Source of the DNA: Methylomonas sp. AM2-LC
GTDB taxonomy: Bacteria > Pseudomonadota > Gammaproteobacteria > Methylococcales > Methylomonadaceae
DNA: 64,000 nucleotides
NCBI RefSeq assembly: GCF_039904985.1
Contig: NZ_CP157005.1
Coordinates: forward strand, 4,173,501-4,237,500
Direction: 5' to 3'
This document shows, piece after piece, positions 1 to 64,000 of this stretch. The notes beneath the pieces were generated by a model. That model did not search any database. It was not told where the DNA came from and worked only from the letters and a program-made list of their open reading frames with translations. The translations under genes were made by a program, and so were the position numbers. The first letter of the stretch is position 1; each line of letters opens with the position of its first letter.

Positions 1-1006
1 CAGCTGCTAAAATTCCGGCAGCAATGACATCACATTGCACTATGCCGCCAAATATATTGACTAGAACGGCTTTAACAACACCATCCGCCAAAATTAATTT
101 AAACGCCTCCTTAACCTTTTCTTTATTGGTACCCCCACCCACATCAAGAAAATTGGCAGGTTGTCCGCCTTTAAGTTTCACCATATCCATTGTAGCCATG
201 GCTAGTCCAGCCCCATTAACCATACAGCCTATATTTCCACCTAAAGTGACATAGTTCAGGTCAAACAATTTTGCTTCGGCCTCCTTGGCATCTTCCTGCT
301 CAATATCGCGCAGTGCCGCGATATCAGCGTGTGCAGCAACTGCGTTATCATCAAAATTGATTTTTGCATCTAAAGCCAATAAGCGGCCTTGTTCCGTTTC
401 TATTAAAGGATTAATCTCAATCTGGCTGGCGTCTTTTGCCAAAAATAGTTGGTAAATCCCTAACAAAATTTTGTGTAATTGTGCTTGCTGCTCTTTTGCC
501 AAGCCTAATGCAGCCGCCACCTGCCGTACCTGATAAGCTTGAAATCCTGCCGCAGGGTGTATGGGTACCCTTACAATTTTTTCTGGTGATTGTGCTGCCA
601 CGGCTTCTATATCCATACCACCTGCAGCTGAAGCTATAAAAAGCAAACCCTCGGTTTCCCTATCCAACACTAAACTCAGATAAAATTCTTGTTTAATTGC
701 CGAAACTTCTTCAACAAGTACGGTATTTACCGGCAAGCCACTACTGTCTGTTTGATGAGTAACTAAACGCTTTCCCAACATATCAGTCGTAAATTCTTGT
801 ACTTCAGCCAAATCATGAGCTACTTTAACGCCACCCGCCTTTCCCCTTGCACCTGCATGAATCTGCGCTTTAACTACCCACGCCGAACCTGTTAGACTTT
901 CAGCAATTTTTCGGGCCTGTTGCGCTGTTTCCGCAACTGCACCCTCAGGTACTGGCACGAAAAAATCCCGAAATAATTGTTTAGCCTGATATTCATGAAT
1001 ATTCAT
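1..1006 (-). CDS. sucC: Succinyl-CoA ligase (ADP-forming) beta subunit, 3' end cut by window edge
   Basis: This is the ATP-grasp beta subunit of succinyl-CoA synthetase of the TCA cycle, which makes ATP from succinyl-CoA together with SucD. The first 335 codons are present, out of about 388 in the family. Reading the minus strand from the ATG at 1006 gives MNIHEYQAKQLF, then HAGARGKAGGVK, EINPLI, LDAKINFDDNA, and GCMVNGAGLAMATMD followed by ANFLDVGGG, all hallmarks of SucC. Malate thiokinase MtkA is a close relative found in some methylotrophs, but the sequence fits SucC better by eye. sucD would be expected just outside the left edge. The gene is divergent from pilS. Confidence 0.93.
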   Translation of the reverse strand, partial: MNIHEYQAKQLFRDFFVPVPEGAVAETAQQARKIAESLTGSAWVVKAQIHAGARGKAGGVKVAHDLAEVQEFTTDMLGKRLVTHQTDSSGLPVNTVLVEEVSAIKQEFYLSLVLDRETEGLLFIASAAGGMDIEAVAAQSPEKIVRVPIHPAAGFQAYQVRQVAAALGLAKEQQAQLHKILLGIYQLFLAKDASQIEINPLIETEQGRLLALDAKINFDDNAVAAHADIAALRDIEQEDAKEAEAKLFDLNYVTLGGNIGCMVNGAGLAMATMDMVKLKGGQPANFLDVGGGTNKEKVKEAFKLILADGVVKAVLVNIFGGIVQCDVIAAGILAA

Positions 1007-1105
1007 TTACTGCTCCATTTTAATGGCATTTGAATCAGATTTAAAAGAGGGTGCTATGATGGATGCCCCTGTATTTTAGCTTTCTTCCAATAACACAGAA
1101 CGCTT

Positions 1106-2728
1106 ATGTCATCAGTTTCTACCGAAATTATTTACCCTTGTCCGCTTACTAAAGCATATGGCATTCCCAGCCGTCAAGCATGGCAACTATTAAAAGTTTT
1201 TTTAGTTTACCGTTCTATCGTCGCACTTTTGTTTGTATGCTTATATTTTCTGGATGTTGATCTAACCCAGGGGCATAGCGATAAGCAATTGTACCAGTTC
1301 ACCTGTATTTCTTATCTGGCTATATCGATACTAGCCGCATTTTTCATCCTGCGCAAAACACTCAGTTATCCTAGTTTGGCACAGATATTAATATTTACCG
1401 ACATACTCTTTATTCCGCTATTGATGCATGCCTGCGGTGGAATAAACAGCGGAATTGGTATTTTGTTAACGATTTCTCTTGCCGCCGGCGGCTTATTGAT
1501 CGGTGGTCGCTGTGCGATGCTATTAGCTGCACTTGCCAGTATGACTGTTTTAGCAGAACAAATTTACGCTATTACCACCCATAACTTCAACAGTAACTCC
1601 TTAACCTATTCAGGCATGTTAGGTGTTTCATTTTTTTCGGTTGTCATATTGTCGTATATGCTAGCCAAACGTTCTGAGCATTCCGATCAACAGGAAAAAC
1701 TTCATTCCATCACCATAGCCAGACTGGAAGAACTTAATCGATATATAATTCAGCATATGCAATCGGGAATTGTCATTATAGATGAGCAGCAAAATATTCG
1801 ATTAAGTAATCAATCCACTTTACGGCTGCTGAACTTGGTCTCGATGCCAACACGTCTTGCCATGATTGACCCAGGACTACACCAGGCATTTGAATTGTGG
1901 ATTGAAAATCCCTCGCAAAATTTTAGCTTTATCAATCTAACCAGCGGTAAAAAAATTCAAGTGCGCTTTGCTTTGCTTAATATGTATAACGAACATTTAC
2001 ATATGTTAACTTTTGAGGATAACGCCCTTTACAATCAGCGGTTGCAAAAAAGCAAACTAGCCTCATTAGGTAGACTCACTGCCAGTATTGCCCATGAAAT
2101 ACGTAACCCGCTGGGTGCAATTAGCCACGCCGCACAATTGTTACCAGAATCGGCCAACTTACAAACACAAGACTTGCGCCTGATAGAAATCATTCAGAAC
2201 AATACGCAACGCGTTAATCGTATCATTGAAGCTATTCTTAACTTATCCAGACGTAACGACTTACAGAGACAGCGTATTTCTCTTGATACTTGGTTACCGG
2301 ATTATTTGGATGAACAAGCACAAAGCAATAATGCTTATAGAGATCATTTTGATATAAACTTCAAAGTTCATGGTTTAAATGTCAGCATGGATCCTTTTCA
2401 TCTTAAACAGATTATGGATAATCTTTGCGAAAATGCGCTGCGATACGGCAAACCGGATACGGGTAATATTTTGCTTGAAGTTGATAGGATTAATGAAGCA
2501 CCTTGCATTAAAGTGATTGATAATGGTCCAGGTATTGCGCCAGAAAATCTGCAACAATTATTTGAACCCTTTTTTACTACCTCACATCAAGGTACTGGTT
2601 TGGGTTTATATATTTCGCGTGAATTGGCTGAACTTAACCAAGCTCAGTTAACCTATAGCTGGCAAGCAACCCAAGCTTGTTTTACCTTAACTTTTGCAGA
2701 TGCTGATCTTGTCGTGATCGAGTTATGA
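1106..2728 (+). CDS. pilS: Sensor histidine kinase of the PilS type
   Basis: This is a membrane histidine kinase of 540 residues. The N-terminal 200 residues hold about six hydrophobic segments, as in PilS, followed by a PAS-like region. A HisKA dimerisation domain follows with the phospho-accepting His at about residue 330 (SIAHEIRNPLG), then a HATPase domain with N, DNGPG and GTGLGL motifs. PilS phosphorylates PilR to control type IV pilin transcription. The gene overlaps the downstream regulator by 4 bp (ATGA), so the pair is translationally coupled. No pilA gene lies in the window, so the pilin role rests on family resemblance. Confidence 0.85.
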   Translation: MSSVSTEIIYPCPLTKAYGIPSRQAWQLLKVFLVYRSIVALLFVCLYFLDVDLTQGHSDKQLYQFTCISYLAISILAAFFILRKTLSYPSLAQILIFTDILFIPLLMHACGGINSGIGILLTISLAAGGLLIGGRCAMLLAALASMTVLAEQIYAITTHNFNSNSLTYSGMLGVSFFSVVILSYMLAKRSEHSDQQEKLHSITIARLEELNRYIIQHMQSGIVIIDEQQNIRLSNQSTLRLLNLVSMPTRLAMIDPGLHQAFELWIENPSQNFSFINLTSGKKIQVRFALLNMYNEHLHMLTFEDNALYNQRLQKSKLASLGRLTASIAHEIRNPLGAISHAAQLLPESANLQTQDLRLIEIIQNNTQRVNRIIEAILNLSRRNDLQRQRISLDTWLPDYLDEQAQSNNAYRDHFDINFKVHGLNVSMDPFHLKQIMDNLCENALRYGKPDTGNILLEVDRINEAPCIKVIDNGPGIAPENLQQLFEPFFTTSHQGTGLGLYISRELAELNQAQLTYSWQATQACFTLTFADADLVVIEL

Positions 2729-4071
2729 GAATGCCCGTTACTTTAATTGTTGATGATGAACCCGATATTCGCGAATTATTGGAAATAACACTAAATCGAA
2801 TGCAGATTAAAACCTTTACGGCTGAAAATCTGGCTACTGCTCAACAATTATTAAGCACCCAAAGTTTTGATTTATGCCTGACGGATATGAACTTACCGGA
2901 TGGCGATGGCTTGGATTTGCTGGAATACATTAATAGTACAGGCCTACAACTCCCTGTTGCCATTATCACCGCCTATGGCAGTATGGACAATGCCATTAAG
3001 GCCATGAAAAAAGGTGCGTTTGACTTTGTATGCAAACCCGTTGACTTATCCACACTTCGCCAACTCGTTAACCATGCTTTAGAGCTATCAAAGCCTAAAT
3101 CGGTCGATGAAAAAGTAGAGCGCCGGATACGACATATTTTGCTGGGTGACTCCGAGGTTATGTGTGCCATCCGTTCAAAAATCCATAAAGTAGCACGTAA
3201 TCAGGCGCCAGTTTATATTAGTGGCGAATCAGGATCGGGCAAAGAACTGGTTGCAAAACTGATACATGAACAAAGCTACCGAAATAAAGCCCCCTTTGTC
3301 GCCATTAACTGTGGTGCCATACCCGCAGAATTAATGGAAAGCGAATTTTTTGGTCATAAGAAAGGAAGTTTTACCGGCGCGATCAGTGATAAACAAGGTT
3401 TATTTCAAGCGGCGAATGGTGGCACTCTGTTTCTTGACGAAGTAGCGGATTTACCTTTAACCTTACAAGTTAAATTACTGCGGGCTATACAGGAGAAAAA
3501 AGTTCGGCCCGTTGGTGAGCATGCAGAAATACATGTTGATATTCGCTTACTGAGTGCCACTCATAAAGATTTGGGCAGTATGGTACAAAATGGCAGTTTC
3601 CGGCAAGACTTGTATTATCGTATTAATGTTATTGAACTGAATTTACCCGCTTTACGTACGCGTCCAGCGGATATCCCAGAGTTAAGCAAGCACTTAATTG
3701 TCAGGTTGGCAAATAGAAACGGCACACCCGTGCCAAAATTGTCCGCCAATGCACTACAGGCTTTAAAACAATATTATTTTCCTGGGAATGTTCGTGAATT
3801 GGAAAATATTCTGGAAAGAGCCATGGCACTGGATGAAGATGGTAGCCTTGATCTAGATGATTTGAATTTGCCCATCGGTATGAATTCAAAGGCCGCTGAA
3901 GACTTTGACTCAGGAAAAATGTCACTTGAAAATTATCTGGAAGGCATCGAAAAAAAGGCTGTAACAACGGCTCTGGAAGAAAACCGATGGAACAAAACGG
4001 CTACCGCCAAACAATTGGGACTCACCTTTCGCTCCTTACGTTACCGATTAAAAAAGCTAGGTTTAGAATAA
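2725..4071 (+). CDS. pilR: Sigma-54-dependent response regulator of the PilR type
   Basis: This is an NtrC-family activator of 448 residues. It has a receiver domain with phospho-accepting Asp54 (LTDMNLPDG) and Lys104, an AAA+ domain with Walker A at 167-174 (GESGSGKE), and the sigma-54 contact loop GSFTGA at 214-219, a serine variant common in PilR. The C-terminal Fis-type helix-turn-helix contains RSLRYRLKKLGL. It should activate RNA polymerase-sigma-54 at pilin promoters after phosphorylation by the overlapping PilS. No sigma-54 promoter was recognised nearby, so the target gene must lie elsewhere. Confidence 0.87.
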   Translation: MRMPVTLIVDDEPDIRELLEITLNRMQIKTFTAENLATAQQLLSTQSFDLCLTDMNLPDGDGLDLLEYINSTGLQLPVAIITAYGSMDNAIKAMKKGAFDFVCKPVDLSTLRQLVNHALELSKPKSVDEKVERRIRHILLGDSEVMCAIRSKIHKVARNQAPVYISGESGSGKELVAKLIHEQSYRNKAPFVAINCGAIPAELMESEFFGHKKGSFTGAISDKQGLFQAANGGTLFLDEVADLPLTLQVKLLRAIQEKKVRPVGEHAEIHVDIRLLSATHKDLGSMVQNGSFRQDLYYRINVIELNLPALRTRPADIPELSKHLIVRLANRNGTPVPKLSANALQALKQYYFPGNVRELENILERAMALDEDGSLDLDDLNLPIGMNSKAAEDFDSGKMSLENYLEGIEKKAVTTALEENRWNKTATAKQLGLTFRSLRYRLKKLGLE

Positions 4072-4103
4072 TTAATCAGTCAGTATCTGCGGTTAAGTTA
4101 GAC

Positions 4104-4125
4104 GTGGGCACAAAAGCATGCCCAC
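4104..4125. terminator. Small hairpin between convergent genes
   Basis: Seven-base arms (GTGGGCA and TGCCCAC) flank an 8-base loop between the ends of pilR and the convergent small gene. There is no T tract on either side, so this is only a weak candidate terminator. Confidence 0.3.
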
Positions 4126-4142
4126 CAGCAAAGTGAACGCGT

Positions 4143-4631
4143 TTAAGCTTTGTATTTATCCAAAGCTTTTAACTGCTGAACAGCATCTTGAATTTTTGCT
4201 TGAGTGGCATCATCCAATTCATTGCTTTTATAAATTTTATCTAGTAGCCCTTCCTCAACTAACGCATCTTTAATCCAACGTTTAGCAAAAGTATAATTAC
4301 TTGGAATTTTAACCACTTCACCCGTGTTTGGATTTTTCAAACTATCAGTAGTACTGGCTACTACTGCAACAACAGGCTCTTTAACAACCGCTTTCTTGGT
4401 GGAGCTAGACTTTGGTTTTGTTGGTTTAAGAGGTACCACAACTGGTTTGACAACCACTTCCTCATCAGACACTGCTGCTTCAGCAGAAACTACATTTTTT
4501 TCAGCGACTGGCGGTGTTGAATTACTCACCTCAGATTTATCAGGTTCCGGGCTTTCTTTTTTTTCGGCCATGACCACAAACAATACGTAAACGACAAAAA
4601 CGGTGGTCGCTATAAAAAGCAATTCTGCCAT
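4143..4631 (-). CDS. Membrane-anchored protein of unknown function
   Basis: Not recognised. From the ATG at 4631, which has a GGGGAAG ribosome-binding site a few bases upstream, the protein has 162 residues. It starts with one transmembrane segment (LLFIATTVFVVYVLFVVM), followed by a charged, Pro/Val/Lys/Ser-rich low-complexity linker. A compact C-terminal region of about 60 residues (GEVVKIPSNYTFAKRWIKDALVEEG onward) looks helical. An upstream ATG at 4673 is possible but lacks a ribosome-binding site. The gene is convergent with pilR. The TM-linker-small domain layout suggests an envelope or inner-membrane anchored protein. No function can be assigned. Confidence 0.75.
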   Translation of the reverse strand: MAELLFIATTVFVVYVLFVVMAEKKESPEPDKSEVSNSTPPVAEKNVVSAEAAVSDEEVVVKPVVVPLKPTKPKSSSTKKAVVKEPVVAVVASTTDSLKNPNTGEVVKIPSNYTFAKRWIKDALVEEGLLDKIYKSNELDDATQAKIQDAVQQLKALDKYKA

Positions 4632-4902
4632 AACACTTCCCCTTCGATTTATTTTAATTATTAAGAACAGCACAAATACTTGATTGATAATACACCTTGA
4701 TACTGGCAGTCAGATTTATGCTGTGCATGACCAATTGTGTATCTACCGTAACAAAATATACCAGAGCTTGACAAACCGGTAAACTAATCAGTAATAATTA
4801 AACAAAATTTGCAATCATTAAAAAGCTTACACTCCTTAAAATCGCTTTTCAGGAAACCGTTCTCTTAAATTCTAAGCTGGCTCAGTAACTCGTTTATACT
4901 CA

Positions 4903-6741
4903 TCAAATTTGCAACATGCTTTCCGGCTGAATATTATTTAATACAGTTTGCCGATAATTCAGTAAATGCCGTTCAGGTCTTCCAAAAACATATCCCTGAG
5001 CATAATTAACCCCTAGCTCTTTAAGTTTCAAAGCAGTTTCGACGGATTCGACAAACTCCGCTATAGTGGTTTTTCCTAATTTTTCAGCAATCTCGACCAT
5101 GGATTTCACCAAAAGCTGATCTGTTTCATCTTCAAGTAGGTTTCTAATAAACTGTCCATCAATCTTTACGTAATCAACTGGAAAAGTTTTCAGATAATTA
5201 AACGAACAAAAACCGGCTCCGAAATCGTCAAGTGCGAACTTGCAACCCAATGCATGAATTCTACTCATCATAGTCATGGCGTTTTCAATATTATCAATCG
5301 CCGCTGTCTCAGTAATTTCGAAAGTCAAACGACTTGCATCCAGTTTAGTTGATAACAATTTACTGCGAATAGTCGCCAACAAATCTGGATACTGAAAAGC
5401 CAAGCTGGATAAATTAATCGCTAAAGAAACATTGGAAAATTGTAAAGGCGAACTTACTAGAAAATCGATGGCATTTTCCACGACCCAAAGATCAATACTG
5501 TGTATTAAGCCCATTCTTTCCGCAGCAGGAATGAATTTTTCCGGCGTAATAATTTCTCCACCTGCACCCCACATGCGTAACAAAACTTCATAGTGAGATA
5601 TATAACCATCCGATAATTTTACGACTGGCTGAAAAACCAGAAAAAATCCGTTTTCACGAAGAGCCTTTCGCAGCAATGGCACCCAATAGATGTCGCGTTG
5701 ACGCTCCTTAACTTCATTATCTTCACAGCTATATACCCACACGCGATCACGACCATTATTCTTGGCAAAATGACAAGCTTGACGCGCATGTAAAATCATT
5801 TCTCCTGGATGCGATACCGAATGGTTCTTATCCTGTATCACAATACCGATAGAAACAGCCGCACTAAAAAAAACTTTACCCGTAAAAAACCGATATTCAT
5901 CCACGCTATTTTTAATGGTTTCTGCCAGAATGATGGCATGGCTTTTGGGGCTGTTATTCAAGAACAAACAAAACTCATCACTACCGAGTCTGGCAAATAA
6001 ACTATCTTCGGGTATCAACTTTCTAATTAAAAGGGTAAGTTCGACTAACAATCTATCACCCGCGTCAAACCCTTCTAACTCGTTAATTAAACTAAAGCGA
6101 TCCACATCTATAAACAGTAAAGCGACTGAGTTTTGCTCTTTTTGGCTTTGTTTCAATATTAATTTAAACTGACTTTCAAAACTACTCCGGTTAAACAAAC
6201 CTGTTAATTCATCATGTGCGACCAGATACTGCAGCTTTGCATCTATCAAACTTTTTGCAGCTATTTCATTATGTAATTGCTCTTTTTGTTGATAGCGCCA
6301 GAATCGTTCCTGCTTTAAATTAAGTAAACATTTAACTGCCAACACCAATTCATGACTATTAGCGGGGTTATTAATTCGATACGTGAGTAGACATTTATCA
6401 GATTCAACGTTGTAAACGGCAGAAGGGGAATTTAAATGCTGACTATCAATATTACCAATAATCACAAAAGGTATTTCAAAGCTATTACTAGAATAAGTGA
6501 GATTTTTACGCATATCATCTATATCCACAGACGATAAAAACTCACTAATAACAACTAGGCCTACTTTTTCAGGTTCATCATGATAGTTCCTAAGTATTTC
6601 ATAAACTTTTTCACTGCTATCCACGGTAAAAACATTAGGAAAATCTCTTGCCTTTAGTGTAGTAACGATTTCGTGCATAGCACCGACATCGTGTTCAGCT
6701 ACGATAATGATTTTTTCTTTAAGTGATTCACAAACAAACAT
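4903..6741 (-). CDS. Receiver-like/GGDEF/EAL cyclic-di-GMP protein
   Basis: The protein has 612 residues. Residues 8 to about 125 fold like a response-regulator receiver, but the usual phospho-acceptor Asp on strand 3 is replaced (LVVISEFLSS), so it is probably a pseudo-receiver. A GGDEF domain follows, with the signature read as GSDEF and no RxxD inhibitory site at the usual position. The EAL domain reads EVL at the signature and keeps the other catalytic residues (FEITE, DDFGAG, KIDG, AQGYVFGRP). By family knowledge the EAL half is likely an active c-di-GMP phosphodiesterase. The GGDEF half may be a weak cyclase or a GTP-binding regulator. No transmembrane segment was seen. It is divergent from the HDOD gene. 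Confidence 0.88.
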   Translation of the reverse strand: MFVCESLKEKIIIVAEHDVGAMHEIVTTLKARDFPNVFTVDSSEKVYEILRNYHDEPEKVGLVVISEFLSSVDIDDMRKNLTYSSNSFEIPFVIIGNIDSQHLNSPSAVYNVESDKCLLTYRINNPANSHELVLAVKCLLNLKQERFWRYQQKEQLHNEIAAKSLIDAKLQYLVAHDELTGLFNRSSFESQFKLILKQSQKEQNSVALLFIDVDRFSLINELEGFDAGDRLLVELTLLIRKLIPEDSLFARLGSDEFCLFLNNSPKSHAIILAETIKNSVDEYRFFTGKVFFSAAVSIGIVIQDKNHSVSHPGEMILHARQACHFAKNNGRDRVWVYSCEDNEVKERQRDIYWVPLLRKALRENGFFLVFQPVVKLSDGYISHYEVLLRMWGAGGEIITPEKFIPAAERMGLIHSIDLWVVENAIDFLVSSPLQFSNVSLAINLSSLAFQYPDLLATIRSKLLSTKLDASRLTFEITETAAIDNIENAMTMMSRIHALGCKFALDDFGAGFCSFNYLKTFPVDYVKIDGQFIRNLLEDETDQLLVKSMVEIAEKLGKTTIAEFVESVETALKLKELGVNYAQGYVFGRPERHLLNYRQTVLNNIQPESMLQI

Positions 6742-6924
6742 TCATCATCCAGATTCTTAATAGACCAAATAGGAAGCAGAGATTGGATCAAAGGATAAAT
6801 TACAGACCATTAACTAAAACTTGTATTTTTCCAGAATGCCACTAAGTTTAAGTGTAACCGCAAAATACAGAACTGCAGTTCAATAGATTTCAGTATAGCT
6901 GCGATTTTAAATTTTGTACTAATA

Positions 6925-7773
6925 ATGCCAACTACTCAGATTACAGCCTTGACTATCACTGATTTATTAAGCGGCGACCTGCAATTAGCATCGCCACCCA
7001 ACATCTATTTTGCTTTAAAAGCGATAATCGACAATCCGCATAAATCACAGATGGATGCTGCATTCGTCATTGAAAAAGATGCGGCATTGACGGCCAAACT
7101 CTTAAAAATAGTTAATAGTGCTTTTTACGGTTTCCCCGCACAAATTACGTCTGTTGAAAAAGCCATTAATCTTATCGGTACCCGCGAGTTACAAAATCTG
7201 GTACTCAGCACTATCGTTATCGAACGATTTTCTGATTTACCCGGGCAAACCTTTTCTATGCATGACTTTTGGGCCAGAAATTTGCGCTGCGCTTTATTAT
7301 CTAGACAGTTGGATCAGGAATTAGGCAATCGCTATAAGGAAGTCAATTTCATTTGTGGCTTACTACATAATATTGGTCAATTACTATTTTACCGACGCAT
7401 ACCGGTATTAGCCCGAGACGTAGATCTACTCCTACTATCCAAACAACCGGCTAACTACTTAGATCAAGTACTTATTGAACAACAAGTGATTGGTTTTGAT
7501 CAATTTCAGGCCGGCGCAGAACTGTGCCGTTTATGGAAACTTCCTGAAGTGATTATCGAAACCATTAGGCTGCATGCAATCACTGATGATACCAGCAGTT
7601 ACGCGGAACTTGCCACTATAATCAGGGTCGCTAATTTATTTAGCAGTATTGATAATCCCTATGACGATGAAATTGCCAATAGTCTAAATATGCCCATCTC
7701 ACAGTTGAGTATCTGTATTGACAAGGTTCATGAGGAATTCGAAGCCATTTTCAAGTTATTTTATACTGGGTAA
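6925..7773 (+). CDS. HDOD domain protein
   Basis: This 282-residue protein is almost entirely an HDOD domain, the metal-independent relative of HD phosphohydrolases (pattern around LLKIVNSAFYGFP and CGLLHNIGQLLF). HDOD proteins are signalling modules, often found with cyclic-di-GMP enzymes, chemotaxis or competence genes. The gene lies head to head with the GGDEF/EAL gene, with 183 bp between them, so both may share a control region. No extra output domain, signal peptide or membrane segment is visible. The exact role is unknown. Confidence 0.85.
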   Translation: MPTTQITALTITDLLSGDLQLASPPNIYFALKAIIDNPHKSQMDAAFVIEKDAALTAKLLKIVNSAFYGFPAQITSVEKAINLIGTRELQNLVLSTIVIERFSDLPGQTFSMHDFWARNLRCALLSRQLDQELGNRYKEVNFICGLLHNIGQLLFYRRIPVLARDVDLLLLSKQPANYLDQVLIEQQVIGFDQFQAGAELCRLWKLPEVIIETIRLHAITDDTSSYAELATIIRVANLFSSIDNPYDDEIANSLNMPISQLSICIDKVHEEFEAIFKLFYTG

Positions 7774-8137
7774 ATTGTTTTTATGTCAATGCTCACATAA
7801 ATAGGCTTAACTCAATTGTTGGCTTTACACTTCAGCCCTACATAATCGGTATCCGAATATTACATATCGTTAATAACTTGTAAAACAAACTATTACATGT
7901 TTTTTTTCAAAAAAAATATGTGACCGCAACAGCACTTTACGACAACCATGTCGCAAAATAGCAACAATTTCTCTTAAATATCTCAATTTGTCATAAAGCT
8001 GTAATATTTCGCCTATAAAATCCGCCTCAAGTTTTAGCACCTTAGCTAACCTATCAAAAAATATTTCAAAATCAGCATGATATAACGACCCAATGCTGAT
8101 TAACTTCTAATTTTTAAAACCTTTTGGAGAAATATGT
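7774..8137 (+). other. Upstream region of the porin gene
   Basis: These 364 bp contain no convincing ORF. They hold a Pho-box-like site and a -10-like hexamer (listed separately), A/T-rich stretches with a run of T facing a run of A around 7909-7917, and a ribosome-binding site (TTGGAGAA) just before the porin start. Confidence 0.6.
7988..8019 (+). promoter_or_regulatory. Pho-box-like site and -10 element of the porin promoter
   Basis: Positions 7988-8005 read TTGTCATAAAGCTGTAAT. This matches the 18-bp PhoB consensus, two CTGTCA-like direct repeats 11 bp apart, at all but about two positions. A TATAAA hexamer at 8014-8019 sits 8 bp downstream, as expected when PhoB replaces the -35 contact. 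It lies about 120 bp before a gene resembling the phosphate-selective porin O/P family, the kind of gene PhoB controls in other proteobacteria. PhoB itself is not in the window. Confidence 0.5.
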
Positions 8138-9844
8138 ATGAAGCTGACTAAATTAAGTTTGGCTTTGACGACGTTGCTGAGCGCAGGTTTCAGTGCCGAA
8201 TCAATGGCCTTGGATTTATATGTTGATAACAAAACCCAGCAAATATTTGCTGAACCAGGTCATGGGCGCACCAAATTAGGTAGCTTTGAACGGGTTGAGG
8301 ATAGCGCTGCCAAGGCTAGCCAAGCAGCCGCTCAACAAGCTGAAATTGATAAAATCAAAGAAGATCTGGCTTTGAAAAACAATGAACTTAAAGCCTTGGA
8401 TGAGCACGTTAACGATCCTACGGAAGGCAAGTTGCATATGGACGAGAAAGGGGTACGCTTTGAAAGTAAGGATGGTAACTTCGATATGCAGCTGACCGGT
8501 CGTCTGCAAGTGGATGCCATGACTACCGTTGATCAACATCCGACAGCCGCACTCGGAAATAATACCACCAACTCGATTGCCGATGGTGCCAACATTCGTC
8601 GCGCCCGTTTAGGTATAGAAGGCGCTTACTACAAAGACTTCGGCTATAAGTTTGAATATGACTTTACGCGTGGTAATGGCTTATCCGGGGGTGTTACCGA
8701 TGCCTTTATGAGTTATAAAGGCTACGATCCATTGACAGTGACTATAGGTCAATATAAAGAGTTTTTCAGCTTGGAAGAAGCGACTAGTAACCGCTTTCTA
8801 ACATTCTTGGAACGAAATATGGCTACCAATGCTTTTTCCGATAACGGTAACCCTTACAAGGTTGGCTTGGGTCTGGCTTACGCACAACCGCGTTATACCA
8901 CCCAGATTGGTTTTCAAACTGAATCTGTAGGTAATGGTGCCCCTACTTTCGATAGCTCATCGACTAACGGCAACTGGAATGCTAACAGAAATAATGGTTC
9001 CGGTGATCAAGCTTGGGGTGTAACTGGACGTTTAACAGGCATGCCTTGGTTCGAAGACAAAACCAAGTTTCTTCATGTAGGTATGTCAGCTTCTGATCGT
9101 TATGTTGACAGCAATTTAGTCGCTAATGGTACACCAGGCACCAATGGTACAGGTTTACGTTTCGCATCTACACTGGATGGCAACGTTGATCGTACCCTTA
9201 TCTTGGATACAGGTCCTTTAAGTGGTTATATACCTAACAGTGCTCGTTATAACTCATCAACGGCTTGTACTAGTCAAAGCAGCAACCAAGTAACAGGCTG
9301 TACATTCCGTAAAGTCGGCAGTTATGGCCGATTTGGAGGTGAAACTGCATTTGTTTACGGCCCATTCTCGGCACAAGCTGAGTATATTGAAACCATCGTT
9401 TCCGGTACTGGTTACTCAAGCAACACTCTGAACGGTGCTTATGGCTATATGAGCTATTTCCTAACAGGAGAATCGCGTGCCTATAAAGCCAAAACTGGCG
9501 CTTGGGATAGAATTAAACCTTTACACAACTTTACCACGCATGGCGGTCTAGGCGCGTGGGAGCTGGCAGTGGGTTACGATCATCTGGACTTGAACAATGG
9601 CGTAATTCAAGGTGGACGCGCCAGCAGTGGAAAAATAGGCTTGAACTGGTATCCAAATTCACGTGTTAGGTTAATGGCCAACTTTATTCATTACCTAGAT
9701 GTGAATACCGCTAACGTAAACAATGCTGCTCAAACTTCCGGTTCTAATGCTGCTTCAACAGCAACAGCATCTGATGCACGTTCACATTCATTTAACGGTA
9801 CCCATCCTGATTTCTTTGAAATACGTGGACAGGTTGACTTCTAA
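8138..9844 (+). CDS. Outer-membrane porin, phosphate-selective porin O/P type
   Basis: The protein has 568 residues. A cleavable signal peptide ends near residue 25 (SAESMALDL). A short N-terminal region includes an Ala/Lys/Glu-rich coiled coil at about residues 50-90, as in trimeric porins. The rest is a beta-barrel with the Porin_O_P-like segment IRRARLGIEGAYYKDFGYKFEYDF and the closing strand ending in Phe (GQVDF). The family forms anion channels, often for phosphate, in the outer membrane. The protein is longer than OprP (about 440 residues), with extra Ser/Asn/Thr-rich loops. The Pho-box-like promoter supports phosphate, but the substrate is unproven. Confidence 0.85.
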   Translation: MKLTKLSLALTTLLSAGFSAESMALDLYVDNKTQQIFAEPGHGRTKLGSFERVEDSAAKASQAAAQQAEIDKIKEDLALKNNELKALDEHVNDPTEGKLHMDEKGVRFESKDGNFDMQLTGRLQVDAMTTVDQHPTAALGNNTTNSIADGANIRRARLGIEGAYYKDFGYKFEYDFTRGNGLSGGVTDAFMSYKGYDPLTVTIGQYKEFFSLEEATSNRFLTFLERNMATNAFSDNGNPYKVGLGLAYAQPRYTTQIGFQTESVGNGAPTFDSSSTNGNWNANRNNGSGDQAWGVTGRLTGMPWFEDKTKFLHVGMSASDRYVDSNLVANGTPGTNGTGLRFASTLDGNVDRTLILDTGPLSGYIPNSARYNSSTACTSQSSNQVTGCTFRKVGSYGRFGGETAFVYGPFSAQAEYIETIVSGTGYSSNTLNGAYGYMSYFLTGESRAYKAKTGAWDRIKPLHNFTTHGGLGAWELAVGYDHLDLNNGVIQGGRASSGKIGLNWYPNSRVRLMANFIHYLDVNTANVNNAAQTSGSNAASTATASDARSHSFNGTHPDFFEIRGQVDF

Positions 9845-9880
9845 ACAACTTGTTTAGGCTAGCAATCCTAGCTGTCTAAT

Positions 9881-9918
9881 AAAACCGCCTCACGCCTAAT
9901 TGGATGAGGCGGTTTTTT
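9881..9918 (+). terminator. Rho-independent terminator after the porin gene
   Basis: Twelve-base perfectly paired arms (AAAACCGCCTCA at 9881-9892 and its complement at 9905-9916) enclose a 12-base loop and end in a run of T. It lies 37 bp after the porin stop codon. The A-rich 5' side would also allow some reverse-direction termination. Confidence 0.9.
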
Positions 9919-9983
9919 ATTGCCTATTGAAATACCAAACGTGTTAAATTTAGGTCACTATTCAGTATAAATTTAAGTTTTTA

Positions 9984-10051
9984 TAGTATATGCCAACCTA
10001 AAAAGGCGTATCAATCGCGATTGATGCGCCTTTTTAGGTTGGCATATACTA
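9984..10051. repeat. 68-bp near-perfect palindrome
   Basis: The sequence is self-complementary about a centre at 10017/10018 (TCAATCG and CGATTGA), with 33 of 34 pairs matching. The only mismatch is 10009 against 10026. The inner part (AAAAAGGCG to CGCCTTTTT) resembles a bidirectional terminator, but the arms continue through AGTATATGCCAACCT. Shorter matching arms (TTTTTATAGT and ACTATAAAAA) lie further out near 9978-9987 and 10069-10078. It could be a strong bidirectional terminator, a REP/MITE-like insertion, or both. Confidence 0.85.
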
Positions 10052-10128
10052 CAGCCCACTGATTTTAAACTATAAAAATCACGCTAAATAGCAATACATT
10101 TATTTTTCAACACTGGCAGACTCTCTTC

Positions 10129-11307
10129 ATGCGGCCTTTTCATTACCTCATCGTCTTCATATTCTCACAACTCCTGTCTGGTTGCCTTTCACCGATGGCT
10201 ATTGATAGCATGTCGATAGCTTATAACGAAGCCACTGCTAACGATATTGCCGAACAACTTCTGCTAAATATTGCCCGTGCTGGACATAATGAACCCATTC
10301 ATTTTTCTGGTATTTCTAATATTGCTGCGACCTTAAATTTTCAGGCCAATATTGGTGCCACACCGGCATTGGCAGGTGCCAACGGAACAGCAATGATGCC
10401 AATACTCGGCGCAGGGGTTTCGGAAAACCCTACCGTCAGTATTATTCCGATGCAGGGTGAAGAGTTTACCAAACGCATGCTGACACCGATGACAGAAGAT
10501 AAACTGGCGTTGTTACTCCGCCAAAACGTGGACATCGACATGCTGTTACGGCTCGCGGTATTGGAATACCGTAGCCAACAGGATGGAAATAGTGAGATTT
10601 ACCATAACCGCCCCCGAAACAGGGATGATTACACTTTGTTTAGACGCATGGCGCTACATTTATCGTCCATACAGGATAGCGACCATCTTTTTTTTGAACC
10701 CGTAATAGTGCAAAAACATTGGAGTATACCGATTAAAAGTATGTCCCCGAAAGGATTCCAATCACTTGAAAAAGAATACAACATCAAACTTGATAAGCTA
10801 CATGATGTCTATCTTCTGGACAAACAAGTAAGAGGTCGTATTGTCATCAGTAACTACAACCCGGTTCAATTAACAGAAACAGAACGTAATCAACTAAACG
10901 ATGAAACTGAAGTAATGGCACCTGATGAAATACTGGTGGATATTCGCCCCGAATATTCAGGCGGTGAATATCCTTTACATGGCAAACTCAGATTAAGAAG
11001 CTTTAGCAATATTATCTATTTTATCGGCCGCACTATTTCCAATGAACCTGAAATTGACATTAGCAAAGACCCACGCACCCCTGATGTCAGCATTAACCCG
11101 ACGTTTACACTGGCAATATCCATTTCAGACAGCAAACCAGATAAAACTGATTTAGTAGTCAAATTTAAAGACCATTATTATTCCATTTCTCCCGATAAAG
11201 ATTATCTATGGAATGAAACAGTTTTCAGAATATTGCTACAAATGTTTCAGATGACCATGGCAGAGTTACCGAAAACAGCCGCGCCTAGTATTACTATTTC
11301 AAAATAA
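10129..11307 (+). CDS. Putative outer-membrane lipoprotein of unknown function
   Basis: A 392-residue protein with a lipoprotein signal peptide (hydrophobic stretch then LLSGC, Cys at about residue 19). The residue after the Cys is Leu, so sorting to the outer membrane is expected. The mature part begins AIDSMSIAYNEATANDIAEQLLLNIARAGHNEPIHFSGIS, a pattern I have the impression of meeting in uncharacterised proteobacterial proteins but cannot tie to a named family. The C-terminal half looks mixed alpha/beta. It starts a same-strand group with a sensor kinase 49 bp downstream, so it may be an accessory to that signalling system. Function not assigned. Confidence 0.8.
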   Translation: MRPFHYLIVFIFSQLLSGCLSPMAIDSMSIAYNEATANDIAEQLLLNIARAGHNEPIHFSGISNIAATLNFQANIGATPALAGANGTAMMPILGAGVSENPTVSIIPMQGEEFTKRMLTPMTEDKLALLLRQNVDIDMLLRLAVLEYRSQQDGNSEIYHNRPRNRDDYTLFRRMALHLSSIQDSDHLFFEPVIVQKHWSIPIKSMSPKGFQSLEKEYNIKLDKLHDVYLLDKQVRGRIVISNYNPVQLTETERNQLNDETEVMAPDEILVDIRPEYSGGEYPLHGKLRLRSFSNIIYFIGRTISNEPEIDISKDPRTPDVSINPTFTLAISISDSKPDKTDLVVKFKDHYYSISPDKDYLWNETVFRILLQMFQMTMAELPKTAAPSITISK

Positions 11308-11356
11308 TAGTTTCTTTCTCTATCTTTTCATTCTAAATGACCAAAATTATTAGTTT

Positions 11357-12796
11357 ATGATAATGAAACCCACTCTGCGCAAGCTGTTATTCCGTCCAGT
11401 CATTTTTGTTAGTTTTGTACTGGGCTTACTGGTAATTGGTGAGTTACTCGCCATAGGTAGGCTGACCTGGGTCAATGATCAGCGTATACATACGCTGGAA
11501 CAGGACATTGGTGGCGGACGCAATATGGAGAAAACCATATTTGAGTTATTGCAGTTGCAATTAAAGCATTCTGCACATCGAAAAAGTACCGGTCAAACCG
11601 AACAAAATGACATTGATAAAATTCAGACCCAATTAATTGAAATTCTTAGAATCCATAATAACGCTATTCCAGTACCGTTAGATTTAAATAATTTACAAAA
11701 TGTTTTTGCGCAAGCGACGCCTGGCGATCAAGCCAGTATTTTACGTGCGCTGGAATTAATAGAACAAGTACTGGATACTCAGGCATCCGAAGAAGCAAAA
11801 CTACTCATCAATGTTAAAAATGATAGCCAACTGGAATTACAGCTGGCCATTATCCTCCCCCTATTATTATTTTGGATCGGACATTATTTTTTTAAAACCA
11901 ACGTTCTTGAACCCTTGGACTCTCTCAAAGAACTGCTTTCCGGGCTGGCTGCAGGCGAAATGAAACCGATAGAACGCGATACATCCGACCCCTTATTACA
12001 TGCACTTTTTGACCGTTATAATCACTTGGTATCCCGACTGGTGGAGCTGGAACAAGAGCATTTGGAATATACTTCGGCATTGGAAATAAAAGTTCGACAA
12101 ACCAGTCATGCCTTGCTGGATCAAAGCCAGCAACTGGCTAAAGCAGAAAGACTGGCAGCACTCGCTGAACTAGCGGCGAGTACTGCCCACGAATTACGTA
12201 ATCCTCTAGCCAGCATCCAACTGGCACTGGAAAATATGCTGCAGGAATGTGTGGATCCTGAACTGGCAGAACGCATGCAGATGATCTATCGAGAAGTGCA
12301 ACGCCTAACACGCAATCTAAACGATTTATTGGCTTCTGCACGTAACAGCGCAGAACTTTCCCAAAAAATCAAAGTTTGTCCGGTACTCGAAGAATTATTA
12401 ATGCTGTTAAAATTTCAAGCACAGGAAAATATCCATTTTAGCTATGAAGTTGCTGATGACATTTGCGTATTTTTACCGGAAAGCGAATTCCGGCAAATGT
12501 TATTGAACTTATTACTCAACTCAATTCAAGCTATTGGTTCTGGTAGTGGCGAAGTTAAAGTGTTGGCCAGCATAGAACAAGAACGGGTATTTATTAGCGT
12601 TAGCGATACCGGCCCAGGTTTTACAGCTGATTTTCTTCAACACGGTATTCGACCATTCGTTAGCCTAAAAGATGGTGGAACCGGATTGGGGCTGGCTATG
12701 GTACAACGCTTTGTTAGAGACCATCATGGCGGTTTACAACTGCAAAACATACCACCGGGGCATGCTTGCGTGACTGTTAACTTGCCCATGGGTTAA
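11357..12796 (+). CDS. Membrane sensor histidine kinase, NtrB/PilS-like
   Basis: The kinase has 479 residues. A transmembrane segment at about 10-35, a short periplasmic helical region, and a second transmembrane segment at about 155-172 (LAIILPLLLFWIGHYFF) precede a HAMP-like linker and coiled coil. The HisKA domain carries the phospho-accepting His in STAHELRNPLASIQLA, and the HATPase domain ends with DTGPG and GTGLGLAMV. Kinases of this form usually pair with NtrC-type regulators. Its likely partner is the sigma-54 response regulator at 13958-15349, with a metal transporter gene between them. The signal is unknown; a metal is a reasonable guess from context. Confidence 0.87.
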   Translation: MIMKPTLRKLLFRPVIFVSFVLGLLVIGELLAIGRLTWVNDQRIHTLEQDIGGGRNMEKTIFELLQLQLKHSAHRKSTGQTEQNDIDKIQTQLIEILRIHNNAIPVPLDLNNLQNVFAQATPGDQASILRALELIEQVLDTQASEEAKLLINVKNDSQLELQLAIILPLLLFWIGHYFFKTNVLEPLDSLKELLSGLAAGEMKPIERDTSDPLLHALFDRYNHLVSRLVELEQEHLEYTSALEIKVRQTSHALLDQSQQLAKAERLAALAELAASTAHELRNPLASIQLALENMLQECVDPELAERMQMIYREVQRLTRNLNDLLASARNSAELSQKIKVCPVLEELLMLLKFQAQENIHFSYEVADDICVFLPESEFRQMLLNLLLNSIQAIGSGSGEVKVLASIEQERVFISVSDTGPGFTADFLQHGIRPFVSLKDGGTGLGLAMVQRFVRDHHGGLQLQNIPPGHACVTVNLPMG

Positions 12797-13007
12797 GCTT
12801 TTCAGTTGCACTGCGAGTGTAGGCTTAACTCTGTTATACTCCCCGCACATCAAATTAAGATAAACTGAATTTTGACTGCGGGATATCCAGCAAAGACAAT
12901 ACCAGCATAGTTTTAAAATTGCTGATACGTTCTACACAGACAAACCCTACCAAAATTTGATGCAAGAATAATATAGACTAGTTGCCAGTTTTAAATAAAT
13001 TCTAATT

Positions 13008-13949
13008 ATGAGCACCCACCCCAAATCGCTAACCATCTATGGCTGGCTATCCATTATGGCCGCTATCAGCACCATAGCTTTTAAAAGTTATGCTTACTGG
13101 CTAACCAATTCTGTGGGATTATTATCGGACGCTCTTGAATCTGTGATTAATCTGGTGGCGGCTATTATCATGCTGATTGTACTGAGCATAGCTTCACGCC
13201 CACCCGATGAAAAACACGCTTATGGACATGAAAAAGTAGAATATTTTTCCAGTGGAGCCGAAGGCATTATGATCTTGTTAGCTGCACTGAGCATTGGCTG
13301 GGCAGCTTGGGAACGGTTAGAACATCCGCTTCCCTTACAGCAACTGAATATCGGCATGGCTGTTTCGGTATTTGCCACTCTGATTAATTTACTATTGGCG
13401 AGAGTGTTAATCCATGTCGGCAAGCAACGCCATTCCATTACTCTGGAAGCGGATGGTCAACATTTAATGACCGATGTTTGGACAACAGTAGGTGTACTAG
13501 CCGGTATTGCCGTCATATCAGTAGGCAATCATTTTCCTGCTAGCTTGGCTATTGCTCAGCAGTTAGGTATGAACGGCTGGGAAATATTGGATCCTTTAAT
13601 TGCCTTTTTAGTGGCTTTTAATATTATTTGGTCTGGATTACGCCTAATCAAACGTACCATCTCTGGATTAATGGATGCGGCACTGCCAATTGATGAACAA
13701 CAAGCCATTATTGAGGTCTTAGAACAATTCATCAAAACAGATCAAATCACCTATCATGCATTTCGTACCCGCTATGCAGGAGCTCGCCGCTTTATGTCTG
13801 TGCATATACTCGTACCTGGCAACTGGACTGTACAACAAGGACATGATTTGGTGGAAAGTATAGAACTACGTATCATGTCATTATTTAACAATATTGATAT
13901 TGACACCCATTTGGAACCGATTGAAGATCTCGCCTCTTGGCGTCACTGA
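13008..13949 (+). CDS. Cation diffusion facilitator family transporter
   Basis: The protein has 313 residues, the usual CDF length, with about six hydrophobic segments and a cytoplasmic C-terminal domain. Helix 5 carries the HxxxD half of the transport site (ADGQHLMTDVWTT). In helix 2 the matching positions are Glu and Asn (DALESVINLVAA) rather than Asp/Asp or His/Asp, so the metal preference cannot be read off. HAYGHEKVEYFS between helices 2 and 3 is typical of the family. CDF proteins export divalent metals such as Zn, Fe or Mn by proton antiport. The gene lies between a kinase gene (211-bp gap) and a response regulator gene (8-bp gap). Confidence 0.88.
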   Translation: MSTHPKSLTIYGWLSIMAAISTIAFKSYAYWLTNSVGLLSDALESVINLVAAIIMLIVLSIASRPPDEKHAYGHEKVEYFSSGAEGIMILLAALSIGWAAWERLEHPLPLQQLNIGMAVSVFATLINLLLARVLIHVGKQRHSITLEADGQHLMTDVWTTVGVLAGIAVISVGNHFPASLAIAQQLGMNGWEILDPLIAFLVAFNIIWSGLRLIKRTISGLMDAALPIDEQQAIIEVLEQFIKTDQITYHAFRTRYAGARRFMSVHILVPGNWTVQQGHDLVESIELRIMSLFNNIDIDTHLEPIEDLASWRH

Positions 13950-13957
13950 GTAAATTC

Positions 13958-15349
13958 ATGGCCGATACCTTATTAATTATAGAAGACGAAGCCTTGCTTG
14001 GCTCTGAAATAGCTCGATATTTTAGTAAACGAGACTGGGAAGTGACCATAGCCAAAAGCATACGCCAAGCAGAGGTGCATTTATCTAAACAGGATATTGA
14101 TCCCTTGGTAGTAATATCGGATATGAATCTGCCAGATGGAAATGCTTTGGATTTACTGGAAAGTATAAAAAACAAAATCAATAGCAGTGAATGGGTATTT
14201 CTAACGGGTTACGGTAGTGTTGCCGACTCGGTTCGCGCGGTTCGTTTGGGAGCCTATGATTTTGTAGAAAAACCTTGTGAACTGGAACGCCTGAATCTGT
14301 TAATGGAAGGCGCAGCCCGGAGTGCCAGAGCCCAACGCCGCCTGCAACAACAAACGGTTGCCCAAAACAGTCGACATACTGTCGACGCCCTAATAGGCAG
14401 TAGCCCACAGGCATCTGGCTTGCGTAGTATGATAGCGCAAATGGCGAAGGTACCCTTCTCCAGCTTGATTATCAGTGGTGAAACTGGCACTGGCAAAGGA
14501 TTAATCGCCAGAATTCTGCACTGTACGGGCAGTAGAGCACTGGCCCCACTGATTGAAATAAACTGTGCAGCATTACCCAGAGAACTGCTGGAATCGGAAT
14601 TATTTGGCTACGAAGCAGGCGCCTTTACAGGCGCTAAAAAACGCCATCGCGGCCTATTTGAACAAGCCCACACCGGCACTTTATTCTTGGATGAAATTGG
14701 TGAAATGGATTTGGATTTACAGACTAAATTGCTTAAAGCAGTTGAGGATTTTCGGATTCGACGTCTTGGCGGTGAATCCGAAATTGCCATAGATGTTCAA
14801 ATTATCGCGGCAACCAATCTGAATTTAATCCAGAAAGTTGAACAAGGTTTATTCCGTAGTGATTTATATCATCGCCTCAATGTGATGAGCTTGCGCGTTC
14901 CTGCTTTGCGAGAGCGTAAACAGGACTTGGATGAATTGGTGCCCTTATTCATAGCCGATAGCAATCGCAAATCCTCAAAAAATGTAAAAAATATTTCTCA
15001 ACAAGCCTGGGAGAATCTTAAATCCTATGACTGGCCGGGAAATATTCGTGAGTTACGCAATGTGTTGGAACGATGTGTATTGTTAGCCAGTGATGAAGAT
15101 TTTCCAGAGCAATGGTTACAACTACCCAATGTTTCCAGTAAAACTATTGTCACTCATGATAATGAAAACGGCATTTATCTACCGCTAGATGGCAGCTTAA
15201 GTTTGCATGATATGGAAAAATACTTGATTCAAGAGGTGTTAAATCGTACCGATGAAAATGTGACGGCCGCCGCGCGTATGTTGGGTACCACGCGCGAAAC
15301 CTTACGCTATCGGGTACAAAAATATAATTTAAAGTGTAAAGAGCGATAA
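13958..15349 (+). CDS. Sigma-54-dependent response regulator, NtrC family
   Basis: The ATG at 13958 gives 463 residues. A TTG at 13937 would add seven residues overlapping the transporter gene and has less support. The receiver carries the acceptor Asp in VVISDMNLPDG, followed by an AAA+ domain with Walker A GETGTGKG and the intact sigma-54 contact motif GAFTGA. The C-terminal Fis-type helix-turn-helix contains GTTRETLRYRVQKY. The gene should act with the kinase at 11357-12796. The 8-bp gap from the CDF gene suggests co-transcription with it. No sigma-54 promoter was identified nearby, so its targets are unknown. Confidence 0.88.
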   Translation: MADTLLIIEDEALLGSEIARYFSKRDWEVTIAKSIRQAEVHLSKQDIDPLVVISDMNLPDGNALDLLESIKNKINSSEWVFLTGYGSVADSVRAVRLGAYDFVEKPCELERLNLLMEGAARSARAQRRLQQQTVAQNSRHTVDALIGSSPQASGLRSMIAQMAKVPFSSLIISGETGTGKGLIARILHCTGSRALAPLIEINCAALPRELLESELFGYEAGAFTGAKKRHRGLFEQAHTGTLFLDEIGEMDLDLQTKLLKAVEDFRIRRLGGESEIAIDVQIIAATNLNLIQKVEQGLFRSDLYHRLNVMSLRVPALRERKQDLDELVPLFIADSNRKSSKNVKNISQQAWENLKSYDWPGNIRELRNVLERCVLLASDEDFPEQWLQLPNVSSKTIVTHDNENGIYLPLDGSLSLHDMEKYLIQEVLNRTDENVTAAARMLGTTRETLRYRVQKYNLKCKER

Positions 15350-15392
15350 AGTTTTATGCGCTGTCATTACTATCTGCGATGGGTAAATAAAT

Positions 15393-15836
15393 ATGGCAAA
15401 AGCAGATAAATGTCTCGCCAGAAGCAAATTATATTTATATTTGCTGACAGTATTGTGGCTACCATTACCAGCACTGGCTAAAGCCTACCTGGTCAATTCA
15501 CAGCCCAATGAAAATGCATCTATAAGCGAGGTACCCGCGCAAATTGATCTTTGGTTTAACGAAGAAATTAAGAAAGAATATTTGGCCGTGGCAATCACGG
15601 ACGACCAAGGTAAGCGCCTAAACGATTCTGAAATAAGCTTAGATTCGGCAGACCATACCCATATTTACACGCGCTTACCCAAACTGGAGCTAGGTCTCTA
15701 TTTAGTACGTTATCGCGTAATGTCTGTGGATAGATTATTAGTCACGGGCAGTTTTAATTTTACTGTTACAGATGCGCCACCACCAGAACCCACAACAACA
15801 TCACCGCCCCCTCAGCCGAAAATTAAATCAAAATGA
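15393..15836 (+). CDS. Secreted CopC-domain-like protein lacking the usual copper ligands
   Basis: A 147-residue protein with a signal peptide cleaved near PALA-KAYL, then a CopC-like beta-sandwich (SQPNENASISEVPAQIDLWFNEEI ... GLYLVRYRVMSVDRLLVTGSFNFTV) and a Pro/Thr-rich tail. CopC proteins bind Cu(II) in the periplasm through the N-terminal amino group and His1 plus Asp and His residues near the C-terminal strands. Here the mature protein starts with Lys or Ala-Tyr rather than His, and the usual D-G-H-P segment is DRLLV. It is therefore likely a CopC fold without the classical Cu(II) site. It follows the response regulator by 43 bp. Confidence 0.75.
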   Translation: MAKADKCLARSKLYLYLLTVLWLPLPALAKAYLVNSQPNENASISEVPAQIDLWFNEEIKKEYLAVAITDDQGKRLNDSEISLDSADHTHIYTRLPKLELGLYLVRYRVMSVDRLLVTGSFNFTVTDAPPPEPTTTSPPPQPKIKSK

Positions 15837-16056
15837 TTTGGCTGCGTTCTTGGATACAATAAGTATTTTACAAAAGTCACTAAGCTCGACATTACTCAGT
15901 CTGCTCGTGATGCGCTTCATCTAATAATAAATGAACTAAGCGATCTAAAGGGGCATACTGGAACAATGCTTAAGTGAGTAGCGTGCTTTCGTCAGCTCAC
16001 AAATTTATGAAAATAGAGAAAATACTCATAGAAGTATTTATCTTTTTTTCTTATAT

Positions 16057-16086
16057 ATCGTAAAATAGTTTTAACTTTTTTACGAT
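16057..16086. repeat. Inverted repeat ahead of the AAA ATPase gene
   Basis: Nine-base arms (ATCGTAAAA and TTTTACGAT) are separated by 12 bp and end 15 bp before the ATPase start codon. This is a plausible operator for a dimeric regulator. A second small hairpin (AAATACT and AGTATTT, about 16020-16037) followed by T residues lies just upstream. No regulator can be named. Confidence 0.45.
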
Positions 16087-16101
16087 GAACCTTATTTTAG
16101 T

Positions 16102-17310
16102 ATGCAGCGTCTATACAGCAAGCAAATAGAAAAAGAGCTTTTTCAGAATCGGCAAATGCTGTTTGTATCCGGCCCAAGACAAGTTGGTAAAACAACTATA
16201 GCCAGACAACTTTGCCAAGACCACAACGGCCATTATCTAAATTGGGATGATGTTGATCATCGTCAACTGATTTTGGTGGGAACTAATGCGCTGGCTTCTA
16301 AGTTAGGTCTGGATCAATTACGCGCTGAAAAACCGTTAATAGTTTTTGATGAACTGCATAAGTATCGACACTGGAAAGATTTTTTAAAAGGTTTTTACGA
16401 CCGCTACGAACAGCAAGTACATATTCTGGTAACGGGTAGTGCGCGTTTAGATATTTTTAAAAAAGGTGGCGATAGTTTGATGGGGCGTTACTTCCATTTG
16501 TGCATGCATCCCTTGACTATTGGCGAGATATGCAACCAGTCGATGAAAGACGAACAATTGATTCAATTTCCACAGCCAATTGCAGCTGACAGTTTTGAGC
16601 AATTGTATCGGTTTGGCGGATTTCCTGAACCCTTCATTAAAGCCAATTCTCGCTTTAGCTTACGTTGGCAAAATTTGCGCTCAAAACAGCTCATACAGGA
16701 AGATATTAGGAACGGTGCAAATATTCAGGAATTGGCACAATTAGAAATACTGTGTCGCTTACTTACCGCCCAAGCGGGTCAAGTAACTCGTTATGCGACA
16801 CTGGCAACGCAGATTCGGGTATCGGTAGATACTATACGTCGATGGCTGGATACCTTGGAAAGTTTTTATTTTTGTTTTCGTATCCGCCCCTGGAGCGCTA
16901 ATATTGCCAGCTCGTTGCGCAAAGAACCGAAAACCTATTTATGGGACTGGTCTCAGATAACTGACAACGGTATGAGAGCCGAAAATTTTATAGCCAGCCA
17001 TTTACTCAAAGCAGTACATTGGTGGAATGACTTAGGAATGGGTGATTTTGGACTCTATTACCTTAGAACCAAGGATCAGAAAGAAGTGGATTTTTTAATC
17101 ACAAAAAATAACCTCCCCTGGTTTTTAGTCGAAGTAAAAGCGGCGGTTAATGCTGCACTTAATGCAAACCTAGCTTGGTTTCAAGATAAAACAGGTGCAG
17201 AACATGCATTTCAAGTCTGCCTGAACATGCCATTTGTGCCAGTAGACTGTTTTTCAACAAATACGCCTATTAAAGTGCCTGCGCAAACATTTTTATCACA
17301 ACTTATCTAA
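16102..17310 (+). CDS. AAA_14/DUF4143 family ATPase
   Basis: The protein has 402 residues. The N-terminal AAA_14 domain has Walker A GPRQVGKTT near residues 25-33, Walker B VFDELHKY, and the sensor-like VTGSARLD. The C-terminal DUF4143 half contains VDFLI followed by FLVEVKA, the pattern of a PD-(D/E)xK-like fold. These ATPases are widespread, often solitary and strain-variable. They have been discussed as regulators or defence-related factors, but the function is not established. The gene stands alone, preceded by an AT-rich region with inverted repeats and followed by an interspersed-repeat-like hairpin, a context that suggests an accessory insertion. Confidence 0.85.
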   Translation: MQRLYSKQIEKELFQNRQMLFVSGPRQVGKTTIARQLCQDHNGHYLNWDDVDHRQLILVGTNALASKLGLDQLRAEKPLIVFDELHKYRHWKDFLKGFYDRYEQQVHILVTGSARLDIFKKGGDSLMGRYFHLCMHPLTIGEICNQSMKDEQLIQFPQPIAADSFEQLYRFGGFPEPFIKANSRFSLRWQNLRSKQLIQEDIRNGANIQELAQLEILCRLLTAQAGQVTRYATLATQIRVSVDTIRRWLDTLESFYFCFRIRPWSANIASSLRKEPKTYLWDWSQITDNGMRAENFIASHLLKAVHWWNDLGMGDFGLYYLRTKDQKEVDFLITKNNLPWFLVEVKAAVNAALNANLAWFQDKTGAEHAFQVCLNMPFVPVDCFSTNTPIKVPAQTFLSQLI

Positions 17311-17370
17311 AAAATAGCACATTCAATAAAGCAATAAATTAAACCTGGCCTGTCTCTGACAATCCAAAAT

Positions 17371-17458
17371 CGAACCGCATCATTCTTTCCGTAGAATTTA
17401 ATCCTTCTGGTGCAATTTTGAGATTGATGAGAGGATATCGGCCTTATGATGCGGTTCG
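17371..17458. repeat. Imperfect hairpin or interspersed-repeat fragment
   Basis: Perfect 13-base arms (CGAACCGCATCAT at 17371-17383 and ATGATGCGGTTCG at 17446-17458) flank 62 bp. The right arm runs on into TTCCTCACCACGTCCTACC. From memory, this GATGCGGTTCG/TCCTCACC/TCCTAC style recurs between genes in several gammaproteobacteria, but copy number could not be checked here. It sits between the convergent ATPase and corC genes and may also stop transcription. Confidence 0.5.
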
Positions 17459-17557
17459 TTCCTCACCACGTCCTACCGGCTATACAGATATGAGTTAAAA
17501 GATCTGCCCCTAATAACGCCAAAAACCGGGTAACTGATCAACAGAAAGAATAATCAT

Positions 17558-18397
17558 CTATTTTATTTTAAGCCTTAACAAATGCACACGCCGATTATCG
17601 GCACGCAACACTTCAAAAATAAATTCATCCATCTCCAGTTTTTCGCCACGCTTGGGAAAATGTTCTAATCTTTGCACGATCAAACCGCCGATGGTATCGC
17701 AATCGTCATCTTCAAGATCGGCAGAGAAGTATTCGTTAAATTCCTCAATGGGTGTTAGTGCATTGATAATATATTCGCGCTCACTGCGTTGTGAGATAAA
17801 CCCCTGATTTTCATCTTCATCATGCTCATCTTCGATTTTGCCGACAATCTGCTCCAGCACATCTTCAATGGTGACCAAACCGGCAGCGTTACCGTACTCG
17901 TCAACTACAATGGCCATATGATTACGTTCAGTACGAAATTCTTTAAGTAACACATTCAGACGCTTACTTTCCGGCACAACATAGGCGGCACGCATGATGT
18001 TTTCAACTTTAAGCGATTTGTTACGTAACGCATGGGCTAACAGGTCTTTGGCTAATAAAATGCCGACTACCTTGCTGCGATCTTCTTCAATTACTGGAAA
18101 GCGCGAATGTGCAAACTCAACCACTAAAGGGAAAATAGTTTCCAATTCCGCCTCTCTGGGCACTACCACCATTTGTGAGCGGGGTATCATGATGTCTCTG
18201 ACGCGCATTTCAGAAACCTGCATGACACCTTCTATCATGCTGAGTGCATCGGCATCCAGTAGATGTTTTTCTTCTGAGCCTCTCAGAATTTCCATCAAAT
18301 CTTGTTGATCTTGTGGCTCCCCAGTCAGGAAATAACTTATGCGTTCCAGCAAACTTTTCTGATGGGGGTGGCTACTCGGGGGGTTACCATCGCTCAT
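17558..18397 (-). CDS. corC: CorC/YbeX-type CBS-domain protein
   Basis: The protein has 279 residues. Paired CBS domains occupy about 65-190 (RDIMIPRSQMVVV, VDEYGNAAGLVTIEDVLEQIVGKIEDEHD), followed by a C-terminal CorC_HlyC domain (DTIGGLIVQRLEHFPKRGE). YbeX/CorC is linked to Mg/Co efflux and, more recently, to ribosome metabolism in enterobacteria. It has no transmembrane segments. The start overlaps the ybeY stop by 4 bp, so it is the last gene of miaB-phoH-ybeY-corC. In E. coli lnt follows this gene, but no lnt is present here. Confidence 0.92.
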   Translation of the reverse strand: MSDGNPPSSHPHQKSLLERISYFLTGEPQDQQDLMEILRGSEEKHLLDADALSMIEGVMQVSEMRVRDIMIPRSQMVVVPREAELETIFPLVVEFAHSRFPVIEEDRSKVVGILLAKDLLAHALRNKSLKVENIMRAAYVVPESKRLNVLLKEFRTERNHMAIVVDEYGNAAGLVTIEDVLEQIVGKIEDEHDEDENQGFISQRSEREYIINALTPIEEFNEYFSADLEDDDCDTIGGLIVQRLEHFPKRGEKLEMDEFIFEVLRADNRRVHLLRLKIK

Positions 18398-18852
18398 TGC
18401 GTACTCTCTTCCAGATAAGGGTTGGCTATGTTCAATTTGTGTAAAATTTCAATTTCCAATGTTTCCATTTGTTCGGCATCCTGTTCTTCAATATGGTCAT
18501 ACCCTAACAAATGTAACACACCGTGTATAGTAATATGCGCCCAATGATGGGCTGGTAACTTGTTTTGCTGCTTGGCTTCCTTAGCGATTAAGGGGGCACA
18601 AATCACTAAATCACCTAACAAATCCAATTCTATGCCTGGCGGCGCTTCAAAAGGAAAACTCAAAATATTGGTAGGACCCGTTTTATGTCGGTATTGCAGA
18701 TTCAGTTCTGCACTTTCGGCTTCATCAACCAAACGCACCACAATTTCTGACTCTTGCATCCTGGTTGTCAGGGCAGCGTCTACCCATTCCTGAAACAGTT
18801 CCGTGGCTGGATAATCGGATTGAGTGGCAATTTGCAGATCTATATAATTCAT
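18394..18852 (-). CDS. ybeY: Endoribonuclease YbeY
   Basis: A 152-residue metalloprotein of the UPF0054 family. It has the zinc-binding motif HGVLHLLGYDH (three His) and the N-terminal RLVDEAESAELNLQYRHKTGPTNILSFPF. YbeY takes part in 16S rRNA 3'-end maturation and late 30S quality control in the cytoplasm. It overlaps both neighbours by 4 bp (phoH upstream, corC downstream), indicating tight translational coupling. Confidence 0.95.
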   Translation of the reverse strand: MNYIDLQIATQSDYPATELFQEWVDAALTTRMQESEIVVRLVDEAESAELNLQYRHKTGPTNILSFPFEAPPGIELDLLGDLVICAPLIAKEAKQQNKLPAHHWAHITIHGVLHLLGYDHIEEQDAEQMETLEIEILHKLNIANPYLEESTQ

Positions 18853-19829
18853 GATTGCTGCTGCTCGTATTCATCGTAAGCAGCGACAATACGTTGCACT
18901 AATGGATGTCTAACCACATCACGTACCCCAAAAAAGGTAAAACTGATGCCTTCAACATCTTTTAATACTTTTAGCACATGTTTCAAACCCGACATTTTTT
19001 CGCTGGGCAAATCGATTTGGGTAACATCGCCCGTCACAACGGTAGTGGAACCAAACCCAACCCGCGTCAGAAACATTTTGATCTGTTCGGTGGTGGTATT
19101 TTGTGCTTCGTCCAGAATAATAAATGAATCGTTCAAGGTTCTGCCGCGCATAAAGGCTAAAGGGGCGACTTCAATGATATTTTTTTCCAGTAGTTTTTCA
19201 ACTCGTTCAAAGCCTAACATATCGTAGAGTGCATCGTACAAGGGTCGCAAATAGGGATCGACTTTTTGTGCCATATCACCGGGCAAAAACCCCAGCTTCT
19301 CTCCTGCTTCCACCGCAGGTCGTACTAGAATTATGCGACGCACTGTTTCATTTTGCAAGGCTTCTACTGCACAGGCGACAGCCAAAAAGGTTTTACCTGT
19401 ACCAGCCGGTCCCACACCAAAATTGATATCATGCGATAAAATTTTGCGTAGATAGTCCTGCTGATTTTGCCCTCGACCTTTAATAACACCCCGTTTGGTT
19501 TTAATACTTACCGCCGGATGGTTATGCCAGGCAGTTCCAGAAACTAACTGGTCAATACTGGCATCTTGTAGACTTAAATGCACTTGCTCCGGAGTAATCT
19601 CTTCATTTTCGGCCATGTCGAAAAGTTTCTGCATCACAGCGCAAGCGGCTTTAACGGCAGCATCCACACCCGTCACCTGAAAATGGTTACTACGATTAGC
19701 AATTTCTACTTGCAAACGTTGCTCAATTTGCCGTAAATGTTTGTCTAATTCCCCGCAGACATTCGATAAGCGCTGATTATCAGCGGGGAGTAAGGTAATT
19801 TCCTGGGATAAACTTGAAGTATTCAACAC
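18849..19829 (-). CDS. phoH: PhoH-like ATPase (YbeZ)
   Basis: The protein has 326 residues. An N-terminal KH-like extension precedes a PhoH NTPase domain with Walker A GPAGTGKTFLA and Walker B IILDEAQNTT, then TRVGFGSTTVVTGDVTQIDLP. YbeZ is a predicted RNA-associated ATPase that works with YbeY in rRNA metabolism. Despite the PhoH name no Pho-box was seen here. It is located 5 bp after miaB and overlaps ybeY. Confidence 0.93.
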   Translation of the reverse strand: MLNTSSLSQEITLLPADNQRLSNVCGELDKHLRQIEQRLQVEIANRSNHFQVTGVDAAVKAACAVMQKLFDMAENEEITPEQVHLSLQDASIDQLVSGTAWHNHPAVSIKTKRGVIKGRGQNQQDYLRKILSHDINFGVGPAGTGKTFLAVACAVEALQNETVRRIILVRPAVEAGEKLGFLPGDMAQKVDPYLRPLYDALYDMLGFERVEKLLEKNIIEVAPLAFMRGRTLNDSFIILDEAQNTTTEQIKMFLTRVGFGSTTVVTGDVTQIDLPSEKMSGLKHVLKVLKDVEGISFTFFGVRDVVRHPLVQRIVAAYDEYEQQQS

Positions 19830-19834
19830 TAGGC

Positions 19835-21190
19835 TTAGGCTATTTGCGTAATTTTTTCGATAGAAGTTTCCACTACGCGTCCACGCAGGGAATTAGGTAA
19901 AGCTTCTGTCACTAAGACATCAACAAACTGTCCGATTAAACGCGGATGTGCGGCAAAATTGATTACCCGATTATTTTCAGTACGCCCGGTTAAGTGTAAA
20001 GGATTCTTTTTAGAGGCTCCTTCTACCAACACCGATTGAACCGTACCAATCATGGCATCAGAAAAAGCCATCGTCATATCATTTAAGCGCTCTTTAAGTA
20101 TTTGTAAGCGCTGTTCTTTAGTGGCAATACTGACTTCGTCAATATAATTGGCGGCAGGAGTACCTGGTCTGGGACTAAAGATAAAACTATAAGAAAAATC
20201 GAAACCGACTGTTTCTATTAAATCCATAGTATCAGCAAAATCTTGCTCTGTTTCACCTGGAAAGCCAATAATAAAGTCTGACGACAAACTAATCCCTGGA
20301 CGCACTGCTTTCATTTTACGGATAATTTCTAAATAATCCTCGCGTTTGTGTCCGCGTTTCATCTCCGCCAATATGCGGTTACTGCCGCTTTGTACCGGCA
20401 AATGTAAATGATTGACCAATTCTGGAATTTCCGCAAATGCTTCAATAATATCGTCGGTAAATTCCAATGGATGTGAGGTAGTAAAGCGAATACGATCTAT
20501 ACCGTCTACAGCCGCTACGTAATGTAAAAGCAAAGCAAAACTAGCGATTTCACCGTCAGCGGTTTCTCCCCGATAGGCGTTAACGTTTTGGCCTAGCAGA
20601 TTGATTTCGCGTACACCTTGCTCGGCAAGCGTGGTAATTTCAGCAATCACATCATTGAGTGGCCGACTGACTTCTTCACCACGGGTATAAGGTACTACGC
20701 AATAAGTACAATACTTGCTACAGCCTTCCATTACCGATACATAAGCTTTTGGACCTTCGGCACGTGGAGCTGGCAAGGCATCGAATTTTTCAATTTCTGG
20801 AAAAGAAATATCCACAACATGTTGCTGACCTTTTCGGGCCTGATTTAATAGTTCGGGTAAGCGATGCAGGGTTTGCGGACCAAAAACAATGTCAACATAT
20901 GGCGCACGCTTCTGTAACGCTGCCCCCTCCTGACTTGCCACACAGCCGCCCACACCAATAATGACATCGGGGCGTTTGTCTTTGATTTTTTTCCAGCGAC
21001 CTATGGCCGAAAATACTTTTTCCTGCGCTTTTTCACGAATCGAACACGTATTTAAAAGCAATACATCGGCAAGTTCAGGAAATTCTGTCAATTCCATACC
21101 ATGTGAAGCTTGCAATACATCCCGCATTTTATCGGAATCGTATTCGTTCATTTGACAGCCATTAGTCTGTATATAAAGTTTTTGCGCCAT
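19835..21190 (-). CDS. miaB: tRNA-2-methylthio-N6-dimethylallyladenosine synthase MiaB
   Basis: A radical-SAM methylthiotransferase that adds the 2-methylthio group to i6A37 in tRNAs reading UNN codons. It has 451 residues from the ATG at 21190 ([15 protein letters not shown]). An in-frame TTG at 21223 would add 11 residues that homologues lack. The N-terminal UPF0004 domain supplies three Cys for the auxiliary cluster ([24 protein letters not shown]). The radical-SAM motif is CSKYCTYC, and a C-terminal TRAM domain is present. It heads the miaB-phoH-ybeY-corC operon. Confidence 0.95.
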
Positions 21191-21220
21191 GCTTTTGTAG
21201 ATTACTCCAAAACTTTCTAA

Positions 21221-21246
21221 CAAAAACCCCCTGTTTTACAAGGGGT
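21221..21246 (-). terminator. Rho-independent terminator after the ODP gene
   Basis: Read on the minus strand, ACCCC/TTGT...ACAGGGGGT form a 9-10 bp stem with one mismatch and a tight loop, followed by five T. It separates the ODP/MCP-like pair from miaB. Confidence 0.7.
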
Positions 21247-21290
21247 AACATTGCGTAATTATAAACCCTATTCTCTCTGAGATGCTGTTT

Positions 21291-22019
21291 TTATACGGCA
21301 ATTCCCACTTGCAAGGCTTCAAACCAGTCTAAAAAGCGTTTAACATCGTCACCCTTAAACATTCGACCATGCTGTGGAGCAATAATATCAACATCCAGTC
21401 GCCTAACTTTTTCTATCCAGACACGTTTAGCTTGATTGGATGGCATCCAGCGTTGGTGGAAAAAGCGCATTTTTTCTATATGATTCTCGAAATTTTCGAC
21501 AAACACAGGCGCTCCGGGTGCTTCCAAAGCAGCACCAATATCACCGGAGAATAATATTTTCGCATGCGGATCGTAAATATTAAAATTGGCCGATGAATGT
21601 AAATAATGTGCAGGAATAATTTGCAATTCCACACTATCCAGACTTATCACGCCACCATTATCTGGAATGGCCACATATTCGATAGAGTCGCAACCGAAAT
21701 GTCGTAAAAAACCTTCCCATAAGGCTGAAGCATGTAATCGGGCATGCGGCAAAGCCTGATCCCACAACCCTAGCGAGGAAATAATATCTGGATCCTGATG
21801 CGATGCAAATAAATCGGTAATTTCGTCAACTGGGGCATGATGCAATACAGCAGCCAGCATGGGCGCAAATAATTCAACACCACCAGGATCAATCAACAAA
21901 CAACGCTTTGCTGTTCTGACTAAATATTGATTGGTATCTATAATTTTATCAGGTTTGTTTGGGTCGCGACCATACATGATCCACTGGTACGATCCTTCGT
22001 AAATTTTGGTCATTTTCAT
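21291..22019 (-). CDS. Oxygen-binding di-iron protein (ODP), metallo-beta-lactamase fold
   Basis: The protein has 242 residues and is related to the diiron domain of flavodiiron proteins, without the flavodoxin part. The predicted Fe ligands are all present: His74, Asp76 and Asp78 (SHQDPD), His138 (PAHYLHSS), Asp160 (LFSGDIG) and His217 (APQHGRMF). Flavodiiron enzymes use HxExD, whereas the HxDxD variant is typical of stand-alone ODPs. One of these, from Treponema denticola, is an established O2 sensor for chemotaxis. The start has an AGAGG site 8 bp upstream. It lies 35 bp after an MCP-like gene on the same strand, which points to sensing rather than O2 reduction (inference). Confidence 0.85.
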   Translation of the reverse strand: MKMTKIYEGSYQWIMYGRDPNKPDKIIDTNQYLVRTAKRCLLIDPGGVELFAPMLAAVLHHAPVDEITDLFASHQDPDIISSLGLWDQALPHARLHASALWEGFLRHFGCDSIEYVAIPDNGGVISLDSVELQIIPAHYLHSSANFNIYDPHAKILFSGDIGAALEAPGAPVFVENFENHIEKMRFFHQRWMPSNQAKRVWIEKVRRLDVDIIAPQHGRMFKGDDVKRFLDWFEALQVGIAV

Positions 22020-22054
22020 GGCTTCTGCCTCTTTTTATTTTTATGAATGATGCA

Positions 22055-22669
22055 CTAGCCATCAGTGGTAATTAGACTTAAAGCGCTCCGACAACGATTG
22101 ACTTTGACATGAATGATTTGTGCAGCGTGATCCACACTTTCGGCAACAGCTTGCAGACTTTGTAAATATTCGCCTGCCTGTGAAGCTTCAATTCGAGAAT
22201 TAGCCGCAATAACGCGAGCAGCTCTAGCCGGATGCATCACTTCAGAAAGTTCCTCAAGTAATTCGGCCACATGTTTTTCAAATTCACGTCGACTAGCTTG
22301 CTTTTGTAATTGTACCTTTTTTAAAGGTATTTCAAGCGAGCCAGCAAAGGTTGCTCCTTTTGCCAATACTGTTATTCTGTCAAAGTGTTCACTGGCTTCT
22401 GTCATGCGTTGCTCACTTACCGTTAGCCGATAAAGTAACATGGCATGTGCATTGATTTTATTGACCAGCGCAATTGTTTCTTTGGCCAGATCATTAATAA
22501 AATCAGTGATGGGTTGAAATCCTTTGGCTTTTTCACCCGCCCTAAAAGCGATAGCCTTGGCATTTGCGGCTGCCAAAGAAATTTCTTTGGCTACCTCCAT
22601 GACTGCACTTAATTCGGCAGCAATTGACGCTACCGCTACAAACTGTGATTTAGTTTGGGTTACATACAT
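22055..22669 (-). CDS. Soluble protein with a degenerate MCP-like signalling segment
   Basis: The ATG at 22669 is chosen because GAGG lies 9 bp before it. In-frame TTG/ATG codons at 22696 and 22678 are alternatives. The protein has 204 residues, is all-helical and has no membrane segment. Residues about 26-70 align without gaps to the tip of the methyl-accepting chemotaxis protein hairpin (VAKEISLAAANAKAIAFRAGE then KAKGFQPITDFINDLAKET, against the MCP pattern NLLALNAAIEAARAGE..GRGFAVVADEVRKLA). Several tip residues differ, including the conserved Glu of AIEAARAGE. It may signal to CheA/CheW or act as a stand-alone helical partner. It is upstream of, and probably co-transcribed with, the ODP gene. 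Confidence 0.75.
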   Translation of the reverse strand: MYVTQTKSQFVAVASIAAELSAVMEVAKEISLAAANAKAIAFRAGEKAKGFQPITDFINDLAKETIALVNKINAHAMLLYRLTVSEQRMTEASEHFDRITVLAKGATFAGSLEIPLKKVQLQKQASRREFEKHVAELLEELSEVMHPARAARVIAANSRIEASQAGEYLQSLQAVAESVDHAAQIIHVKVNRCRSALSLITTDG

Positions 22670-22766
22670 ACTGGTCATCCTCGTTCGGCCTGCCAAAGTG
22701 CTGATAAAACAGTGTTAAGCATAGCTGACAAAGCATTACGCTGCAGTAAACTTAGTCAGAAATTGT

Positions 22767-23474
22767 TTACTGGCTAACGAACTCTATTTGATATCGAGTA
22801 GGATCGACAATGGCTAGTTGTTTGAATCCATCCGCTCTTAAGCGACAAGCATCACAAACTCCACAGGCTCTACCCAACGGATCAGAGGCATAACAGGATA
22901 CAGTCTGACTATAATCAACTTTCAGATCCAAGCCTTTTTGGATAATATCAGCTTTGCTAAATTTGATCAGTGGAGCGTGAATCTGGATTCGTGTGCCTTC
23001 AACTCCAACTTTAGTCGCTAGATTAGCTAAATTTTGAAAAGCATCGATAAATTCAGGTCGACAATCTGGATAGCCGGAAAAATCAACTGCGTTTACACCA
23101 ATAAACACATGCTGAACGCTCAACACCTCTGCCCAGGCCAATGCATAAGCCAAAAATATGGTATTTCGGGCGGGAACATAGGTAACAGGAATTCCCTGTT
23201 GCGGCAATTTTGGTACTTCAATACGGCTGTCAGTTAATGCCGAGCCACCGATATTATCCAAATTAAGTTGGATCACTTTATGCTCAATCACCTGATAATG
23301 TTCTGCAATCTGTTTAGCAGCTTGCAATTCAGCATTATGGCGTTGACCGTAATCAAAGCTTAAAGCGTAACAGGCAAAACCTTGCTGCTTTGCCAAGGCA
23401 AGTACGGTAATAGAATCCAGTCCACCCGAAAGTAAAATAATTGCTGATTTAGGTTTATTTTCCGCGTTCATCAT
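22767..23474 (-). CDS. queC: 7-cyano-7-deazaguanine synthase QueC
   Basis: Converts 7-carboxy-7-deazaguanine to preQ0 with ATP and ammonia in queuosine synthesis. The 235-residue protein has the PP-loop SGGLDS near its N terminus and the C-terminal zinc site (C-x8-CGVCDAC). The start overlaps the end of queE by 20 bp, so the two are made together. The preceding step, QueE, is the next gene upstream. Confidence 0.95.
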
Positions 23475-24099
23475 TCCAAAGATATTTATGTAATTGTATC
23501 TGAAAACGCACTGGCAATTGATCGGCCAATATTCTGTCAGCTAATTCCATAGCAGGCATTTTACCCATCACCGGTGAAAACAATACCTGACAACACTCCA
23601 CTAACTGGAAAGTTTCGAGCTGCTGTTTTGACCATTGATAATCAGCTTCGTCTGCAATAACAAATTTAACCTGATCGCTCTTATGCAAGTATTGAATATT
23701 CTCTAAGCGATTGCGATGCATCTCGCCAGAACTAGGTGTTTTTAAATCCATGACTTTTACCACGCGCGGATCAACACCACTTACATCAAGCGCACCACTG
23801 GTTTCTAACGAAACATGATAGCCTTTAGCTAGCAAATCCAGCATCAATGCATTGCAAGCGGGTTGCGCCAGCGGCTCACCACCCGTCACAGTAACGTAGC
23901 GGGTGTTATAGATTTGTACTTGAGAAAGTATGTCTTCGAAAGCCAGTTTTTCACCCCCCGTAAAAGCGTAGGCGGTATCACAATAGCTACAACGCAAAGG
24001 GCATCCTGTCAATCGAATAAAGACAGTGGGGATACCCACCGTATTGCTTTCCCCTTGTAATGAATAAAAGATTTCGGTAATTCGTAAAGCGGCTTCCAT
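23455..24099 (-). CDS. queE: 7-carboxy-7-deazaguanine synthase QueE
   Basis: A radical-SAM enzyme of 214 residues that rearranges 6-carboxy-tetrahydropterin to 7-carboxy-7-deazaguanine. The cluster motif is in [14 protein letters not shown] near residues 32-45, followed by the SAM-binding [10 protein letters not shown]. The N-terminal [12 protein letters not shown] is typical of QueE. It lies 8 bp after cpoB, so it is probably read through from the Tol-Pal genes, an arrangement common in gammaproteobacteria. Confidence 0.95.
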
Positions 24100-24107
24100 T
24101 CAAACCA

Positions 24108-24950
24108 TCATTGCGCCATTTGCGCCAGTTTTTTCGCAGCCAGATTTGCGGCTGTTGTTCCCGGATAACTGTTGGTTACGCGAGTCAGATAATCGCGTGC
24201 CTTGGCATTATTTTGCAGATCGGATTCTATATAGCCGATTTTCAATAAGGCATCAGGTACTTTTGAGCTATTTGGATATTGGCTAATCAGCTTATTAAAT
24301 GCCGCACGTGCTTTGTCCAATTCACGATTGATTTTATAGGCCTCACCTAACCAATATTGGGCATTATCAGCAAATTCACCTGCCGGAAAATCTACTAGAA
24401 AGGCTTCAAACATTTTAACAGCTTGCTCATTATGTCCGTTGCGCAAGGTATCATAAGCCACTTGATAGCGTTCTTTTTCATTACCTTTTGCCGATGTTGG
24501 GCTTGCCGTAACAGGAACTGTATTTGTCACTGCAGGAACAGCGGCGGCTGGAGCCACGGATGTCGCAGCCGCAGCAGCAGGTACAGCAGTCGCTGTAGCG
24601 GGTTGCGAAACAGTGGCTGCTGGTGTAGGCGCCTGTGCGACCGGAACAGGCGGTGCAGATGTGACTGGCGTTAATGCCTGAACACGTCCATCCAAATCAG
24701 AATACATATTGCTCTGTTTACGTTGCAAATCAGCGATAGTTTGCGATTGCTCTTCAACTACCCCTCTTAATTGCTGCACTTCTGACTGCAGTTGCTCTAC
24801 CCGGCTTAACACTTCGTAAAGCTCACTGGAAGCGGGCGCATTAACTTGCATGCCGCCGACCGGGTAAGCACTGTTATCAACTGGCTGTGCCTGAGCTTGG
24901 GCAAAAAGCCCAAGTCCGAGACTCAGCATCAGAAGTGCATTTAACCTCAT
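24108..24950 (-). CDS. cpoB: Cell division coordinator CpoB (YbgF)
   Basis: A periplasmic protein of 280 residues from the ATG at 24950, which overlaps the pal stop (ATGA). It has a signal peptide ending around AQAQA, an N-terminal trimerising coiled coil (VLSRVEQLQSEVQQLRGVVEEQSQTIADLQ), an Ala/Pro/Val/Thr-rich linker of about 80 residues, and three C-terminal TPR-like repeats (YDTLRNGHNEQAVKMFEAF onward). CpoB links PBP1B activity to Tol-mediated outer-membrane constriction. The low-complexity linker is longer than in E. coli. A longer start at 24986 would overlap pal coding sequence and lacks a good signal peptide position. Confidence 0.92.
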   Translation of the reverse strand: MRLNALLMLSLGLGLFAQAQAQPVDNSAYPVGGMQVNAPASSELYEVLSRVEQLQSEVQQLRGVVEEQSQTIADLQRKQSNMYSDLDGRVQALTPVTSAPPVPVAQAPTPAATVSQPATATAVPAAAAATSVAPAAAVPAVTNTVPVTASPTSAKGNEKERYQVAYDTLRNGHNEQAVKMFEAFLVDFPAGEFADNAQYWLGEAYKINRELDKARAAFNKLISQYPNSSKVPDALLKIGYIESDLQNNAKARDYLTRVTNSYPGTTAANLAAKKLAQMAQ

Positions 24951-25498
24951 TGATAACCTACCTCTACGCGACGATTCATTGACCATGCAGATTCGTTATG
25001 ACCTGCTACAGCAGGTTTTTCTTCACCATAACTCACTATTTCCAATTGTGAAGCGTTTACGCCTTGTGTTCTCATCATTCTTTCTACGGCTTTGGCACGT
25101 TGCTCACCCAAAGCGATATTGTATTCGCTAGAGCCTCTTTCATCCGCATTACCGGCCAGAATTACACGTTGGCTGGGATGAGAAGCCAAATAGTTGGCGT
25201 GAGCAGCAACGACCGGCACATACTCCTGTTTAACCTGACTGCTATCAAGTTCAAAATAGATGGTTTGTTTAGACAATGGATTATTCGGATCGCTAAATTC
25301 AGGTCCCAAACGTGACGCTGAGTTGTTGCCTGAACCAAATTGACTGCCCGATAATGAACCGTCATTGATACCACTAGTCGACGCATCCGTACCTAGTGTA
25401 GCGTCAGTTGTAGCAGTATCGGCTTCATCTGATCCACAACCCACTACTAATACAGCAGCCATTGCCAAACCCAGCATATTAATATGTTTAAATTTCAT
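24947..25498 (-). CDS. pal: Peptidoglycan-associated lipoprotein Pal
   Basis: An outer-membrane lipoprotein of 183 residues. The signal peptide ends in the lipobox LVVGC (Cys21), followed by a Ser/Asp/Thr-rich linker. The OmpA-like peptidoglycan-binding domain runs from YFELDSSQV to the end, with NADERGSSEYNIALGEQRA containing the diaminopimelate-binding Asp and Arg. Pal works with TolB and the TolQRA motor to keep the outer membrane attached during division. Confidence 0.95.
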   Translation of the reverse strand: MKFKHINMLGLAMAAVLVVGCGSDEADTATTDATLGTDASTSGINDGSLSGSQFGSGNNSASRLGPEFSDPNNPLSKQTIYFELDSSQVKQEYVPVVAAHANYLASHPSQRVILAGNADERGSSEYNIALGEQRAKAVERMMRTQGVNASQLEIVSYGEEKPAVAGHNESAWSMNRRVEVGYQ

Positions 25499-25550
25499 GT
25501 GTTTTATTCTCCAGAGATTAAGATTTTTTATAAACAGTTTGCCCTAATTT

Positions 25551-26834
25551 TCAAGGCCCCCAAGCAGGCTCACGTACTTCGCCACTTTCAAAAGCCAATT
25601 TTTGCTGCATGGCGCCATCCGTAGACACAACCGACAATACGGATCGCCCGCCTCTATTCGCCGAATAAAGCACCATACTTCCATTGGGTGCAAAACTGGG
25701 CGCGTCATCAAGGTTTCCATCAGTCAAGACATTAACTGTACGTGAAGCCATATCCATCACCGCTATCCGGTAACTACCGCCATTGCCAGTAACCATAGCC
25801 AAGCTTTTGCCATCAGCAGAAAACCGGCCACGCGCATTATAGTCGCCCTGAAAAGTCATCCGTGTTGATTTGCCGCCAGAACTGGGTATCAAATACAATT
25901 GTGGTTTACCACCCTGATCAGAGGTATACACAATGGAGCTTCCATCAGCAGACCAACTAGGTTCAGTATCGATAGCCATACTGGTGGTTAAACGGCTCAA
26001 ATTACGACTAGCAAGATTCAATACATAAATATCCGGACTACCATCTTTAGACAATGTCAACGCTAAACTACCTCCATCCGGTGAAAATGAAGGGGCACCG
26101 TTTATGCCGTGAAAGGACGAAACGCTTTCGCGCTGTCCATTGGCCAGAGTTTGCACATATATTTCCGAACGTTTGGTATGAAAAGACACATAAGCAATTT
26201 TCGAACCGTCCGGTGACCAAGCGGGAGCCATAATAGGCTCAGGCGATTCAGCAATGGTTCTGGGATTGAAACCATCCGCGTCCGCAATTTGCAGCATATA
26301 TTGCTTGCCATTGGCTTTTAACGATGTCGTAACATAGGCAATGCGCGTATTAAAAGCACCCTTGCGTCCGGTTAATTTTTCGTAAATCAGATCGCTAATA
26401 TGGTGCGCGGCACGACGTAATTCATTGGCTCCCACCGTTAACCGATACCCCGTCAACAATTGGCCATTATGAACATTAAATAAATGGAACTCAATATTAA
26501 AACTGCCACCGTTACCGACTACCTGACCAATCACCATATAATCTTGACCGAGCACCTGCCAGTCTTTGAATTCGATACGTTCAGGAGTGCTGGGCTTAGT
26601 CAGCATGTCTTCCTCAGCCAGTACTTTAAAGAAACCACTACCTGCCAAGTCGGAATCGATAATATCGGAAATTTTCAAATTACCAATCGAGCCTTGCTGA
26701 GCAAAAGGCACGATAGCAATGGGTACCGCAGTCTGTGAACCTTTGGTAATTTCTATCGTCAACCCGGCTGCATGAGTCACCGAAAAGCATAAGGCCATAA
26801 AGGCCACCAGTACTATTTTGCTTGCTAAAATCAT
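25551..26834 (-). CDS. tolB: Tol-Pal system protein TolB
   Basis: A periplasmic protein of 427 residues with a signal peptide (ending near THAAG), an N-terminal alpha/beta domain ([12 protein letters not shown] ... [15 protein letters not shown]) and a six-bladed beta-propeller with repeated [12 protein letters not shown] / [13 protein letters not shown] motifs. TolB binds Pal and the TolA C-terminal domain. It is encoded between tolA (20 bp) and pal (52 bp). Confidence 0.95.
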
Positions 26835-26854
26835 TCTACTATTTCCGCTCTCGA

Positions 26855-28249
26855 TTATTCCGGTTTAAATATAAAGGTAAAAACTCTAAAATTCTGGTTA
26901 AACAAATTTCTATCCTGCGGTACAGGTAATGGAGAAGCCTTTCTGACCGCATTTTCTGCAGAGCGATCAAATATATCATCGCCACTGCTACTTACTACCA
27001 CGGCATCCATCACATCACCACTGGCTAGCAATTTTACCTGAATTGTACATTTTAAGCCTTGACTTGCACTAATTGGTCGGGTCCAGGCATTGGTTACCTT
27101 TCTATTGATGGCAGCAGTGGCTGATACTATAGCTTGTTGATCTGCCTGTGCTTGCGCAGCGGCAGCTTGTGCAGCTGCTTGAGCTGCGGCCTGGGCCGCT
27201 GCCGCCTCAGCTGCTTGTTTTTCTTTTTCAGCTTTGGCTTTGGCTGACGCTTCAGCCGCCTGTTTTTCTTTTTCGGCTTTTTCAGCAGCTAGTTGTTTAT
27301 CTTTTTCTGCTTTAGCCTTGGCAGCCGCTTCAGCAGCCTGTTTTTCCTTTTCGGCTTTTTCAGCAGCCAGTTGCTTATCTTTTTCTGCCTTAGCCTTGGC
27401 TGCCACTTCAGCAGCTTGTTTTTCCTTTTCTGCTTTTTCGGCAGCCAGTTGCTTGTCTTTTTCTGCCTTAGCCTTGGCAGCTACGTCAGCAGCTTGTTTT
27501 TCTTTTTCGGCTTTATCGGCAGCTAATTGCTTATCCTTTTCCGCCTTGGCTTTGGCAGCTGCATCGGCAATTTCCTTTTCTTTTGCTGCTTTTTCAGCAG
27601 CTTGTTGCCTGTCTTTTTCTGCCTTGGCTTTAGCGGCCAGTTCGGCTACTTGTTTCTCTTTTTCAGCTTTGGCTTTGGCCATAGCATCATCAGCTTGTTT
27701 TTGCTTATCCTTTTCGGCTTTTGCTGCGGCTTGTTCTGCAAGTTTTTGCTTTTCAATTTCAAGTTTGGCTTTAGCCGCGGCGGCTTCTTCTGCTTGCTGC
27801 TGCTTTTCAATTTTGGCTTTCTCAGCCTGCTTCACTAATTCTTGCTGCTTAGCTTGACGCTCTGACTCTTCTTGTTTCTGTTGTTTTTCCAGCTGTTTCT
27901 GCGCTGCAATTTCTGCTTGCTTTTGTTTTTCTATTGTTTCTAAAGCTTTTTGTTGTTCCTGTTGCTGTTTGATTTTAGTTTGTTGCAACAACTGCTCTTC
28001 TGATCTACGCGCATTTTCCAGTTGTTCTTGATGTTTCTGCTCAGCTAATTCCTGTTTTTTAGCATCAGCCTGCAATCGATGTGCTTCAGCCTGAATCTGG
28101 CTATCATCCAAAACCGTTGCTTCTATGATTTCAGGAATTTCTTGCGGCGTAGCAATATTCACATCTGGTTCAAAACTAAAACTAAATAGCAGTACCAGCA
28201 CAATGTGTAAGGCTAGAGCCAGTGCAAAAGAAGGTGCAAATTTTTGCAT
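26855..28249 (-). CDS. tolA: Cell envelope integrity protein TolA
   Basis: The protein has 464 residues. One N-terminal transmembrane helix ([18 protein letters not shown]) is followed by a very long Lys/Glu/Ala/Gln-rich helical domain II at about 50-370, which spans the periplasm, and a C-terminal TonB-like domain III ([44 protein letters not shown]). Domain II contains four near-identical 26-residue repeats at residues 232-335. TolA couples the TolQR proton motor to TolB-Pal. Domain II is somewhat longer than in E. coli TolA (421 residues in all). Confidence 0.94.
27245..27556 (-). repeat. Four tandem 78-bp repeats inside tolA
   Basis: Residues 232-257, 258-283, 284-309 and 310-335 are near-identical copies of [25 protein letters not shown], with a partial fifth after them. 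Each unit is 78 bp, so copy-number change keeps the frame and only alters the length of the periplasmic helix. Confidence 0.9.
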
Positions 28250-28265
28250 GCTTAGAGTATCGATA

Positions 28266-28712
28266 TTATTTCTCTGGAGGAGGCGTAGTCATCAAACCTA
28301 CTTTGGGAAGCCCCGCCGCAGTCAGTTTTGCCATCACAGTCACAATTTTTCCGTATTCCACCGCATGATCACCGCGCACGTAAACCAGTGCTTTGGGATT
28401 ATTTTTTAAAACGGCTGCAACACGTGTATACAAAACATCTTCAGCTACTGGTTCGTCCTGCCGTTCGCCTATGTCTATATAAAATGACCCATCTTTTTTA
28501 ATTGACACAATTACAGGGGGGGTATCATTGGGTTCTACCGTTTTTGCATCAGCCTGCGGCAAATCCACATCCACCCCGGTTTGTACCAGTGGCGCAGTAA
28601 TCATAAATATCATCAATAATACGAAAGTAACGTCAATATAAGGAACAACGTTAATTTCCGACATGGGTGCGCGGCGTTTACGCGAATGCCGACCTCTGCC
28701 ACCTACATTCAT
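28266..28712 (-). CDS. tolR: Tol-Pal system protein TolR
   Basis: An ExbD/TolR-family protein of 148 residues, with an N-terminal cytoplasmic basic stretch, one transmembrane helix containing the conserved proton-path Asp (VPYIDVTFVLLMIFMITAPL) and a periplasmic domain (LVYVRGDHAVEYGKIVTVMAKLTAAGLPKVGLMT). It forms the proton-driven motor with TolQ. Its start overlaps the tolQ stop by 4 bp. Confidence 0.95.
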   Translation of the reverse strand: MNVGGRGRHSRKRRAPMSEINVVPYIDVTFVLLMIFMITAPLVQTGVDVDLPQADAKTVEPNDTPPVIVSIKKDGSFYIDIGERQDEPVAEDVLYTRVAAVLKNNPKALVYVRGDHAVEYGKIVTVMAKLTAAGLPKVGLMTTPPPEK

Positions 28713-29386
28713 TTGCCGTGCGCCTGTCTTTGGAGTAAAACCACAAACTCATCAATAAACAATTCGTAACGACCCGCCAATCTATCCAGACGGGTTGAAA
28801 AACGATTGTAGGCGATTACAGCAGGAATAGCGGCAAACAATCCGATGGCTGTAGCAATCAATGCCTCAGATATGCCTGGCGCAACGTTTGCCAATGTCGC
28901 ATTCTTAATCTCTCCCAGCGCCCGAAACGAATTCATAATTCCCCAAACAGTTCCAAATAAACCAATGTATGGACTGGTTGAACCAACGGTGGCTAAAAAG
29001 GGCAGCGTTTCATCCAGACGGTCTAATTCCCTTGCAAGCTCAATGCGCATAGCGCGTTGCGCACTTTCCACTTGAACCATAGGCTCTACATCGCCTTTTT
29101 GACGCATTCTGGCGAATTCCCGATAACCAGCCAAAAATATTTTTTCGATACCTTCTGGCTCGAAACGATCACTGGACATTTTTTTGTACAGTTCGTTCAA
29201 TCCGACACCTGACCAAAACTCATCTTCAAAATCATCGGTTATACCAATGGCTTGCTTAAGTTCTCTACGTTTGGTAAATATAAACGTCCAAGAGGCTATT
29301 GAAGCTGATAACAATATAAACATAACAACTTGAACGACTATACTGGCTTCTTGAACCAGATGGAAAATGGATAAATCGGTATTCAT
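28709..29386 (-). CDS. tolQ: Tol-Pal system protein TolQ
   Basis: A MotA/TolQ/ExbB-family channel protein of 225 residues with three membrane helices. The second and third carry the conserved pattern TVGSTSPYIGLFGTVWGIMNSF and EALIATAIGLFAAIPAVIAYN, including the Thr residues of the proton path. It starts on the last base of the ybgC stop (TAATG), so it is coupled to ybgC. Confidence 0.95.
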   Translation of the reverse strand: MNTDLSIFHLVQEASIVVQVVMFILLSASIASWTFIFTKRRELKQAIGITDDFEDEFWSGVGLNELYKKMSSDRFEPEGIEKIFLAGYREFARMRQKGDVEPMVQVESAQRAMRIELARELDRLDETLPFLATVGSTSPYIGLFGTVWGIMNSFRALGEIKNATLANVAPGISEALIATAIGLFAAIPAVIAYNRFSTRLDRLAGRYELFIDEFVVLLQRQAHGK

Positions 29387-29781
29387 TAGGTTAATTTTTC
29401 CAGTATTGCAAGAGGGATTAATTTAGGTTTCATTTTTTGCGCATCAAGACAGACTATCCGGATAACGCCGCGACACAAAAGTTGTTGTTGACAACTAACC
29501 TGTTGTTCAAAAGTAAGGTTGGTTTTCTGATATTCAATCACTTTGGCACTGACATCCAACTGTTCATTAAAGCGGGCAGGTTTTAAATAATCAACGTTTA
29601 CTGACCGTACCACAAAGATAACATTGTGTTCTGCCAATAAGAAATCTTGTTCAAACCCTAAATTGCGCAGCATTTCGGTACGGGCACGTTCAAAATATTT
29701 CAAATAATTCGCATAAAATACCACACCACCTGCATCGGTGTCTTCATAGTAGACTCTAACTGGCCAGCTAAATTCCTTCAT
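29386..29781 (-). CDS. ybgC: Acyl-CoA thioesterase YbgC
   Basis: A 131-residue hot-dog-fold thioesterase with the motif YYEDTDAGGVVFYANYLKYFERARTE, which includes the catalytic Asp. YbgC proteins hydrolyse short or long acyl-CoA and associate with phospholipid synthesis enzymes. It heads the ybgC-tolQRAB-pal-cpoB operon. The 170 bp upstream (29782-29951) contain no gene and should hold its promoter. Confidence 0.93.
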   Translation of the reverse strand: MKEFSWPVRVYYEDTDAGGVVFYANYLKYFERARTEMLRNLGFEQDFLLAEHNVIFVVRSVNVDYLKPARFNEQLDVSAKVIEYQKTNLTFEQQVSCQQQLLCRGVIRIVCLDAQKMKPKLIPLAILEKLT

Positions 29782-29951
29782 CTAAACATCTAACCTATGG
29801 ATGTTGCTAGTACATCTGCTATCTGTATACCCAACAAAGAGTTTTTTGCTGTTAGGCCACCCTATTAAGCTGAACTGCAAAAATTTAGCGAGTTGCAACG
29901 CCATCCGATGCCAAAATCCTAAAAGCCAAGCGCTCCGAATTAATAAGTTAT

Positions 29952-30989
29952 TCATAAACTAAAAATATCGTCAATTCCAGGTGCTGGCTGGGGCGGTTGT
30001 AATCCAAAATGACTATAGGCTTTATGCGTGAGTATTCGACCTCTTGGGGTACGCATAATAAAACCTTGTTGTAATAAGTAAGGCTCCAAAACATCTTCAA
30101 CGGTACCGCGTTCTTCACTAATAACAGCTGCAAGGGTATCTAAACCTACCGGGCCGCCTTGAAAATTTTCGATCATAGCCAGCATTAATTTACGATCCAG
30201 AGTATCAAAACCCTGTTGATCTATTTTCAACATTGCAAGGGCTTGATTGGCAATATCACGAGTTACAACACCATCGGATTTAACTTCTGCAAAATCTCGC
30301 ACTCTGCGCAATAGACGATTGGCTATTCTAGGCGTACCACGTGAACGACAGGCAATTTCGTCCGAACCAGCATCATCCATTGAAATACCTAGCATTTTGG
30401 CAGAACGTCTAACAATACTTGCCAGCTCTGCAGTGCTGTAAAACTCCAGTCTTTGTACAATTCCAAAGCGATCTCGTAATGGTGAAGTCAGTAAGCCGGC
30501 GCGGGTAGTTGCACCTATTAACGTAAAGGGCGGCAAATCCAGTTTAATGGAACGAGCCGCTGGACCCTCGCCTATTATAATATCAATTTGATAGTCTTCC
30601 ATAGCGGGATACAAGACTTCTTCCACCGCCGGACTGAGCCTATGAATTTCATCAATGAATAATACGTCGTGAGCTTGCAAATTGGTCAACAAAGCAGCCA
30701 AGTCGCCTGCTTTATCCAACACTGGCCCTGATGTCTGCCGGATATTGACATTCATCTCCATTGCAACAATATTTGCCAGCGTGGTTTTACCCAAACCCGG
30801 TGGACCAAAAATGAGCACATGATCCAGAGCTTCTGAACGTGAAACAGCCGCTTGAATGAAAATCTCCATCTGCTGTCGTAACTCATTCTGACCTACATAG
30901 TCTTTTAAACTTTTTGGTCGTATAGCACGATCTTGACGTTCTTCATCATTATTACCTTGTGATGTAATTAAACGATCACTTTCTATCAT
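29952..30989 (-). CDS. ruvB: Holliday junction branch migration helicase RuvB
   Basis: An AAA+ motor of 345 residues, with Walker [10 protein letters not shown], Walker [10 protein letters not shown], sensor 1 GATTRAG with the arginine finger region SPLRDRFG, and a C-terminal winged helix ([11 protein letters not shown]). It drives branch migration with RuvA. It overlaps the ruvA stop by 4 bp. Confidence 0.96.
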
Positions 30990-31588
30990 TTTAGGGCACC
31001 ACGCAAAGCTAAGCGAATAATATCTTCACAGCTTTTATCTATGGTATCAATACTTTGCACCATACGCACGGCATCTTGATTTTTATACCCTAATGCACAT
31101 AGCGCGGTTATCGCTTCCTGTTTAGGACTATTGACTATCATACTGGGCGATAAATTCACCGAAGCAGGGAACGAGGTATCATTTAACTCTGGCAAGCGTC
31201 CACGCATTTCGACCAGTAATCGCTCTGCTGTTTTCTGACCAACACCGGGTAAACGTACCAAGGCTTTTACATCATTATCGGCAACGCAGCGATAAAACTC
31301 AGCGACACTTTGCCCTGATAAAATAGTTAATGCCAGCTTGGGACCTACACCATTCACTTTGATTAAAGTTCTGAACAGTAGTCTTTCGGTTTCGCTGGCA
31401 AAGCCAAATAAAATATGAGCATCTTCCCTGATAACAAGATGTGTATACAATTTGACTACTTCGCCCAAAGCAGGCAAAGTATAAAAAGTACTCATCGGCG
31501 CTTCTACTTCATAACCAACACCCTGAATATCCAGTACTAATTGCGGTGGGGACTTTTGCTCCAATTTACCCCGTAAAAAACCAATCAT
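30986..31588 (-). CDS. ruvA: Holliday junction binding protein RuvA
   Basis: The start is set at 31588 ([12 protein letters not shown]), which overlaps the ruvC stop as ATGA. A longer reading frame from 31639 would only add ruvC shadow sequence. The 200-residue protein has an OB-fold domain I, a tandem helix-hairpin-helix domain II ([18 protein letters not shown] and [19 protein letters not shown]) and the small domain III that binds RuvB. Confidence 0.95.
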
Positions 31589-32082
31589 ACTGCGGCCTTC
31601 TGCATACGACCTACTATATCCAAATGCCGAGCATGGCATAAACTGATAGCTAAGGCATCGCTTGCATCAATTTGCATATTGCCCTGAATACCTAACAAGA
31701 TTTTAACCATATACTGGACTTGTTGCTTTTCGGCGCTGCCTTTACCAACCAAAGTTTGCTTGACTTGTCTGGCTGCATATTCAAAAACGGGTAAGTCTTG
31801 ATGCGTACCCGCACAGATGGCAGCTCCCCTTGCCTGCCCTAGCTTTAAAGCCGAATCCGCATTTTTATGCATAAAGACTTGCTCAATAGCCATTTGTTGA
31901 GGTTTATATAGTGAAATTATTTCACTCACTCCATCAAAAATTTGCTTGAGGCGCTGAGGGAAATCAACGGCTTGTATCCTAATACAACCGCTGGCTATAT
32001 AGCGCAGTCCTTGTGAGCTGGATTCAACCACGCCATATCCGGTAATGCGTGAACCGGGGTCTATGCCTAGAATTCTAATCAA
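31585..32082 (-). CDS. ruvC: Crossover junction endodeoxyribonuclease RuvC
   Basis: A resolvase of 165 residues with the RNase-H-like fold. The catalytic acidic residues are in [16 protein letters not shown] (first Asp), MAIEQVF (Glu), and the C-terminal [12 protein letters not shown] (two Asp). It cuts Holliday junctions moved by RuvAB. It lies 32 bp after yebC. Confidence 0.95.
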
Positions 32083-32114
32083 TAGTCTATTATAAACAGG
32101 TTGTTTAACTGGAT

Positions 32115-32870
32115 TTAGCCAACATCAATATTAGCCATTATTTCATCACTAATATCGGCATTTGAATAAACATCTTGCACATCATCTAAATCTTCTAATC
32201 TATCAATCAGTTTCAGCATTTTCTCTGCGGTGTCTGCATCTAGTACAGTTTTTGTTTCAGCATTCATGGTAATTTGGGCATTATCCGGTATAAACCCAGC
32301 AGCAACCAATGATTCTTTAACCTGCAGATAATCTTCGGGCGTCGTTATCACATCAATAGAGTCGTCATCATTACTAATCACATCCTCAGCACCAGCCTCC
32401 ATGGCTGCTTCCATAATAGCCTCTTCATCAACCTGACTCAAATAACTAATAATACCCATCTTACGAAATAGATACGCCACTGAACCATCCGTACCTAAAT
32501 TGCCATTATGCTTGGAAAAAGCATGACGCACATCACCGACAGTTCGGTTACGATTATCAGTTAAACACTCGACCATAACGGCCGTACCCCCTGGCCCATA
32601 TCCCTCATAACGTACTTCTTCATAAACAATTCCATCCACAGCGCCTATGGCTTTTTTGATAGTGTTGTCTATGGTATCCCTACGCATATTAGCACCCAAT
32701 GCTTTATCTATGGCAGAACGCAAACTTGGATTCTTGGCCGGGTCACCGCCCCCTGAACCTTTTGCTGCAACACTGATTTCCCTAATCAGTTTTGTAAAAA
32801 TTTTGCCACGTTTTGCATCCTGAGCACCTTTACGATGCTTAATATTAGCCCACTTACTATGCCCTGCCAT
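32115..32870 (-). CDS. yebC: YebC/PmpR (TACO1) family protein
   Basis: A 251-residue protein beginning [28 protein letters not shown], the family signature. Conserved acidic and glycine-rich segments follow ([36 protein letters not shown]). The family has been described as transcriptional regulators and, more recently, as ribosome-associated factors that help translate proline stretches. Its position directly ahead of ruvC is the usual gammaproteobacterial one. Confidence 0.95.
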
Positions 32871-32952
32871 TATTTCTCTCTAAAACTGGTATTCATTGTC
32901 GAAAATTTGTATCAGATCTATCACTATTTAGCGCAAAGATTATTATTTTGAG

Positions 32953-33110
32953 GTACTCACCCCTTTGCTCAGCTATTACGCTTTTGATGTGGTGTGCAGA
33001 CAGAAGACGCCGTGAATACGTCCATACTGTCAACACATTAACCTGCAACCTCGACACCAAAAGCAAAAGTTATCAGCTATTTTGTGTATTAAAAAAAGGG
33101 GGGTGAGTAG
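32953..33110. repeat. MITE-like element with imperfect terminal inverted repeats
   Basis: The 308-bp gap between serB and yebC (32871-33178) has no gene. Within it, GTACTCACCCC at 32953 is matched in inverse by GGGGTGAGTA at 33100-33109, and looser inverse similarity continues inward on both sides (CAGCTATTAC..CTTTTG against TAGCTGATAACTTTTGC). The 158-bp unit is non-coding, as in a miniature element or a long hairpin. No target duplication is obvious. Confidence 0.4.
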
Positions 33111-33178
33111 CTACATTATTTTTAGGCTAATTAGATAATCAGATTTTATCATTTCACCGTTGGCGTTTCGAGCTTAAG

Positions 33179-33820
33179 CTACAACACGTATGGCAAAATG
33201 GCTTCTAAACTTGGATTACTAATATAACAATCCGCCTGCTCCTGCACAATTTGTCTTTGTAGTACTCCGCCAAAACCTATCATATAAACCCCTGCCAGCT
33301 TAGCTTCCAAATCAGTCTGTCCATCCCCCACCATCACTAAATTTGCCTGGGTCAAACGAATTTTTCGACAAACGCGGGCTTTACCTCCACTGACAGCCAG
33401 TGGTGAATGACGCGCGAAATCTTGATATTCGCCATCATTGCCAAACACTACCTCCACAGCATGCACACACTCTTCTGGAATATTCAAATAGGCGGCTAAA
33501 GGCAAAATCGCCTGGCGCAAACCGCCACTAATGATATGTATAGTCTTATGATTTTTCTGTAAAGTGCTAATGGTTTTGCTGACACCCTCTACCATCTCGC
33601 TGATATAAACTTCTGCCAACCAGCCAATATCGGCTACATTGGGTTTAATCAATTCAAGTCGCTTGGCATAAACAGCTTCCAATGCCAGCTCACCGTTCAT
33701 TGCAGCATCGGTCAATGCGGCAACTTCAGCAAACAATCCTTTGCGCCGCGCAAGCTCATCTATACCTTCTATTTTACTTAAGGTACTATCACAATCGAAA
33801 CAGATTACATCAAAACTCAT
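33179..33820 (-). CDS. serB: HAD-IB phosphoserine phosphatase-like protein
   Basis: The 213-residue HAD hydrolase has motif I FDCDSTLS (nucleophile Asp), motif II in HIISGG, and motif IV VMVGDGQTDLEA. The substrate-cap Glu is in KIEGIDEL. It should dephosphorylate phosphoserine to serine, the last step of the pathway begun by SerA, whose gene overlaps it by 4 bp. It lacks the N-terminal ACT-like domain of E. coli SerB, like the shorter SerB forms. Confidence 0.88.
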   Translation of the reverse strand: MSFDVICFDCDSTLSKIEGIDELARRKGLFAEVAALTDAAMNGELALEAVYAKRLELIKPNVADIGWLAEVYISEMVEGVSKTISTLQKNHKTIHIISGGLRQAILPLAAYLNIPEECVHAVEVVFGNDGEYQDFARHSPLAVSGGKARVCRKIRLTQANLVMVGDGQTDLEAKLAGVYMIGFGGVLQRQIVQEQADCYISNPSLEAILPYVL

Positions 33821-35400
33821 AACTCAATCTGCCTTACGGTGTGAACTGCTGGAACATCAAGCAATACTTGCAAAAGTTGCTCGGTTAAAGGATTTGAAAC
33901 ACCGATAACCATCATGGCTGATTGCTCTTGATCAGCAATACTGACTTGCATGCGCGTAATATTAATATTTGATGATCCCAATATAGAACTGATTGCAGCG
34001 ATAACACCTGGCCTATCGTCATGGTGAGTAATCAACAGAACGCCTTCCGGCACCACTTCAATTTCATAATGATTAATACTCACTAAGCGCGGGTGTTTAG
34101 CACCCAACAAAGTTCCCGCCAGAGAAACCGCCTTATCCTTAGCATATCCAGTAATCTTGATTAAAGATTGATAACCTTCTGACAACTCAGTTTGTGATTC
34201 TATCAGCCGGATTCCTTGACGTTTGGCAATATTCTCAACATTTACCCGATTGACAGGGGTTGAAAACTGTCCGGCAAGTAACCCTACTAACGCTTCAGTG
34301 GAAACCGGTCTGATTTTAACTTGTGCGGCTTGGCCAAAAACAGCAACTTCCAATTTATCAATGGGGTGATCGATCAAACTCATCAGCACTTTGCCAAGAA
34401 TATTAGCAAGATGCATAAAGGGTTGGGCATTTTTGAGTTCTTCAGCCGACAACCGAGGTAAATTCAGCGCATTAATCGCTTCACCAGTCTGTAAATACTT
34501 AACCACTTGCCGAGCAATCTCCACGCTTACTGCGACTTGAGCTTCATTAGTAGATGCACCTAGATGCGGAGTAAACACGATATTATCCAATCCAAGCAAG
34601 GGAGAACCTTGGGGTGGCTCTTCTTCATAAACATCTAATGCCGCACCTGCGATGCGTTTTTCAATTAATGCAGTATAAAGTGCAGCTTCATCCACCAAAC
34701 CTCCGCGAGCACAGTTGATCAATCGGGCTGATCTTTTCATCTTGGCCAATTGCGCTACACCAATAATGTGCCGAGTTTTTTCTAACAAGGGGCAGTGTAG
34801 CGTCAAATAATCAGCCTGTTTCAGTAAAGTATCAAAATCCACCATTTCTGCGCCGTATTCTGCAAACACATCAGGCGCAACAAACGGATCATAGGCTATC
34901 ACACGCATACCTAAACCATTACCACGTTGAGCGACAATACGACCTATGGTACCAAAACCTAATATTGCCAAAGTTTTGTGAGTAATTTCAGCTCCCATTA
35001 ATTTGGAGCGCTCCCATTTACCCGTTTTGACAGAGTGATTAGCTGCAGGCAAATTTCTACTTAAAGAAAAAATATGTGCCAAGGCAAGTTCGGCGGTGGT
35101 GGTAGCATTAGCATCCGGCGTATTCATGACAATGACGCCCAATTCCATGGCGGCATTCAAATCCACATTATCCACACCAATACCTGCGCGCCCGACTACC
35201 TTAAGATTTTTAGCAGCACTTAAAACCTTGGCCGTAACCTGCGTATCGCTACGTATCAGTAAGGCATCAAAATCAGCAATAATATCGCACAATTCTGCTT
35301 CATTTAAACCGGTTTGGATATGAATTTGCAAATCCTCTTGCTCATTCAAAAAATTAATGCCATCTTCAGCAAGTTTATCGGAAACCAGTATTTTTTTCAT
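33817..35400 (-). CDS. serA: D-3-phosphoglycerate dehydrogenase, long form
   Basis: The 527-residue protein is of the long type, with substrate and NAD domains followed by an intervening domain and a C-terminal ACT domain. It has the Rossmann motif LGFGTIGR, catalytic RxGG (CARGGLVDE), Glu and His residues (FTPHLGAST), and the ACT segment LLITHHDDRPGVIAAISSILGSSNINITRMQV. It oxidises 3-phosphoglycerate to 3-phosphohydroxypyruvate and is usually serine-inhibited through ACT. serC is not in the window. Confidence 0.95.
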   Translation of the reverse strand: MKKILVSDKLAEDGINFLNEQEDLQIHIQTGLNEAELCDIIADFDALLIRSDTQVTAKVLSAAKNLKVVGRAGIGVDNVDLNAAMELGVIVMNTPDANATTTAELALAHIFSLSRNLPAANHSVKTGKWERSKLMGAEITHKTLAILGFGTIGRIVAQRGNGLGMRVIAYDPFVAPDVFAEYGAEMVDFDTLLKQADYLTLHCPLLEKTRHIIGVAQLAKMKRSARLINCARGGLVDEAALYTALIEKRIAGAALDVYEEEPPQGSPLLGLDNIVFTPHLGASTNEAQVAVSVEIARQVVKYLQTGEAINALNLPRLSAEELKNAQPFMHLANILGKVLMSLIDHPIDKLEVAVFGQAAQVKIRPVSTEALVGLLAGQFSTPVNRVNVENIAKRQGIRLIESQTELSEGYQSLIKITGYAKDKAVSLAGTLLGAKHPRLVSINHYEIEVVPEGVLLITHHDDRPGVIAAISSILGSSNINITRMQVSIADQEQSAMMVIGVSNPLTEQLLQVLLDVPAVHTVRQIEL

Positions 35401-35551
35401 GGAGTGTGGACATTAATACAGGAAAAAACCACTATTCTAACAGCTTTACTCAAACACCGTAATTTGCATTATAGAATTTAACGTTGGCCGAATTTTGATC
35501 CGTATGCCATCTTTCTCAATATGACTAACTATTTACTTAAGCCACTTAGCC

Positions 35552-36517
35552 TCAACGACCTTTTTGCTCAACTCGCCTCAACAGGCTAAATAACTCACTA
35601 TTGGTCGATAACACTAAAGTGGTATCGGTATTGATAACTTTATGGTAGGTTTCCATACTCTTTAAGAATTTATAAAACTCTGCGGCTTCAGGCCTTTGAG
35701 CATAGGCTTTTGCATAAATTTCGGTGGCTTTTGCATCCGCTTCACCCTGAATTTCCTGTACTTGCTTATAAGCAGCAGATTGGATCTGATTAATATCTCG
35801 CTCTTTATTACCATTAATACGCGCAGCTTCACCCTCACCTTCGGATCGAAAACGTTGTGCAATTTGCAAGCGCTCACTGATCATGCGTTGATAGATTCTA
35901 TCTAATACCTGTTGATTATAATTGATGCGTTTAAAACGAACATCTAGCAGCTCCACACCAAATTCGGCCAACTTTGGTATTGCCGCTTCAATGACATCTT
36001 TTTCAATTGCGGCACGACCCACACTAATTGGCCGAAGCATTCCCAAGGTTCCTTCACCATTAATGGCTTGTAAAGCATCATCGCGCAAGGGTGCGCGGTC
36101 TTTATCTGAGCGCACCACTTCTATCAGTTCATGACGGGCTATGGCAGTTCTAGTTTCACTACCTAAAATATCTTCCAGTCGCGACTGCGCACTTCGCTCA
36201 TCCCGTAAGCGCAGATAATAACGCAAGGGATCGGTAATGCGCCAACGCGCAAAAGTATCGACCTGCACATAGGTTTTATCTTTAGTGGACATTTCGACTA
36301 TTGGGCCATCCCAAGCCAAATAACGCTTATCGAAACTATGTACCTGCTGGATAAATGGCAGTTTAAAATGCAAACCGGGCCGGGTAATGGGATTACCCAC
36401 CGGGCTGCCAAATTGAGTAAGAATGACTTGTTCAGTTTGATTAACTGTAAAGGCTGACAAAGTGAATAAAATGGCTAATCCGATTAAAAATATACCCAGT
36501 TTGCTAAATAAGCTCAT
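35552..36517 (-). CDS. hflC: HflC, SPFH/prohibitin-family protease modulator
   Basis: A 321-residue membrane protein with one N-terminal transmembrane segment and an SPFH/Band 7 domain (QTEQVILTQFGSPVGNPITRPGLHFKLPFIQQVHSFDKRYLAWDG), then a long helical region (ISERLQIAQRFRSEGEGEAARINGNKERD). With HflK it encloses FtsH in the inner membrane and limits its proteolysis. It overlaps the hflK stop by 4 bp. Confidence 0.93.
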   Translation of the reverse strand: MSLFSKLGIFLIGLAILFTLSAFTVNQTEQVILTQFGSPVGNPITRPGLHFKLPFIQQVHSFDKRYLAWDGPIVEMSTKDKTYVQVDTFARWRITDPLRYYLRLRDERSAQSRLEDILGSETRTAIARHELIEVVRSDKDRAPLRDDALQAINGEGTLGMLRPISVGRAAIEKDVIEAAIPKLAEFGVELLDVRFKRINYNQQVLDRIYQRMISERLQIAQRFRSEGEGEAARINGNKERDINQIQSAAYKQVQEIQGEADAKATEIYAKAYAQRPEAAEFYKFLKSMETYHKVINTDTTLVLSTNSELFSLLRRVEQKGR

Positions 36518-37503
36518 TTCGTTTCTCCAAACACCTTGGCATTGAAAGGTAACATAGGCATTATTTGCTGCACTGAATCATCTACAATAACTTGCTGTCT
36601 GGCCTGTGGCAATACTTCGCCCAAGGTTTCAAAATAAATACGAGATCGAGTAACATCGGGGGCTTTTAGATATTCTGTAAAGACCTGATTAAAGGCACTT
36701 ACATCGCCTTCTGCTTCATTTACGCGTTTAAACCGATATCCTTCAGCAGCGCGAATTTTTTGATCGGCTTCTCCTCGCACCCTTGGTACCGCCTTGTTAT
36801 ACTCACCATTTGCCAAATTAATAGCATTTTCCCGATCTTGTTGCGCACGATTAACTTCATTAAACGACGGTTGAACCGGCTCAGGGGGATTAACATTTTT
36901 TAATTGCACTTGATTAATAGAAACACCCAGCTGATAACGCTCTGCCAGCTCACGTGTTCGCAGTAATACAGTTTCTTCAATTTCTTGTCGACCGATGGTA
37001 ATGATTTCATCGACGGTGCGATCACCCACCACCTCTCGCATTACCGCCTCAGACAAATCCCTTAGTGTTTGCGCTGGATCGCGAACATCAAACAAATATT
37101 TTTCTGGATCGGTAATCCGGTATTGCACTATCCATTCAACTAAAGCAGCGTTTAGATCTCCAGTGACCATGGATTTTTCCAACTTTGGGTCATCACCCAC
37201 TTGATCTGTATTTGTAAATCCGGGAGTAAAAAAACCGAATTCCAATTTTTGCTGGCGCTGGGTAGGCACTTCGTAAACACTATCCACCCCAAAAGGCAAT
37301 TTAGCATGTAATCCTGATGGCACTTTCTCAAAATATTGACCAAAGCGTAATACGATACCTTCAGACTCAGCAGGGATAGTATAAAAAGTTGTGGTAGCAG
37401 TTATGATTAATACAATGCCCAAGACTAACAGCGGCACTGATTTTGGCAAGGTCATAGGCAATGCATCAGGTATAAATTCCAATATATTTTTAGAATCGCT
37501 CAT
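36514..37503 (-). CDS. hflK: HflK, SPFH/prohibitin-family protease modulator
   Basis: The start is at 37503 (MSDSKNILEF), with AGGAG 9 bp upstream, giving 329 residues. The protein has one transmembrane helix (VPLLVLGIVLIITATTTFYTI), an SPFH domain (AESEGIVLRFGQYFEKVPSGLHAKLPFGVDSVYEVPTQRQQKLEFGF) and a helical C-terminal part with AINLANGEYNKAVPRVRGEADQ. It is shorter than E. coli HflK (419 residues) because the Gly-rich N-terminal tail is missing. It is the partner of HflC in the FtsH complex. Confidence 0.92.
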   Translation of the reverse strand: MSDSKNILEFIPDALPMTLPKSVPLLVLGIVLIITATTTFYTIPAESEGIVLRFGQYFEKVPSGLHAKLPFGVDSVYEVPTQRQQKLEFGFFTPGFTNTDQVGDDPKLEKSMVTGDLNAALVEWIVQYRITDPEKYLFDVRDPAQTLRDLSEAVMREVVGDRTVDEIITIGRQEIEETVLLRTRELAERYQLGVSINQVQLKNVNPPEPVQPSFNEVNRAQQDRENAINLANGEYNKAVPRVRGEADQKIRAAEGYRFKRVNEAEGDVSAFNQVFTEYLKAPDVTRSRIYFETLGEVLPQARQQVIVDDSVQQIMPMLPFNAKVFGETK

Positions 37504-37724
37504 AACACAAACTCCTGTCAACACAGTAAAGTAATGAATCTACTAAACATAGTAACGGAAAAACCTTATTTGTTAGTATTGATTTTAAGAATAGCTCTTA
37601 AACAACAAATGAAACTGTGTTTAAGCTAGTATCACTTGGATTTCTCATATAAACCACAGTCACCATTCTATAGAGTAAGCTATTAGGCTTTTAGTGTCGG
37701 TTTGTAGCGGGTTTGTAAATAAAA

Positions 37725-38276
37725 TTAATGATCAAAATAATCAGCCTCCTTAAATGACTTTCCTGCCTGGTCTTTTCCAGATAAAGACGGCAATTCTGAA
37801 ATTGGCCATTGGATGTTTAGGTCTTTATCATTCCAAAGAATGCTACGTTCATAATCAGGCGCATAATAATCGGTGGTTTTATACAAAAACTCAGCACTAT
37901 CTGACAGGGTTAAAAATCCATGCGCAAAACCAGCGGGAATCCAAAGCTGTTGTTTATTTTCGGCGGATAAGGTTGCACCAACCCATTGACCGAAACTGGG
38001 GGAATTTTTGCGAATATCCACAGCCACATCAAATACCTCGCCTTGTACCACTCTAACCAACTTACCTTGAGCTTTGGGCGCTAATTGATAATGTAAGCCA
38101 CGTAGTACATTTTTTTGCGATTTTGAATGATTATCTTGTACAAATTGCACACTGCATTGTGACAGCTCTGCAAATCGTTGCTGGTTGAAACTTTCAAAGA
38201 AGAAACCTCGATCATCCCCGAAAGATTTAGGGGTAAACAAAATAACGTCGGGAATGGCAAGCCGCTCAGCTATCAT
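37725..38276 (-). CDS. rfbC: dTDP-4-dehydrorhamnose 3,5-epimerase
   Basis: The ATG at 38276 overlaps the rfbA stop (TGATG), giving 183 residues. The cupin-fold enzyme has the RmlC pattern GFFFESFNQQRF, QDNHSKSQKNVLRGLHYQ, GEVFDVAVDIRKNSPSFGQWVG and WIPAGFAHGFLTLSD, with the catalytic His in RGLHY. It epimerises dTDP-4-keto-6-deoxyglucose at C3 and C5. It is the last gene of rfbBDAC. Confidence 0.95.
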   Translation of the reverse strand: MIAERLAIPDVILFTPKSFGDDRGFFFESFNQQRFAELSQCSVQFVQDNHSKSQKNVLRGLHYQLAPKAQGKLVRVVQGEVFDVAVDIRKNSPSFGQWVGATLSAENKQQLWIPAGFAHGFLTLSDSAEFLYKTTDYYAPDYERSILWNDKDLNIQWPISELPSLSGKDQAGKSFKEADYFDH

Positions 38277-39160
38277 CAAAACACCTGTAGTTTGAGTAAA
38301 TTTAAAAGGTACTGACCGTAACCATTTTTTGCCAATGGTTTAGCTAGTTTTTCAATTTGTTCATCGTTTATCCATTTGCTGCGCCAGGCAATTTCTTCCA
38401 GACAAGCGACTTTTAACCCCTGACGAGTCTCTATGGTTTCTATAAAGTTACCGGCCTCAATCAAGCTACTATGCGTACCTGTATCCAACCAAGCATAACC
38501 ACGCCCCATAATTTCAACGCTAAGCTGCTGTTGCTCAAGATAAACTTTGTTAACATCGGTAATTTCAAGCTCACCGCGTGCAGAGGGTTTTAAATTGGCA
38601 GCAATATCTACCACTTGATTATCGTAAAAATACAAGCCAGTCACTGCATAATTACTTTTAGGCTGTGTTGGTTTTTCTTCAAGTGAAGTGGCCCTACCGT
38701 TTACATCAAAGCTCACCACACCGTATTGATCGGGATTCAAAACGTGATAAGCAAACACAGTAGCTCCACTATCTTTACTCATAGCAACTTTGAGTTGTCT
38801 TTGTAAATCATGACCATAAAAAATATTATCGCCTAATACCAGTGCGCTGGTATGATTCCCCACAAAGTGTCTACCAATAATAAAAGCTTGTGCTAAACCA
38901 TCTGGACTTGGTTGAACCGCATATTGAATGCTAATTCCAAAATCACTGCCATCACCCAGCAAATGCTGAAATAAAGGCGTATCTTGCGGCGTAGAAATAA
39001 TTAGAATGTCTCTGATTCCAGCCAGCATTAACGTACTAAGCGGATAGTAGATCATTGGCTTGTCGTAGACAGGTAACAGTTGTTTAGAGACAGCCTTAGT
39101 GACAGGATAAAGCCGTGTTCCAGAACCGCCTGCCAGAATAATACCTTTGCGTTCAGTCAT
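38276..39160 (-). CDS. rfbA: Glucose-1-phosphate thymidylyltransferase
   Basis: A nucleotidyltransferase of 294 residues that makes dTDP-glucose. It has the signature [36 protein letters not shown], the metal site [10 protein letters not shown], and [21 protein letters not shown] at 39163 overlapping the rfbD stop is an alternative start, and the ATG at 39160 is taken here. It supplies the first step of dTDP-L-rhamnose synthesis. Confidence 0.95.
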
Positions 39161-39162
39161 CA

Positions 39163-40059
39163 CTATTTACCATATAATTCAGTTAACATACGTTCTACCC
39201 CTAATTGCCAAACTGGCAAATGCAAACCAAATGCTTTTGTAAGCTTTGTGGTATTTAAACGAGAGTTAAGCGGTCGCTTAGCAGGCGTTGGATAATCGCT
39301 ACTTGGAATCGCTTGGATTGACCCTTGCTCGGTTTTAAGCTCAATACCCAGTTGACGTGCGTAATCCAAAACAAAATGGGCATATTCGTACCAACTTGTT
39401 TCGCCACTTGCTGTCAAATGATAAACGCCCGACAAATCAGGCTGTTGAACAATTTTTTCAATGGCATGAGCAGTTATATCTGCCAGTAATTCAGCACCAG
39501 TCGGCGCACCAAACTGATCATTGATGACATTAAGATGTTGACGCTCCTGAGCTAGTCTTAACATTATTTTGGCAAAGTTATTACCTCGTGCCGCATAAAC
39601 CCAGCTAGTACGAAAAATCAAATGCTGGCAACCTACTGCCTGAATAGCCAGTTCACCTTCTAATTTGGTTTGACCGTACACATTTAAAGGGCCAACTGGA
39701 TCTGTTTCCTGCCTGGCGTTACCGCCACTGCCATCAAATACATAGTCGGTAGAATAATGCACCAAACAAGCACCACAGCGTTTTGCTTCTTCGGCTAATA
39801 CCCCTGGAGATACGGCATTAATTAACCTTGCAATATCTATGTCTGATTCCGCTTTATCAACGGCAGTATACGCTGCCGCGTTCACAATAATATTAGGTTG
39901 AACTGCACGAACAGTAGCTGCTAAATTGGCTGGCTGACTTAAATCGGCACAGAAATTTTGTTGGAGTTTATCTAAGGCCAATACCTCACCTAGGGGCAAT
40001 AAACTTCTTTGCAATTCCCAACCAAGTTGACCGTTTTTACCGAATAACAGAATCTTCAT
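39163..40059 (-). CDS. rfbD: dTDP-4-dehydrorhamnose reductase
   Basis: A short-chain-dehydrogenase-like enzyme of 298 residues. It has the NAD(P) motif [12 protein letters not shown], the catalytic [11 protein letters not shown] and YGQTKLEGE (YxxxK), and [16 protein letters not shown]. It reduces dTDP-4-keto-L-rhamnose to dTDP-L-rhamnose. It overlaps rfbB by 4 bp and abuts rfbA. Confidence 0.95.
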
Positions 40060-41123
40060 ACTTTACGATCTACGTAGTTTTTATTTAACCACGATTGATA
40101 ATCGCCCGATAAGACATTATTTACCCAATCCTGATTAGCAAGATACCACTGCACGGTTTTTCGTATACCGGTTTCAAAAGTCTCAGCCGGTAGCCAACTT
40201 AATTCGCGCTCCAACTTACTTGCGTCTATTGCATAGCGACGATCATGCCCAGGTCTATCAGTAACATAAGTTATCTGTTCCTTATAGGATAACAAGTCAG
40301 TACGGGGACTTAACTCATCCAATATCTCACATAAGGTGTGTACTACCTCAAGATTGGCTTTTTCATTCCAGCCACCTACATTATAAACTTCACCTACTTT
40401 TCCTAATTCAAGAACTTTACGAATGGCACTACAATGATCTTTCACATATAGCCAATCTCTAATTTGCTGTCCATCACCATAAATTGGTAAGGACTTACCC
40501 ATTAAAGCGTTCTGAATACACAAAGGAATGAGTTTTTCAGGAAAATGATAAGGCCCGTAATTGTTTGAACAATTGGTTGTTAAAACTGGCAAACCATAGG
40601 TATGGTGATAAGCGCGCACAAGGTGATCACTTGCCGCTTTACTGGCAGAGTAAGGACTATTAGGTTGATACTGATTACTCTCACGAAACGGCTGATCCGA
40701 TAATTGCAAAGAACCGTATACTTCATCGGTTGAAACGTGCAAAAAACGAAATTGTTGTTGAGCTTCAGGCTCCAAATCCATCCAATAATGCCGCACAGCT
40801 TCTAGCAGGCGAAAACTACCAACAATATTAGTTTGAATAAAATCTTCAGGTCCATGAATAGAACGATCCACATGCGATTCAGCCGCAAAATTAATCACAG
40901 CACGAATATGATATTTTTTAAGTAAACTGAGTACTAAATCGTAGTCACCAATATCACCTTTTACAAAAACATGTCTTGGATCATTGTTTAAACTGACAAG
41001 ATTTTGCAAATTGCCCGCATAGGTCAGATTATCAATATTGATGACAGTTTCGTCATATTCTGCCAACCAATCCAAAACAAAGTTACTGCCGATAAACCCG
41101 GCACCACCAGTGACAACTATCAC
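40056..41123 (-). CDS. rfbB: dTDP-glucose 4,6-dehydratase
   Basis: An extended SDR of 355 residues. It has the N-terminal TGGAGFIGSNFVLDWL, FAAESHVDRSI, STDEVYGSL, YSASKAASDHLVRAYHHTYGLP (YxxxK) and NCSNNYGPYHFPEKLIPL. It dehydrates dTDP-glucose to dTDP-4-keto-6-deoxyglucose. It is the first gene of rfbBDAC and lies 169 bp downstream of the ExeA-like ATPase gene. The polysaccharide locus upstream encodes a rhamnosyltransferase-like enzyme that could use the product. Confidence 0.96.
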   Translation of the reverse strand: MIVVTGGAGFIGSNFVLDWLAEYDETVINIDNLTYAGNLQNLVSLNNDPRHVFVKGDIGDYDLVLSLLKKYHIRAVINFAAESHVDRSIHGPEDFIQTNIVGSFRLLEAVRHYWMDLEPEAQQQFRFLHVSTDEVYGSLQLSDQPFRESNQYQPNSPYSASKAASDHLVRAYHHTYGLPVLTTNCSNNYGPYHFPEKLIPLCIQNALMGKSLPIYGDGQQIRDWLYVKDHCSAIRKVLELGKVGEVYNVGGWNEKANLEVVHTLCEILDELSPRTDLLSYKEQITYVTDRPGHDRRYAIDASKLERELSWLPAETFETGIRKTVQWYLANQDWVNNVLSGDYQSWLNKNYVDRKV

Positions 41124-41292
41124 ATTAACACTCCAAGTACTAAGGTTTTAAGCCAAATGAAAACACAATAATATTAAGACACAATTATCATAACTTAAAA
41201 AAGCTCTTATAAAAAATGCATCCTCTATTTTTTTAAAAAAATCATATTAATCTGCCTTTTATCATGCATTATCCAAGGTAAACAGGCAAAAA

Positions 41293-42123
41293 TCACAATT
41301 TATTATTGGCCGCCACTATTCGACCAGTCTTACGTTCATTGATGACTTCCATTACATTTGCAAGCGTCACTACTTTTTCTTCCTCACCAAAAGCATAGAC
41401 AAGTGCCAAATCGCAAATGTTATTGATCAGCCTTGGAACACCACGAGAAAAGTGATAAACCGCTACGCAAACCACATCATCAAAAATCGACTCATCACCA
41501 CCGACCACTTTCAATCTATGATGAATATAGGCAATGGTTTCTGCCTCAGAAAGCGGCTCCAAATGATATTCAATTGAAACTCTCTGGGCAAACTGAACTA
41601 GTTCAGGGCTATTTAATTTATCAATCAACTCGGGTTGACCAACTAATACCAATTGCAACAACATATCTTGACTGACATTGATATTCGATAACAAGCGCAG
41701 TTCTTCCAAAGCCTGAAGATCCATATTTTGAGCTTCGTCCACAACTAGAATCGCACGTCTGTTATTTTGATGCTGCTTGTTTAAAAAATCCACAAACACT
41801 TGATAACGTTCAACCTTATCCTGAGCGGTATTACTTATATTAAAAGCATTAAGAACCCAGGTAAGTAAATCTCCGAAAGCGCTATGAGTATTCGTAATAA
41901 GACCCACAACACACTCATCACCAATAGTCAGTAACGCTTTTCGAATAAGTGTTGTTTTTCCTGCGCCAATTTCACCAGTAATGACTGTAAATCCAGCCTG
42001 GCTAACTAAACCGTATTGCAAAACTGACCAAGCTTTTTTATGCTTAGGACTAAAAAACAAAAACTCGGGATCGGGTATTAATGAAAAAGGCTTCTTAGTA
42101 AATCCAAAGAATTTATTATACAT
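41293..42123 (-). CDS. ExeA/GspA-like AAA ATPase of exosortase-type polysaccharide loci
   Basis: The 276-residue protein begins MYNKFFGFTKKPFSLIPDPEFLFFSPKHKKAW, the start typical of ExeA-like ATPases and of the XrtA-associated ATPase family. Walker A is GEIGAGKTTL, Walker B LVVDEAQNM, followed by QLVLVGQPEL and RGVPRLINNICDLAL. No transmembrane or peptidoglycan-binding region is present. In EpsH/XrtA-type clusters this gene follows the BY-kinase and chain-length genes, as here, but its precise role is unproven. Confidence 0.85.
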   Translation of the reverse strand: MYNKFFGFTKKPFSLIPDPEFLFFSPKHKKAWSVLQYGLVSQAGFTVITGEIGAGKTTLIRKALLTIGDECVVGLITNTHSAFGDLLTWVLNAFNISNTAQDKVERYQVFVDFLNKQHQNNRRAILVVDEAQNMDLQALEELRLLSNINVSQDMLLQLVLVGQPELIDKLNSPELVQFAQRVSIEYHLEPLSEAETIAYIHHRLKVVGGDESIFDDVVCVAVYHFSRGVPRLINNICDLALVYAFGEEEKVVTLANVMEVINERKTGRIVAANNKL

Positions 42124-42158
42124 AGCATACCAAGAAATAATCTCTAATAGAAAACATA

Positions 42159-42974
42159 CTAGTAGTACCCATAGCCTTGATGATCTGGCGGATTTTGCGA
42201 TTTATTAAGCACGGTTCCTAATAAATTAGTATTAGAAAGCATTTGCAGAGATTTTGTAATTTCACTAGCCTTACTCACACCATCTTCTATAACTAATAAA
42301 ACTGCATCATAATATTCAGAAGCTGCCAACACGTCATCAATAGCTAAAATAGGTGGCATATCAAATATAATAATTCTTGAACTATATCGATTTTTTATAT
42401 CCTCTACCAACTGTTTCATTTTAGGTGACGAAATTAACTCAGATGAGTCTCGAGTATCTCCCACGCCAGGCAAAACCACAAGCCTTTCAATTCCTGGATT
42501 AAATAATATCTGATTGAGTGGCACATCAGAATTCAAATAATCTAATATTCCGTATTTTACATCAGCATCAAAATACCATTTTAACCTAGGAATACGCAGA
42601 TCAAAATCAACCAGAAGAACTGTTTGATTAACTTCCATAGCGATAGAAATTGCCAGATTTGTAGCCACCATAGACTTTCCAACACCCCTAGTAGGCGCCG
42701 TGATTGCAAAGCTATTCCATTTATTTGCCCGCATTTGTTTTAATACTTTAGTACGTAACATTCGAAAATAGTCTGCAATAGGATCATGTTTTTGCATAGC
42801 AACAACCCTACGATCACGTAACATCTCATTATTAAGTGTAATTTTCTGGGTAGTCGTGTAAACAATCTCAGACGTATTGAGTTTAGTATTTATAAGCTCT
42901 GGTTTAGGCAACTCATCCTTAACCGTCACTTCATCACGACCTACTTTATCGAGTGCTTTCTCTAAAAAATCCAT
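42159..42974 (-). CDS. Polysaccharide-synthesis tyrosine autokinase (BY-kinase)
   Basis: A cytoplasmic CpsD/CapB-type kinase of 271 residues. It has Walker A PTRGVGKSMVATNLA, Walker A' VLLVDFDLRIP and Walker B IIIFDMPP, and ends in a Tyr-rich tail (GYGYY) of the kind that is autophosphorylated. The membrane activator is the chain-length protein encoded 18 bp upstream. In this split arrangement, phosphorylation cycles are thought to control polymer length. Confidence 0.88.
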   Translation of the reverse strand: MDFLEKALDKVGRDEVTVKDELPKPELINTKLNTSEIVYTTTQKITLNNEMLRDRRVVAMQKHDPIADYFRMLRTKVLKQMRANKWNSFAITAPTRGVGKSMVATNLAISIAMEVNQTVLLVDFDLRIPRLKWYFDADVKYGILDYLNSDVPLNQILFNPGIERLVVLPGVGDTRDSSELISSPKMKQLVEDIKNRYSSRIIIFDMPPILAIDDVLAASEYYDAVLLVIEDGVSKASEITKSLQMLSNTNLLGTVLNKSQNPPDHQGYGYY

Positions 42975-42992
42975 ACTAAATCTCCGAATATC

Positions 42993-44732
42993 CTAAATCA
43001 GGTTAATTCTTTCCCATACTTTGTAGAATAAAACATCTAAAGGCATATATAGAAAATGTATTGCTAAAACTAAAACCAGAATACCAACTAAGCTGGCAAT
43101 CCAAAAAGTCGTCCAGGTTCGCCGCGCTCTTTGTTCGTCGGCTTTGTTGGGTATATAAGGTATAACAACTAAAGGCTCAAAACCCGTTACAGCCGCTAAA
43201 CCACTACTTCCTCTAACACCACCAAACATAAACTCTGCCAAAAACCCAGATCCCACACCACCACCAATGGAAATAACAATGCCAATTAAAAAAACTTTTA
43301 GCCGATTAGGCTTAATGGGCTTGATTGCCTCAACAGGGGGTTCAATCAAGGTAAATGACTCTGCTTTTTGTTCTTCTTCTAAGGTTTGTGCAAGTTTTGC
43401 TTCAGATTCTTTTGCTCTAAGCTCTTGATACTTTGCCTTATGATTTTCTAAATCACGTTCCAACTCAGCATAGCCACGTTCAACTTGATGTGTTTGTGAA
43501 ATATTCTTTTCTAAACTTTGAAGTTTTTGCTGCAAACTAACCCTTTGCATTTTAATATTTTGCAGCTCAACCTCAGCAATATCCATTTCACTTTTTAATT
43601 GCAAATAAACTGGATTATTTATACCTAATTCTTTATTTCGTTGGGATTGTTGATTTGAGACTTTAGAAGTATCATCTTTACTTTCTAAATCAGCAATTTT
43701 ACGCTGCAAAGCCTTTACATCAGGATGATCATCTGAATATTTTTGCTTAAGAAGGCTTAAAGATTGCCGAGCGTCGGAAAGCGCAGAATTATCTGCGGAT
43801 TGAACTTTCGCATCCTCTTTTTCCAAGTTTTCAATCTGGCGGCGAACATGTTGTACATCTGGATGAGAATCATTATATTTACCTAACAAACTGCTTTCTA
43901 AGGCTTTAAGTTCAGACAACGAACTTACTGTATTATGCGAATTACCATTTTGACCTTGGGAAACAACTGGTTTGGAAGGATTGGTGGCAGCTAGTTGAGC
44001 AACAAGACTAATTCGTCTTTCAGTCGTTAATTTTTCTTGCAATGACAATTGCTCTAAATCAGATTCAATGCGACTAATCATTGACAAATTTACAGGCATT
44101 AATTCGGGCAAACTTTCATTGTATTTTTGCTTATATTCAGCAATGTCATTTTCGATTTTCTGTGTTTCAATTCTGACTTTCTCTGCTTCTTCTTCTAAGA
44201 ATTTTGAAGTTTCCTCAGCACTTTGCGTTCTTGCTCTAACATTTTCACTCAGAAATAACGTTACCAATTCATTGGCTACGCGTTGCGCAATGGCAGATGA
44301 TTTATCGAAAAACAATAATTTAAATGCAATAGTCGCCTTTGATCTTCCACCCTTATTAGTTACATCAGCATTCATTAATTCAACACTTGCATTTTCTTTG
44401 AATAAATCAACTAATTCAGATTGGCTTAATTTTTCACGCTTATTTGCATAAACACTGTATTTATCAATAACTTTTGATAAATTAGTAACCGTCATCACGC
44501 GTTGCTCAATGAGTTTTATTCGCTCATCAGCATAACTAGTTACTGTAGATTTAACTAACTCTGAAGGGATATGTTGCTGTTCAATTAGAATAGTAGCTGA
44601 CGATTGATACACTGGTGGCAAAAAAAGTGCCAGCATTAAACTTGCAGTTAATAAAACAAAGGTCGGAATAAGAATTATATACTTCCAACGTCTGGCTATA
44701 GCCAATATTATTTTGGGGTTAATCTCTTCCAT
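42993..44732 (-). CDS. Polysaccharide chain-length determinant (Wzz/PCP type)
   Basis: The protein has 579 residues. A transmembrane helix near residues 17-38 is followed by a Wzz domain (YQSSATILIEQQHIPSELVKS) and a very long coiled-coil periplasmic region at about 170-440 containing two DSHPDVQHVRRQIENLE / DDHPDVKALQRKIADLE segments. The proline-rich motif (PVEAIKPIKPNRLK) and a second transmembrane helix follow. A further C-terminal hydrophobic stretch is present (WIASLVGILVLVLAIHFLYM). This matches the XrtA-system chain-length protein. The separate kinase downstream supplies the cytoplasmic half. Confidence 0.88.
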   Translation of the reverse strand: MEEINPKIILAIARRWKYIILIPTFVLLTASLMLALFLPPVYQSSATILIEQQHIPSELVKSTVTSYADERIKLIEQRVMTVTNLSKVIDKYSVYANKREKLSQSELVDLFKENASVELMNADVTNKGGRSKATIAFKLLFFDKSSAIAQRVANELVTLFLSENVRARTQSAEETSKFLEEEAEKVRIETQKIENDIAEYKQKYNESLPELMPVNLSMISRIESDLEQLSLQEKLTTERRISLVAQLAATNPSKPVVSQGQNGNSHNTVSSLSELKALESSLLGKYNDSHPDVQHVRRQIENLEKEDAKVQSADNSALSDARQSLSLLKQKYSDDHPDVKALQRKIADLESKDDTSKVSNQQSQRNKELGINNPVYLQLKSEMDIAEVELQNIKMQRVSLQQKLQSLEKNISQTHQVERGYAELERDLENHKAKYQELRAKESEAKLAQTLEEEQKAESFTLIEPPVEAIKPIKPNRLKVFLIGIVISIGGGVGSGFLAEFMFGGVRGSSGLAAVTGFEPLVVIPYIPNKADEQRARRTWTTFWIASLVGILVLVLAIHFLYMPLDVLFYKVWERINLI

Positions 44733-44738
44733 TTAGCC

Positions 44739-45905
44739 TTACCTTGAAATATTAAAACCAGACCAATTATAATTAAACGTAAGCATCAAAGCTTTTGATA
44801 CAGCTGAATAAGTATAATCCTGTTGACGATAAATAAATGTTAATCCAATATCAATATCACGTTGCATTTTCCAGTTAATAGTTGGCTGAAACGTTAAATA
44901 GGTACGGTTGGCATATATACTACCAGTAGTGGCAGCTTGACCTAAGGTATCTATCATAGAATATCCGCCATTAATATTAGCATTCCAGCGATCAGAAAAT
45001 TTATAGTTATAGCCAACAGTAAAAGCTGTTTGTTGTGTTAAAACTCCCAGACCACTTGGGTTAACTGACCTTGACAACATTACATATTCAGAAGATTGAA
45101 TATCTTCATGATTTAACCTTATATTAGCAACCCAACCCGAAGAGGTAGAACTTGAATTTGAATTTGCGACACTGCTTTGCTGAGTAAAGCGTTCGCCAAT
45201 AACGCTATTAATATCCCAATGTTGCGTCATTTTATATAACAATCCGACATTGGCACTATATGTTTCAGTTATACGCTGAAAATTACTTGTAAAATCACTA
45301 CGACTATACGAACCAGTCAGATTCTGAGTTAATCTATCGGTCCAAACCCGCTTCCAATCCAATGTCCCTGATTGAGTAGTATTATTGACTAAACCACTTC
45401 CACCTGTATAAGTAGAAGCCAAATAATTCGCCGACAACTTAATACTATCGTTAGCATTCAATAAATACGTAAAAGTTGGATTTAATGCTTCAGTAATACG
45501 TGTTGATGAAGTTAAAAAGTTACCGGTATCAGTTGAAGCAATACTATTAGTTAAAACTTTATTATAATCAGCATTTAAACCCCAAATTGTGCGAGCAGTT
45601 TTATAATCTGTATTTATACTATAATTTTGTGGCTCATTATCATAAAGACTATAAGTGTATTGCCTTACCCCATAACTACCAGAGCCAGCAATATTCCAAT
45701 CATCATCATTACGTTTAAAATTTACCTGTGGGGTTAAAAAAAATTCAAATGATCCTTGCGGATTTTTTGCCAACCTGAAGTTATCATCATATCCAAACAT
45801 CTGACTTAAACTACCATCAACTTTCCAGTCTGCTGCTTGCGCAGAAATACTAAAAAATATAAAAAGCAAAAAATAATGCCAGCAATATTTAAACAGATTA
45901 AACAT
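44739..45905 (-). CDS. Outer-membrane beta-barrel protein of the polysaccharide locus
   Basis: The ATG at 45905, with AGGG upstream, is preferred to a TTG at 45923 that would overlap the export gene. The 388-residue protein has a signal peptide ending at ISAQAADWK and then alternating beta strands rich in Tyr, Asn, Ser and Thr (GYDDNFRLAKNPQGSFEFFLTPQVNFKR at the start, a closing strand near FNYNWSGFNISR). It resembles the outer-membrane protein found in PEP-CTERM/XrtA polysaccharide loci. It probably takes part in polymer secretion. Confidence 0.78.
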   Translation of the reverse strand: MFNLFKYCWHYFLLFIFFSISAQAADWKVDGSLSQMFGYDDNFRLAKNPQGSFEFFLTPQVNFKRNDDDWNIAGSGSYGVRQYTYSLYDNEPQNYSINTDYKTARTIWGLNADYNKVLTNSIASTDTGNFLTSSTRITEALNPTFTYLLNANDSIKLSANYLASTYTGGSGLVNNTTQSGTLDWKRVWTDRLTQNLTGSYSRSDFTSNFQRITETYSANVGLLYKMTQHWDINSVIGERFTQQSSVANSNSSSTSSGWVANIRLNHEDIQSSEYVMLSRSVNPSGLGVLTQQTAFTVGYNYKFSDRWNANINGGYSMIDTLGQAATTGSIYANRTYLTFQPTINWKMQRDIDIGLTFIYRQQDYTYSAVSKALMLTFNYNWSGFNISR

Positions 45906-45912
45906 ATTTACC

Positions 45913-46470
45913 CTATGGAACAATTATAACATCGCCACTTTTTAATAGAATGTTACTATCTAGATTTTCACCTGTTTCAATTTCGCCAAATTGAAAGTTA
46001 ATTGGCTTAGTTGACTCACCGTCACGACGTAAAATTAATATACTATTTGCTTTTGCAAATGTCGTTAATCCACCGGCCAAACTTAGAGCTTGAGTGACAT
46101 TCAGAGGAGCAATCATGCTATAGTTTCCTGGCTTACCCACTTGCCCAATAACATAGACTGTATTTCCATCGACAGCTTTAACTGAAATAGTAACAGCCGG
46201 ATCTGATAAATATTTGGTTAATTTTTCCAAAACAATTTTCTGAACTTCATCAACTGACTTACCGGCTGCTATAAAACTCCCAACCAACGGAAAGCTAATA
46301 GAACCATCAGGTAAAACTCTCATTTCACCATGTAATGCCTCCTCATTCCAAACTGAAATAACCAGCATATCACCCGGATTTATTAGGTAATTACCAGTAT
46401 CAGAATATCCAATTTCGGTAAGCAACAGCAAAACCGCAGCAAACAGTCTTATAATAATTTTCTTTCTCAT
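45913..46470 (-). CDS. Wza-like polysaccharide export protein
   Basis: A 185-residue periplasmic protein with a signal peptide, a Poly_export domain (YLINPGDMLVISVWNEEALHGEMRVLPDGSISFPLVG) and a SLBB-like domain (VYVIGQVGKPGNYSMIAPLNVTQALSLAGGLTTFAKANSI). Unlike Wza, the signal region ends TEIGYSDTG with no lipobox Cys, and the C-terminal outer-membrane helix is absent. It may rely on the adjacent beta-barrel protein to cross the outer membrane. The 223 bp upstream (46471-46693) are very AT-rich and gene-free. Confidence 0.88.
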   Translation of the reverse strand: MRKKIIIRLFAAVLLLLTEIGYSDTGNYLINPGDMLVISVWNEEALHGEMRVLPDGSISFPLVGSFIAAGKSVDEVQKIVLEKLTKYLSDPAVTISVKAVDGNTVYVIGQVGKPGNYSMIAPLNVTQALSLAGGLTTFAKANSILILRRDGESTKPINFQFGEIETGENLDSNILLKSGDVIIVP

Positions 46471-46693
46471 AAATTACCTATTAATTACATACTCATGATC
46501 ACAAAAGCTCAAAAAATCTAAAGAAAATATAGCTATAATATTTAGATAATTCGAACTCAATATCTAAGGTATTGTATAAAAGTGTCGCGCTCTTATTTTT
46601 ATATACATATTTATTATAAAAACATAAACACAATTAACAATATATTTTTACAAAATATATCACATTACTAAACAAAACTTATGCCTACATTTT

Positions 46694-48199
46694 TTAACTT
46701 TTATTTAATTCATGTATTTTCTCTAAAATACGTAAAGCCTCTGCTTGATCCGGTTTATATTGTAGAGATTTGTTTATTAAAAGTTCAGCACGCTTAAGAT
46801 CATTATGCTCTATCATCTTATTTGCTACAGGTATCACTGCATCAAAATTAGCCGGATTAATCTCTACAGCTTTTCTGAATGCATCGTTTGCTAGTTCGGG
46901 CATGCTTTGCATCAAATAGGCGTTTGCCATTAAAACAAACTGTTCATCTTTATCTGGATACTCATTAGTTAAGATACGTAATATAGACAAGGCTTCATCA
47001 ATTTTATTATTAGCAATTTTAATTTTTGCCTGCATTAGTAGTGCATCATAATTACGTGCATCTATCGATAGCACATCATTTATTAACTTACTAGCTTCTG
47101 CTTCATCATGCTCCTGAAAAGCAATTGAGGCAAGCACTGCCTTCGCTTGCAAAACCTGTTTTGAATCTTTCTTAATATCAAACTTAGATAGCATCGTATT
47201 GTCAGTTCCTGTAGCATTATGCTCCGTAACAACACTATTTAGCACTTTTTTTGCTTCTGATATCTGCTGAGACTTAATATACAAATCAGCTAATTTCAAA
47301 TACATATCAACGTTTTCTGGATTTTGCTTAATAAACTCACGAACTATTGCTATGGTATTTTTTGGATCGTTTTTCTCAATAAAATCCACATAAGCTTTTT
47401 TAATATTAAAATCTTTAGGATTTTTATTCAAAATTGACTTATACATTGCATCAGCATCTACAAATCGATTTGTTTCGGTATAAATTTTAATAAGTGAATA
47501 CCGTAAATCCAGATTATCTGGCAAGCGTTTTATTAAATTTATATAATCTTCTTCAATTGCTTGAACATCATTTGTCGCTTGGTTAACTTGCAATTTAGCC
47601 ACATATAATGATATATCATTTGGTTTAGCATCTAATGCTTTATCGACTAATTCTAATGCTGACTTATACTCTTTTTCTTGAATAAGAATCGATGTCTTCA
47701 GTGTAATTGCATGTACATTCTTAGGTTCTAAATCCAAGGCATTTTCAACATAATGCATTGCCTCTTGATTTAACTTTTTCTTCAACAAAACTAAACCTTT
47801 AATGATTAACGCTTCCACATTATTTGGTTCAGAATGCAAAACTATATCTATTTCTTTATCCGCTTTCTCAATAAGATTTGCTGCTGCTTCAACACTAGCC
47901 AATTTTAAATGCGCTTGCAGATAGTTAGGGTTTAGATAGATAACACGCTCCAAATTATCAAACATTGGTTGCCATCTTTTATTTACTTCATCGATTAAAG
48001 CTATATAATAAAAAGCATCAACATGATGGGGATTCAATTGAGTTGCTAACGATAACTCCGCATTGGCTTTATCATAATTTTTTTCATTGAAAAAAACTTT
48101 TCCTTGCTGAAAATGCTCATCTGCAACTTCCGCAGGATTCTTGCAAGCTTGAATACTTAAGCATAAGCTTAGCAAGAAAAAAAACTTTATCACGCGCAT
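46694..48199 (-). CDS. TPR-repeat lipoprotein of the polysaccharide locus
   Basis: The start is placed at 48199 (MRVIKFFFLLSLCLSIQACKN), which gives a clean lipoprotein signal with the lipobox SIQAC. An upstream ATG at 48265 would add a second hydrophobic stretch. The 501-residue protein consists of about a dozen TPR motifs (for example GKVFFNEKNYDKANAELSLATQLNPHHVDAFYYIA). It resembles the PEP-CTERM system TPR lipoprotein family, thought to scaffold polysaccharide assembly. It has many AAA/AAT codons. No clear ribosome-binding site was found for either start. Confidence 0.82.
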   Translation of the reverse strand: MRVIKFFFLLSLCLSIQACKNPAEVADEHFQQGKVFFNEKNYDKANAELSLATQLNPHHVDAFYYIALIDEVNKRWQPMFDNLERVIYLNPNYLQAHLKLASVEAAANLIEKADKEIDIVLHSEPNNVEALIIKGLVLLKKKLNQEAMHYVENALDLEPKNVHAITLKTSILIQEKEYKSALELVDKALDAKPNDISLYVAKLQVNQATNDVQAIEEDYINLIKRLPDNLDLRYSLIKIYTETNRFVDADAMYKSILNKNPKDFNIKKAYVDFIEKNDPKNTIAIVREFIKQNPENVDMYLKLADLYIKSQQISEAKKVLNSVVTEHNATGTDNTMLSKFDIKKDSKQVLQAKAVLASIAFQEHDEAEASKLINDVLSIDARNYDALLMQAKIKIANNKIDEALSILRILTNEYPDKDEQFVLMANAYLMQSMPELANDAFRKAVEINPANFDAVIPVANKMIEHNDLKRAELLINKSLQYKPDQAEALRILEKIHELNKS

Positions 48200-48312
48200 T
48201 TTAAAAAAAAATAAAAAATAAATTTTAAGTAATTTAAATATTTCATAATATATATTTGCTAACATAAAACAAATATACTTATCAAAAAACTATAATTCAA
48301 CAGATAATTCAC

Positions 48313-49235
48313 CTAGTTCACTAATAAAAATTGTGCACAATTCCAGTCGATTATTTTCCGATTAGTTTCATTAATGTTTTTTATTATTAGCTTTCCACCG
48401 TTATTTATTGCATGCACTGACAACAACATACATAACCCTACAAATGCAGAGTCTATCACCGGCACATGTTGCAAATTTAGCTGGTAATTTTTGTATTGAT
48501 CAGAGATCTCGGCTAGCATTAATTTCAATGGTTCGAATGAATGGTTAACACAAGCACCTTTTATTACAATTTGAACATCAGAACCAACAGCCATTGATTC
48601 AACCTGTATTTCATTTATATTTTTCAAAAGCTTTTTATTGCACATAGTCCAAAGAGCATAGGGTATCACTTTTGATACCAACATTTTACATAAACTTAAT
48701 CCATCATAACCGTATCTTATCCATAGCGAAGGCTCTTGATAAATTCTCCACATCCATTCCATGCCAATAGTTTGCAAAAAATGAGGCGCACGCTTGATGT
48801 TACCCGCAACAAAATTAATCACAGCACCTAAATGGCTGATTATTGGAGCCTTTAACTTATCTCTGTTCGCTTCAATCCAGGCATGCCCTTTTTTAGCTCC
48901 CAATGCAACAACGATAAAATCGGCTTCACTGTCATTTATTTTCTGTATGATTCTCTCAGCACTCATTTCTTCTATTGATCCAAAACCCGGCCCAAAAAAT
49001 CCACTTGCTTTTAAACCTTGTCCATTTTCATTTTGTCTTTGACAGGCTTGTTCTGCGATACCTTCAGCTCCACCAAAAAAGAATACTTTAAGGTGCGTAG
49101 GAGCGTTTGACTCATTTAATTTTTCATACAAATCAGCGCCAGCTACTCGCTCAACCACGGGTAAGCTCAACATTTTGGCAATCCAAATAATGGGCATACC
49201 ATCTGCAATACTTAAATCGGATTTTATGATTGATT
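48313..49235 (-). pseudogene. WecG/TagA/CpsF-type glycosyltransferase with STAS-like domain, 3' fragment split by IS
   Basis: This is the C-terminal part of a glycosyltransferase disrupted by the insertion sequence at 49236. Read from the insertion point, the sequence continues IIKSDLSIADGMPIIWIAKMLSLPVVERVAGADLYEKL, the WecG/TagA motif. Then come FFFGGAEGIAEQA, VVALGAKKGHAWI and APHFLQTIGMEWMWRIYQEP. The last 95 residues form a STAS-like domain (VPVIDSAFVGLCMLLSVHAINNGGKLIIKN). The internal ATG at 49197 opens a 294-codon frame but would miss the N-terminal substrate-binding part. Rejoined with the 5' fragment it gives a 365-residue protein. Confidence 0.9.
49228..49235. repeat. Left target-site duplication of the IS66-type element
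   Basis: GATTGATT directly precedes the left terminal repeat and is identical to 50975-50982. An 8-bp duplication is typical of the IS66 family. Confidence 0.95.
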
Positions 49236-49463
49236 GTAACTATTCAGCGTAAATAATTAAAAAAAAGCTTGACAAGGTTTTTGGTCGAAAAATAAAAAAT
49301 TCAGTGAACTGCCAGCTTGTAGTGGAATGACGTATTTAGCTACGCATTCGGCAACTACAATTCCTCAATTGCAACATTAAATAGAAGGGTAGTGACTCTT
49401 GGTCGTTCGTGGCCTACATCGCAACCTCGAAGGCAAAAATCGACTTTTAAAACTGGCCTTATA

Positions 49464-49493
49464 ATACCGCTAACAGTAACGGTTTAGCGGTAT
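49464..49493 (+). promoter_or_regulatory. Hairpin just before the transposase start
   Basis: Ten-base arms (ATACCGCTAA and TTAGCGGTAT) enclose a 10-base loop and end 6 bp before the TTG start codon, covering the place of a ribosome-binding site. Such a structure could damp transposase translation from read-through RNA. Confidence 0.5.
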
Positions 49494-49499
49494 ATTAGT

Positions 49500-50930
49500 T
49501 TGACTGTCGATAATATCAACATTGAAGACACCATCAAAAAAGTTCAGCAACTGATCGCTGATGAAGAGCATATGTCATCAGCTTTGCGTGCGACCTTAGA
49601 AGTCATGATCATGCTGATTCAAATAATGGCTAATCGTTTAAGCCTGACTAGCCGAAATAGCAGCAAACCGCCTTCTACGGATCGTTTTAAAGATCAAGAC
49701 AAAGTCAGTGGCGATGACGAGAACAAAGGCAAAAATAGAAAGCGCGGTGGGCAGTTCGGTCGGATAGGTACAACTTTAAAAAAAGTGGACGATCCCGATG
49801 AAATTGAAATTCTGGAATTAGATCGGGCGACTTTACCACCAGGGAACTATCAGGAAGTTGGTTTTGAGATCCGCCAAGTATTTGATATTGAGATTCAGCG
49901 CCTTGTGACCGAATACCGCGCTCAAGTTCTGGAAGATCAATTTGGCAAACGTTTTACAGCCTCTTTTCCGGTTGAAGTCACTAAAGCGGTGCAATACGGG
50001 AATGGCGTCAAAGCACAGGCCGTGTATTTGTCTCAATATCAACTCATTCCCTACCAACGTGTTCAAGAGCAATTTCAGGATCAATTCCAACTACCGATCA
50101 GTGTCGGCTCAATCTTTGAATTTAACCAGCAAGCTTATCATTTGCTCGAACAATTTGAATTGAAACTCATCACGAAAATACTCGCCTCGTCCCTATTGCA
50201 TTCCGATGAGACCGGGATCAACATCAATGGGAAAAATCATTGGCTGCACTGTATTTCGAACCAGCAATGGACGCTCTTTTACGCCCACGCCAAACGCGGC
50301 ATGGAAGCAATAACCGCTATGAATGTTTTAACCCGTTTTACAGGTATTCTCTGCCACGATCACTGGAAGCCCTATTTCCAGTTGAACTGCCTGCATGCCT
50401 TATGTAACGCTCACCATTTGCGCGAGCTGACCTATGCCGAAGAACAAGAGAACCAAGCATGGGCTAAGGATATGCGAGAGTTGCTTGTTTCTATCAATGA
50501 GGCTGTTAAGGCCCAGGGCGGTGTTTTATCCGATTCTATAGCGGCAGGCTATACCGATCAATATCGGGCAATTCTTAAAGAGGCTGAGCAGGAATGTCCT
50601 CCCCCGCTCCCAGAGAGAAAGGAAGGACAACGGGGACGACTTAAACGCAGTAAATCGCGAAACTTATTGGAGCGGTTAATCAACTTTGAGCAGCAAACCT
50701 TAAGGTTTATGACTGATGCCAAGGTACCCTTTACCAATAACCAAGGAGAGAACGACATCAGAATGACCAAGGTTCACCAAAAGATTTCAGGCTGTTTTCG
50801 TAGTCAGGAAGGTGCTGATATTTTTTGCCGTGTTCGAAGTTATTTATCAACATGCCGGAAAAACAACATATCAGCCAGCGAAGCGTTGACACTGCTCTTT
50901 AATGGCAAATTGCCGGATTTTATACGGTGA
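49500..50930 (+). CDS. IS66-family transposase (TnpC/ISBst12 type)
   Basis: The 476-residue protein starts at a TTG at 49500; an in-frame stop at 49485-49487 rules out a longer frame. The N-terminal leucine-rich region is followed by NRLSLTSRNSSKPPSTD, a hallmark of IS66 TnpC, and the DDE-type core includes LLHSDETGINI, LCHDHWKPYFQ and NNQGENDIRMTKV. The C-terminal part has SGCFRSQEGADIFCRVRSYLSTCRKN. The frame is intact, so the enzyme may be active. It mobilises the surrounding element. Confidence 0.95.
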   Translation: MTVDNINIEDTIKKVQQLIADEEHMSSALRATLEVMIMLIQIMANRLSLTSRNSSKPPSTDRFKDQDKVSGDDENKGKNRKRGGQFGRIGTTLKKVDDPDEIEILELDRATLPPGNYQEVGFEIRQVFDIEIQRLVTEYRAQVLEDQFGKRFTASFPVEVTKAVQYGNGVKAQAVYLSQYQLIPYQRVQEQFQDQFQLPISVGSIFEFNQQAYHLLEQFELKLITKILASSLLHSDETGININGKNHWLHCISNQQWTLFYAHAKRGMEAITAMNVLTRFTGILCHDHWKPYFQLNCLHALCNAHHLRELTYAEEQENQAWAKDMRELLVSINEAVKAQGGVLSDSIAAGYTDQYRAILKEAEQECPPPLPERKEGQRGRLKRSKSRNLLERLINFEQQTLRFMTDAKVPFTNNQGENDIRMTKVHQKISGCFRSQEGADIFCRVRSYLSTCRKNNISASEALTLLFNGKLPDFIR

Positions 50931-50974
50931 CGACCAAAATTCGCTGAGCGTGATAAATTACGCTGAATAGTTAC

Positions 50975-50982
50975 GATTGATT
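50975..50982. repeat. Right target-site duplication of the IS66-type element
   Basis: GATTGATT directly follows the right terminal repeat and matches 49228-49235 exactly. Confidence 0.95.
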
Positions 50983-51157
50983 TACGGAACTCGTTATCCT
51001 TGCGACAAGCAACAATAAAATTCAGATTGGGGGTTGCCACAATACAAGATTTTTTATGTTTTGCGGCATCTCGGACATAATTCAAAGCATCTGACATAGA
51101 CATTGCATCAAACGGCAATCCTAAAATACAATGAACCTCACGCATAAAATTTGTCAT
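50975..51157 (-). pseudogene. WecG/TagA/CpsF-type glycosyltransferase, 5' fragment split by IS
   Basis: The 5' part encodes MTNFMREVHCILGLPFDAMSMSDALNYVRDAAKHKKSCIVATPNLNFIVACRKDNEFRKSI, including the TPN segment of the WecG/TagA fold, and is then interrupted. Translation would continue into the element and stop at 50840. Deleting 49228-50974 joins the codons as R-K-S-I-I-K-S-D-L-S-I-A-D-G-M-P in frame, so the ancestral gene ran 51157 to 48313 less the insert. The ATG at 51145 is an alternative start. Confidence 0.9.
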
Positions 51158-51784
51158 CGCTTCTGACTTAATCGATATTTTTCGTTAACTGGATTAAATA
51201 AATTTAATAAATGCATAATAATTTAAATCCTATATAAATATGCATTTCTCCTAACGAAATAATCGATAAATTATACATAACAGACATATTACTAAAAATT
51301 TTCATTAGATCATTTCGATAAAAAGTGTTTTTAAACCTTTCCGTAGGCGTATAAATATTTTCAAAACTTTAAGACACGTAAAAAACTGATCAATCATAAA
51401 TCTTTAAACAGATTTATTTCAGAACTCTAATTTAATTTCTGGAAACAAAAATCTTTAATTTACTAGAAAAAAATCCAATAAAATCCATAAATACCAAATA
51501 TATATTTTACAACATATTTTACATTACAAGACTTAATCGGCACATTCCATCTGCTTTTTTCGATATTGTTCTCAGTCTAAGCCATATTAAATCTTAATTT
51601 TGTCGGTTACTTCTCATTTATTTAAAAATACATGAGATGTACATAGGTTTGACAAATAATTAAGTTTATTCACAACTCTTTGTATTTTTTATCATTTCTT
51701 ACTCGCATCCAATTCTATGCTCATAAAATAAAATATAAAATGTTAAGTACAATCAATATCTAAACAACTACTCTCTTGGTTTAT
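51158..51784. other. Long AT-rich intergenic region
   Basis: These 627 bp lie between the split glycosyltransferase and the next gene. They contain no ORF with a recognisable product, no RNA gene and no clear repeat. The sequence is conspicuously rich in A and T with many short A and T runs. It probably holds the promoter for the downstream half of the polysaccharide locus. No JUMPstart/ops element (GGCGGTAG) was seen. Confidence 0.6.
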
Positions 51785-52975
51785 TCATGTTTTATCTCTA
51801 CTGGACCGTATCCACTCAACCTGACGGTTTACTAAAAATCCAATATAGAGCGGTATTTTTCCAATTACGTAAATTGGAATGTATACCAAGTCGCTCAGTG
51901 ACAATAATTTTCGACCTTCAGACCACCAAGCTATGAACATGGCGATAATAAGCATTGACAAACCTATAAGAGAAAGATACCAAGGTTTTTCTATACTTAA
52001 AGCCAGCCATTCTATCCCATTCAACAAAAGTAATGCAAAATAGCTAGACATCAACAGTGCTAGCGGAGGAACGCTTAAATCTAATGCCATAAAAACCAAT
52101 CCCATCTGCTTCCGCTTTAAACCCAATGCCATTAATTTAGGAAACTCCCGCATTATCATCCCAATATGACCGTGCTCCCACCGCTTTCGTTGTGATTGCA
52201 TACCGTGGCTACTTACCGGAAAAGAACTACATACTATTGCATCTGGGCACAGTATCGGCGCATATCCAGCAATTGCAAAATCAATACCCATTTTTAAATC
52301 CTCTACAATTTCGGCATTTGCTAAATTCACCTTATGAATAATATCCCAAGGTATTGCTATCCCTGAACCTTTTAAATGGCAAGGCATTCCTAATTGATGC
52401 GCACCCATCGCTCTGAGGCGATTTTTAACAGCCCAAGCAAATTCCGCAACTCGCGTTTTTAAATTTGCATTTTCGTTTCCATGCATTAAATAAATGGCTT
52501 GTACCGGTTTTGATAATTGCTGACCTGCCATCACCAAATGTTCATAACTACCCTCATTAAGTAAACAATCCGCATCTATTAGTATTACCGTATTTGGAGG
52601 AGACAATTCGAGATATTGAATACCGAAATCAAGCGCAAATCCCTTACCACGCTTATTTAAATCAATTCGCTCAATTAATTCTGCCCCCAATTCTCGTGCA
52701 ATTTGCCCGGTATTATCGGTACAGTTATCTGCAATGACGATTAACCGATCTCCGGGTTTCATTTGTGATTTGATTGACTCAAGCGTATTTGCTATCACAG
52801 CCGATTCGTTATGTGCAGGTACCAGTACCGCTACAGAACCTCTACAAACCTGCTCTTGATTCTTACGAGATTGAGGAACCACGCCCAGTAAAATTTCAAC
52901 TAACAACACCACTACAGGTATCTGTATCAATAGCGTTATCCCTAAGGATAGATATTCAATAAACCATAAAGCCAT
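51785..52975 (-). CDS. Glycosyltransferase family 2, processive-type, membrane-bound
   Basis: The 396-residue protein has an N-terminal transmembrane segment and about three C-terminal ones. The GT-A domain shows AVLVPAHNESAVIANTLESIKSQ, ILIDADCLLN (DxD) and EIVEDLKMGIDFA (catalytic ED). QSQRKRWEHGHIGMI (QxxRW) is found in processive or polyprenyl-linked GT2 enzymes. It probably transfers a sugar on the cytoplasmic face during repeat-unit synthesis. Neither donor nor acceptor can be named. Confidence 0.85.
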   Translation of the reverse strand: MALWFIEYLSLGITLLIQIPVVVLLVEILLGVVPQSRKNQEQVCRGSVAVLVPAHNESAVIANTLESIKSQMKPGDRLIVIADNCTDNTGQIARELGAELIERIDLNKRGKGFALDFGIQYLELSPPNTVILIDADCLLNEGSYEHLVMAGQQLSKPVQAIYLMHGNENANLKTRVAEFAWAVKNRLRAMGAHQLGMPCHLKGSGIAIPWDIIHKVNLANAEIVEDLKMGIDFAIAGYAPILCPDAIVCSSFPVSSHGMQSQRKRWEHGHIGMIMREFPKLMALGLKRKQMGLVFMALDLSVPPLALLMSSYFALLLLNGIEWLALSIEKPWYLSLIGLSMLIIAMFIAWWSEGRKLLSLSDLVYIPIYVIGKIPLYIGFLVNRQVEWIRSSRDKT

Positions 52976-53147
52976 GTTCCATCCTAAATACCATTCTATT
53001 AATAGCCATCATTTCTTAACTTCTCGACAGCCTAAAAAAAGCCAGACCAAACCCATTATCAAGCAAAGTGTTAACAGCGGAAAACAATGCTAATTTCAGC
53101 CAGATTTACTGTTTTTCGATTTCCATGGCCTAATACCTAAATTACAA

Positions 53148-54797
53148 TTACTCCACACTTATTTTGTTCAGAAAATCTGCAAGCCGAAGAGAGAGTGCAA
53201 CTATTGTAAGCGTCGGATTTGCATGACTTGATGTAGTAAATACAGAAGAGCTACTTATAAACAAATTGTCCACACCGTGTACACAACAATTTTTATTAAC
53301 CACACTATTTTGCTCAGAGATTCCCATTCGCGTTGTACCGAGATGATGTCCCCCTACGGGCAAAGCACTGGTCATTCTTTCTTTTAATTCACCCTCATCA
53401 AACTCTAACCTTGCACTATTTGTCTTAACGAGTAGCCGTTGCAACTGTTTAAAAGATTCTATTCCTGAGTCTATATCTATATTTGTGAGTTTCCAATTTA
53501 CATTTACTCGCTTCATTCCTAACTGATCAGTTACCGATTGCAAATCAATTTTATTACTTGCGTCTGGAATCTGTTCGCTATTAAACTCCAAAGGATAACT
53601 ACCATTCCTATTTGAAACCAAGGTATAAGGTAATTTGCGTTTCGCTAACTTCATCTTGAACATCCAATCGTAAGCAAAATTGACTACCGAACCAAAATCT
53701 GTCACCACATTTTGTAGATGTTTTAAACGATTATTCTGTGCTAACGTCAGATTTATTCCATGATTCAATATAGACTGATGCTCCTTAGCCAATAAAGATT
53801 TGGCCAAATAAATACTAGAAAGGACACCACTCCCATGCCGATCATCTGCATACGCAGGAAAGTGTAAGCGAAATACAGAATTTAACAATCTATGTTGCGA
53901 TTGAAATTCTTCAGAAAAATGTAATTTTCGCCGCGCATAAATTCCATCTGTGGTTTTTTGGAACTCAAAAAATGGCTTTTGATTCGCAAAGCGTACTGAT
54001 CCAAAGATCAAGTCAAAATGACAAGCATAATACTTACCTAAACTTTGCTCGAATCTGCTCCAACTTGGTGTACTCTGCTGAGTGATTAAAAGCAAACGCG
54101 TGGTCTCAATACCACCTCCACAAATAATAAAATGCGCAGCATTTATAGTTAATGCGTACTTACCATCACTAACTTCTATTGAAGTTATCCGACTACCATT
54201 CTCAGCGACATTCAGCTTTGTGCAGCGCGTTCTTAGCAAGACCTGTATTAAACTGGAAGTAGATAACTCCAAGCGATATTTAGATGAAAAATCGGTTGGC
54301 AAACTATAACGCTCTATTTTTTCGACTAAATCAGGCTGCAATTTTTGCAGTCCATCGAACATAGAAATTTCTTTAGGCGCTAGAGCCCGCAGAGAAAAGT
54401 CGGCTAAGCCAGCATCACAATAGCTTAGCGCTTCAGGGTAATAACTAAAAAGCTCTTGATAATTGATAGGCCAACTACTATTAGGCACATGTTGACGATA
54501 ATCGAAATCCAATGCATCCATAGGAACACACCGCCCCCCCCACAAATGTGTGGTGCCTCCAAATCTTTGGTGTCGATATTCGTTAACTGGTGGATGAGGA
54601 GCATTAGCATGACCAGTGTAGAACTCGTCTAACTCACGCTCTTCCTTCCAATCACCTGCTTCTAACAAAAGTACCTTTCGGCCTTTACGAATAAGGGCAA
54701 CCGCCAAACTGATACCGGCTGCACCACTTCCAATAATACAAAAGGGATAATTTTGCAAACTTTCAGGCTTACACTGATTTAAATTAGTTATCATCAA
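53148..54797 (-). CDS. GMC-family FAD oxidoreductase
   Basis: The protein has 549 residues. The N-terminal FAD-binding fold has CIIGSGAAGISLAVALIRKGRKVLLLEAGD, and FGGTTHLWGGRCVPMDALDF follows as in GMC oxidoreductases. The C-terminal catalytic segment is PVGGHHLGTTRMG, and the last part (CCVHGVDNLFISSSSVFTTSSHANPTLTIVALSLRLADFL) contains His and Asn of the active site. The family oxidises alcohol groups on sugars or lipids. Its place among glycosyltransferases suggests it oxidises a sugar or linker hydroxyl in the polymer pathway. No signal peptide is visible. Confidence 0.87.
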   Translation of the reverse strand: MMITNLNQCKPESLQNYPFCIIGSGAAGISLAVALIRKGRKVLLLEAGDWKEERELDEFYTGHANAPHPPVNEYRHQRFGGTTHLWGGRCVPMDALDFDYRQHVPNSSWPINYQELFSYYPEALSYCDAGLADFSLRALAPKEISMFDGLQKLQPDLVEKIERYSLPTDFSSKYRLELSTSSLIQVLLRTRCTKLNVAENGSRITSIEVSDGKYALTINAAHFIICGGGIETTRLLLITQQSTPSWSRFEQSLGKYYACHFDLIFGSVRFANQKPFFEFQKTTDGIYARRKLHFSEEFQSQHRLLNSVFRLHFPAYADDRHGSGVLSSIYLAKSLLAKEHQSILNHGINLTLAQNNRLKHLQNVVTDFGSVVNFAYDWMFKMKLAKRKLPYTLVSNRNGSYPLEFNSEQIPDASNKIDLQSVTDQLGMKRVNVNWKLTNIDIDSGIESFKQLQRLLVKTNSARLEFDEGELKERMTSALPVGGHHLGTTRMGISEQNSVVNKNCCVHGVDNLFISSSSVFTTSSHANPTLTIVALSLRLADFLNKISVE

Positions 54798-54951
54798 TTT
54801 TAATAAATGTTACACGACCTAGACTAAAAGCCGAATTTATCACGCAGAATTTTAGTTGGCCGTTCAAGTGATACCCCGCCTAAGATAATCGAAAATCTGA
54901 TTTTACCTACCCATACAAAATCACAATTGCCTTTTTAATACACCTGTCACG

Positions 54952-56163
54952 CTATTGATAAACCGCACTTTTTAATAAACATTCTAATTTATCCAGCTCA
55001 TTAGAAAGCTTATGAAATTCCTGTACTCTGCCAGCCCCCTCTAGTCCCATTTGCTGTAAAACTGAGGGTCTAGTCGTTATGACTTCGATCAATGCATGCT
55101 CTAGACACTCTACAGACCCAGGAGGCACAAGCCATCCATTAACACCATTAACAACTAATTCGGGAATCCCAGCAATCTGGGTTGCGACAACAGGACGACC
55201 TAATGCAAAAGCTTCCATAATAACGACAGGAAGACCTTCTGCAAAACTTGGCAAAACTAACGCCCTACTCTGTTTAATTTCATTGCGTACATCAGAACTG
55301 CTTTTTGCACCCAAAATCTGAATGACACTGCCAAGATTTTTCTGTTTTATCAATGCTTCGATTTCGGAACGCATCGGTCCATCACCAATTAAAATCAGTT
55401 CTAAACTAAATTCTGACTCAACAAGCTTAGTGACAGCCTGAATTAGTATCTGCATCCCTTTTTCAGCGCAAAGTCTACCAACGAAAACTAAGCGAGGTGC
55501 CTCAGAAATAGGGATAGTGCTTGGCGATTCAAAGTCTTTACCCACCGCGCAACGTATTATATGTAATTTGTGCCAGTACTTGGTATCAGTAAATAACATA
55601 CATTGACTTCTACAAAAATTTGTTATAGTCGCTGTAAATGCCGAACGCGCTACCTTCTCACCCAATACCCATTGTTTAGGATGAAAAAAAATGCCAGGAC
55701 CATGTACCGTCATACTAAAAGGTACATTAGATAAAAGTGATGCCAACATTGCTACGTTGGCCGAATTTTCTGCGATGTGATTATGCAAAATATCAATGCC
55801 TAGCTTGCCCATTCGGCGCGTAAGATAGCTTGCCTCCAAAAGATAAGCACATTGGTTAAATAGTCCTTTAATACCGGGTATATGTGTCTTCCAGGCCAAT
55901 AAAATTGCCCTACACATACGTAAAGGAGAGCATATAAAAACTAACAACGTACTGTATATTAACAATATTAGGGGTTTCTCTAAAATATAATCAGTGGTCG
56001 ATTGCTCACTAGCAACATCAATGCTCAACTCCCCTTGCCCACTTTCTCTGCGTATAGAAAAGGTATAGACCTCATGTCCTCTGTCTCGAAGCCCTAAAAC
56101 TTCATTACGAATAAATGTATCACTAGAACGACCATAAACACTTGTAATATAAGCGATTTTCAT
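54952..56163 (-). CDS. Glycosyltransferase family 4
   Basis: The start is placed at 56163 (MKIAYITSVYGRSS); an ATG two codons upstream is also possible. The 403-residue GT-B enzyme has an N-terminal acceptor domain and the GT4 donor domain (LVFVGRLCAEKGMQILIQAV, LILIGDGPMRSEIEALI, VLPSFAEGLPVVIMEAFALGRPVVATQIAGIPELV with the E-x7-E motif). It is probably a retaining transferase adding one sugar to the repeat unit. Sugar specificity is unknown. Confidence 0.87.
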   Translation of the reverse strand: MKIAYITSVYGRSSDTFIRNEVLGLRDRGHEVYTFSIRRESGQGELSIDVASEQSTTDYILEKPLILLIYSTLLVFICSPLRMCRAILLAWKTHIPGIKGLFNQCAYLLEASYLTRRMGKLGIDILHNHIAENSANVAMLASLLSNVPFSMTVHGPGIFFHPKQWVLGEKVARSAFTATITNFCRSQCMLFTDTKYWHKLHIIRCAVGKDFESPSTIPISEAPRLVFVGRLCAEKGMQILIQAVTKLVESEFSLELILIGDGPMRSEIEALIKQKNLGSVIQILGAKSSSDVRNEIKQSRALVLPSFAEGLPVVIMEAFALGRPVVATQIAGIPELVVNGVNGWLVPPGSVECLEHALIEVITTRPSVLQQMGLEGAGRVQEFHKLSNELDKLECLLKSAVYQ

Positions 56164-56280
56164 AAACATCTATGTAAAAGTAGAAGTGAATAGTAAAGAT
56201 TACGCGTGATGCCAGCCGCTTATAGCTACCTTAGCCACACAAAAATGCAATTTTTTCAGGCAAAATCCAAAATAAATCAC

Positions 56281-57228
56281 TTATAGCAAACGGTTAGCTT
56301 TCCAATGTAAAAGTTGCTTTGCCTTTAAATTGGAAAATTTAAAGGGCTTCAATCTTAATGCAAAAGCATGAGGTAAAAATATTTCTGGCAAACAACCATC
56401 AAAACGCAATAACTTTGCCATTGGATATAAAATGTGCACAATCAGCACCTGCATAATCCACCAAGATACTCGAATACCGCCAGGTTTTATTAATCCAACC
56501 TGTCGTAATAGCGCCTGATACTGAGTTTGATTGGGTAAATGATCATCAACAAGATGTATAACTTGTTGATTACAGGAATCTAACGTAACCGATGCCAAGA
56601 TTGCATCAATCACAGAACCTAATTCAACAAGCGGCACTTCGCCTAAATGATCAATTAGTATTTGATACCTACTTTTTATAATTCCTGCATAAGCAGTATT
56701 GATCATATTTTGATTATAGATAAGGCCTGGTCTAAGAATGATGCAATTTGCACCCTGTTCTGAAAAAGCCCTAAAAACCGCTTCTTGTGAGGATTTAAAT
56801 GCTGAATAGCGGCTCATTTTGTCAAATTGAGTCGCTACTGATAAATTTTCATCAATACTGGTCATCGGTTTTAAAGCTTGATAATCCAATACTGAAAGAC
56901 TGCTTACACCAACTAATTTAGTAATACCCGCCAGTTGCATTGCAGTGATTAATTTTTCGGTACCAATTAGTAATTGCTCTATAGACTGGTTTTTGGCAGG
57001 ATGCAGATCAGCCGCAAGATGAACAACACAATCAATTTTGAAAGTGCTCAATGGTGGAATTTCATCCACAGACAAATCACATTTCATTAATTCTAAATTC
57101 TCATGACACGCCAAACTCGAGAGAGCATTTCCCCTGAACATAGCGACAACATCATATCCGCAAGCTAAGGCCGCATATACAAGCTGTTTTCCGACAAACC
57201 CAGTTGCACCTGTAATCAAAAGTTTCAT
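56281..57228 (-). CDS. NAD-dependent epimerase/dehydratase family protein
   Basis: An extended SDR of 315 residues with the Rossmann motif ITGATGFVGKQLVYAAL, the Ser and YxxxK catalytic set (VGVSSLSVLDY, SRYSAFKSSQEAVFRAF), and NCIILRPGLIYNQ. It lacks the exact signatures of RfbB, GalE or Gmd, so the sugar substrate is unclear. It likely makes or modifies a nucleotide sugar for the polysaccharide. Confidence 0.82.
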   Translation of the reverse strand: MKLLITGATGFVGKQLVYAALACGYDVVAMFRGNALSSLACHENLELMKCDLSVDEIPPLSTFKIDCVVHLAADLHPAKNQSIEQLLIGTEKLITAMQLAGITKLVGVSSLSVLDYQALKPMTSIDENLSVATQFDKMSRYSAFKSSQEAVFRAFSEQGANCIILRPGLIYNQNMINTAYAGIIKSRYQILIDHLGEVPLVELGSVIDAILASVTLDSCNQQVIHLVDDHLPNQTQYQALLRQVGLIKPGGIRVSWWIMQVLIVHILYPMAKLLRFDGCLPEIFLPHAFALRLKPFKFSNLKAKQLLHWKANRLL

Positions 57229-57310
57229 AGAACATTAAGGATAGGGGTTATGACTCTTTAAAGAGAGACCGCATTAGCTTGATTAAACAATATTTGGCAG
57301 ATTAGGTTGC

Positions 57311-58321
57311 TCATTTATATTCGATTAGTATTTCTTTTGTACCTTTCAATTGACTGATAATAAATTTAACCTGTCCAACCAACTCAGGAAATTTGCAGAT
57401 CACCATAAAGAATGCATATAACCATGCATCAGAATTCGTTGGCGAGAATCTTAGGGCCAAACGTAGAATTTGCAAAAGATAAACGCCAAAAGCAAGTAAT
57501 ACCCAAGGTGATACCAACACAGATCCAGATAGAATAACGATAGGAATAACACCTCCCCACAACCAAATTCTGGAACTTTCTAGTAAAGAATGTCTTTCTT
57601 GGGTAAAACCGTGAAGATAACAACCCGCAGCAAAAGCATAACCGCCCCTAATGGAGCGCTTCCACCACTGACTAAACTTAAACATTGCTGCATCATGCAA
57701 AGTCATTTCTTCAGATAACCGCCAAATCTGCCATCCTGCTCCACGTAAACGTACACAAAGCTCCGGCTCTTCACCTGCAATTAATCCGTCTCGATATCCT
57801 GTTACTGCAAGTAAAGCATCAACACGCATCATCGCATCACCGCCACAGGCTTTAACTATTCCAGTCGGCCCATCCCACTCCCAATCACATAATTGATTGT
57901 AAATAGTTTTTTGGGGGAAACGTTCACGTCGGCGCCCACAGACAACAGCACAATCAGAGTGGTGTATTAAAAAATCTAAGGCATTATTTAACCATGTCGC
58001 GATCACTTCACAATCACCATCCACAAACTGTACATACTGTATATTCGCATCAAGTGACAACAAATGTTTAAAACCAATATTACGCGCTCGTGCCGCTGTA
58101 AACGGAATTGACAAATCCAGCGCAACGGTAGTAACACCCATACGTTTTGCCAGTAGTAAAGAATCGTCTGTTGAACCCGAATCAACATAGACAATTTTCT
58201 CTACTTTTCCCTGCAAAGAATCTAGACAACGCTGCAAGCGTTCCCCTTCATTACGCCCAATGACAACTATACCTAAAGATTCTAAATATTTATTAGAATT
58301 AAGCGACCTGTTTTCATCCAT
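57311..58321 (-). CDS. Glycosyltransferase family 2 with C-terminal membrane segments
   Basis: The protein has 336 residues. The GT-A domain reads IVVIGRNEGERLQRCLDSLQ, IVYVDSGSTDDSL and FVDGDCEVI (DxD-like), followed by GGDAMMRVDALLAVTGYRDGLIAGEEPELCVRLRGAGW with the catalytic acidic pair. Two hydrophobic segments follow (WGGVIPIVILSGSVLVSPWVLLAFGVYLL). This resembles GT2 enzymes of EpsH-type loci. It probably adds a sugar to a membrane-linked acceptor. It lies 47 bp downstream of another GT2 gene. Confidence 0.85.
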   Translation of the reverse strand: MDENRSLNSNKYLESLGIVVIGRNEGERLQRCLDSLQGKVEKIVYVDSGSTDDSLLLAKRMGVTTVALDLSIPFTAARARNIGFKHLLSLDANIQYVQFVDGDCEVIATWLNNALDFLIHHSDCAVVCGRRRERFPQKTIYNQLCDWEWDGPTGIVKACGGDAMMRVDALLAVTGYRDGLIAGEEPELCVRLRGAGWQIWRLSEEMTLHDAAMFKFSQWWKRSIRGGYAFAAGCYLHGFTQERHSLLESSRIWLWGGVIPIVILSGSVLVSPWVLLAFGVYLLQILRLALRFSPTNSDAWLYAFFMVICKFPELVGQVKFIISQLKGTKEILIEYK

Positions 58322-58368
58322 TCAATGTTCCTGAAAATAAATTCATCTAAAAACAGCTCACGCTACAC

Positions 58369-59352
58369 TCAAAAAACTTTTAAACAACTAAAAAGCAAAC
58401 TATTTGCAATAAAGTCTCTTAATAAGTAAGGAGGATCCTGATTCGATTTACCTTGTATCAACCGTCTTAAGGTCCATAAAAGATAAGCTAAAATCCAAAT
58501 CAAATCGGCTATTAATGCATATATCTTGCCATGATTTTTAACAAAATAACGCTGCCTCGACTCAAACCAATATTTTGGGATACGTTTAGGTTTTACATTT
58601 CTAATAGTGAGTTTGGTACTTTGCCCGGCAATATGCATAACGCGACTTTCTGGCACATACCAAATACTCCAGCCCGCTTTTTTAGCCTGAAAGCAAAAAT
58701 CAGTTTCCTCATAGTAAAGAAAATATTGCTCATCCATAAGACCAATACTATCAAAAACTTCACGACGGATTATCATACTGGCACCGGCCATCCAATCCAC
58801 TTGGGCATTGTGTTTATCCATTTCTCTGGCAACAACCCATTTAGCAAGTAAACGGGTCACTATACCTAGCCTAAGGCCGTTGTCTAACTCGCTCAATAGC
58901 GATGGAAAACGAAAAGCGATAGGCCAATCACTACCATCCTGATTTTCAAAACTGCCTCCCGCTATACCGCATTCTGGGTGAGACTGCATAAACTCATATA
59001 ATGTTTGCATTGCTCCTGGCTTGACTTCTGTATCAGGATTTAACAACCACAGATATGCAGGAGGAAAGGATTCGGCTAACGCTGCACGTATGGCATGATT
59101 ATTTCCATAAGCATATCCACCGTTTTGGGGTGATACCATCAAACTCACCCAACTGTTCCATTGCTGTTCTTCAATTGCTGTCCGCAAGTCTGACACAGAA
59201 CTATCTGGAGATTGATTATCCACAACTACCACATGAGCACCTGAAAAAGTCATTATTTGGTTCTGCAAAGATTTCAAACAATTGATAGTCAGCTGACTAG
59301 TGCAATAATTAACAATGACCACCAATAAGGTAATTGGCTGCTCAAAATGCAT
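58369..59352 (-). CDS. Glycosyltransferase family 2, rhamnosyltransferase-like
   Basis: The 327-residue protein has the WbbL/RfbF-type pattern VVIVNYCTSQLTINCLKSL, VVVVDNQSPDSS, NGGYAYGNNHAIRAA, LLNPDTEV and MAGASMIIRREVFDSIGLMDEQYFLYYEETDFCFQAKKAGW. Such enzymes often move rhamnose, which fits the rfbBDAC genes in the same locus, but specificity is not proven by sequence. A C-terminal hydrophobic segment (ALIADLIWILAYLLWTLRRLI) may anchor it to the membrane. Confidence 0.87.
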   Translation of the reverse strand: MHFEQPITLLVVIVNYCTSQLTINCLKSLQNQIMTFSGAHVVVVDNQSPDSSVSDLRTAIEEQQWNSWVSLMVSPQNGGYAYGNNHAIRAALAESFPPAYLWLLNPDTEVKPGAMQTLYEFMQSHPECGIAGGSFENQDGSDWPIAFRFPSLLSELDNGLRLGIVTRLLAKWVVAREMDKHNAQVDWMAGASMIIRREVFDSIGLMDEQYFLYYEETDFCFQAKKAGWSIWYVPESRVMHIAGQSTKLTIRNVKPKRIPKYWFESRQRYFVKNHGKIYALIADLIWILAYLLWTLRRLIQGKSNQDPPYLLRDFIANSLLFSCLKVF

Positions 59353-59392
59353 ATGTTAATCCCATGTAAACGTCCATAATCATGATTAAGCG

Positions 59393-62338
59393 TTATATTT
59401 TGACATATTCGCGAATACAATCTGCCATCTGTTTTACATTCGGCTCTTGCAACATACTGGAATGTCCTCCTGGAATATCATAGACTTTAACACCTTCGGT
59501 TGTTCGTTCTCCCCAGCCAAATAATGGATCAACATAAATAGTTACATAGGGTGTATCTGCATCATGGCCTTCAGTCGCTCTAAATAACACTAACTCATTA
59601 TCTATACCCGTTTCAGGTTTATAGTTTGTTTCTGCATACAGATAAACATAGCGTACCTCTATATCGGACAGAAACTTTGGCAAACTCCATTGTCTGCGTT
59701 GATACTCACCGAGTAAATACACTTTTAAACTAGCTTGCCATTTATTTAGTCTAGAGCTTATTTCATAACGAATTAAATTAACTATTTTTTTGCTTATCAC
59801 TTTACAAATAGTGATCAAACGCAGAACTAGATGATTGTTTTGTTCATTGTCCAAAACCGAACTGATACGAGTTAATCTGGCATTGGCGATGCGACCCTGC
59901 CGTTTTGTGGCTAAAACATCAGCCGCATCTATCAAACCGACAAAGTCTACTTTATGCCCATCCGCCCTTAATTGCCTGGCAACTTCATAAGCAATGACAC
60001 CACCAGCGCACATACCACCTAACAGATAAGGACCTTGAGCCTGTATCTCATAAATTTGTCGAATATAATAAGCTGCCATGTCTTCCATGCAGGTATCCAA
60101 CATTGGATAATTAGCTTGTCCGCGTGGTTTTATGCCATAAACCTGAAAATCTGCCTCTAGATGTAATGCCAGATTACGATATAACAGTACTTCGCCATCA
60201 CCGTCATGAATGAAATAAATAATTCTAGATGCTGTGCTTTTATTCAAAAGTATAGGCTGCTTTATAACATTTTGGCCTACATCAAGCTGAATACGTGTGG
60301 CCAACCCCTGAATTGTAGGGTATTCAAGAACCGAAGTAAGCGGTAATGTCACACTAAATGCTTGCTCCACTTCTACGATAAGCTGAACAGCTAATAGCGA
60401 ACTGCCACCCAGCTCAAAATAATCATCTTGGGTACTAATGCTATTAATATTCAAAATGCTTTGCCATATTGCGACTAACCGCTTTTCAACTTCTGTTTTA
60501 GGCAATACTAAGTCTTCTGTATTATTACGGCAGCGTTTAGCTGTTAGCTTTTCTACCCAAGCCAATATTTTTTCAGCGCTCTGTAAATGGGTGGTTGTCT
60601 GAGCCAAACTCAAATCAATCACTGTTTTACTATTAGTAATTTGCCCAGTCACTGACGCATCTGTTACCGGTTTTGACGTTTCCACACTGGCATCAGTACG
60701 CACTATCGCATTCATCTGAGCCGCACTATCAGTACTAATATCAAATACTAAAGATCCATCGTTTTGCTCTACTTTCTGTGTGGCTATATTTTCTAAAAAG
60801 TGCAGAATAGGAATGTTTTTAGGAGTGGGTATATAAGGTATGCGTAAAACGGGCAAATTATGTTGGAAAGCAATACTAGCCATATATTTCAAAATATGGT
60901 TTTCTACGCCGCGACCAAGCACTCTGCAACTCAACATAAACGACTGAATACAAAGCGCTTGGCTTTCTATTCCAAAAATTAGCACTCCAACTAAACCATA
61001 ATCACCATACCGGTCTTTTACCTCAACCATCCGCACTTGTAGATGGGCTTCGCCAAGACGTTGAATATCAATTTCTGAACGCCTGATGGTAGTATTATTA
61101 AACTGATTAGTCCGCTGCGTCAGTTGTGCCACACGCGCTATTTGCTCTTGCCCCGGCTCAGCAATATTGACTTCAAGCTCAAGTCCATCCAAAAAATCCT
61201 GATAATTACTAAAGGTTTTTTCCAGGTTTTTCCGCGCAACATCCTGTTGATAAAGACTAGTACGCATTTTATCTTCTGAAGTGGCTTTAATGCGATCAAA
61301 CACCCAAATATGTTTTAAAAAATCAGGAATATGCTGTTTAGGCAGATTCAGGCTTAAAACTTCAGGGCAATTAACCCGAACTTCTTCACATTCCATTGGA
61401 TTATCATCCACAAAGATAAAGGCATCCAAGCCCAAGTTCAGTTCTAAAGCCAATGAACGTATATTTTCAGATTTTGGCTGCCAATTAACACGCCATGAAA
61501 CGATGTCCTCGCGCCTTATGCGCATGTCTTTATGCTGATCTAATACCTCTAGCACATCCTCTTCTATATTTTTACTGCATAAGCACAACAGCATACCAGC
61601 TTGCTTTTGAGCTAACATAAAGGTTTGCAAAAATTGCCAATCTGCTGAAACATCAATACCTTGCAGACCCTCTTCGCCAATCACTCCTCCCCATAATGTA
61701 TTATCACAATCCAACACGATAACTTTATAAGGCGCAGATTTAATCGAATAAATTTTACGAGATAAAACGGTACCCAAGGCCGCGTATCCAACAGGTGTAT
61801 AAGGTATATGTCCTAATTCATCTCTTGTGGCATCATAATAACCAGCTAAAGGATAATTTTCCCAATCCGCTGTGCTTATAAAATAACAATTAGACAGTGA
61901 TTTAAACTCTTCTTCGATGTTGTTTTGCAAGCTATTAAACAAATCGCTGTGTGTCGATAACTGATTAGTATCGGGCGAATTTGGACAGATACAGACTATT
62001 AACGGCGATTTCAATGCTAGCACCGCAGAATGAATGGCGCTACACAACTCATTGTACAAGCTTAATAATTTATTAGCATCAGCCTGTTTTTCAGCTCGTA
62101 ACCAGTCTTCAAAACGTAATAGCAGAATATTAATTCCACCCTGGTTTTTGTGCATCAGGCTCAACGGATCCAGTAGTTGCTGGAAAATTTGATTATATGG
62201 CGCAAACTCAATTCCCCCATATAAATGCAAAGTACTCATCCAAGCTGATAAAATACTCTCAACGGGTTCTGCAGTAAAACTGGATACTATTACGATTGGA
62301 GTTGGAGTGCTTTCCTGAGAAGTTTTAGTGCGTATCAT
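59393..62338 (-). CDS. FkbH-type HAD phosphatase - carrier - thioesterase fusion protein
   Basis: The protein has 981 residues. The FkbH/HAD-IIIC region (about 1-530) has motif I VIVLDCDNTLWGGV (Asp210, Asp212) and VDDNP at 310-314, and makes glyceryl-carrier thioesters in known family members. An acyl/peptidyl carrier domain occupies about 612-685, with the pantetheine site FELGGSSLL (Ser647). A type I thioesterase fold follows (about 700-981), where the nucleophile elbow reads LLGGMCAGG with Cys777 instead of Ser, with Asp804 and His959 (PGGHSS) completing a triad. A linker at about 540-610 is low in conservation. It is the first gene of the minus-strand polysaccharide locus. A role in adding glycerate to sugars is inference. 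Confidence 0.9.
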   Translation of the reverse strand: MIRTKTSQESTPTPIVIVSSFTAEPVESILSAWMSTLHLYGGIEFAPYNQIFQQLLDPLSLMHKNQGGINILLLRFEDWLRAEKQADANKLLSLYNELCSAIHSAVLALKSPLIVCICPNSPDTNQLSTHSDLFNSLQNNIEEEFKSLSNCYFISTADWENYPLAGYYDATRDELGHIPYTPVGYAALGTVLSRKIYSIKSAPYKVIVLDCDNTLWGGVIGEEGLQGIDVSADWQFLQTFMLAQKQAGMLLCLCSKNIEEDVLEVLDQHKDMRIRREDIVSWRVNWQPKSENIRSLALELNLGLDAFIFVDDNPMECEEVRVNCPEVLSLNLPKQHIPDFLKHIWVFDRIKATSEDKMRTSLYQQDVARKNLEKTFSNYQDFLDGLELEVNIAEPGQEQIARVAQLTQRTNQFNNTTIRRSEIDIQRLGEAHLQVRMVEVKDRYGDYGLVGVLIFGIESQALCIQSFMLSCRVLGRGVENHILKYMASIAFQHNLPVLRIPYIPTPKNIPILHFLENIATQKVEQNDGSLVFDISTDSAAQMNAIVRTDASVETSKPVTDASVTGQITNSKTVIDLSLAQTTTHLQSAEKILAWVEKLTAKRCRNNTEDLVLPKTEVEKRLVAIWQSILNINSISTQDDYFELGGSSLLAVQLIVEVEQAFSVTLPLTSVLEYPTIQGLATRIQLDVGQNVIKQPILLNKSTASRIIYFIHDGDGEVLLYRNLALHLEADFQVYGIKPRGQANYPMLDTCMEDMAAYYIRQIYEIQAQGPYLLGGMCAGGVIAYEVARQLRADGHKVDFVGLIDAADVLATKRQGRIANARLTRISSVLDNEQNNHLVLRLITICKVISKKIVNLIRYEISSRLNKWQASLKVYLLGEYQRRQWSLPKFLSDIEVRYVYLYAETNYKPETGIDNELVLFRATEGHDADTPYVTIYVDPLFGWGERTTEGVKVYDIPGGHSSMLQEPNVKQMADCIREYVKI

Positions 62339-62782
62339 AGGGTGTTATTTAGGTAAAAATGAGTCATTGACGGTGACAACAATAAAATTCTGTCTTGGAC
62401 GTAACAATCCTAAAACTTACCCGAAAAGATATTTGTAGAATAGTTATCTAATTTTAGCCATTATCAGCATTACACTTTCAACAACACTATTATTAAACTG
62501 ATAGTATACCAGTATAGCTTATCTTGCAATGGCGACAACCCTATAGGGCAAGCTTAACTTTCAGCTAGGTAAACACTCTTTTTTATGTAAACAAATGTCA
62601 TCGTAAACAAGTGAAAACCTTAGATAACTTTATGCTATTGGCCATTTTCAACCTAAGCAGTTATAAGGCTAATTAGTTGTTGCCATAGCATTATAAAGAA
62701 AATTTTGAGAAACTAACCAGCCAACTCCTTGTTTAAATAGTATGCATAACCGATAGTTTTTCAGCTTTTATTAGCTGCATCC
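62339..62782. other. Divergent intergenic region between the FkbH-fusion and GtrA-GT39 genes
   Basis: These 444 bp contain no recognisable gene. They are AT-rich with A/T runs and must hold the start regions for the polysaccharide locus on the minus strand and the GtrA-GT39 gene on the plus strand. No defined operator, riboswitch or promoter could be supported. Confidence 0.6.
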
Positions 62783-64000
62783 ATGCCTATCGCAGTCAAA
62801 CATTATTTATCATCGAACATCAATAAATTAACATCAAATGTGAGTAGCGTGCTCAGTAAGTTTTTATCATTTGCATTAGTAGGCATTCTGGGAACGTTAG
62901 CACACTATACGGTTTTGTTCGCTTTGGTAGAATGGCAAAACATACAGCCCTTATCTGCAACAGCTTACGGAGCAATAGCCGGGTTATTAGTCAATTATTT
63001 TTTAAATTTTAAGCTAACTTTTAATTCTGGGCAGCGACATACTCAAACTTTCCCGAAATTTGCTTTAATTGCTTGCTGTGGAATGGGATTTAATGTGGCC
63101 TTTATGGCAATATTAATTCCTCATTTCTATTACCTTTATGCTCAAATCATGACTACCGTGTTGGTCTTGGTCTGGAATTTTTTTGCCAATATACTTTGGA
63201 CTTTTAAGATGGATAAGACGTCGGAAACGTCTCTACTGAAAATCACTGCCCTTATCAAAAAACCCTATTTTATTATAGGGTTGGTACTAACAATGTTATT
63301 GATACGCTTACTCACCTTGAGTTTGTATCCTTTATACGATCCTTCCGAGTCACGTTATGCCGAGATGGCTCGCAAAATGGTGGAAACAGGCAACTGGGTA
63401 ACACCTATGATTGAATATGGGGTGCCATTTTGGGGGAAACCCCCCCTAACCATATGGTTAACCGCTGGTAGCTTAAACTTGGTGGGTATCAATGAATTTG
63501 CAGCTCGACTACCTTCTGTAGTGCTCAATGTTGGCGTGGCTTGGATTATTTACTATCTAGTTAGAATACAAAAAGGCAGTGAAAAAGCGCTATCAGCACT
63601 GTTAATTTTATCTAGTACCGTGCTGTTTTTCGTAATGACAGGCACAGTGGCTATGGATTTAGCCATGAATTTTGGCATTACTTTAGCGCTTGCGGCCTTT
63701 TGGCTGGCTTTACGTGGAGAAAAAGCGCTATGGGGTTATCTGTTTTTTTTCGGTCTTAGTATTGGTTTAATGGCAAAAGGACCTATCACACTGGTGTTGT
63801 GTGGCACGAGTATTGGCTTGTGGACTTTGCTTACTGGTCGATGGCTGGATATTTGGCAACGTATACCGTGGATTCGAGGTACATTATTAATGTTGTGTCT
63901 CTGTGCGCCATGGTATTGGTTGGCAGAACTGCGTACACCTGGGTTTCTGGAATATTTTTTTATCGGTGAACACTGGAAACGTTTTACAGAACCCGGCTGG
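62783..64000 (+). CDS. GtrA-like / GT39 (ArnT-type) fusion glycosyltransferase, 3' end cut by window edge
   Basis: The frame is open from the ATG at 62783 to the window edge (406 codons). Residues about 24-140 are a GtrA-like four-helix flippase domain (FLSFALVGILGTLAHYTVLFALV, GLLVNYFLNFKLTF, VLVWNFFANILWTF). From about residue 165 the ArnT/PMT-type GT39 domain begins (PLYDPSESRYAEMARKMVETGNWVTPMIEYGVPFWGKPPLTIWLTA), with the first catalytic Asp region and the ER..ARLPSV motif region. GtrA flips polyprenyl-linked sugars and GT39 enzymes transfer them in the periplasm, so a single polypeptide could do both. It is divergent from the polysaccharide locus. Confidence 0.85.
   Translation, partial: MPIAVKHYLSSNINKLTSNVSSVLSKFLSFALVGILGTLAHYTVLFALVEWQNIQPLSATAYGAIAGLLVNYFLNFKLTFNSGQRHTQTFPKFALIACCGMGFNVAFMAILIPHFYYLYAQIMTTVLVLVWNFFANILWTFKMDKTSETSLLKITALIKKPYFIIGLVLTMLLIRLLTLSLYPLYDPSESRYAEMARKMVETGNWVTPMIEYGVPFWGKPPLTIWLTAGSLNLVGINEFAARLPSVVLNVGVAWIIYYLVRIQKGSEKALSALLILSSTVLFFVMTGTVAMDLAMNFGITLALAAFWLALRGEKALWGYLFFFGLSIGLMAKGPITLVLCGTSIGLWTLLTGRWLDIWQRIPWIRGTLLMLCLCAPWYWLAELRTPGFLEYFFIGEHWKRFTEPGW

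Follow-up and report, generated by a model that had tools for sequence, protein, structure and literature searches.

The locus studied here raises the question of what a protein built from FkbH, carrier and thioesterase domains does among genes for an exopolysaccharide (EPS). It lies in a stretch of 64,000 nucleotides from Methylomonas sp. AM2-LC (contig NZ_CP157005.1, positions 4,173,501 to 4,237,500), which is referred to as the window.

Domain architecture and predicted fold

An earlier sequence-only reading had described a single 981-residue frame joining an FkbH/HAD-IIIC domain, a carrier domain with Ser647 and a thioesterase with a GMCAG elbow, and its coordinates, strand and length proved exact. 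The features of the protein are as follows:

59393..62338, minus strand: FkbH-carrier-Cys thioesterase protein, 981 aa (open reading frame and domain profile matches)
61739..62296, minus strand: N-terminal alpha/beta domain, residues 15-200 (full-length structure model)
60779..61729, minus strand: FkbH/HAD-IIIC domain, residues 204-520, with the DCDNT motif at 210-214 (TIGR01686; motif conservation)
60290..60481, minus strand: carrier domain, residues 620-683 (PP-binding profile)
60398..60400, minus strand: Ser647 codon, phosphopantetheine site (conserved in 120/120)
59417..60223, minus strand: thioesterase domain, residues 706-974 (profile, structure model, structure comparison)
60008..60010, minus strand: Cys777 codon, nucleophile in the GMCAG elbow (120/120; 129/129 in the wider set)
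59927..59929, minus strand: Asp804 codon, position-I triad Asp (129/129)
59555..59557, minus strand: Asp928 codon, possible position-II Asp (125/129)
59462..59464, minus strand: His959 codon, triad His (128/129)

The TIGR01686 match to residues 204-520 scored 290.1 bits against a curated cut-off of 146.65, and the PP-binding and Thioesterase profiles matched residues 620-683 and 706-974 with 59.6 and 83.6 bits, respectively. The protein contains the DxDxT motif of HAD proteins as well as a CSKN stretch, the Cys of which (C254) is presumably important in FkbH. A full-length structure model based on 60 aligned sequences (mean pLDDT 82.5, pTM 0.57) was divided into an N-terminal alpha/beta part (residues ~15-200), which we take to be SGNH-like, the HAD part, a mixed domain (~388-540), the carrier, in which a helix starts with Ser647, and the thioesterase.

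The thioesterase was also modelled separately (46 sequences, pLDDT 92.7, pTM 0.89). Cys777, which is residue 91 of this model, is flanked by a strand and a helix in the topology of a nucleophile elbow in both models, while Asp804 in the thioesterase-only model is located directly past a strand and His959 past a late strand. The domain thus has the features of a type I thioesterase (PF00975), namely an alpha/beta-hydrolase fold behind a carrier, a nucleophile elbow, an Asp and a His. The best Foldseek match of the model, and also the best by sequence, was AB3403 (PDB 4zxh). It ranked first by Z score as well, with 26.5 over 222 aligned residues and an rmsd of 4.9, tied by human FAS-TE with a Z score of 26.3; the rows of the Z-score comparison contained no ObiF1 or SulM structure, which excludes nothing. 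A predicted structure had been expected to place Cys777, Asp804 and His959 as a triad; the models put Cys777 at the elbow, but the identity of the triad Asp is not certain since a second acid, Asp928, stands 31 residues ahead of His959.

Conservation among homologous proteins

To describe conservation we used the best 120 of 5710 matches, with the window protein as the first row. Each of the 120 aligned over 97% or more of the query length, the identity of the others ranged from 43 to 62%, and the source names included Methylomonas sp., several cyanobacteria, Aquisphaera and another member of the Isosphaeraceae. Cys777, Asp804 and Ser647 were present in 120/120 of these best matches, His959 in 119/120 and the full GMCAG motif in 118/120; the only protein without His959 (P0109) also has an odd elbow, GFCAG. 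In the FkbH part, D210, D212, T214 and K256 were conserved in all 120 and C254 in 118, while at position 217 Lys was found in 82 of the 120 homologues and Gly in the window protein and three others.

The set was extended to 129 proteins, the window protein included, by nine FkbH proteins from the carrier-thioesterase search described below, all of which pass the FkbH cut-off. Cys777 and Asp804 were present in 129/129, His959 in 128/129 and Asp928 in 125/129, and the Cys count is to be read as that of best-scoring proteins (best 120 of 5710 and best 120 of 2073) retrieved with two queries that are themselves Cys thioesterases. These data confirm the architecture and the conservation of its residues. 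The at least 119 further full-length proteins of the same build rule out a chance fusion or an annotation error, and the 129 Cys residues rule out that Cys777 is an oddity of this strain.

The exopolysaccharide locus in the window

The FkbH-carrier-thioesterase gene is followed on the same strand by genes for GT2-A, GT2-B, an epimerase-family protein, a GT4, a GMC oxidoreductase and an EpsU-like GT2, and the surrounding genes are these:

58369..59352, minus strand: GT2-A glycosyltransferase, marker of the proposed decoration slot (40 bp downstream of the FkbH-carrier-thioesterase gene)
57311..58321, minus strand: GT2-B glycosyltransferase (profile and comparison with relatives)
56281..57228, minus strand: NAD-dependent epimerase-family protein (profile match)
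54952..56169, minus strand: GT4 glycosyltransferase, EpsE-like (profile match, below the NCBIfam cut-off)
53148..54797, minus strand: GMC oxidoreductase (profile match)
51785..52975, minus strand: GT2, EpsU-like (profile match, below the NCBIfam cut-off)
48313..51157, minus strand: WecG/TagA-family glycosyltransferase gene, interrupted by an IS66-family element that leaves it in two pieces (profile and alignment)
49236..50974, no strand assigned: IS66-family element with inverted ends (transposase at 49500-50930, plus strand; DDE_Tnp_IS66, 154 bits)
41293..48265, minus strand: TPR protein, an ORF without family match, SLBB export protein, Wzz-type protein and two ATPases (profile matches)
37725..41123, minus strand: four dTDP-rhamnose-type genes, RmlB, D, A and C by family (profile matches)

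A gene for a Wzx-type flippase (PF13440) is located outside the window, some 17 kb away from where the FkbH gene begins, adjoined by a membrane-protein-like gene without a Pfam match that by its position may encode Wzy. The genome contains one match to the PF01648 family of PPTases. The claim that a self-contained loader-carrier-thioesterase protein is located in a polysaccharide locus is supported by the EPS genes that surround it, and this context supports a role in EPS decoration.

The ends of the IS66-family element, at 49236 and 50974, are inverted and identical at 16/16 positions, and the unsplit WecG/TagA protein of a relative aligns to both sides of it. Since the WecG/TagA gene is split, the EPS pathway may be off and the polymer perhaps not made in this isolate. 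The FkbH-carrier-thioesterase gene itself is intact.

Related loci and distribution

In Aquisphaera giovannonii (pOJF2_1), where GT2-A is 46% and GT2-B 48% alike to the window proteins, the FkbH-carrier-thioesterase gene is flanked by GT2-A and GT2-B; the locus also includes genes for an exosortase, a tyrosine kinase, WecB/TagA and rhamnose. The window gene, unlike that of Aquisphaera, precedes GT2-A and is located outside the GT2-A/GT2-B pair. Gloeothece verrucosa encodes a C-A-carrier-Cys thioesterase protein (GLCAG) directly before GT2-A (56%), with a short piece of GT2-B (53% over 127 aa) upstream. Plasmids of Paludisphaera and Planctomyces sp. SH-PL62 contain the GT2-A/GT2-B pair, with GT2-B on the opposite strand, and similar neighbours but no FkbH-carrier-thioesterase gene. 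Whether the three-domain architecture always neighbours polysaccharide genes, a question posed by the sequence-only reading, is answered in part: both loci with gene context (window and Aquisphaera) are EPS loci, but these represent only 2 of the 129 proteins.

To examine what else is found beside GT2-A, we read 33 GT2-A loci, namely the window, 12 plasmid loci (from the best 30 of 236 plasmid records with a GT2-A match), 5 from relatives, 9 from a phylum sample and 6 from a class sample. This sample is small and partly chosen, with four plasmid loci (L024, L025, L051, L054) picked when the presence of a carrier-thioesterase was already known. By raw counts, a carrier-thioesterase megaenzyme was found near GT2-A in 15 loci, solely a sulfo- or acyltransferase in 7 and neither in 11. 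The 15 carrier-thioesterase genes, 8 of which lack independence as they come from a single family in the phylum sample, lie within 8 kb of GT2-A and in 14 cases no more than 75 bp away from the GT2-A match; none was seen near GT2-A in the 6 loci of the class sample. Seven loci (L047, L052, L053, L074, L077, L093, L095) contained a match to a sulfotransferase, hexapeptide or type-3 acyltransferase within 4 kb and no carrier-thioesterase, and Pfam confirmed Acyl_transf_3, Sulfotransfer_1 and Hexapep in the genes that occupy the slot in L074, L077 and L095. None of the scanned enzymes was found in L048, L049, L075, L076, L081, L090, L091, L092, L094, L099 and L100, of which L081 and L100 have a hexapeptide match 6-7 kb from GT2-A and L092 and L094 are short contigs. 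GT2-A thus often adjoins modifying enzymes in the 33 loci, which goes beyond the original argument, and the 18 loci without a carrier-thioesterase rule out that GT2-A is its obligatory partner.

Among the 15 carrier-thioesterases near GT2-A, the nucleophile is Cys in three (window, Aquisphaera P0105 and Gloeothece) and Ser in 12, of which 11 are PKS proteins (Rhodobacterales plasmids and one phylum-sample family) and one is a C-A-carrier-thioesterase (G463). Because 12/15 have Ser, Cys marks a lineage of thioesterases and not the GT2-A slot. Homologues with the same neighbours and a Ser nucleophile had been named in advance as evidence against the proposed function; such neighbours of GT2-A do exist in these 12 loci, but their loaders are PKS or C-A and not FkbH.

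The whole architecture is restricted to the window's own genome among the relatives searched. No full-length match was obtained in 36 other genomes of the genus; among 301 genomes of the order (own included) only the own genome matched at E 1e-120; and among 398 genomes of the phylum (own included) 19 matched at E 1e-100, only the own genome over the whole model. This rules out a genus-wide gene. Scans recovered two distant FkbH loci in genome contigs and three distant loci in each of two scans of viral contigs, and a separate phylum search centred on G700 turned out to cover the phylum of the window itself. Since the architecture is absent from the kin genomes searched, and GT2-A is 56% alike in Gloeothece but no more than 47% alike elsewhere in the order, the sequences would fit a cassette that has moved between distant bacteria.

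Exchange of loader domains

A search with the carrier-thioesterase part of the Gloeothece relative showed that among the best 120 of 2073 matches the unit is found also behind C-A, A, C, KR-A and PKS loaders. The loader classes were taken from precomputed Pfam lists, with four proteins re-checked: one AMP-binding protein with PF23024, presumably a fatty-acyl ligase, two PKS and one AMP-binding-KR protein. Cys was present in 129/129 proteins with FkbH, 50/53 with C-A, 21/24 with A, 17/18 with C, 6/6 with KR-A and 2/2 with PKS loaders, in total 225/232. The seven without Cys (P0134, P0192, P0193, P0209, P0212, P0225, P0226) each contain more than one thioesterase-like stretch.

We inferred a quick, unrooted tree from 127 carrier-thioesterase rows, in which the long branches of the three outgroup rows come together. 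The tree includes 40 of the 129 FkbH rows (3 fixed, 37 drawn at random) and excludes the seven proteins without Cys, P0129, P0191, P0203, P0219 and eight with fewer than 200 thioesterase columns. A set of 45 rows (SH-aLRT 96) contained 40 FkbH, 4 C-A and 1 A rows, and the FkbH label required three changes on the tree, which is also the number forced by the starred branches alone. From the mixed loaders of the 45-row set and the three label changes we conclude that loaders have been exchanged on the thioesterase lineage that includes the FkbH-carrier-thioesterase proteins.

Proposed function and alternatives

We consider it somewhat better than an even bet that the protein loads itself with a glyceryl group and transfers this to an exopolysaccharide, because the FkbH domain scores above its cut-off, the HAD, carrier and thioesterase residues are kept, the thioesterase fold is predicted, the context is an EPS locus and the genome has a PPTase. 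The glycerate-loading FkbH-T modules and the ObiF1 C1146S variant compared below also speak for it. The substrate, acceptor, product and order of events that we infer are as follows. The FkbH part would take glycerate from 1,3-bisphosphoglycerate and load it onto the in-cis carrier, at the arm on Ser647, from where the glyceryl group would pass to Cys777 to give a thioester acyl-enzyme. The acceptor of the acyl-enzyme would be a hydroxyl (or amino) group on one of the sugars of the EPS repeat unit, which at this stage is most likely the lipid-linked unit made by GT2-A and GT2-B in the cytoplasm, and Cys instead of Ser may keep the acyl-enzyme reactive toward the sugar hydroxyl. The protein would thereby do the job of the sulfotransferases and acyltransferases in sister loci. 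Counting against glyceryl transfer to EPS are that only two loci have been seen in context, that the gene is located outside the glycosyltransferase pair, that 11/33 loci contain none of the scanned enzymes, that 12/15 neighbouring thioesterases have Ser and that an IS66-family element splits the locus.

It is rather unlikely, in our judgement, that a lipid, a peptide or some diffusible small molecule receives the glyceryl group, with the proximity to EPS genes being secondary. Carrier-thioesterase units of this lineage do occur in many NRPS- and PKS-type proteins, but both FkbH-carrier-thioesterase genes seen in context stand in tightly ordered EPS loci, the Gloeothece C-A-carrier-Cys thioesterase likewise adjoins GT2-A, and no other ORF in the window exceeds 612 aa, so that it contains no second NRPS or PKS protein. 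That FkbH loads an acyl group other than glycerate, with the carrier-thioesterase still decorating EPS, appears improbable: the loader may vary, as suggested by Gly in place of the common Lys at position 217 and by the other loaders on the same thioesterase lineage, but the HAD motif and Cys254 are conserved and the FkbH domains in the available text of the literature compared are all assigned to a glycerate donor.

Two further alternatives concern the thioesterase. Hydrolysis is common among PF00975 thioesterases, and the domain might just free glycerate or edit; this is very improbable, since freeing glycerate by such a route would presumably be wasteful, and the Cys is kept in all 129 proteins while, in the available text of PMC6668435, a Cys-to-Ser change in ObiF1 shifted the outcome to hydrolysis. 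We give still less credence to the formation of a glycerate lactone or oligomer. The spacing of Asp928 to His959 resembles that of the position-II Asp and the His in the ring-forming ObiF1 (1254/1284) and SulM (2926/2956), as given in the text available, and keeps open the beta-lactone formation that the sequence-only reading had associated with Cys-type thioesterases. Against it stand the stricter conservation of the position-I Asp804 (129/129 versus 125/129), the use of position I by the best match AB3403, according to the available text, and the consideration that a lactone would have no obvious use among EPS genes.

Beyond the glyceryl transferase proposed here, there may be a general class in which a carrier-thioesterase unit with swappable loaders esterifies or amidates EPS repeat units, a suggestion that we regard as plausible though short of probable. 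FkbH would then supply glycerate, A or C-A (acylated) amino acids, and a fatty-acyl ligase or PKS longer chains. Its members would be found in cyanobacteria, planctomycetes, relatives of roseobacters and the order to which the window belongs, probably methanotrophs, in a neighbourhood that elsewhere holds sulfotransferases or acyltransferases.

Membrane O-acetyltransferases, hexapeptide transferases or sulfotransferases with soluble donors are the enzymes to which the decoration of glycans is generally attributed. We found no earlier description of FkbH or assembly-line enzymes in polysaccharide loci among the best-ranked matches in the open-access literature, searched by title and abstract. 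If the proposal is true, natural-product assembly-line chemistry also decorates slime polymers, and the acyl group can be predicted from the loader domain. A role in modifying polymers could then be predicted for proteins at present annotated as 'HAD-IIIC family phosphatase' or 'non-ribosomal peptide synthetase', and new acyl groups could be placed on biopolymers by engineering.

Comparison with known systems

AB3403 (PDB 4zxh), a four-domain NRPS of Acinetobacter baumannii, has an NRPS loader, which we take to be C-A, whereas the window protein has FkbH. Both have a Cys nucleophile and a position-I Asp according to the available text, and AB3403 is called uncharacterised in the accessible part of the SulM paper. 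ObiF1 and SulM, as far as described there, likewise have a Cys nucleophile in a type I thioesterase, but they use a position-II Asp (after beta7) and form rings, whereas Asp804 at position I is invariant in the FkbH-carrier-thioesterases (129/129) and Asp928 (125/129) is the candidate for position II. For ObiF1, the accessible text of PMC6668435 reports that C1146S gave hydrolysed product only, ascribed to the greater reactivity of the thioester toward the hydroxyl.

The thioesterase of Pks13 has a Ser elbow, which aligns with the Cys elbow of the window protein, a long mycolic acyl chain and a PKS loader. It transfers the acyl chain to a sugar. In the accessible part of PMC2625445, hydrolysis is attributed to the thioesterase of Pks13 or to an external one.

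An FkbH-T module puts glycerate on a carrier in the vioprolide line and, as proposed, in the corramycin line, according to the available text of PMC8949500 and PMC10099666. As in the window protein, FkbH there replaces the A domain and the carrier is in cis. These are modules of long lines that make free natural products, whereas in the window FkbH-carrier-thioesterase is the whole protein and is located in an EPS locus.

The synechan xss locus of Synechocystis shares with the window the homologous GT2-A (39%), GT4 (41%) and GT2-B (53%), and a sulfotransferase gene adjoins GT2-A. By gene order against the available part of PMC8205485, GT2-A would correspond to the XssB glycosyltransferase. The group added in the xss locus is sulfate, by the XssA sulfotransferase, as compared to the acyl group proposed for the window locus.

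Conserved neighbours of GT2-A

A trio of genes was found in a conserved order around GT2-A, the EPS glycosyltransferase, consisting of a type I PKS with a terminal Ser-thioesterase (Ser-TE), GT2-A itself and a luciferase-like monooxygenase/A-domain protein (L050, L051, L054 and L082-L089). These loci are of polysaccharide type and are located on Rhodobacterales plasmids and in one further family. The trio may serve the decoration of an EPS with a polyketide-amino acid unit.

At the L073 locus, a hexapeptide-type protein (8761-9363) is flanked by GT2-A and a C-A-carrier-TE protein, and this single position would hold two candidate decoration enzymes, the hexapeptide-type protein and the C-A-carrier-TE protein. 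The Aquisphaera GT2-A (L024, 18907-19907) is annotated as two overlapping open reading frames, perhaps because of a frameshift.

The EPS locus of the window

The WecG/TagA glycosyltransferase gene of the Methylomonas EPS locus is broken by an insertion element:

49236-50974: IS66-family element, inverted ends matching 16/16

Elsewhere in the window, the segment 26001-28000 has a strong AT skew (-0.258) that differs from the remainder and covers a gene with a TonB_2 match.

Unusual carrier-thioesterase proteins

Five NRPS-like proteins (P0129, P0134, P0192, P0209 and P0212) each contain several consecutive TE-like stretches, some with elbows that have neither Cys nor Ser. P0199 has the domain order KS-AT-carrier-sulfotransferase-Cys-TE in one protein, from which a single chain combining acyl loading and sulfation is predicted.
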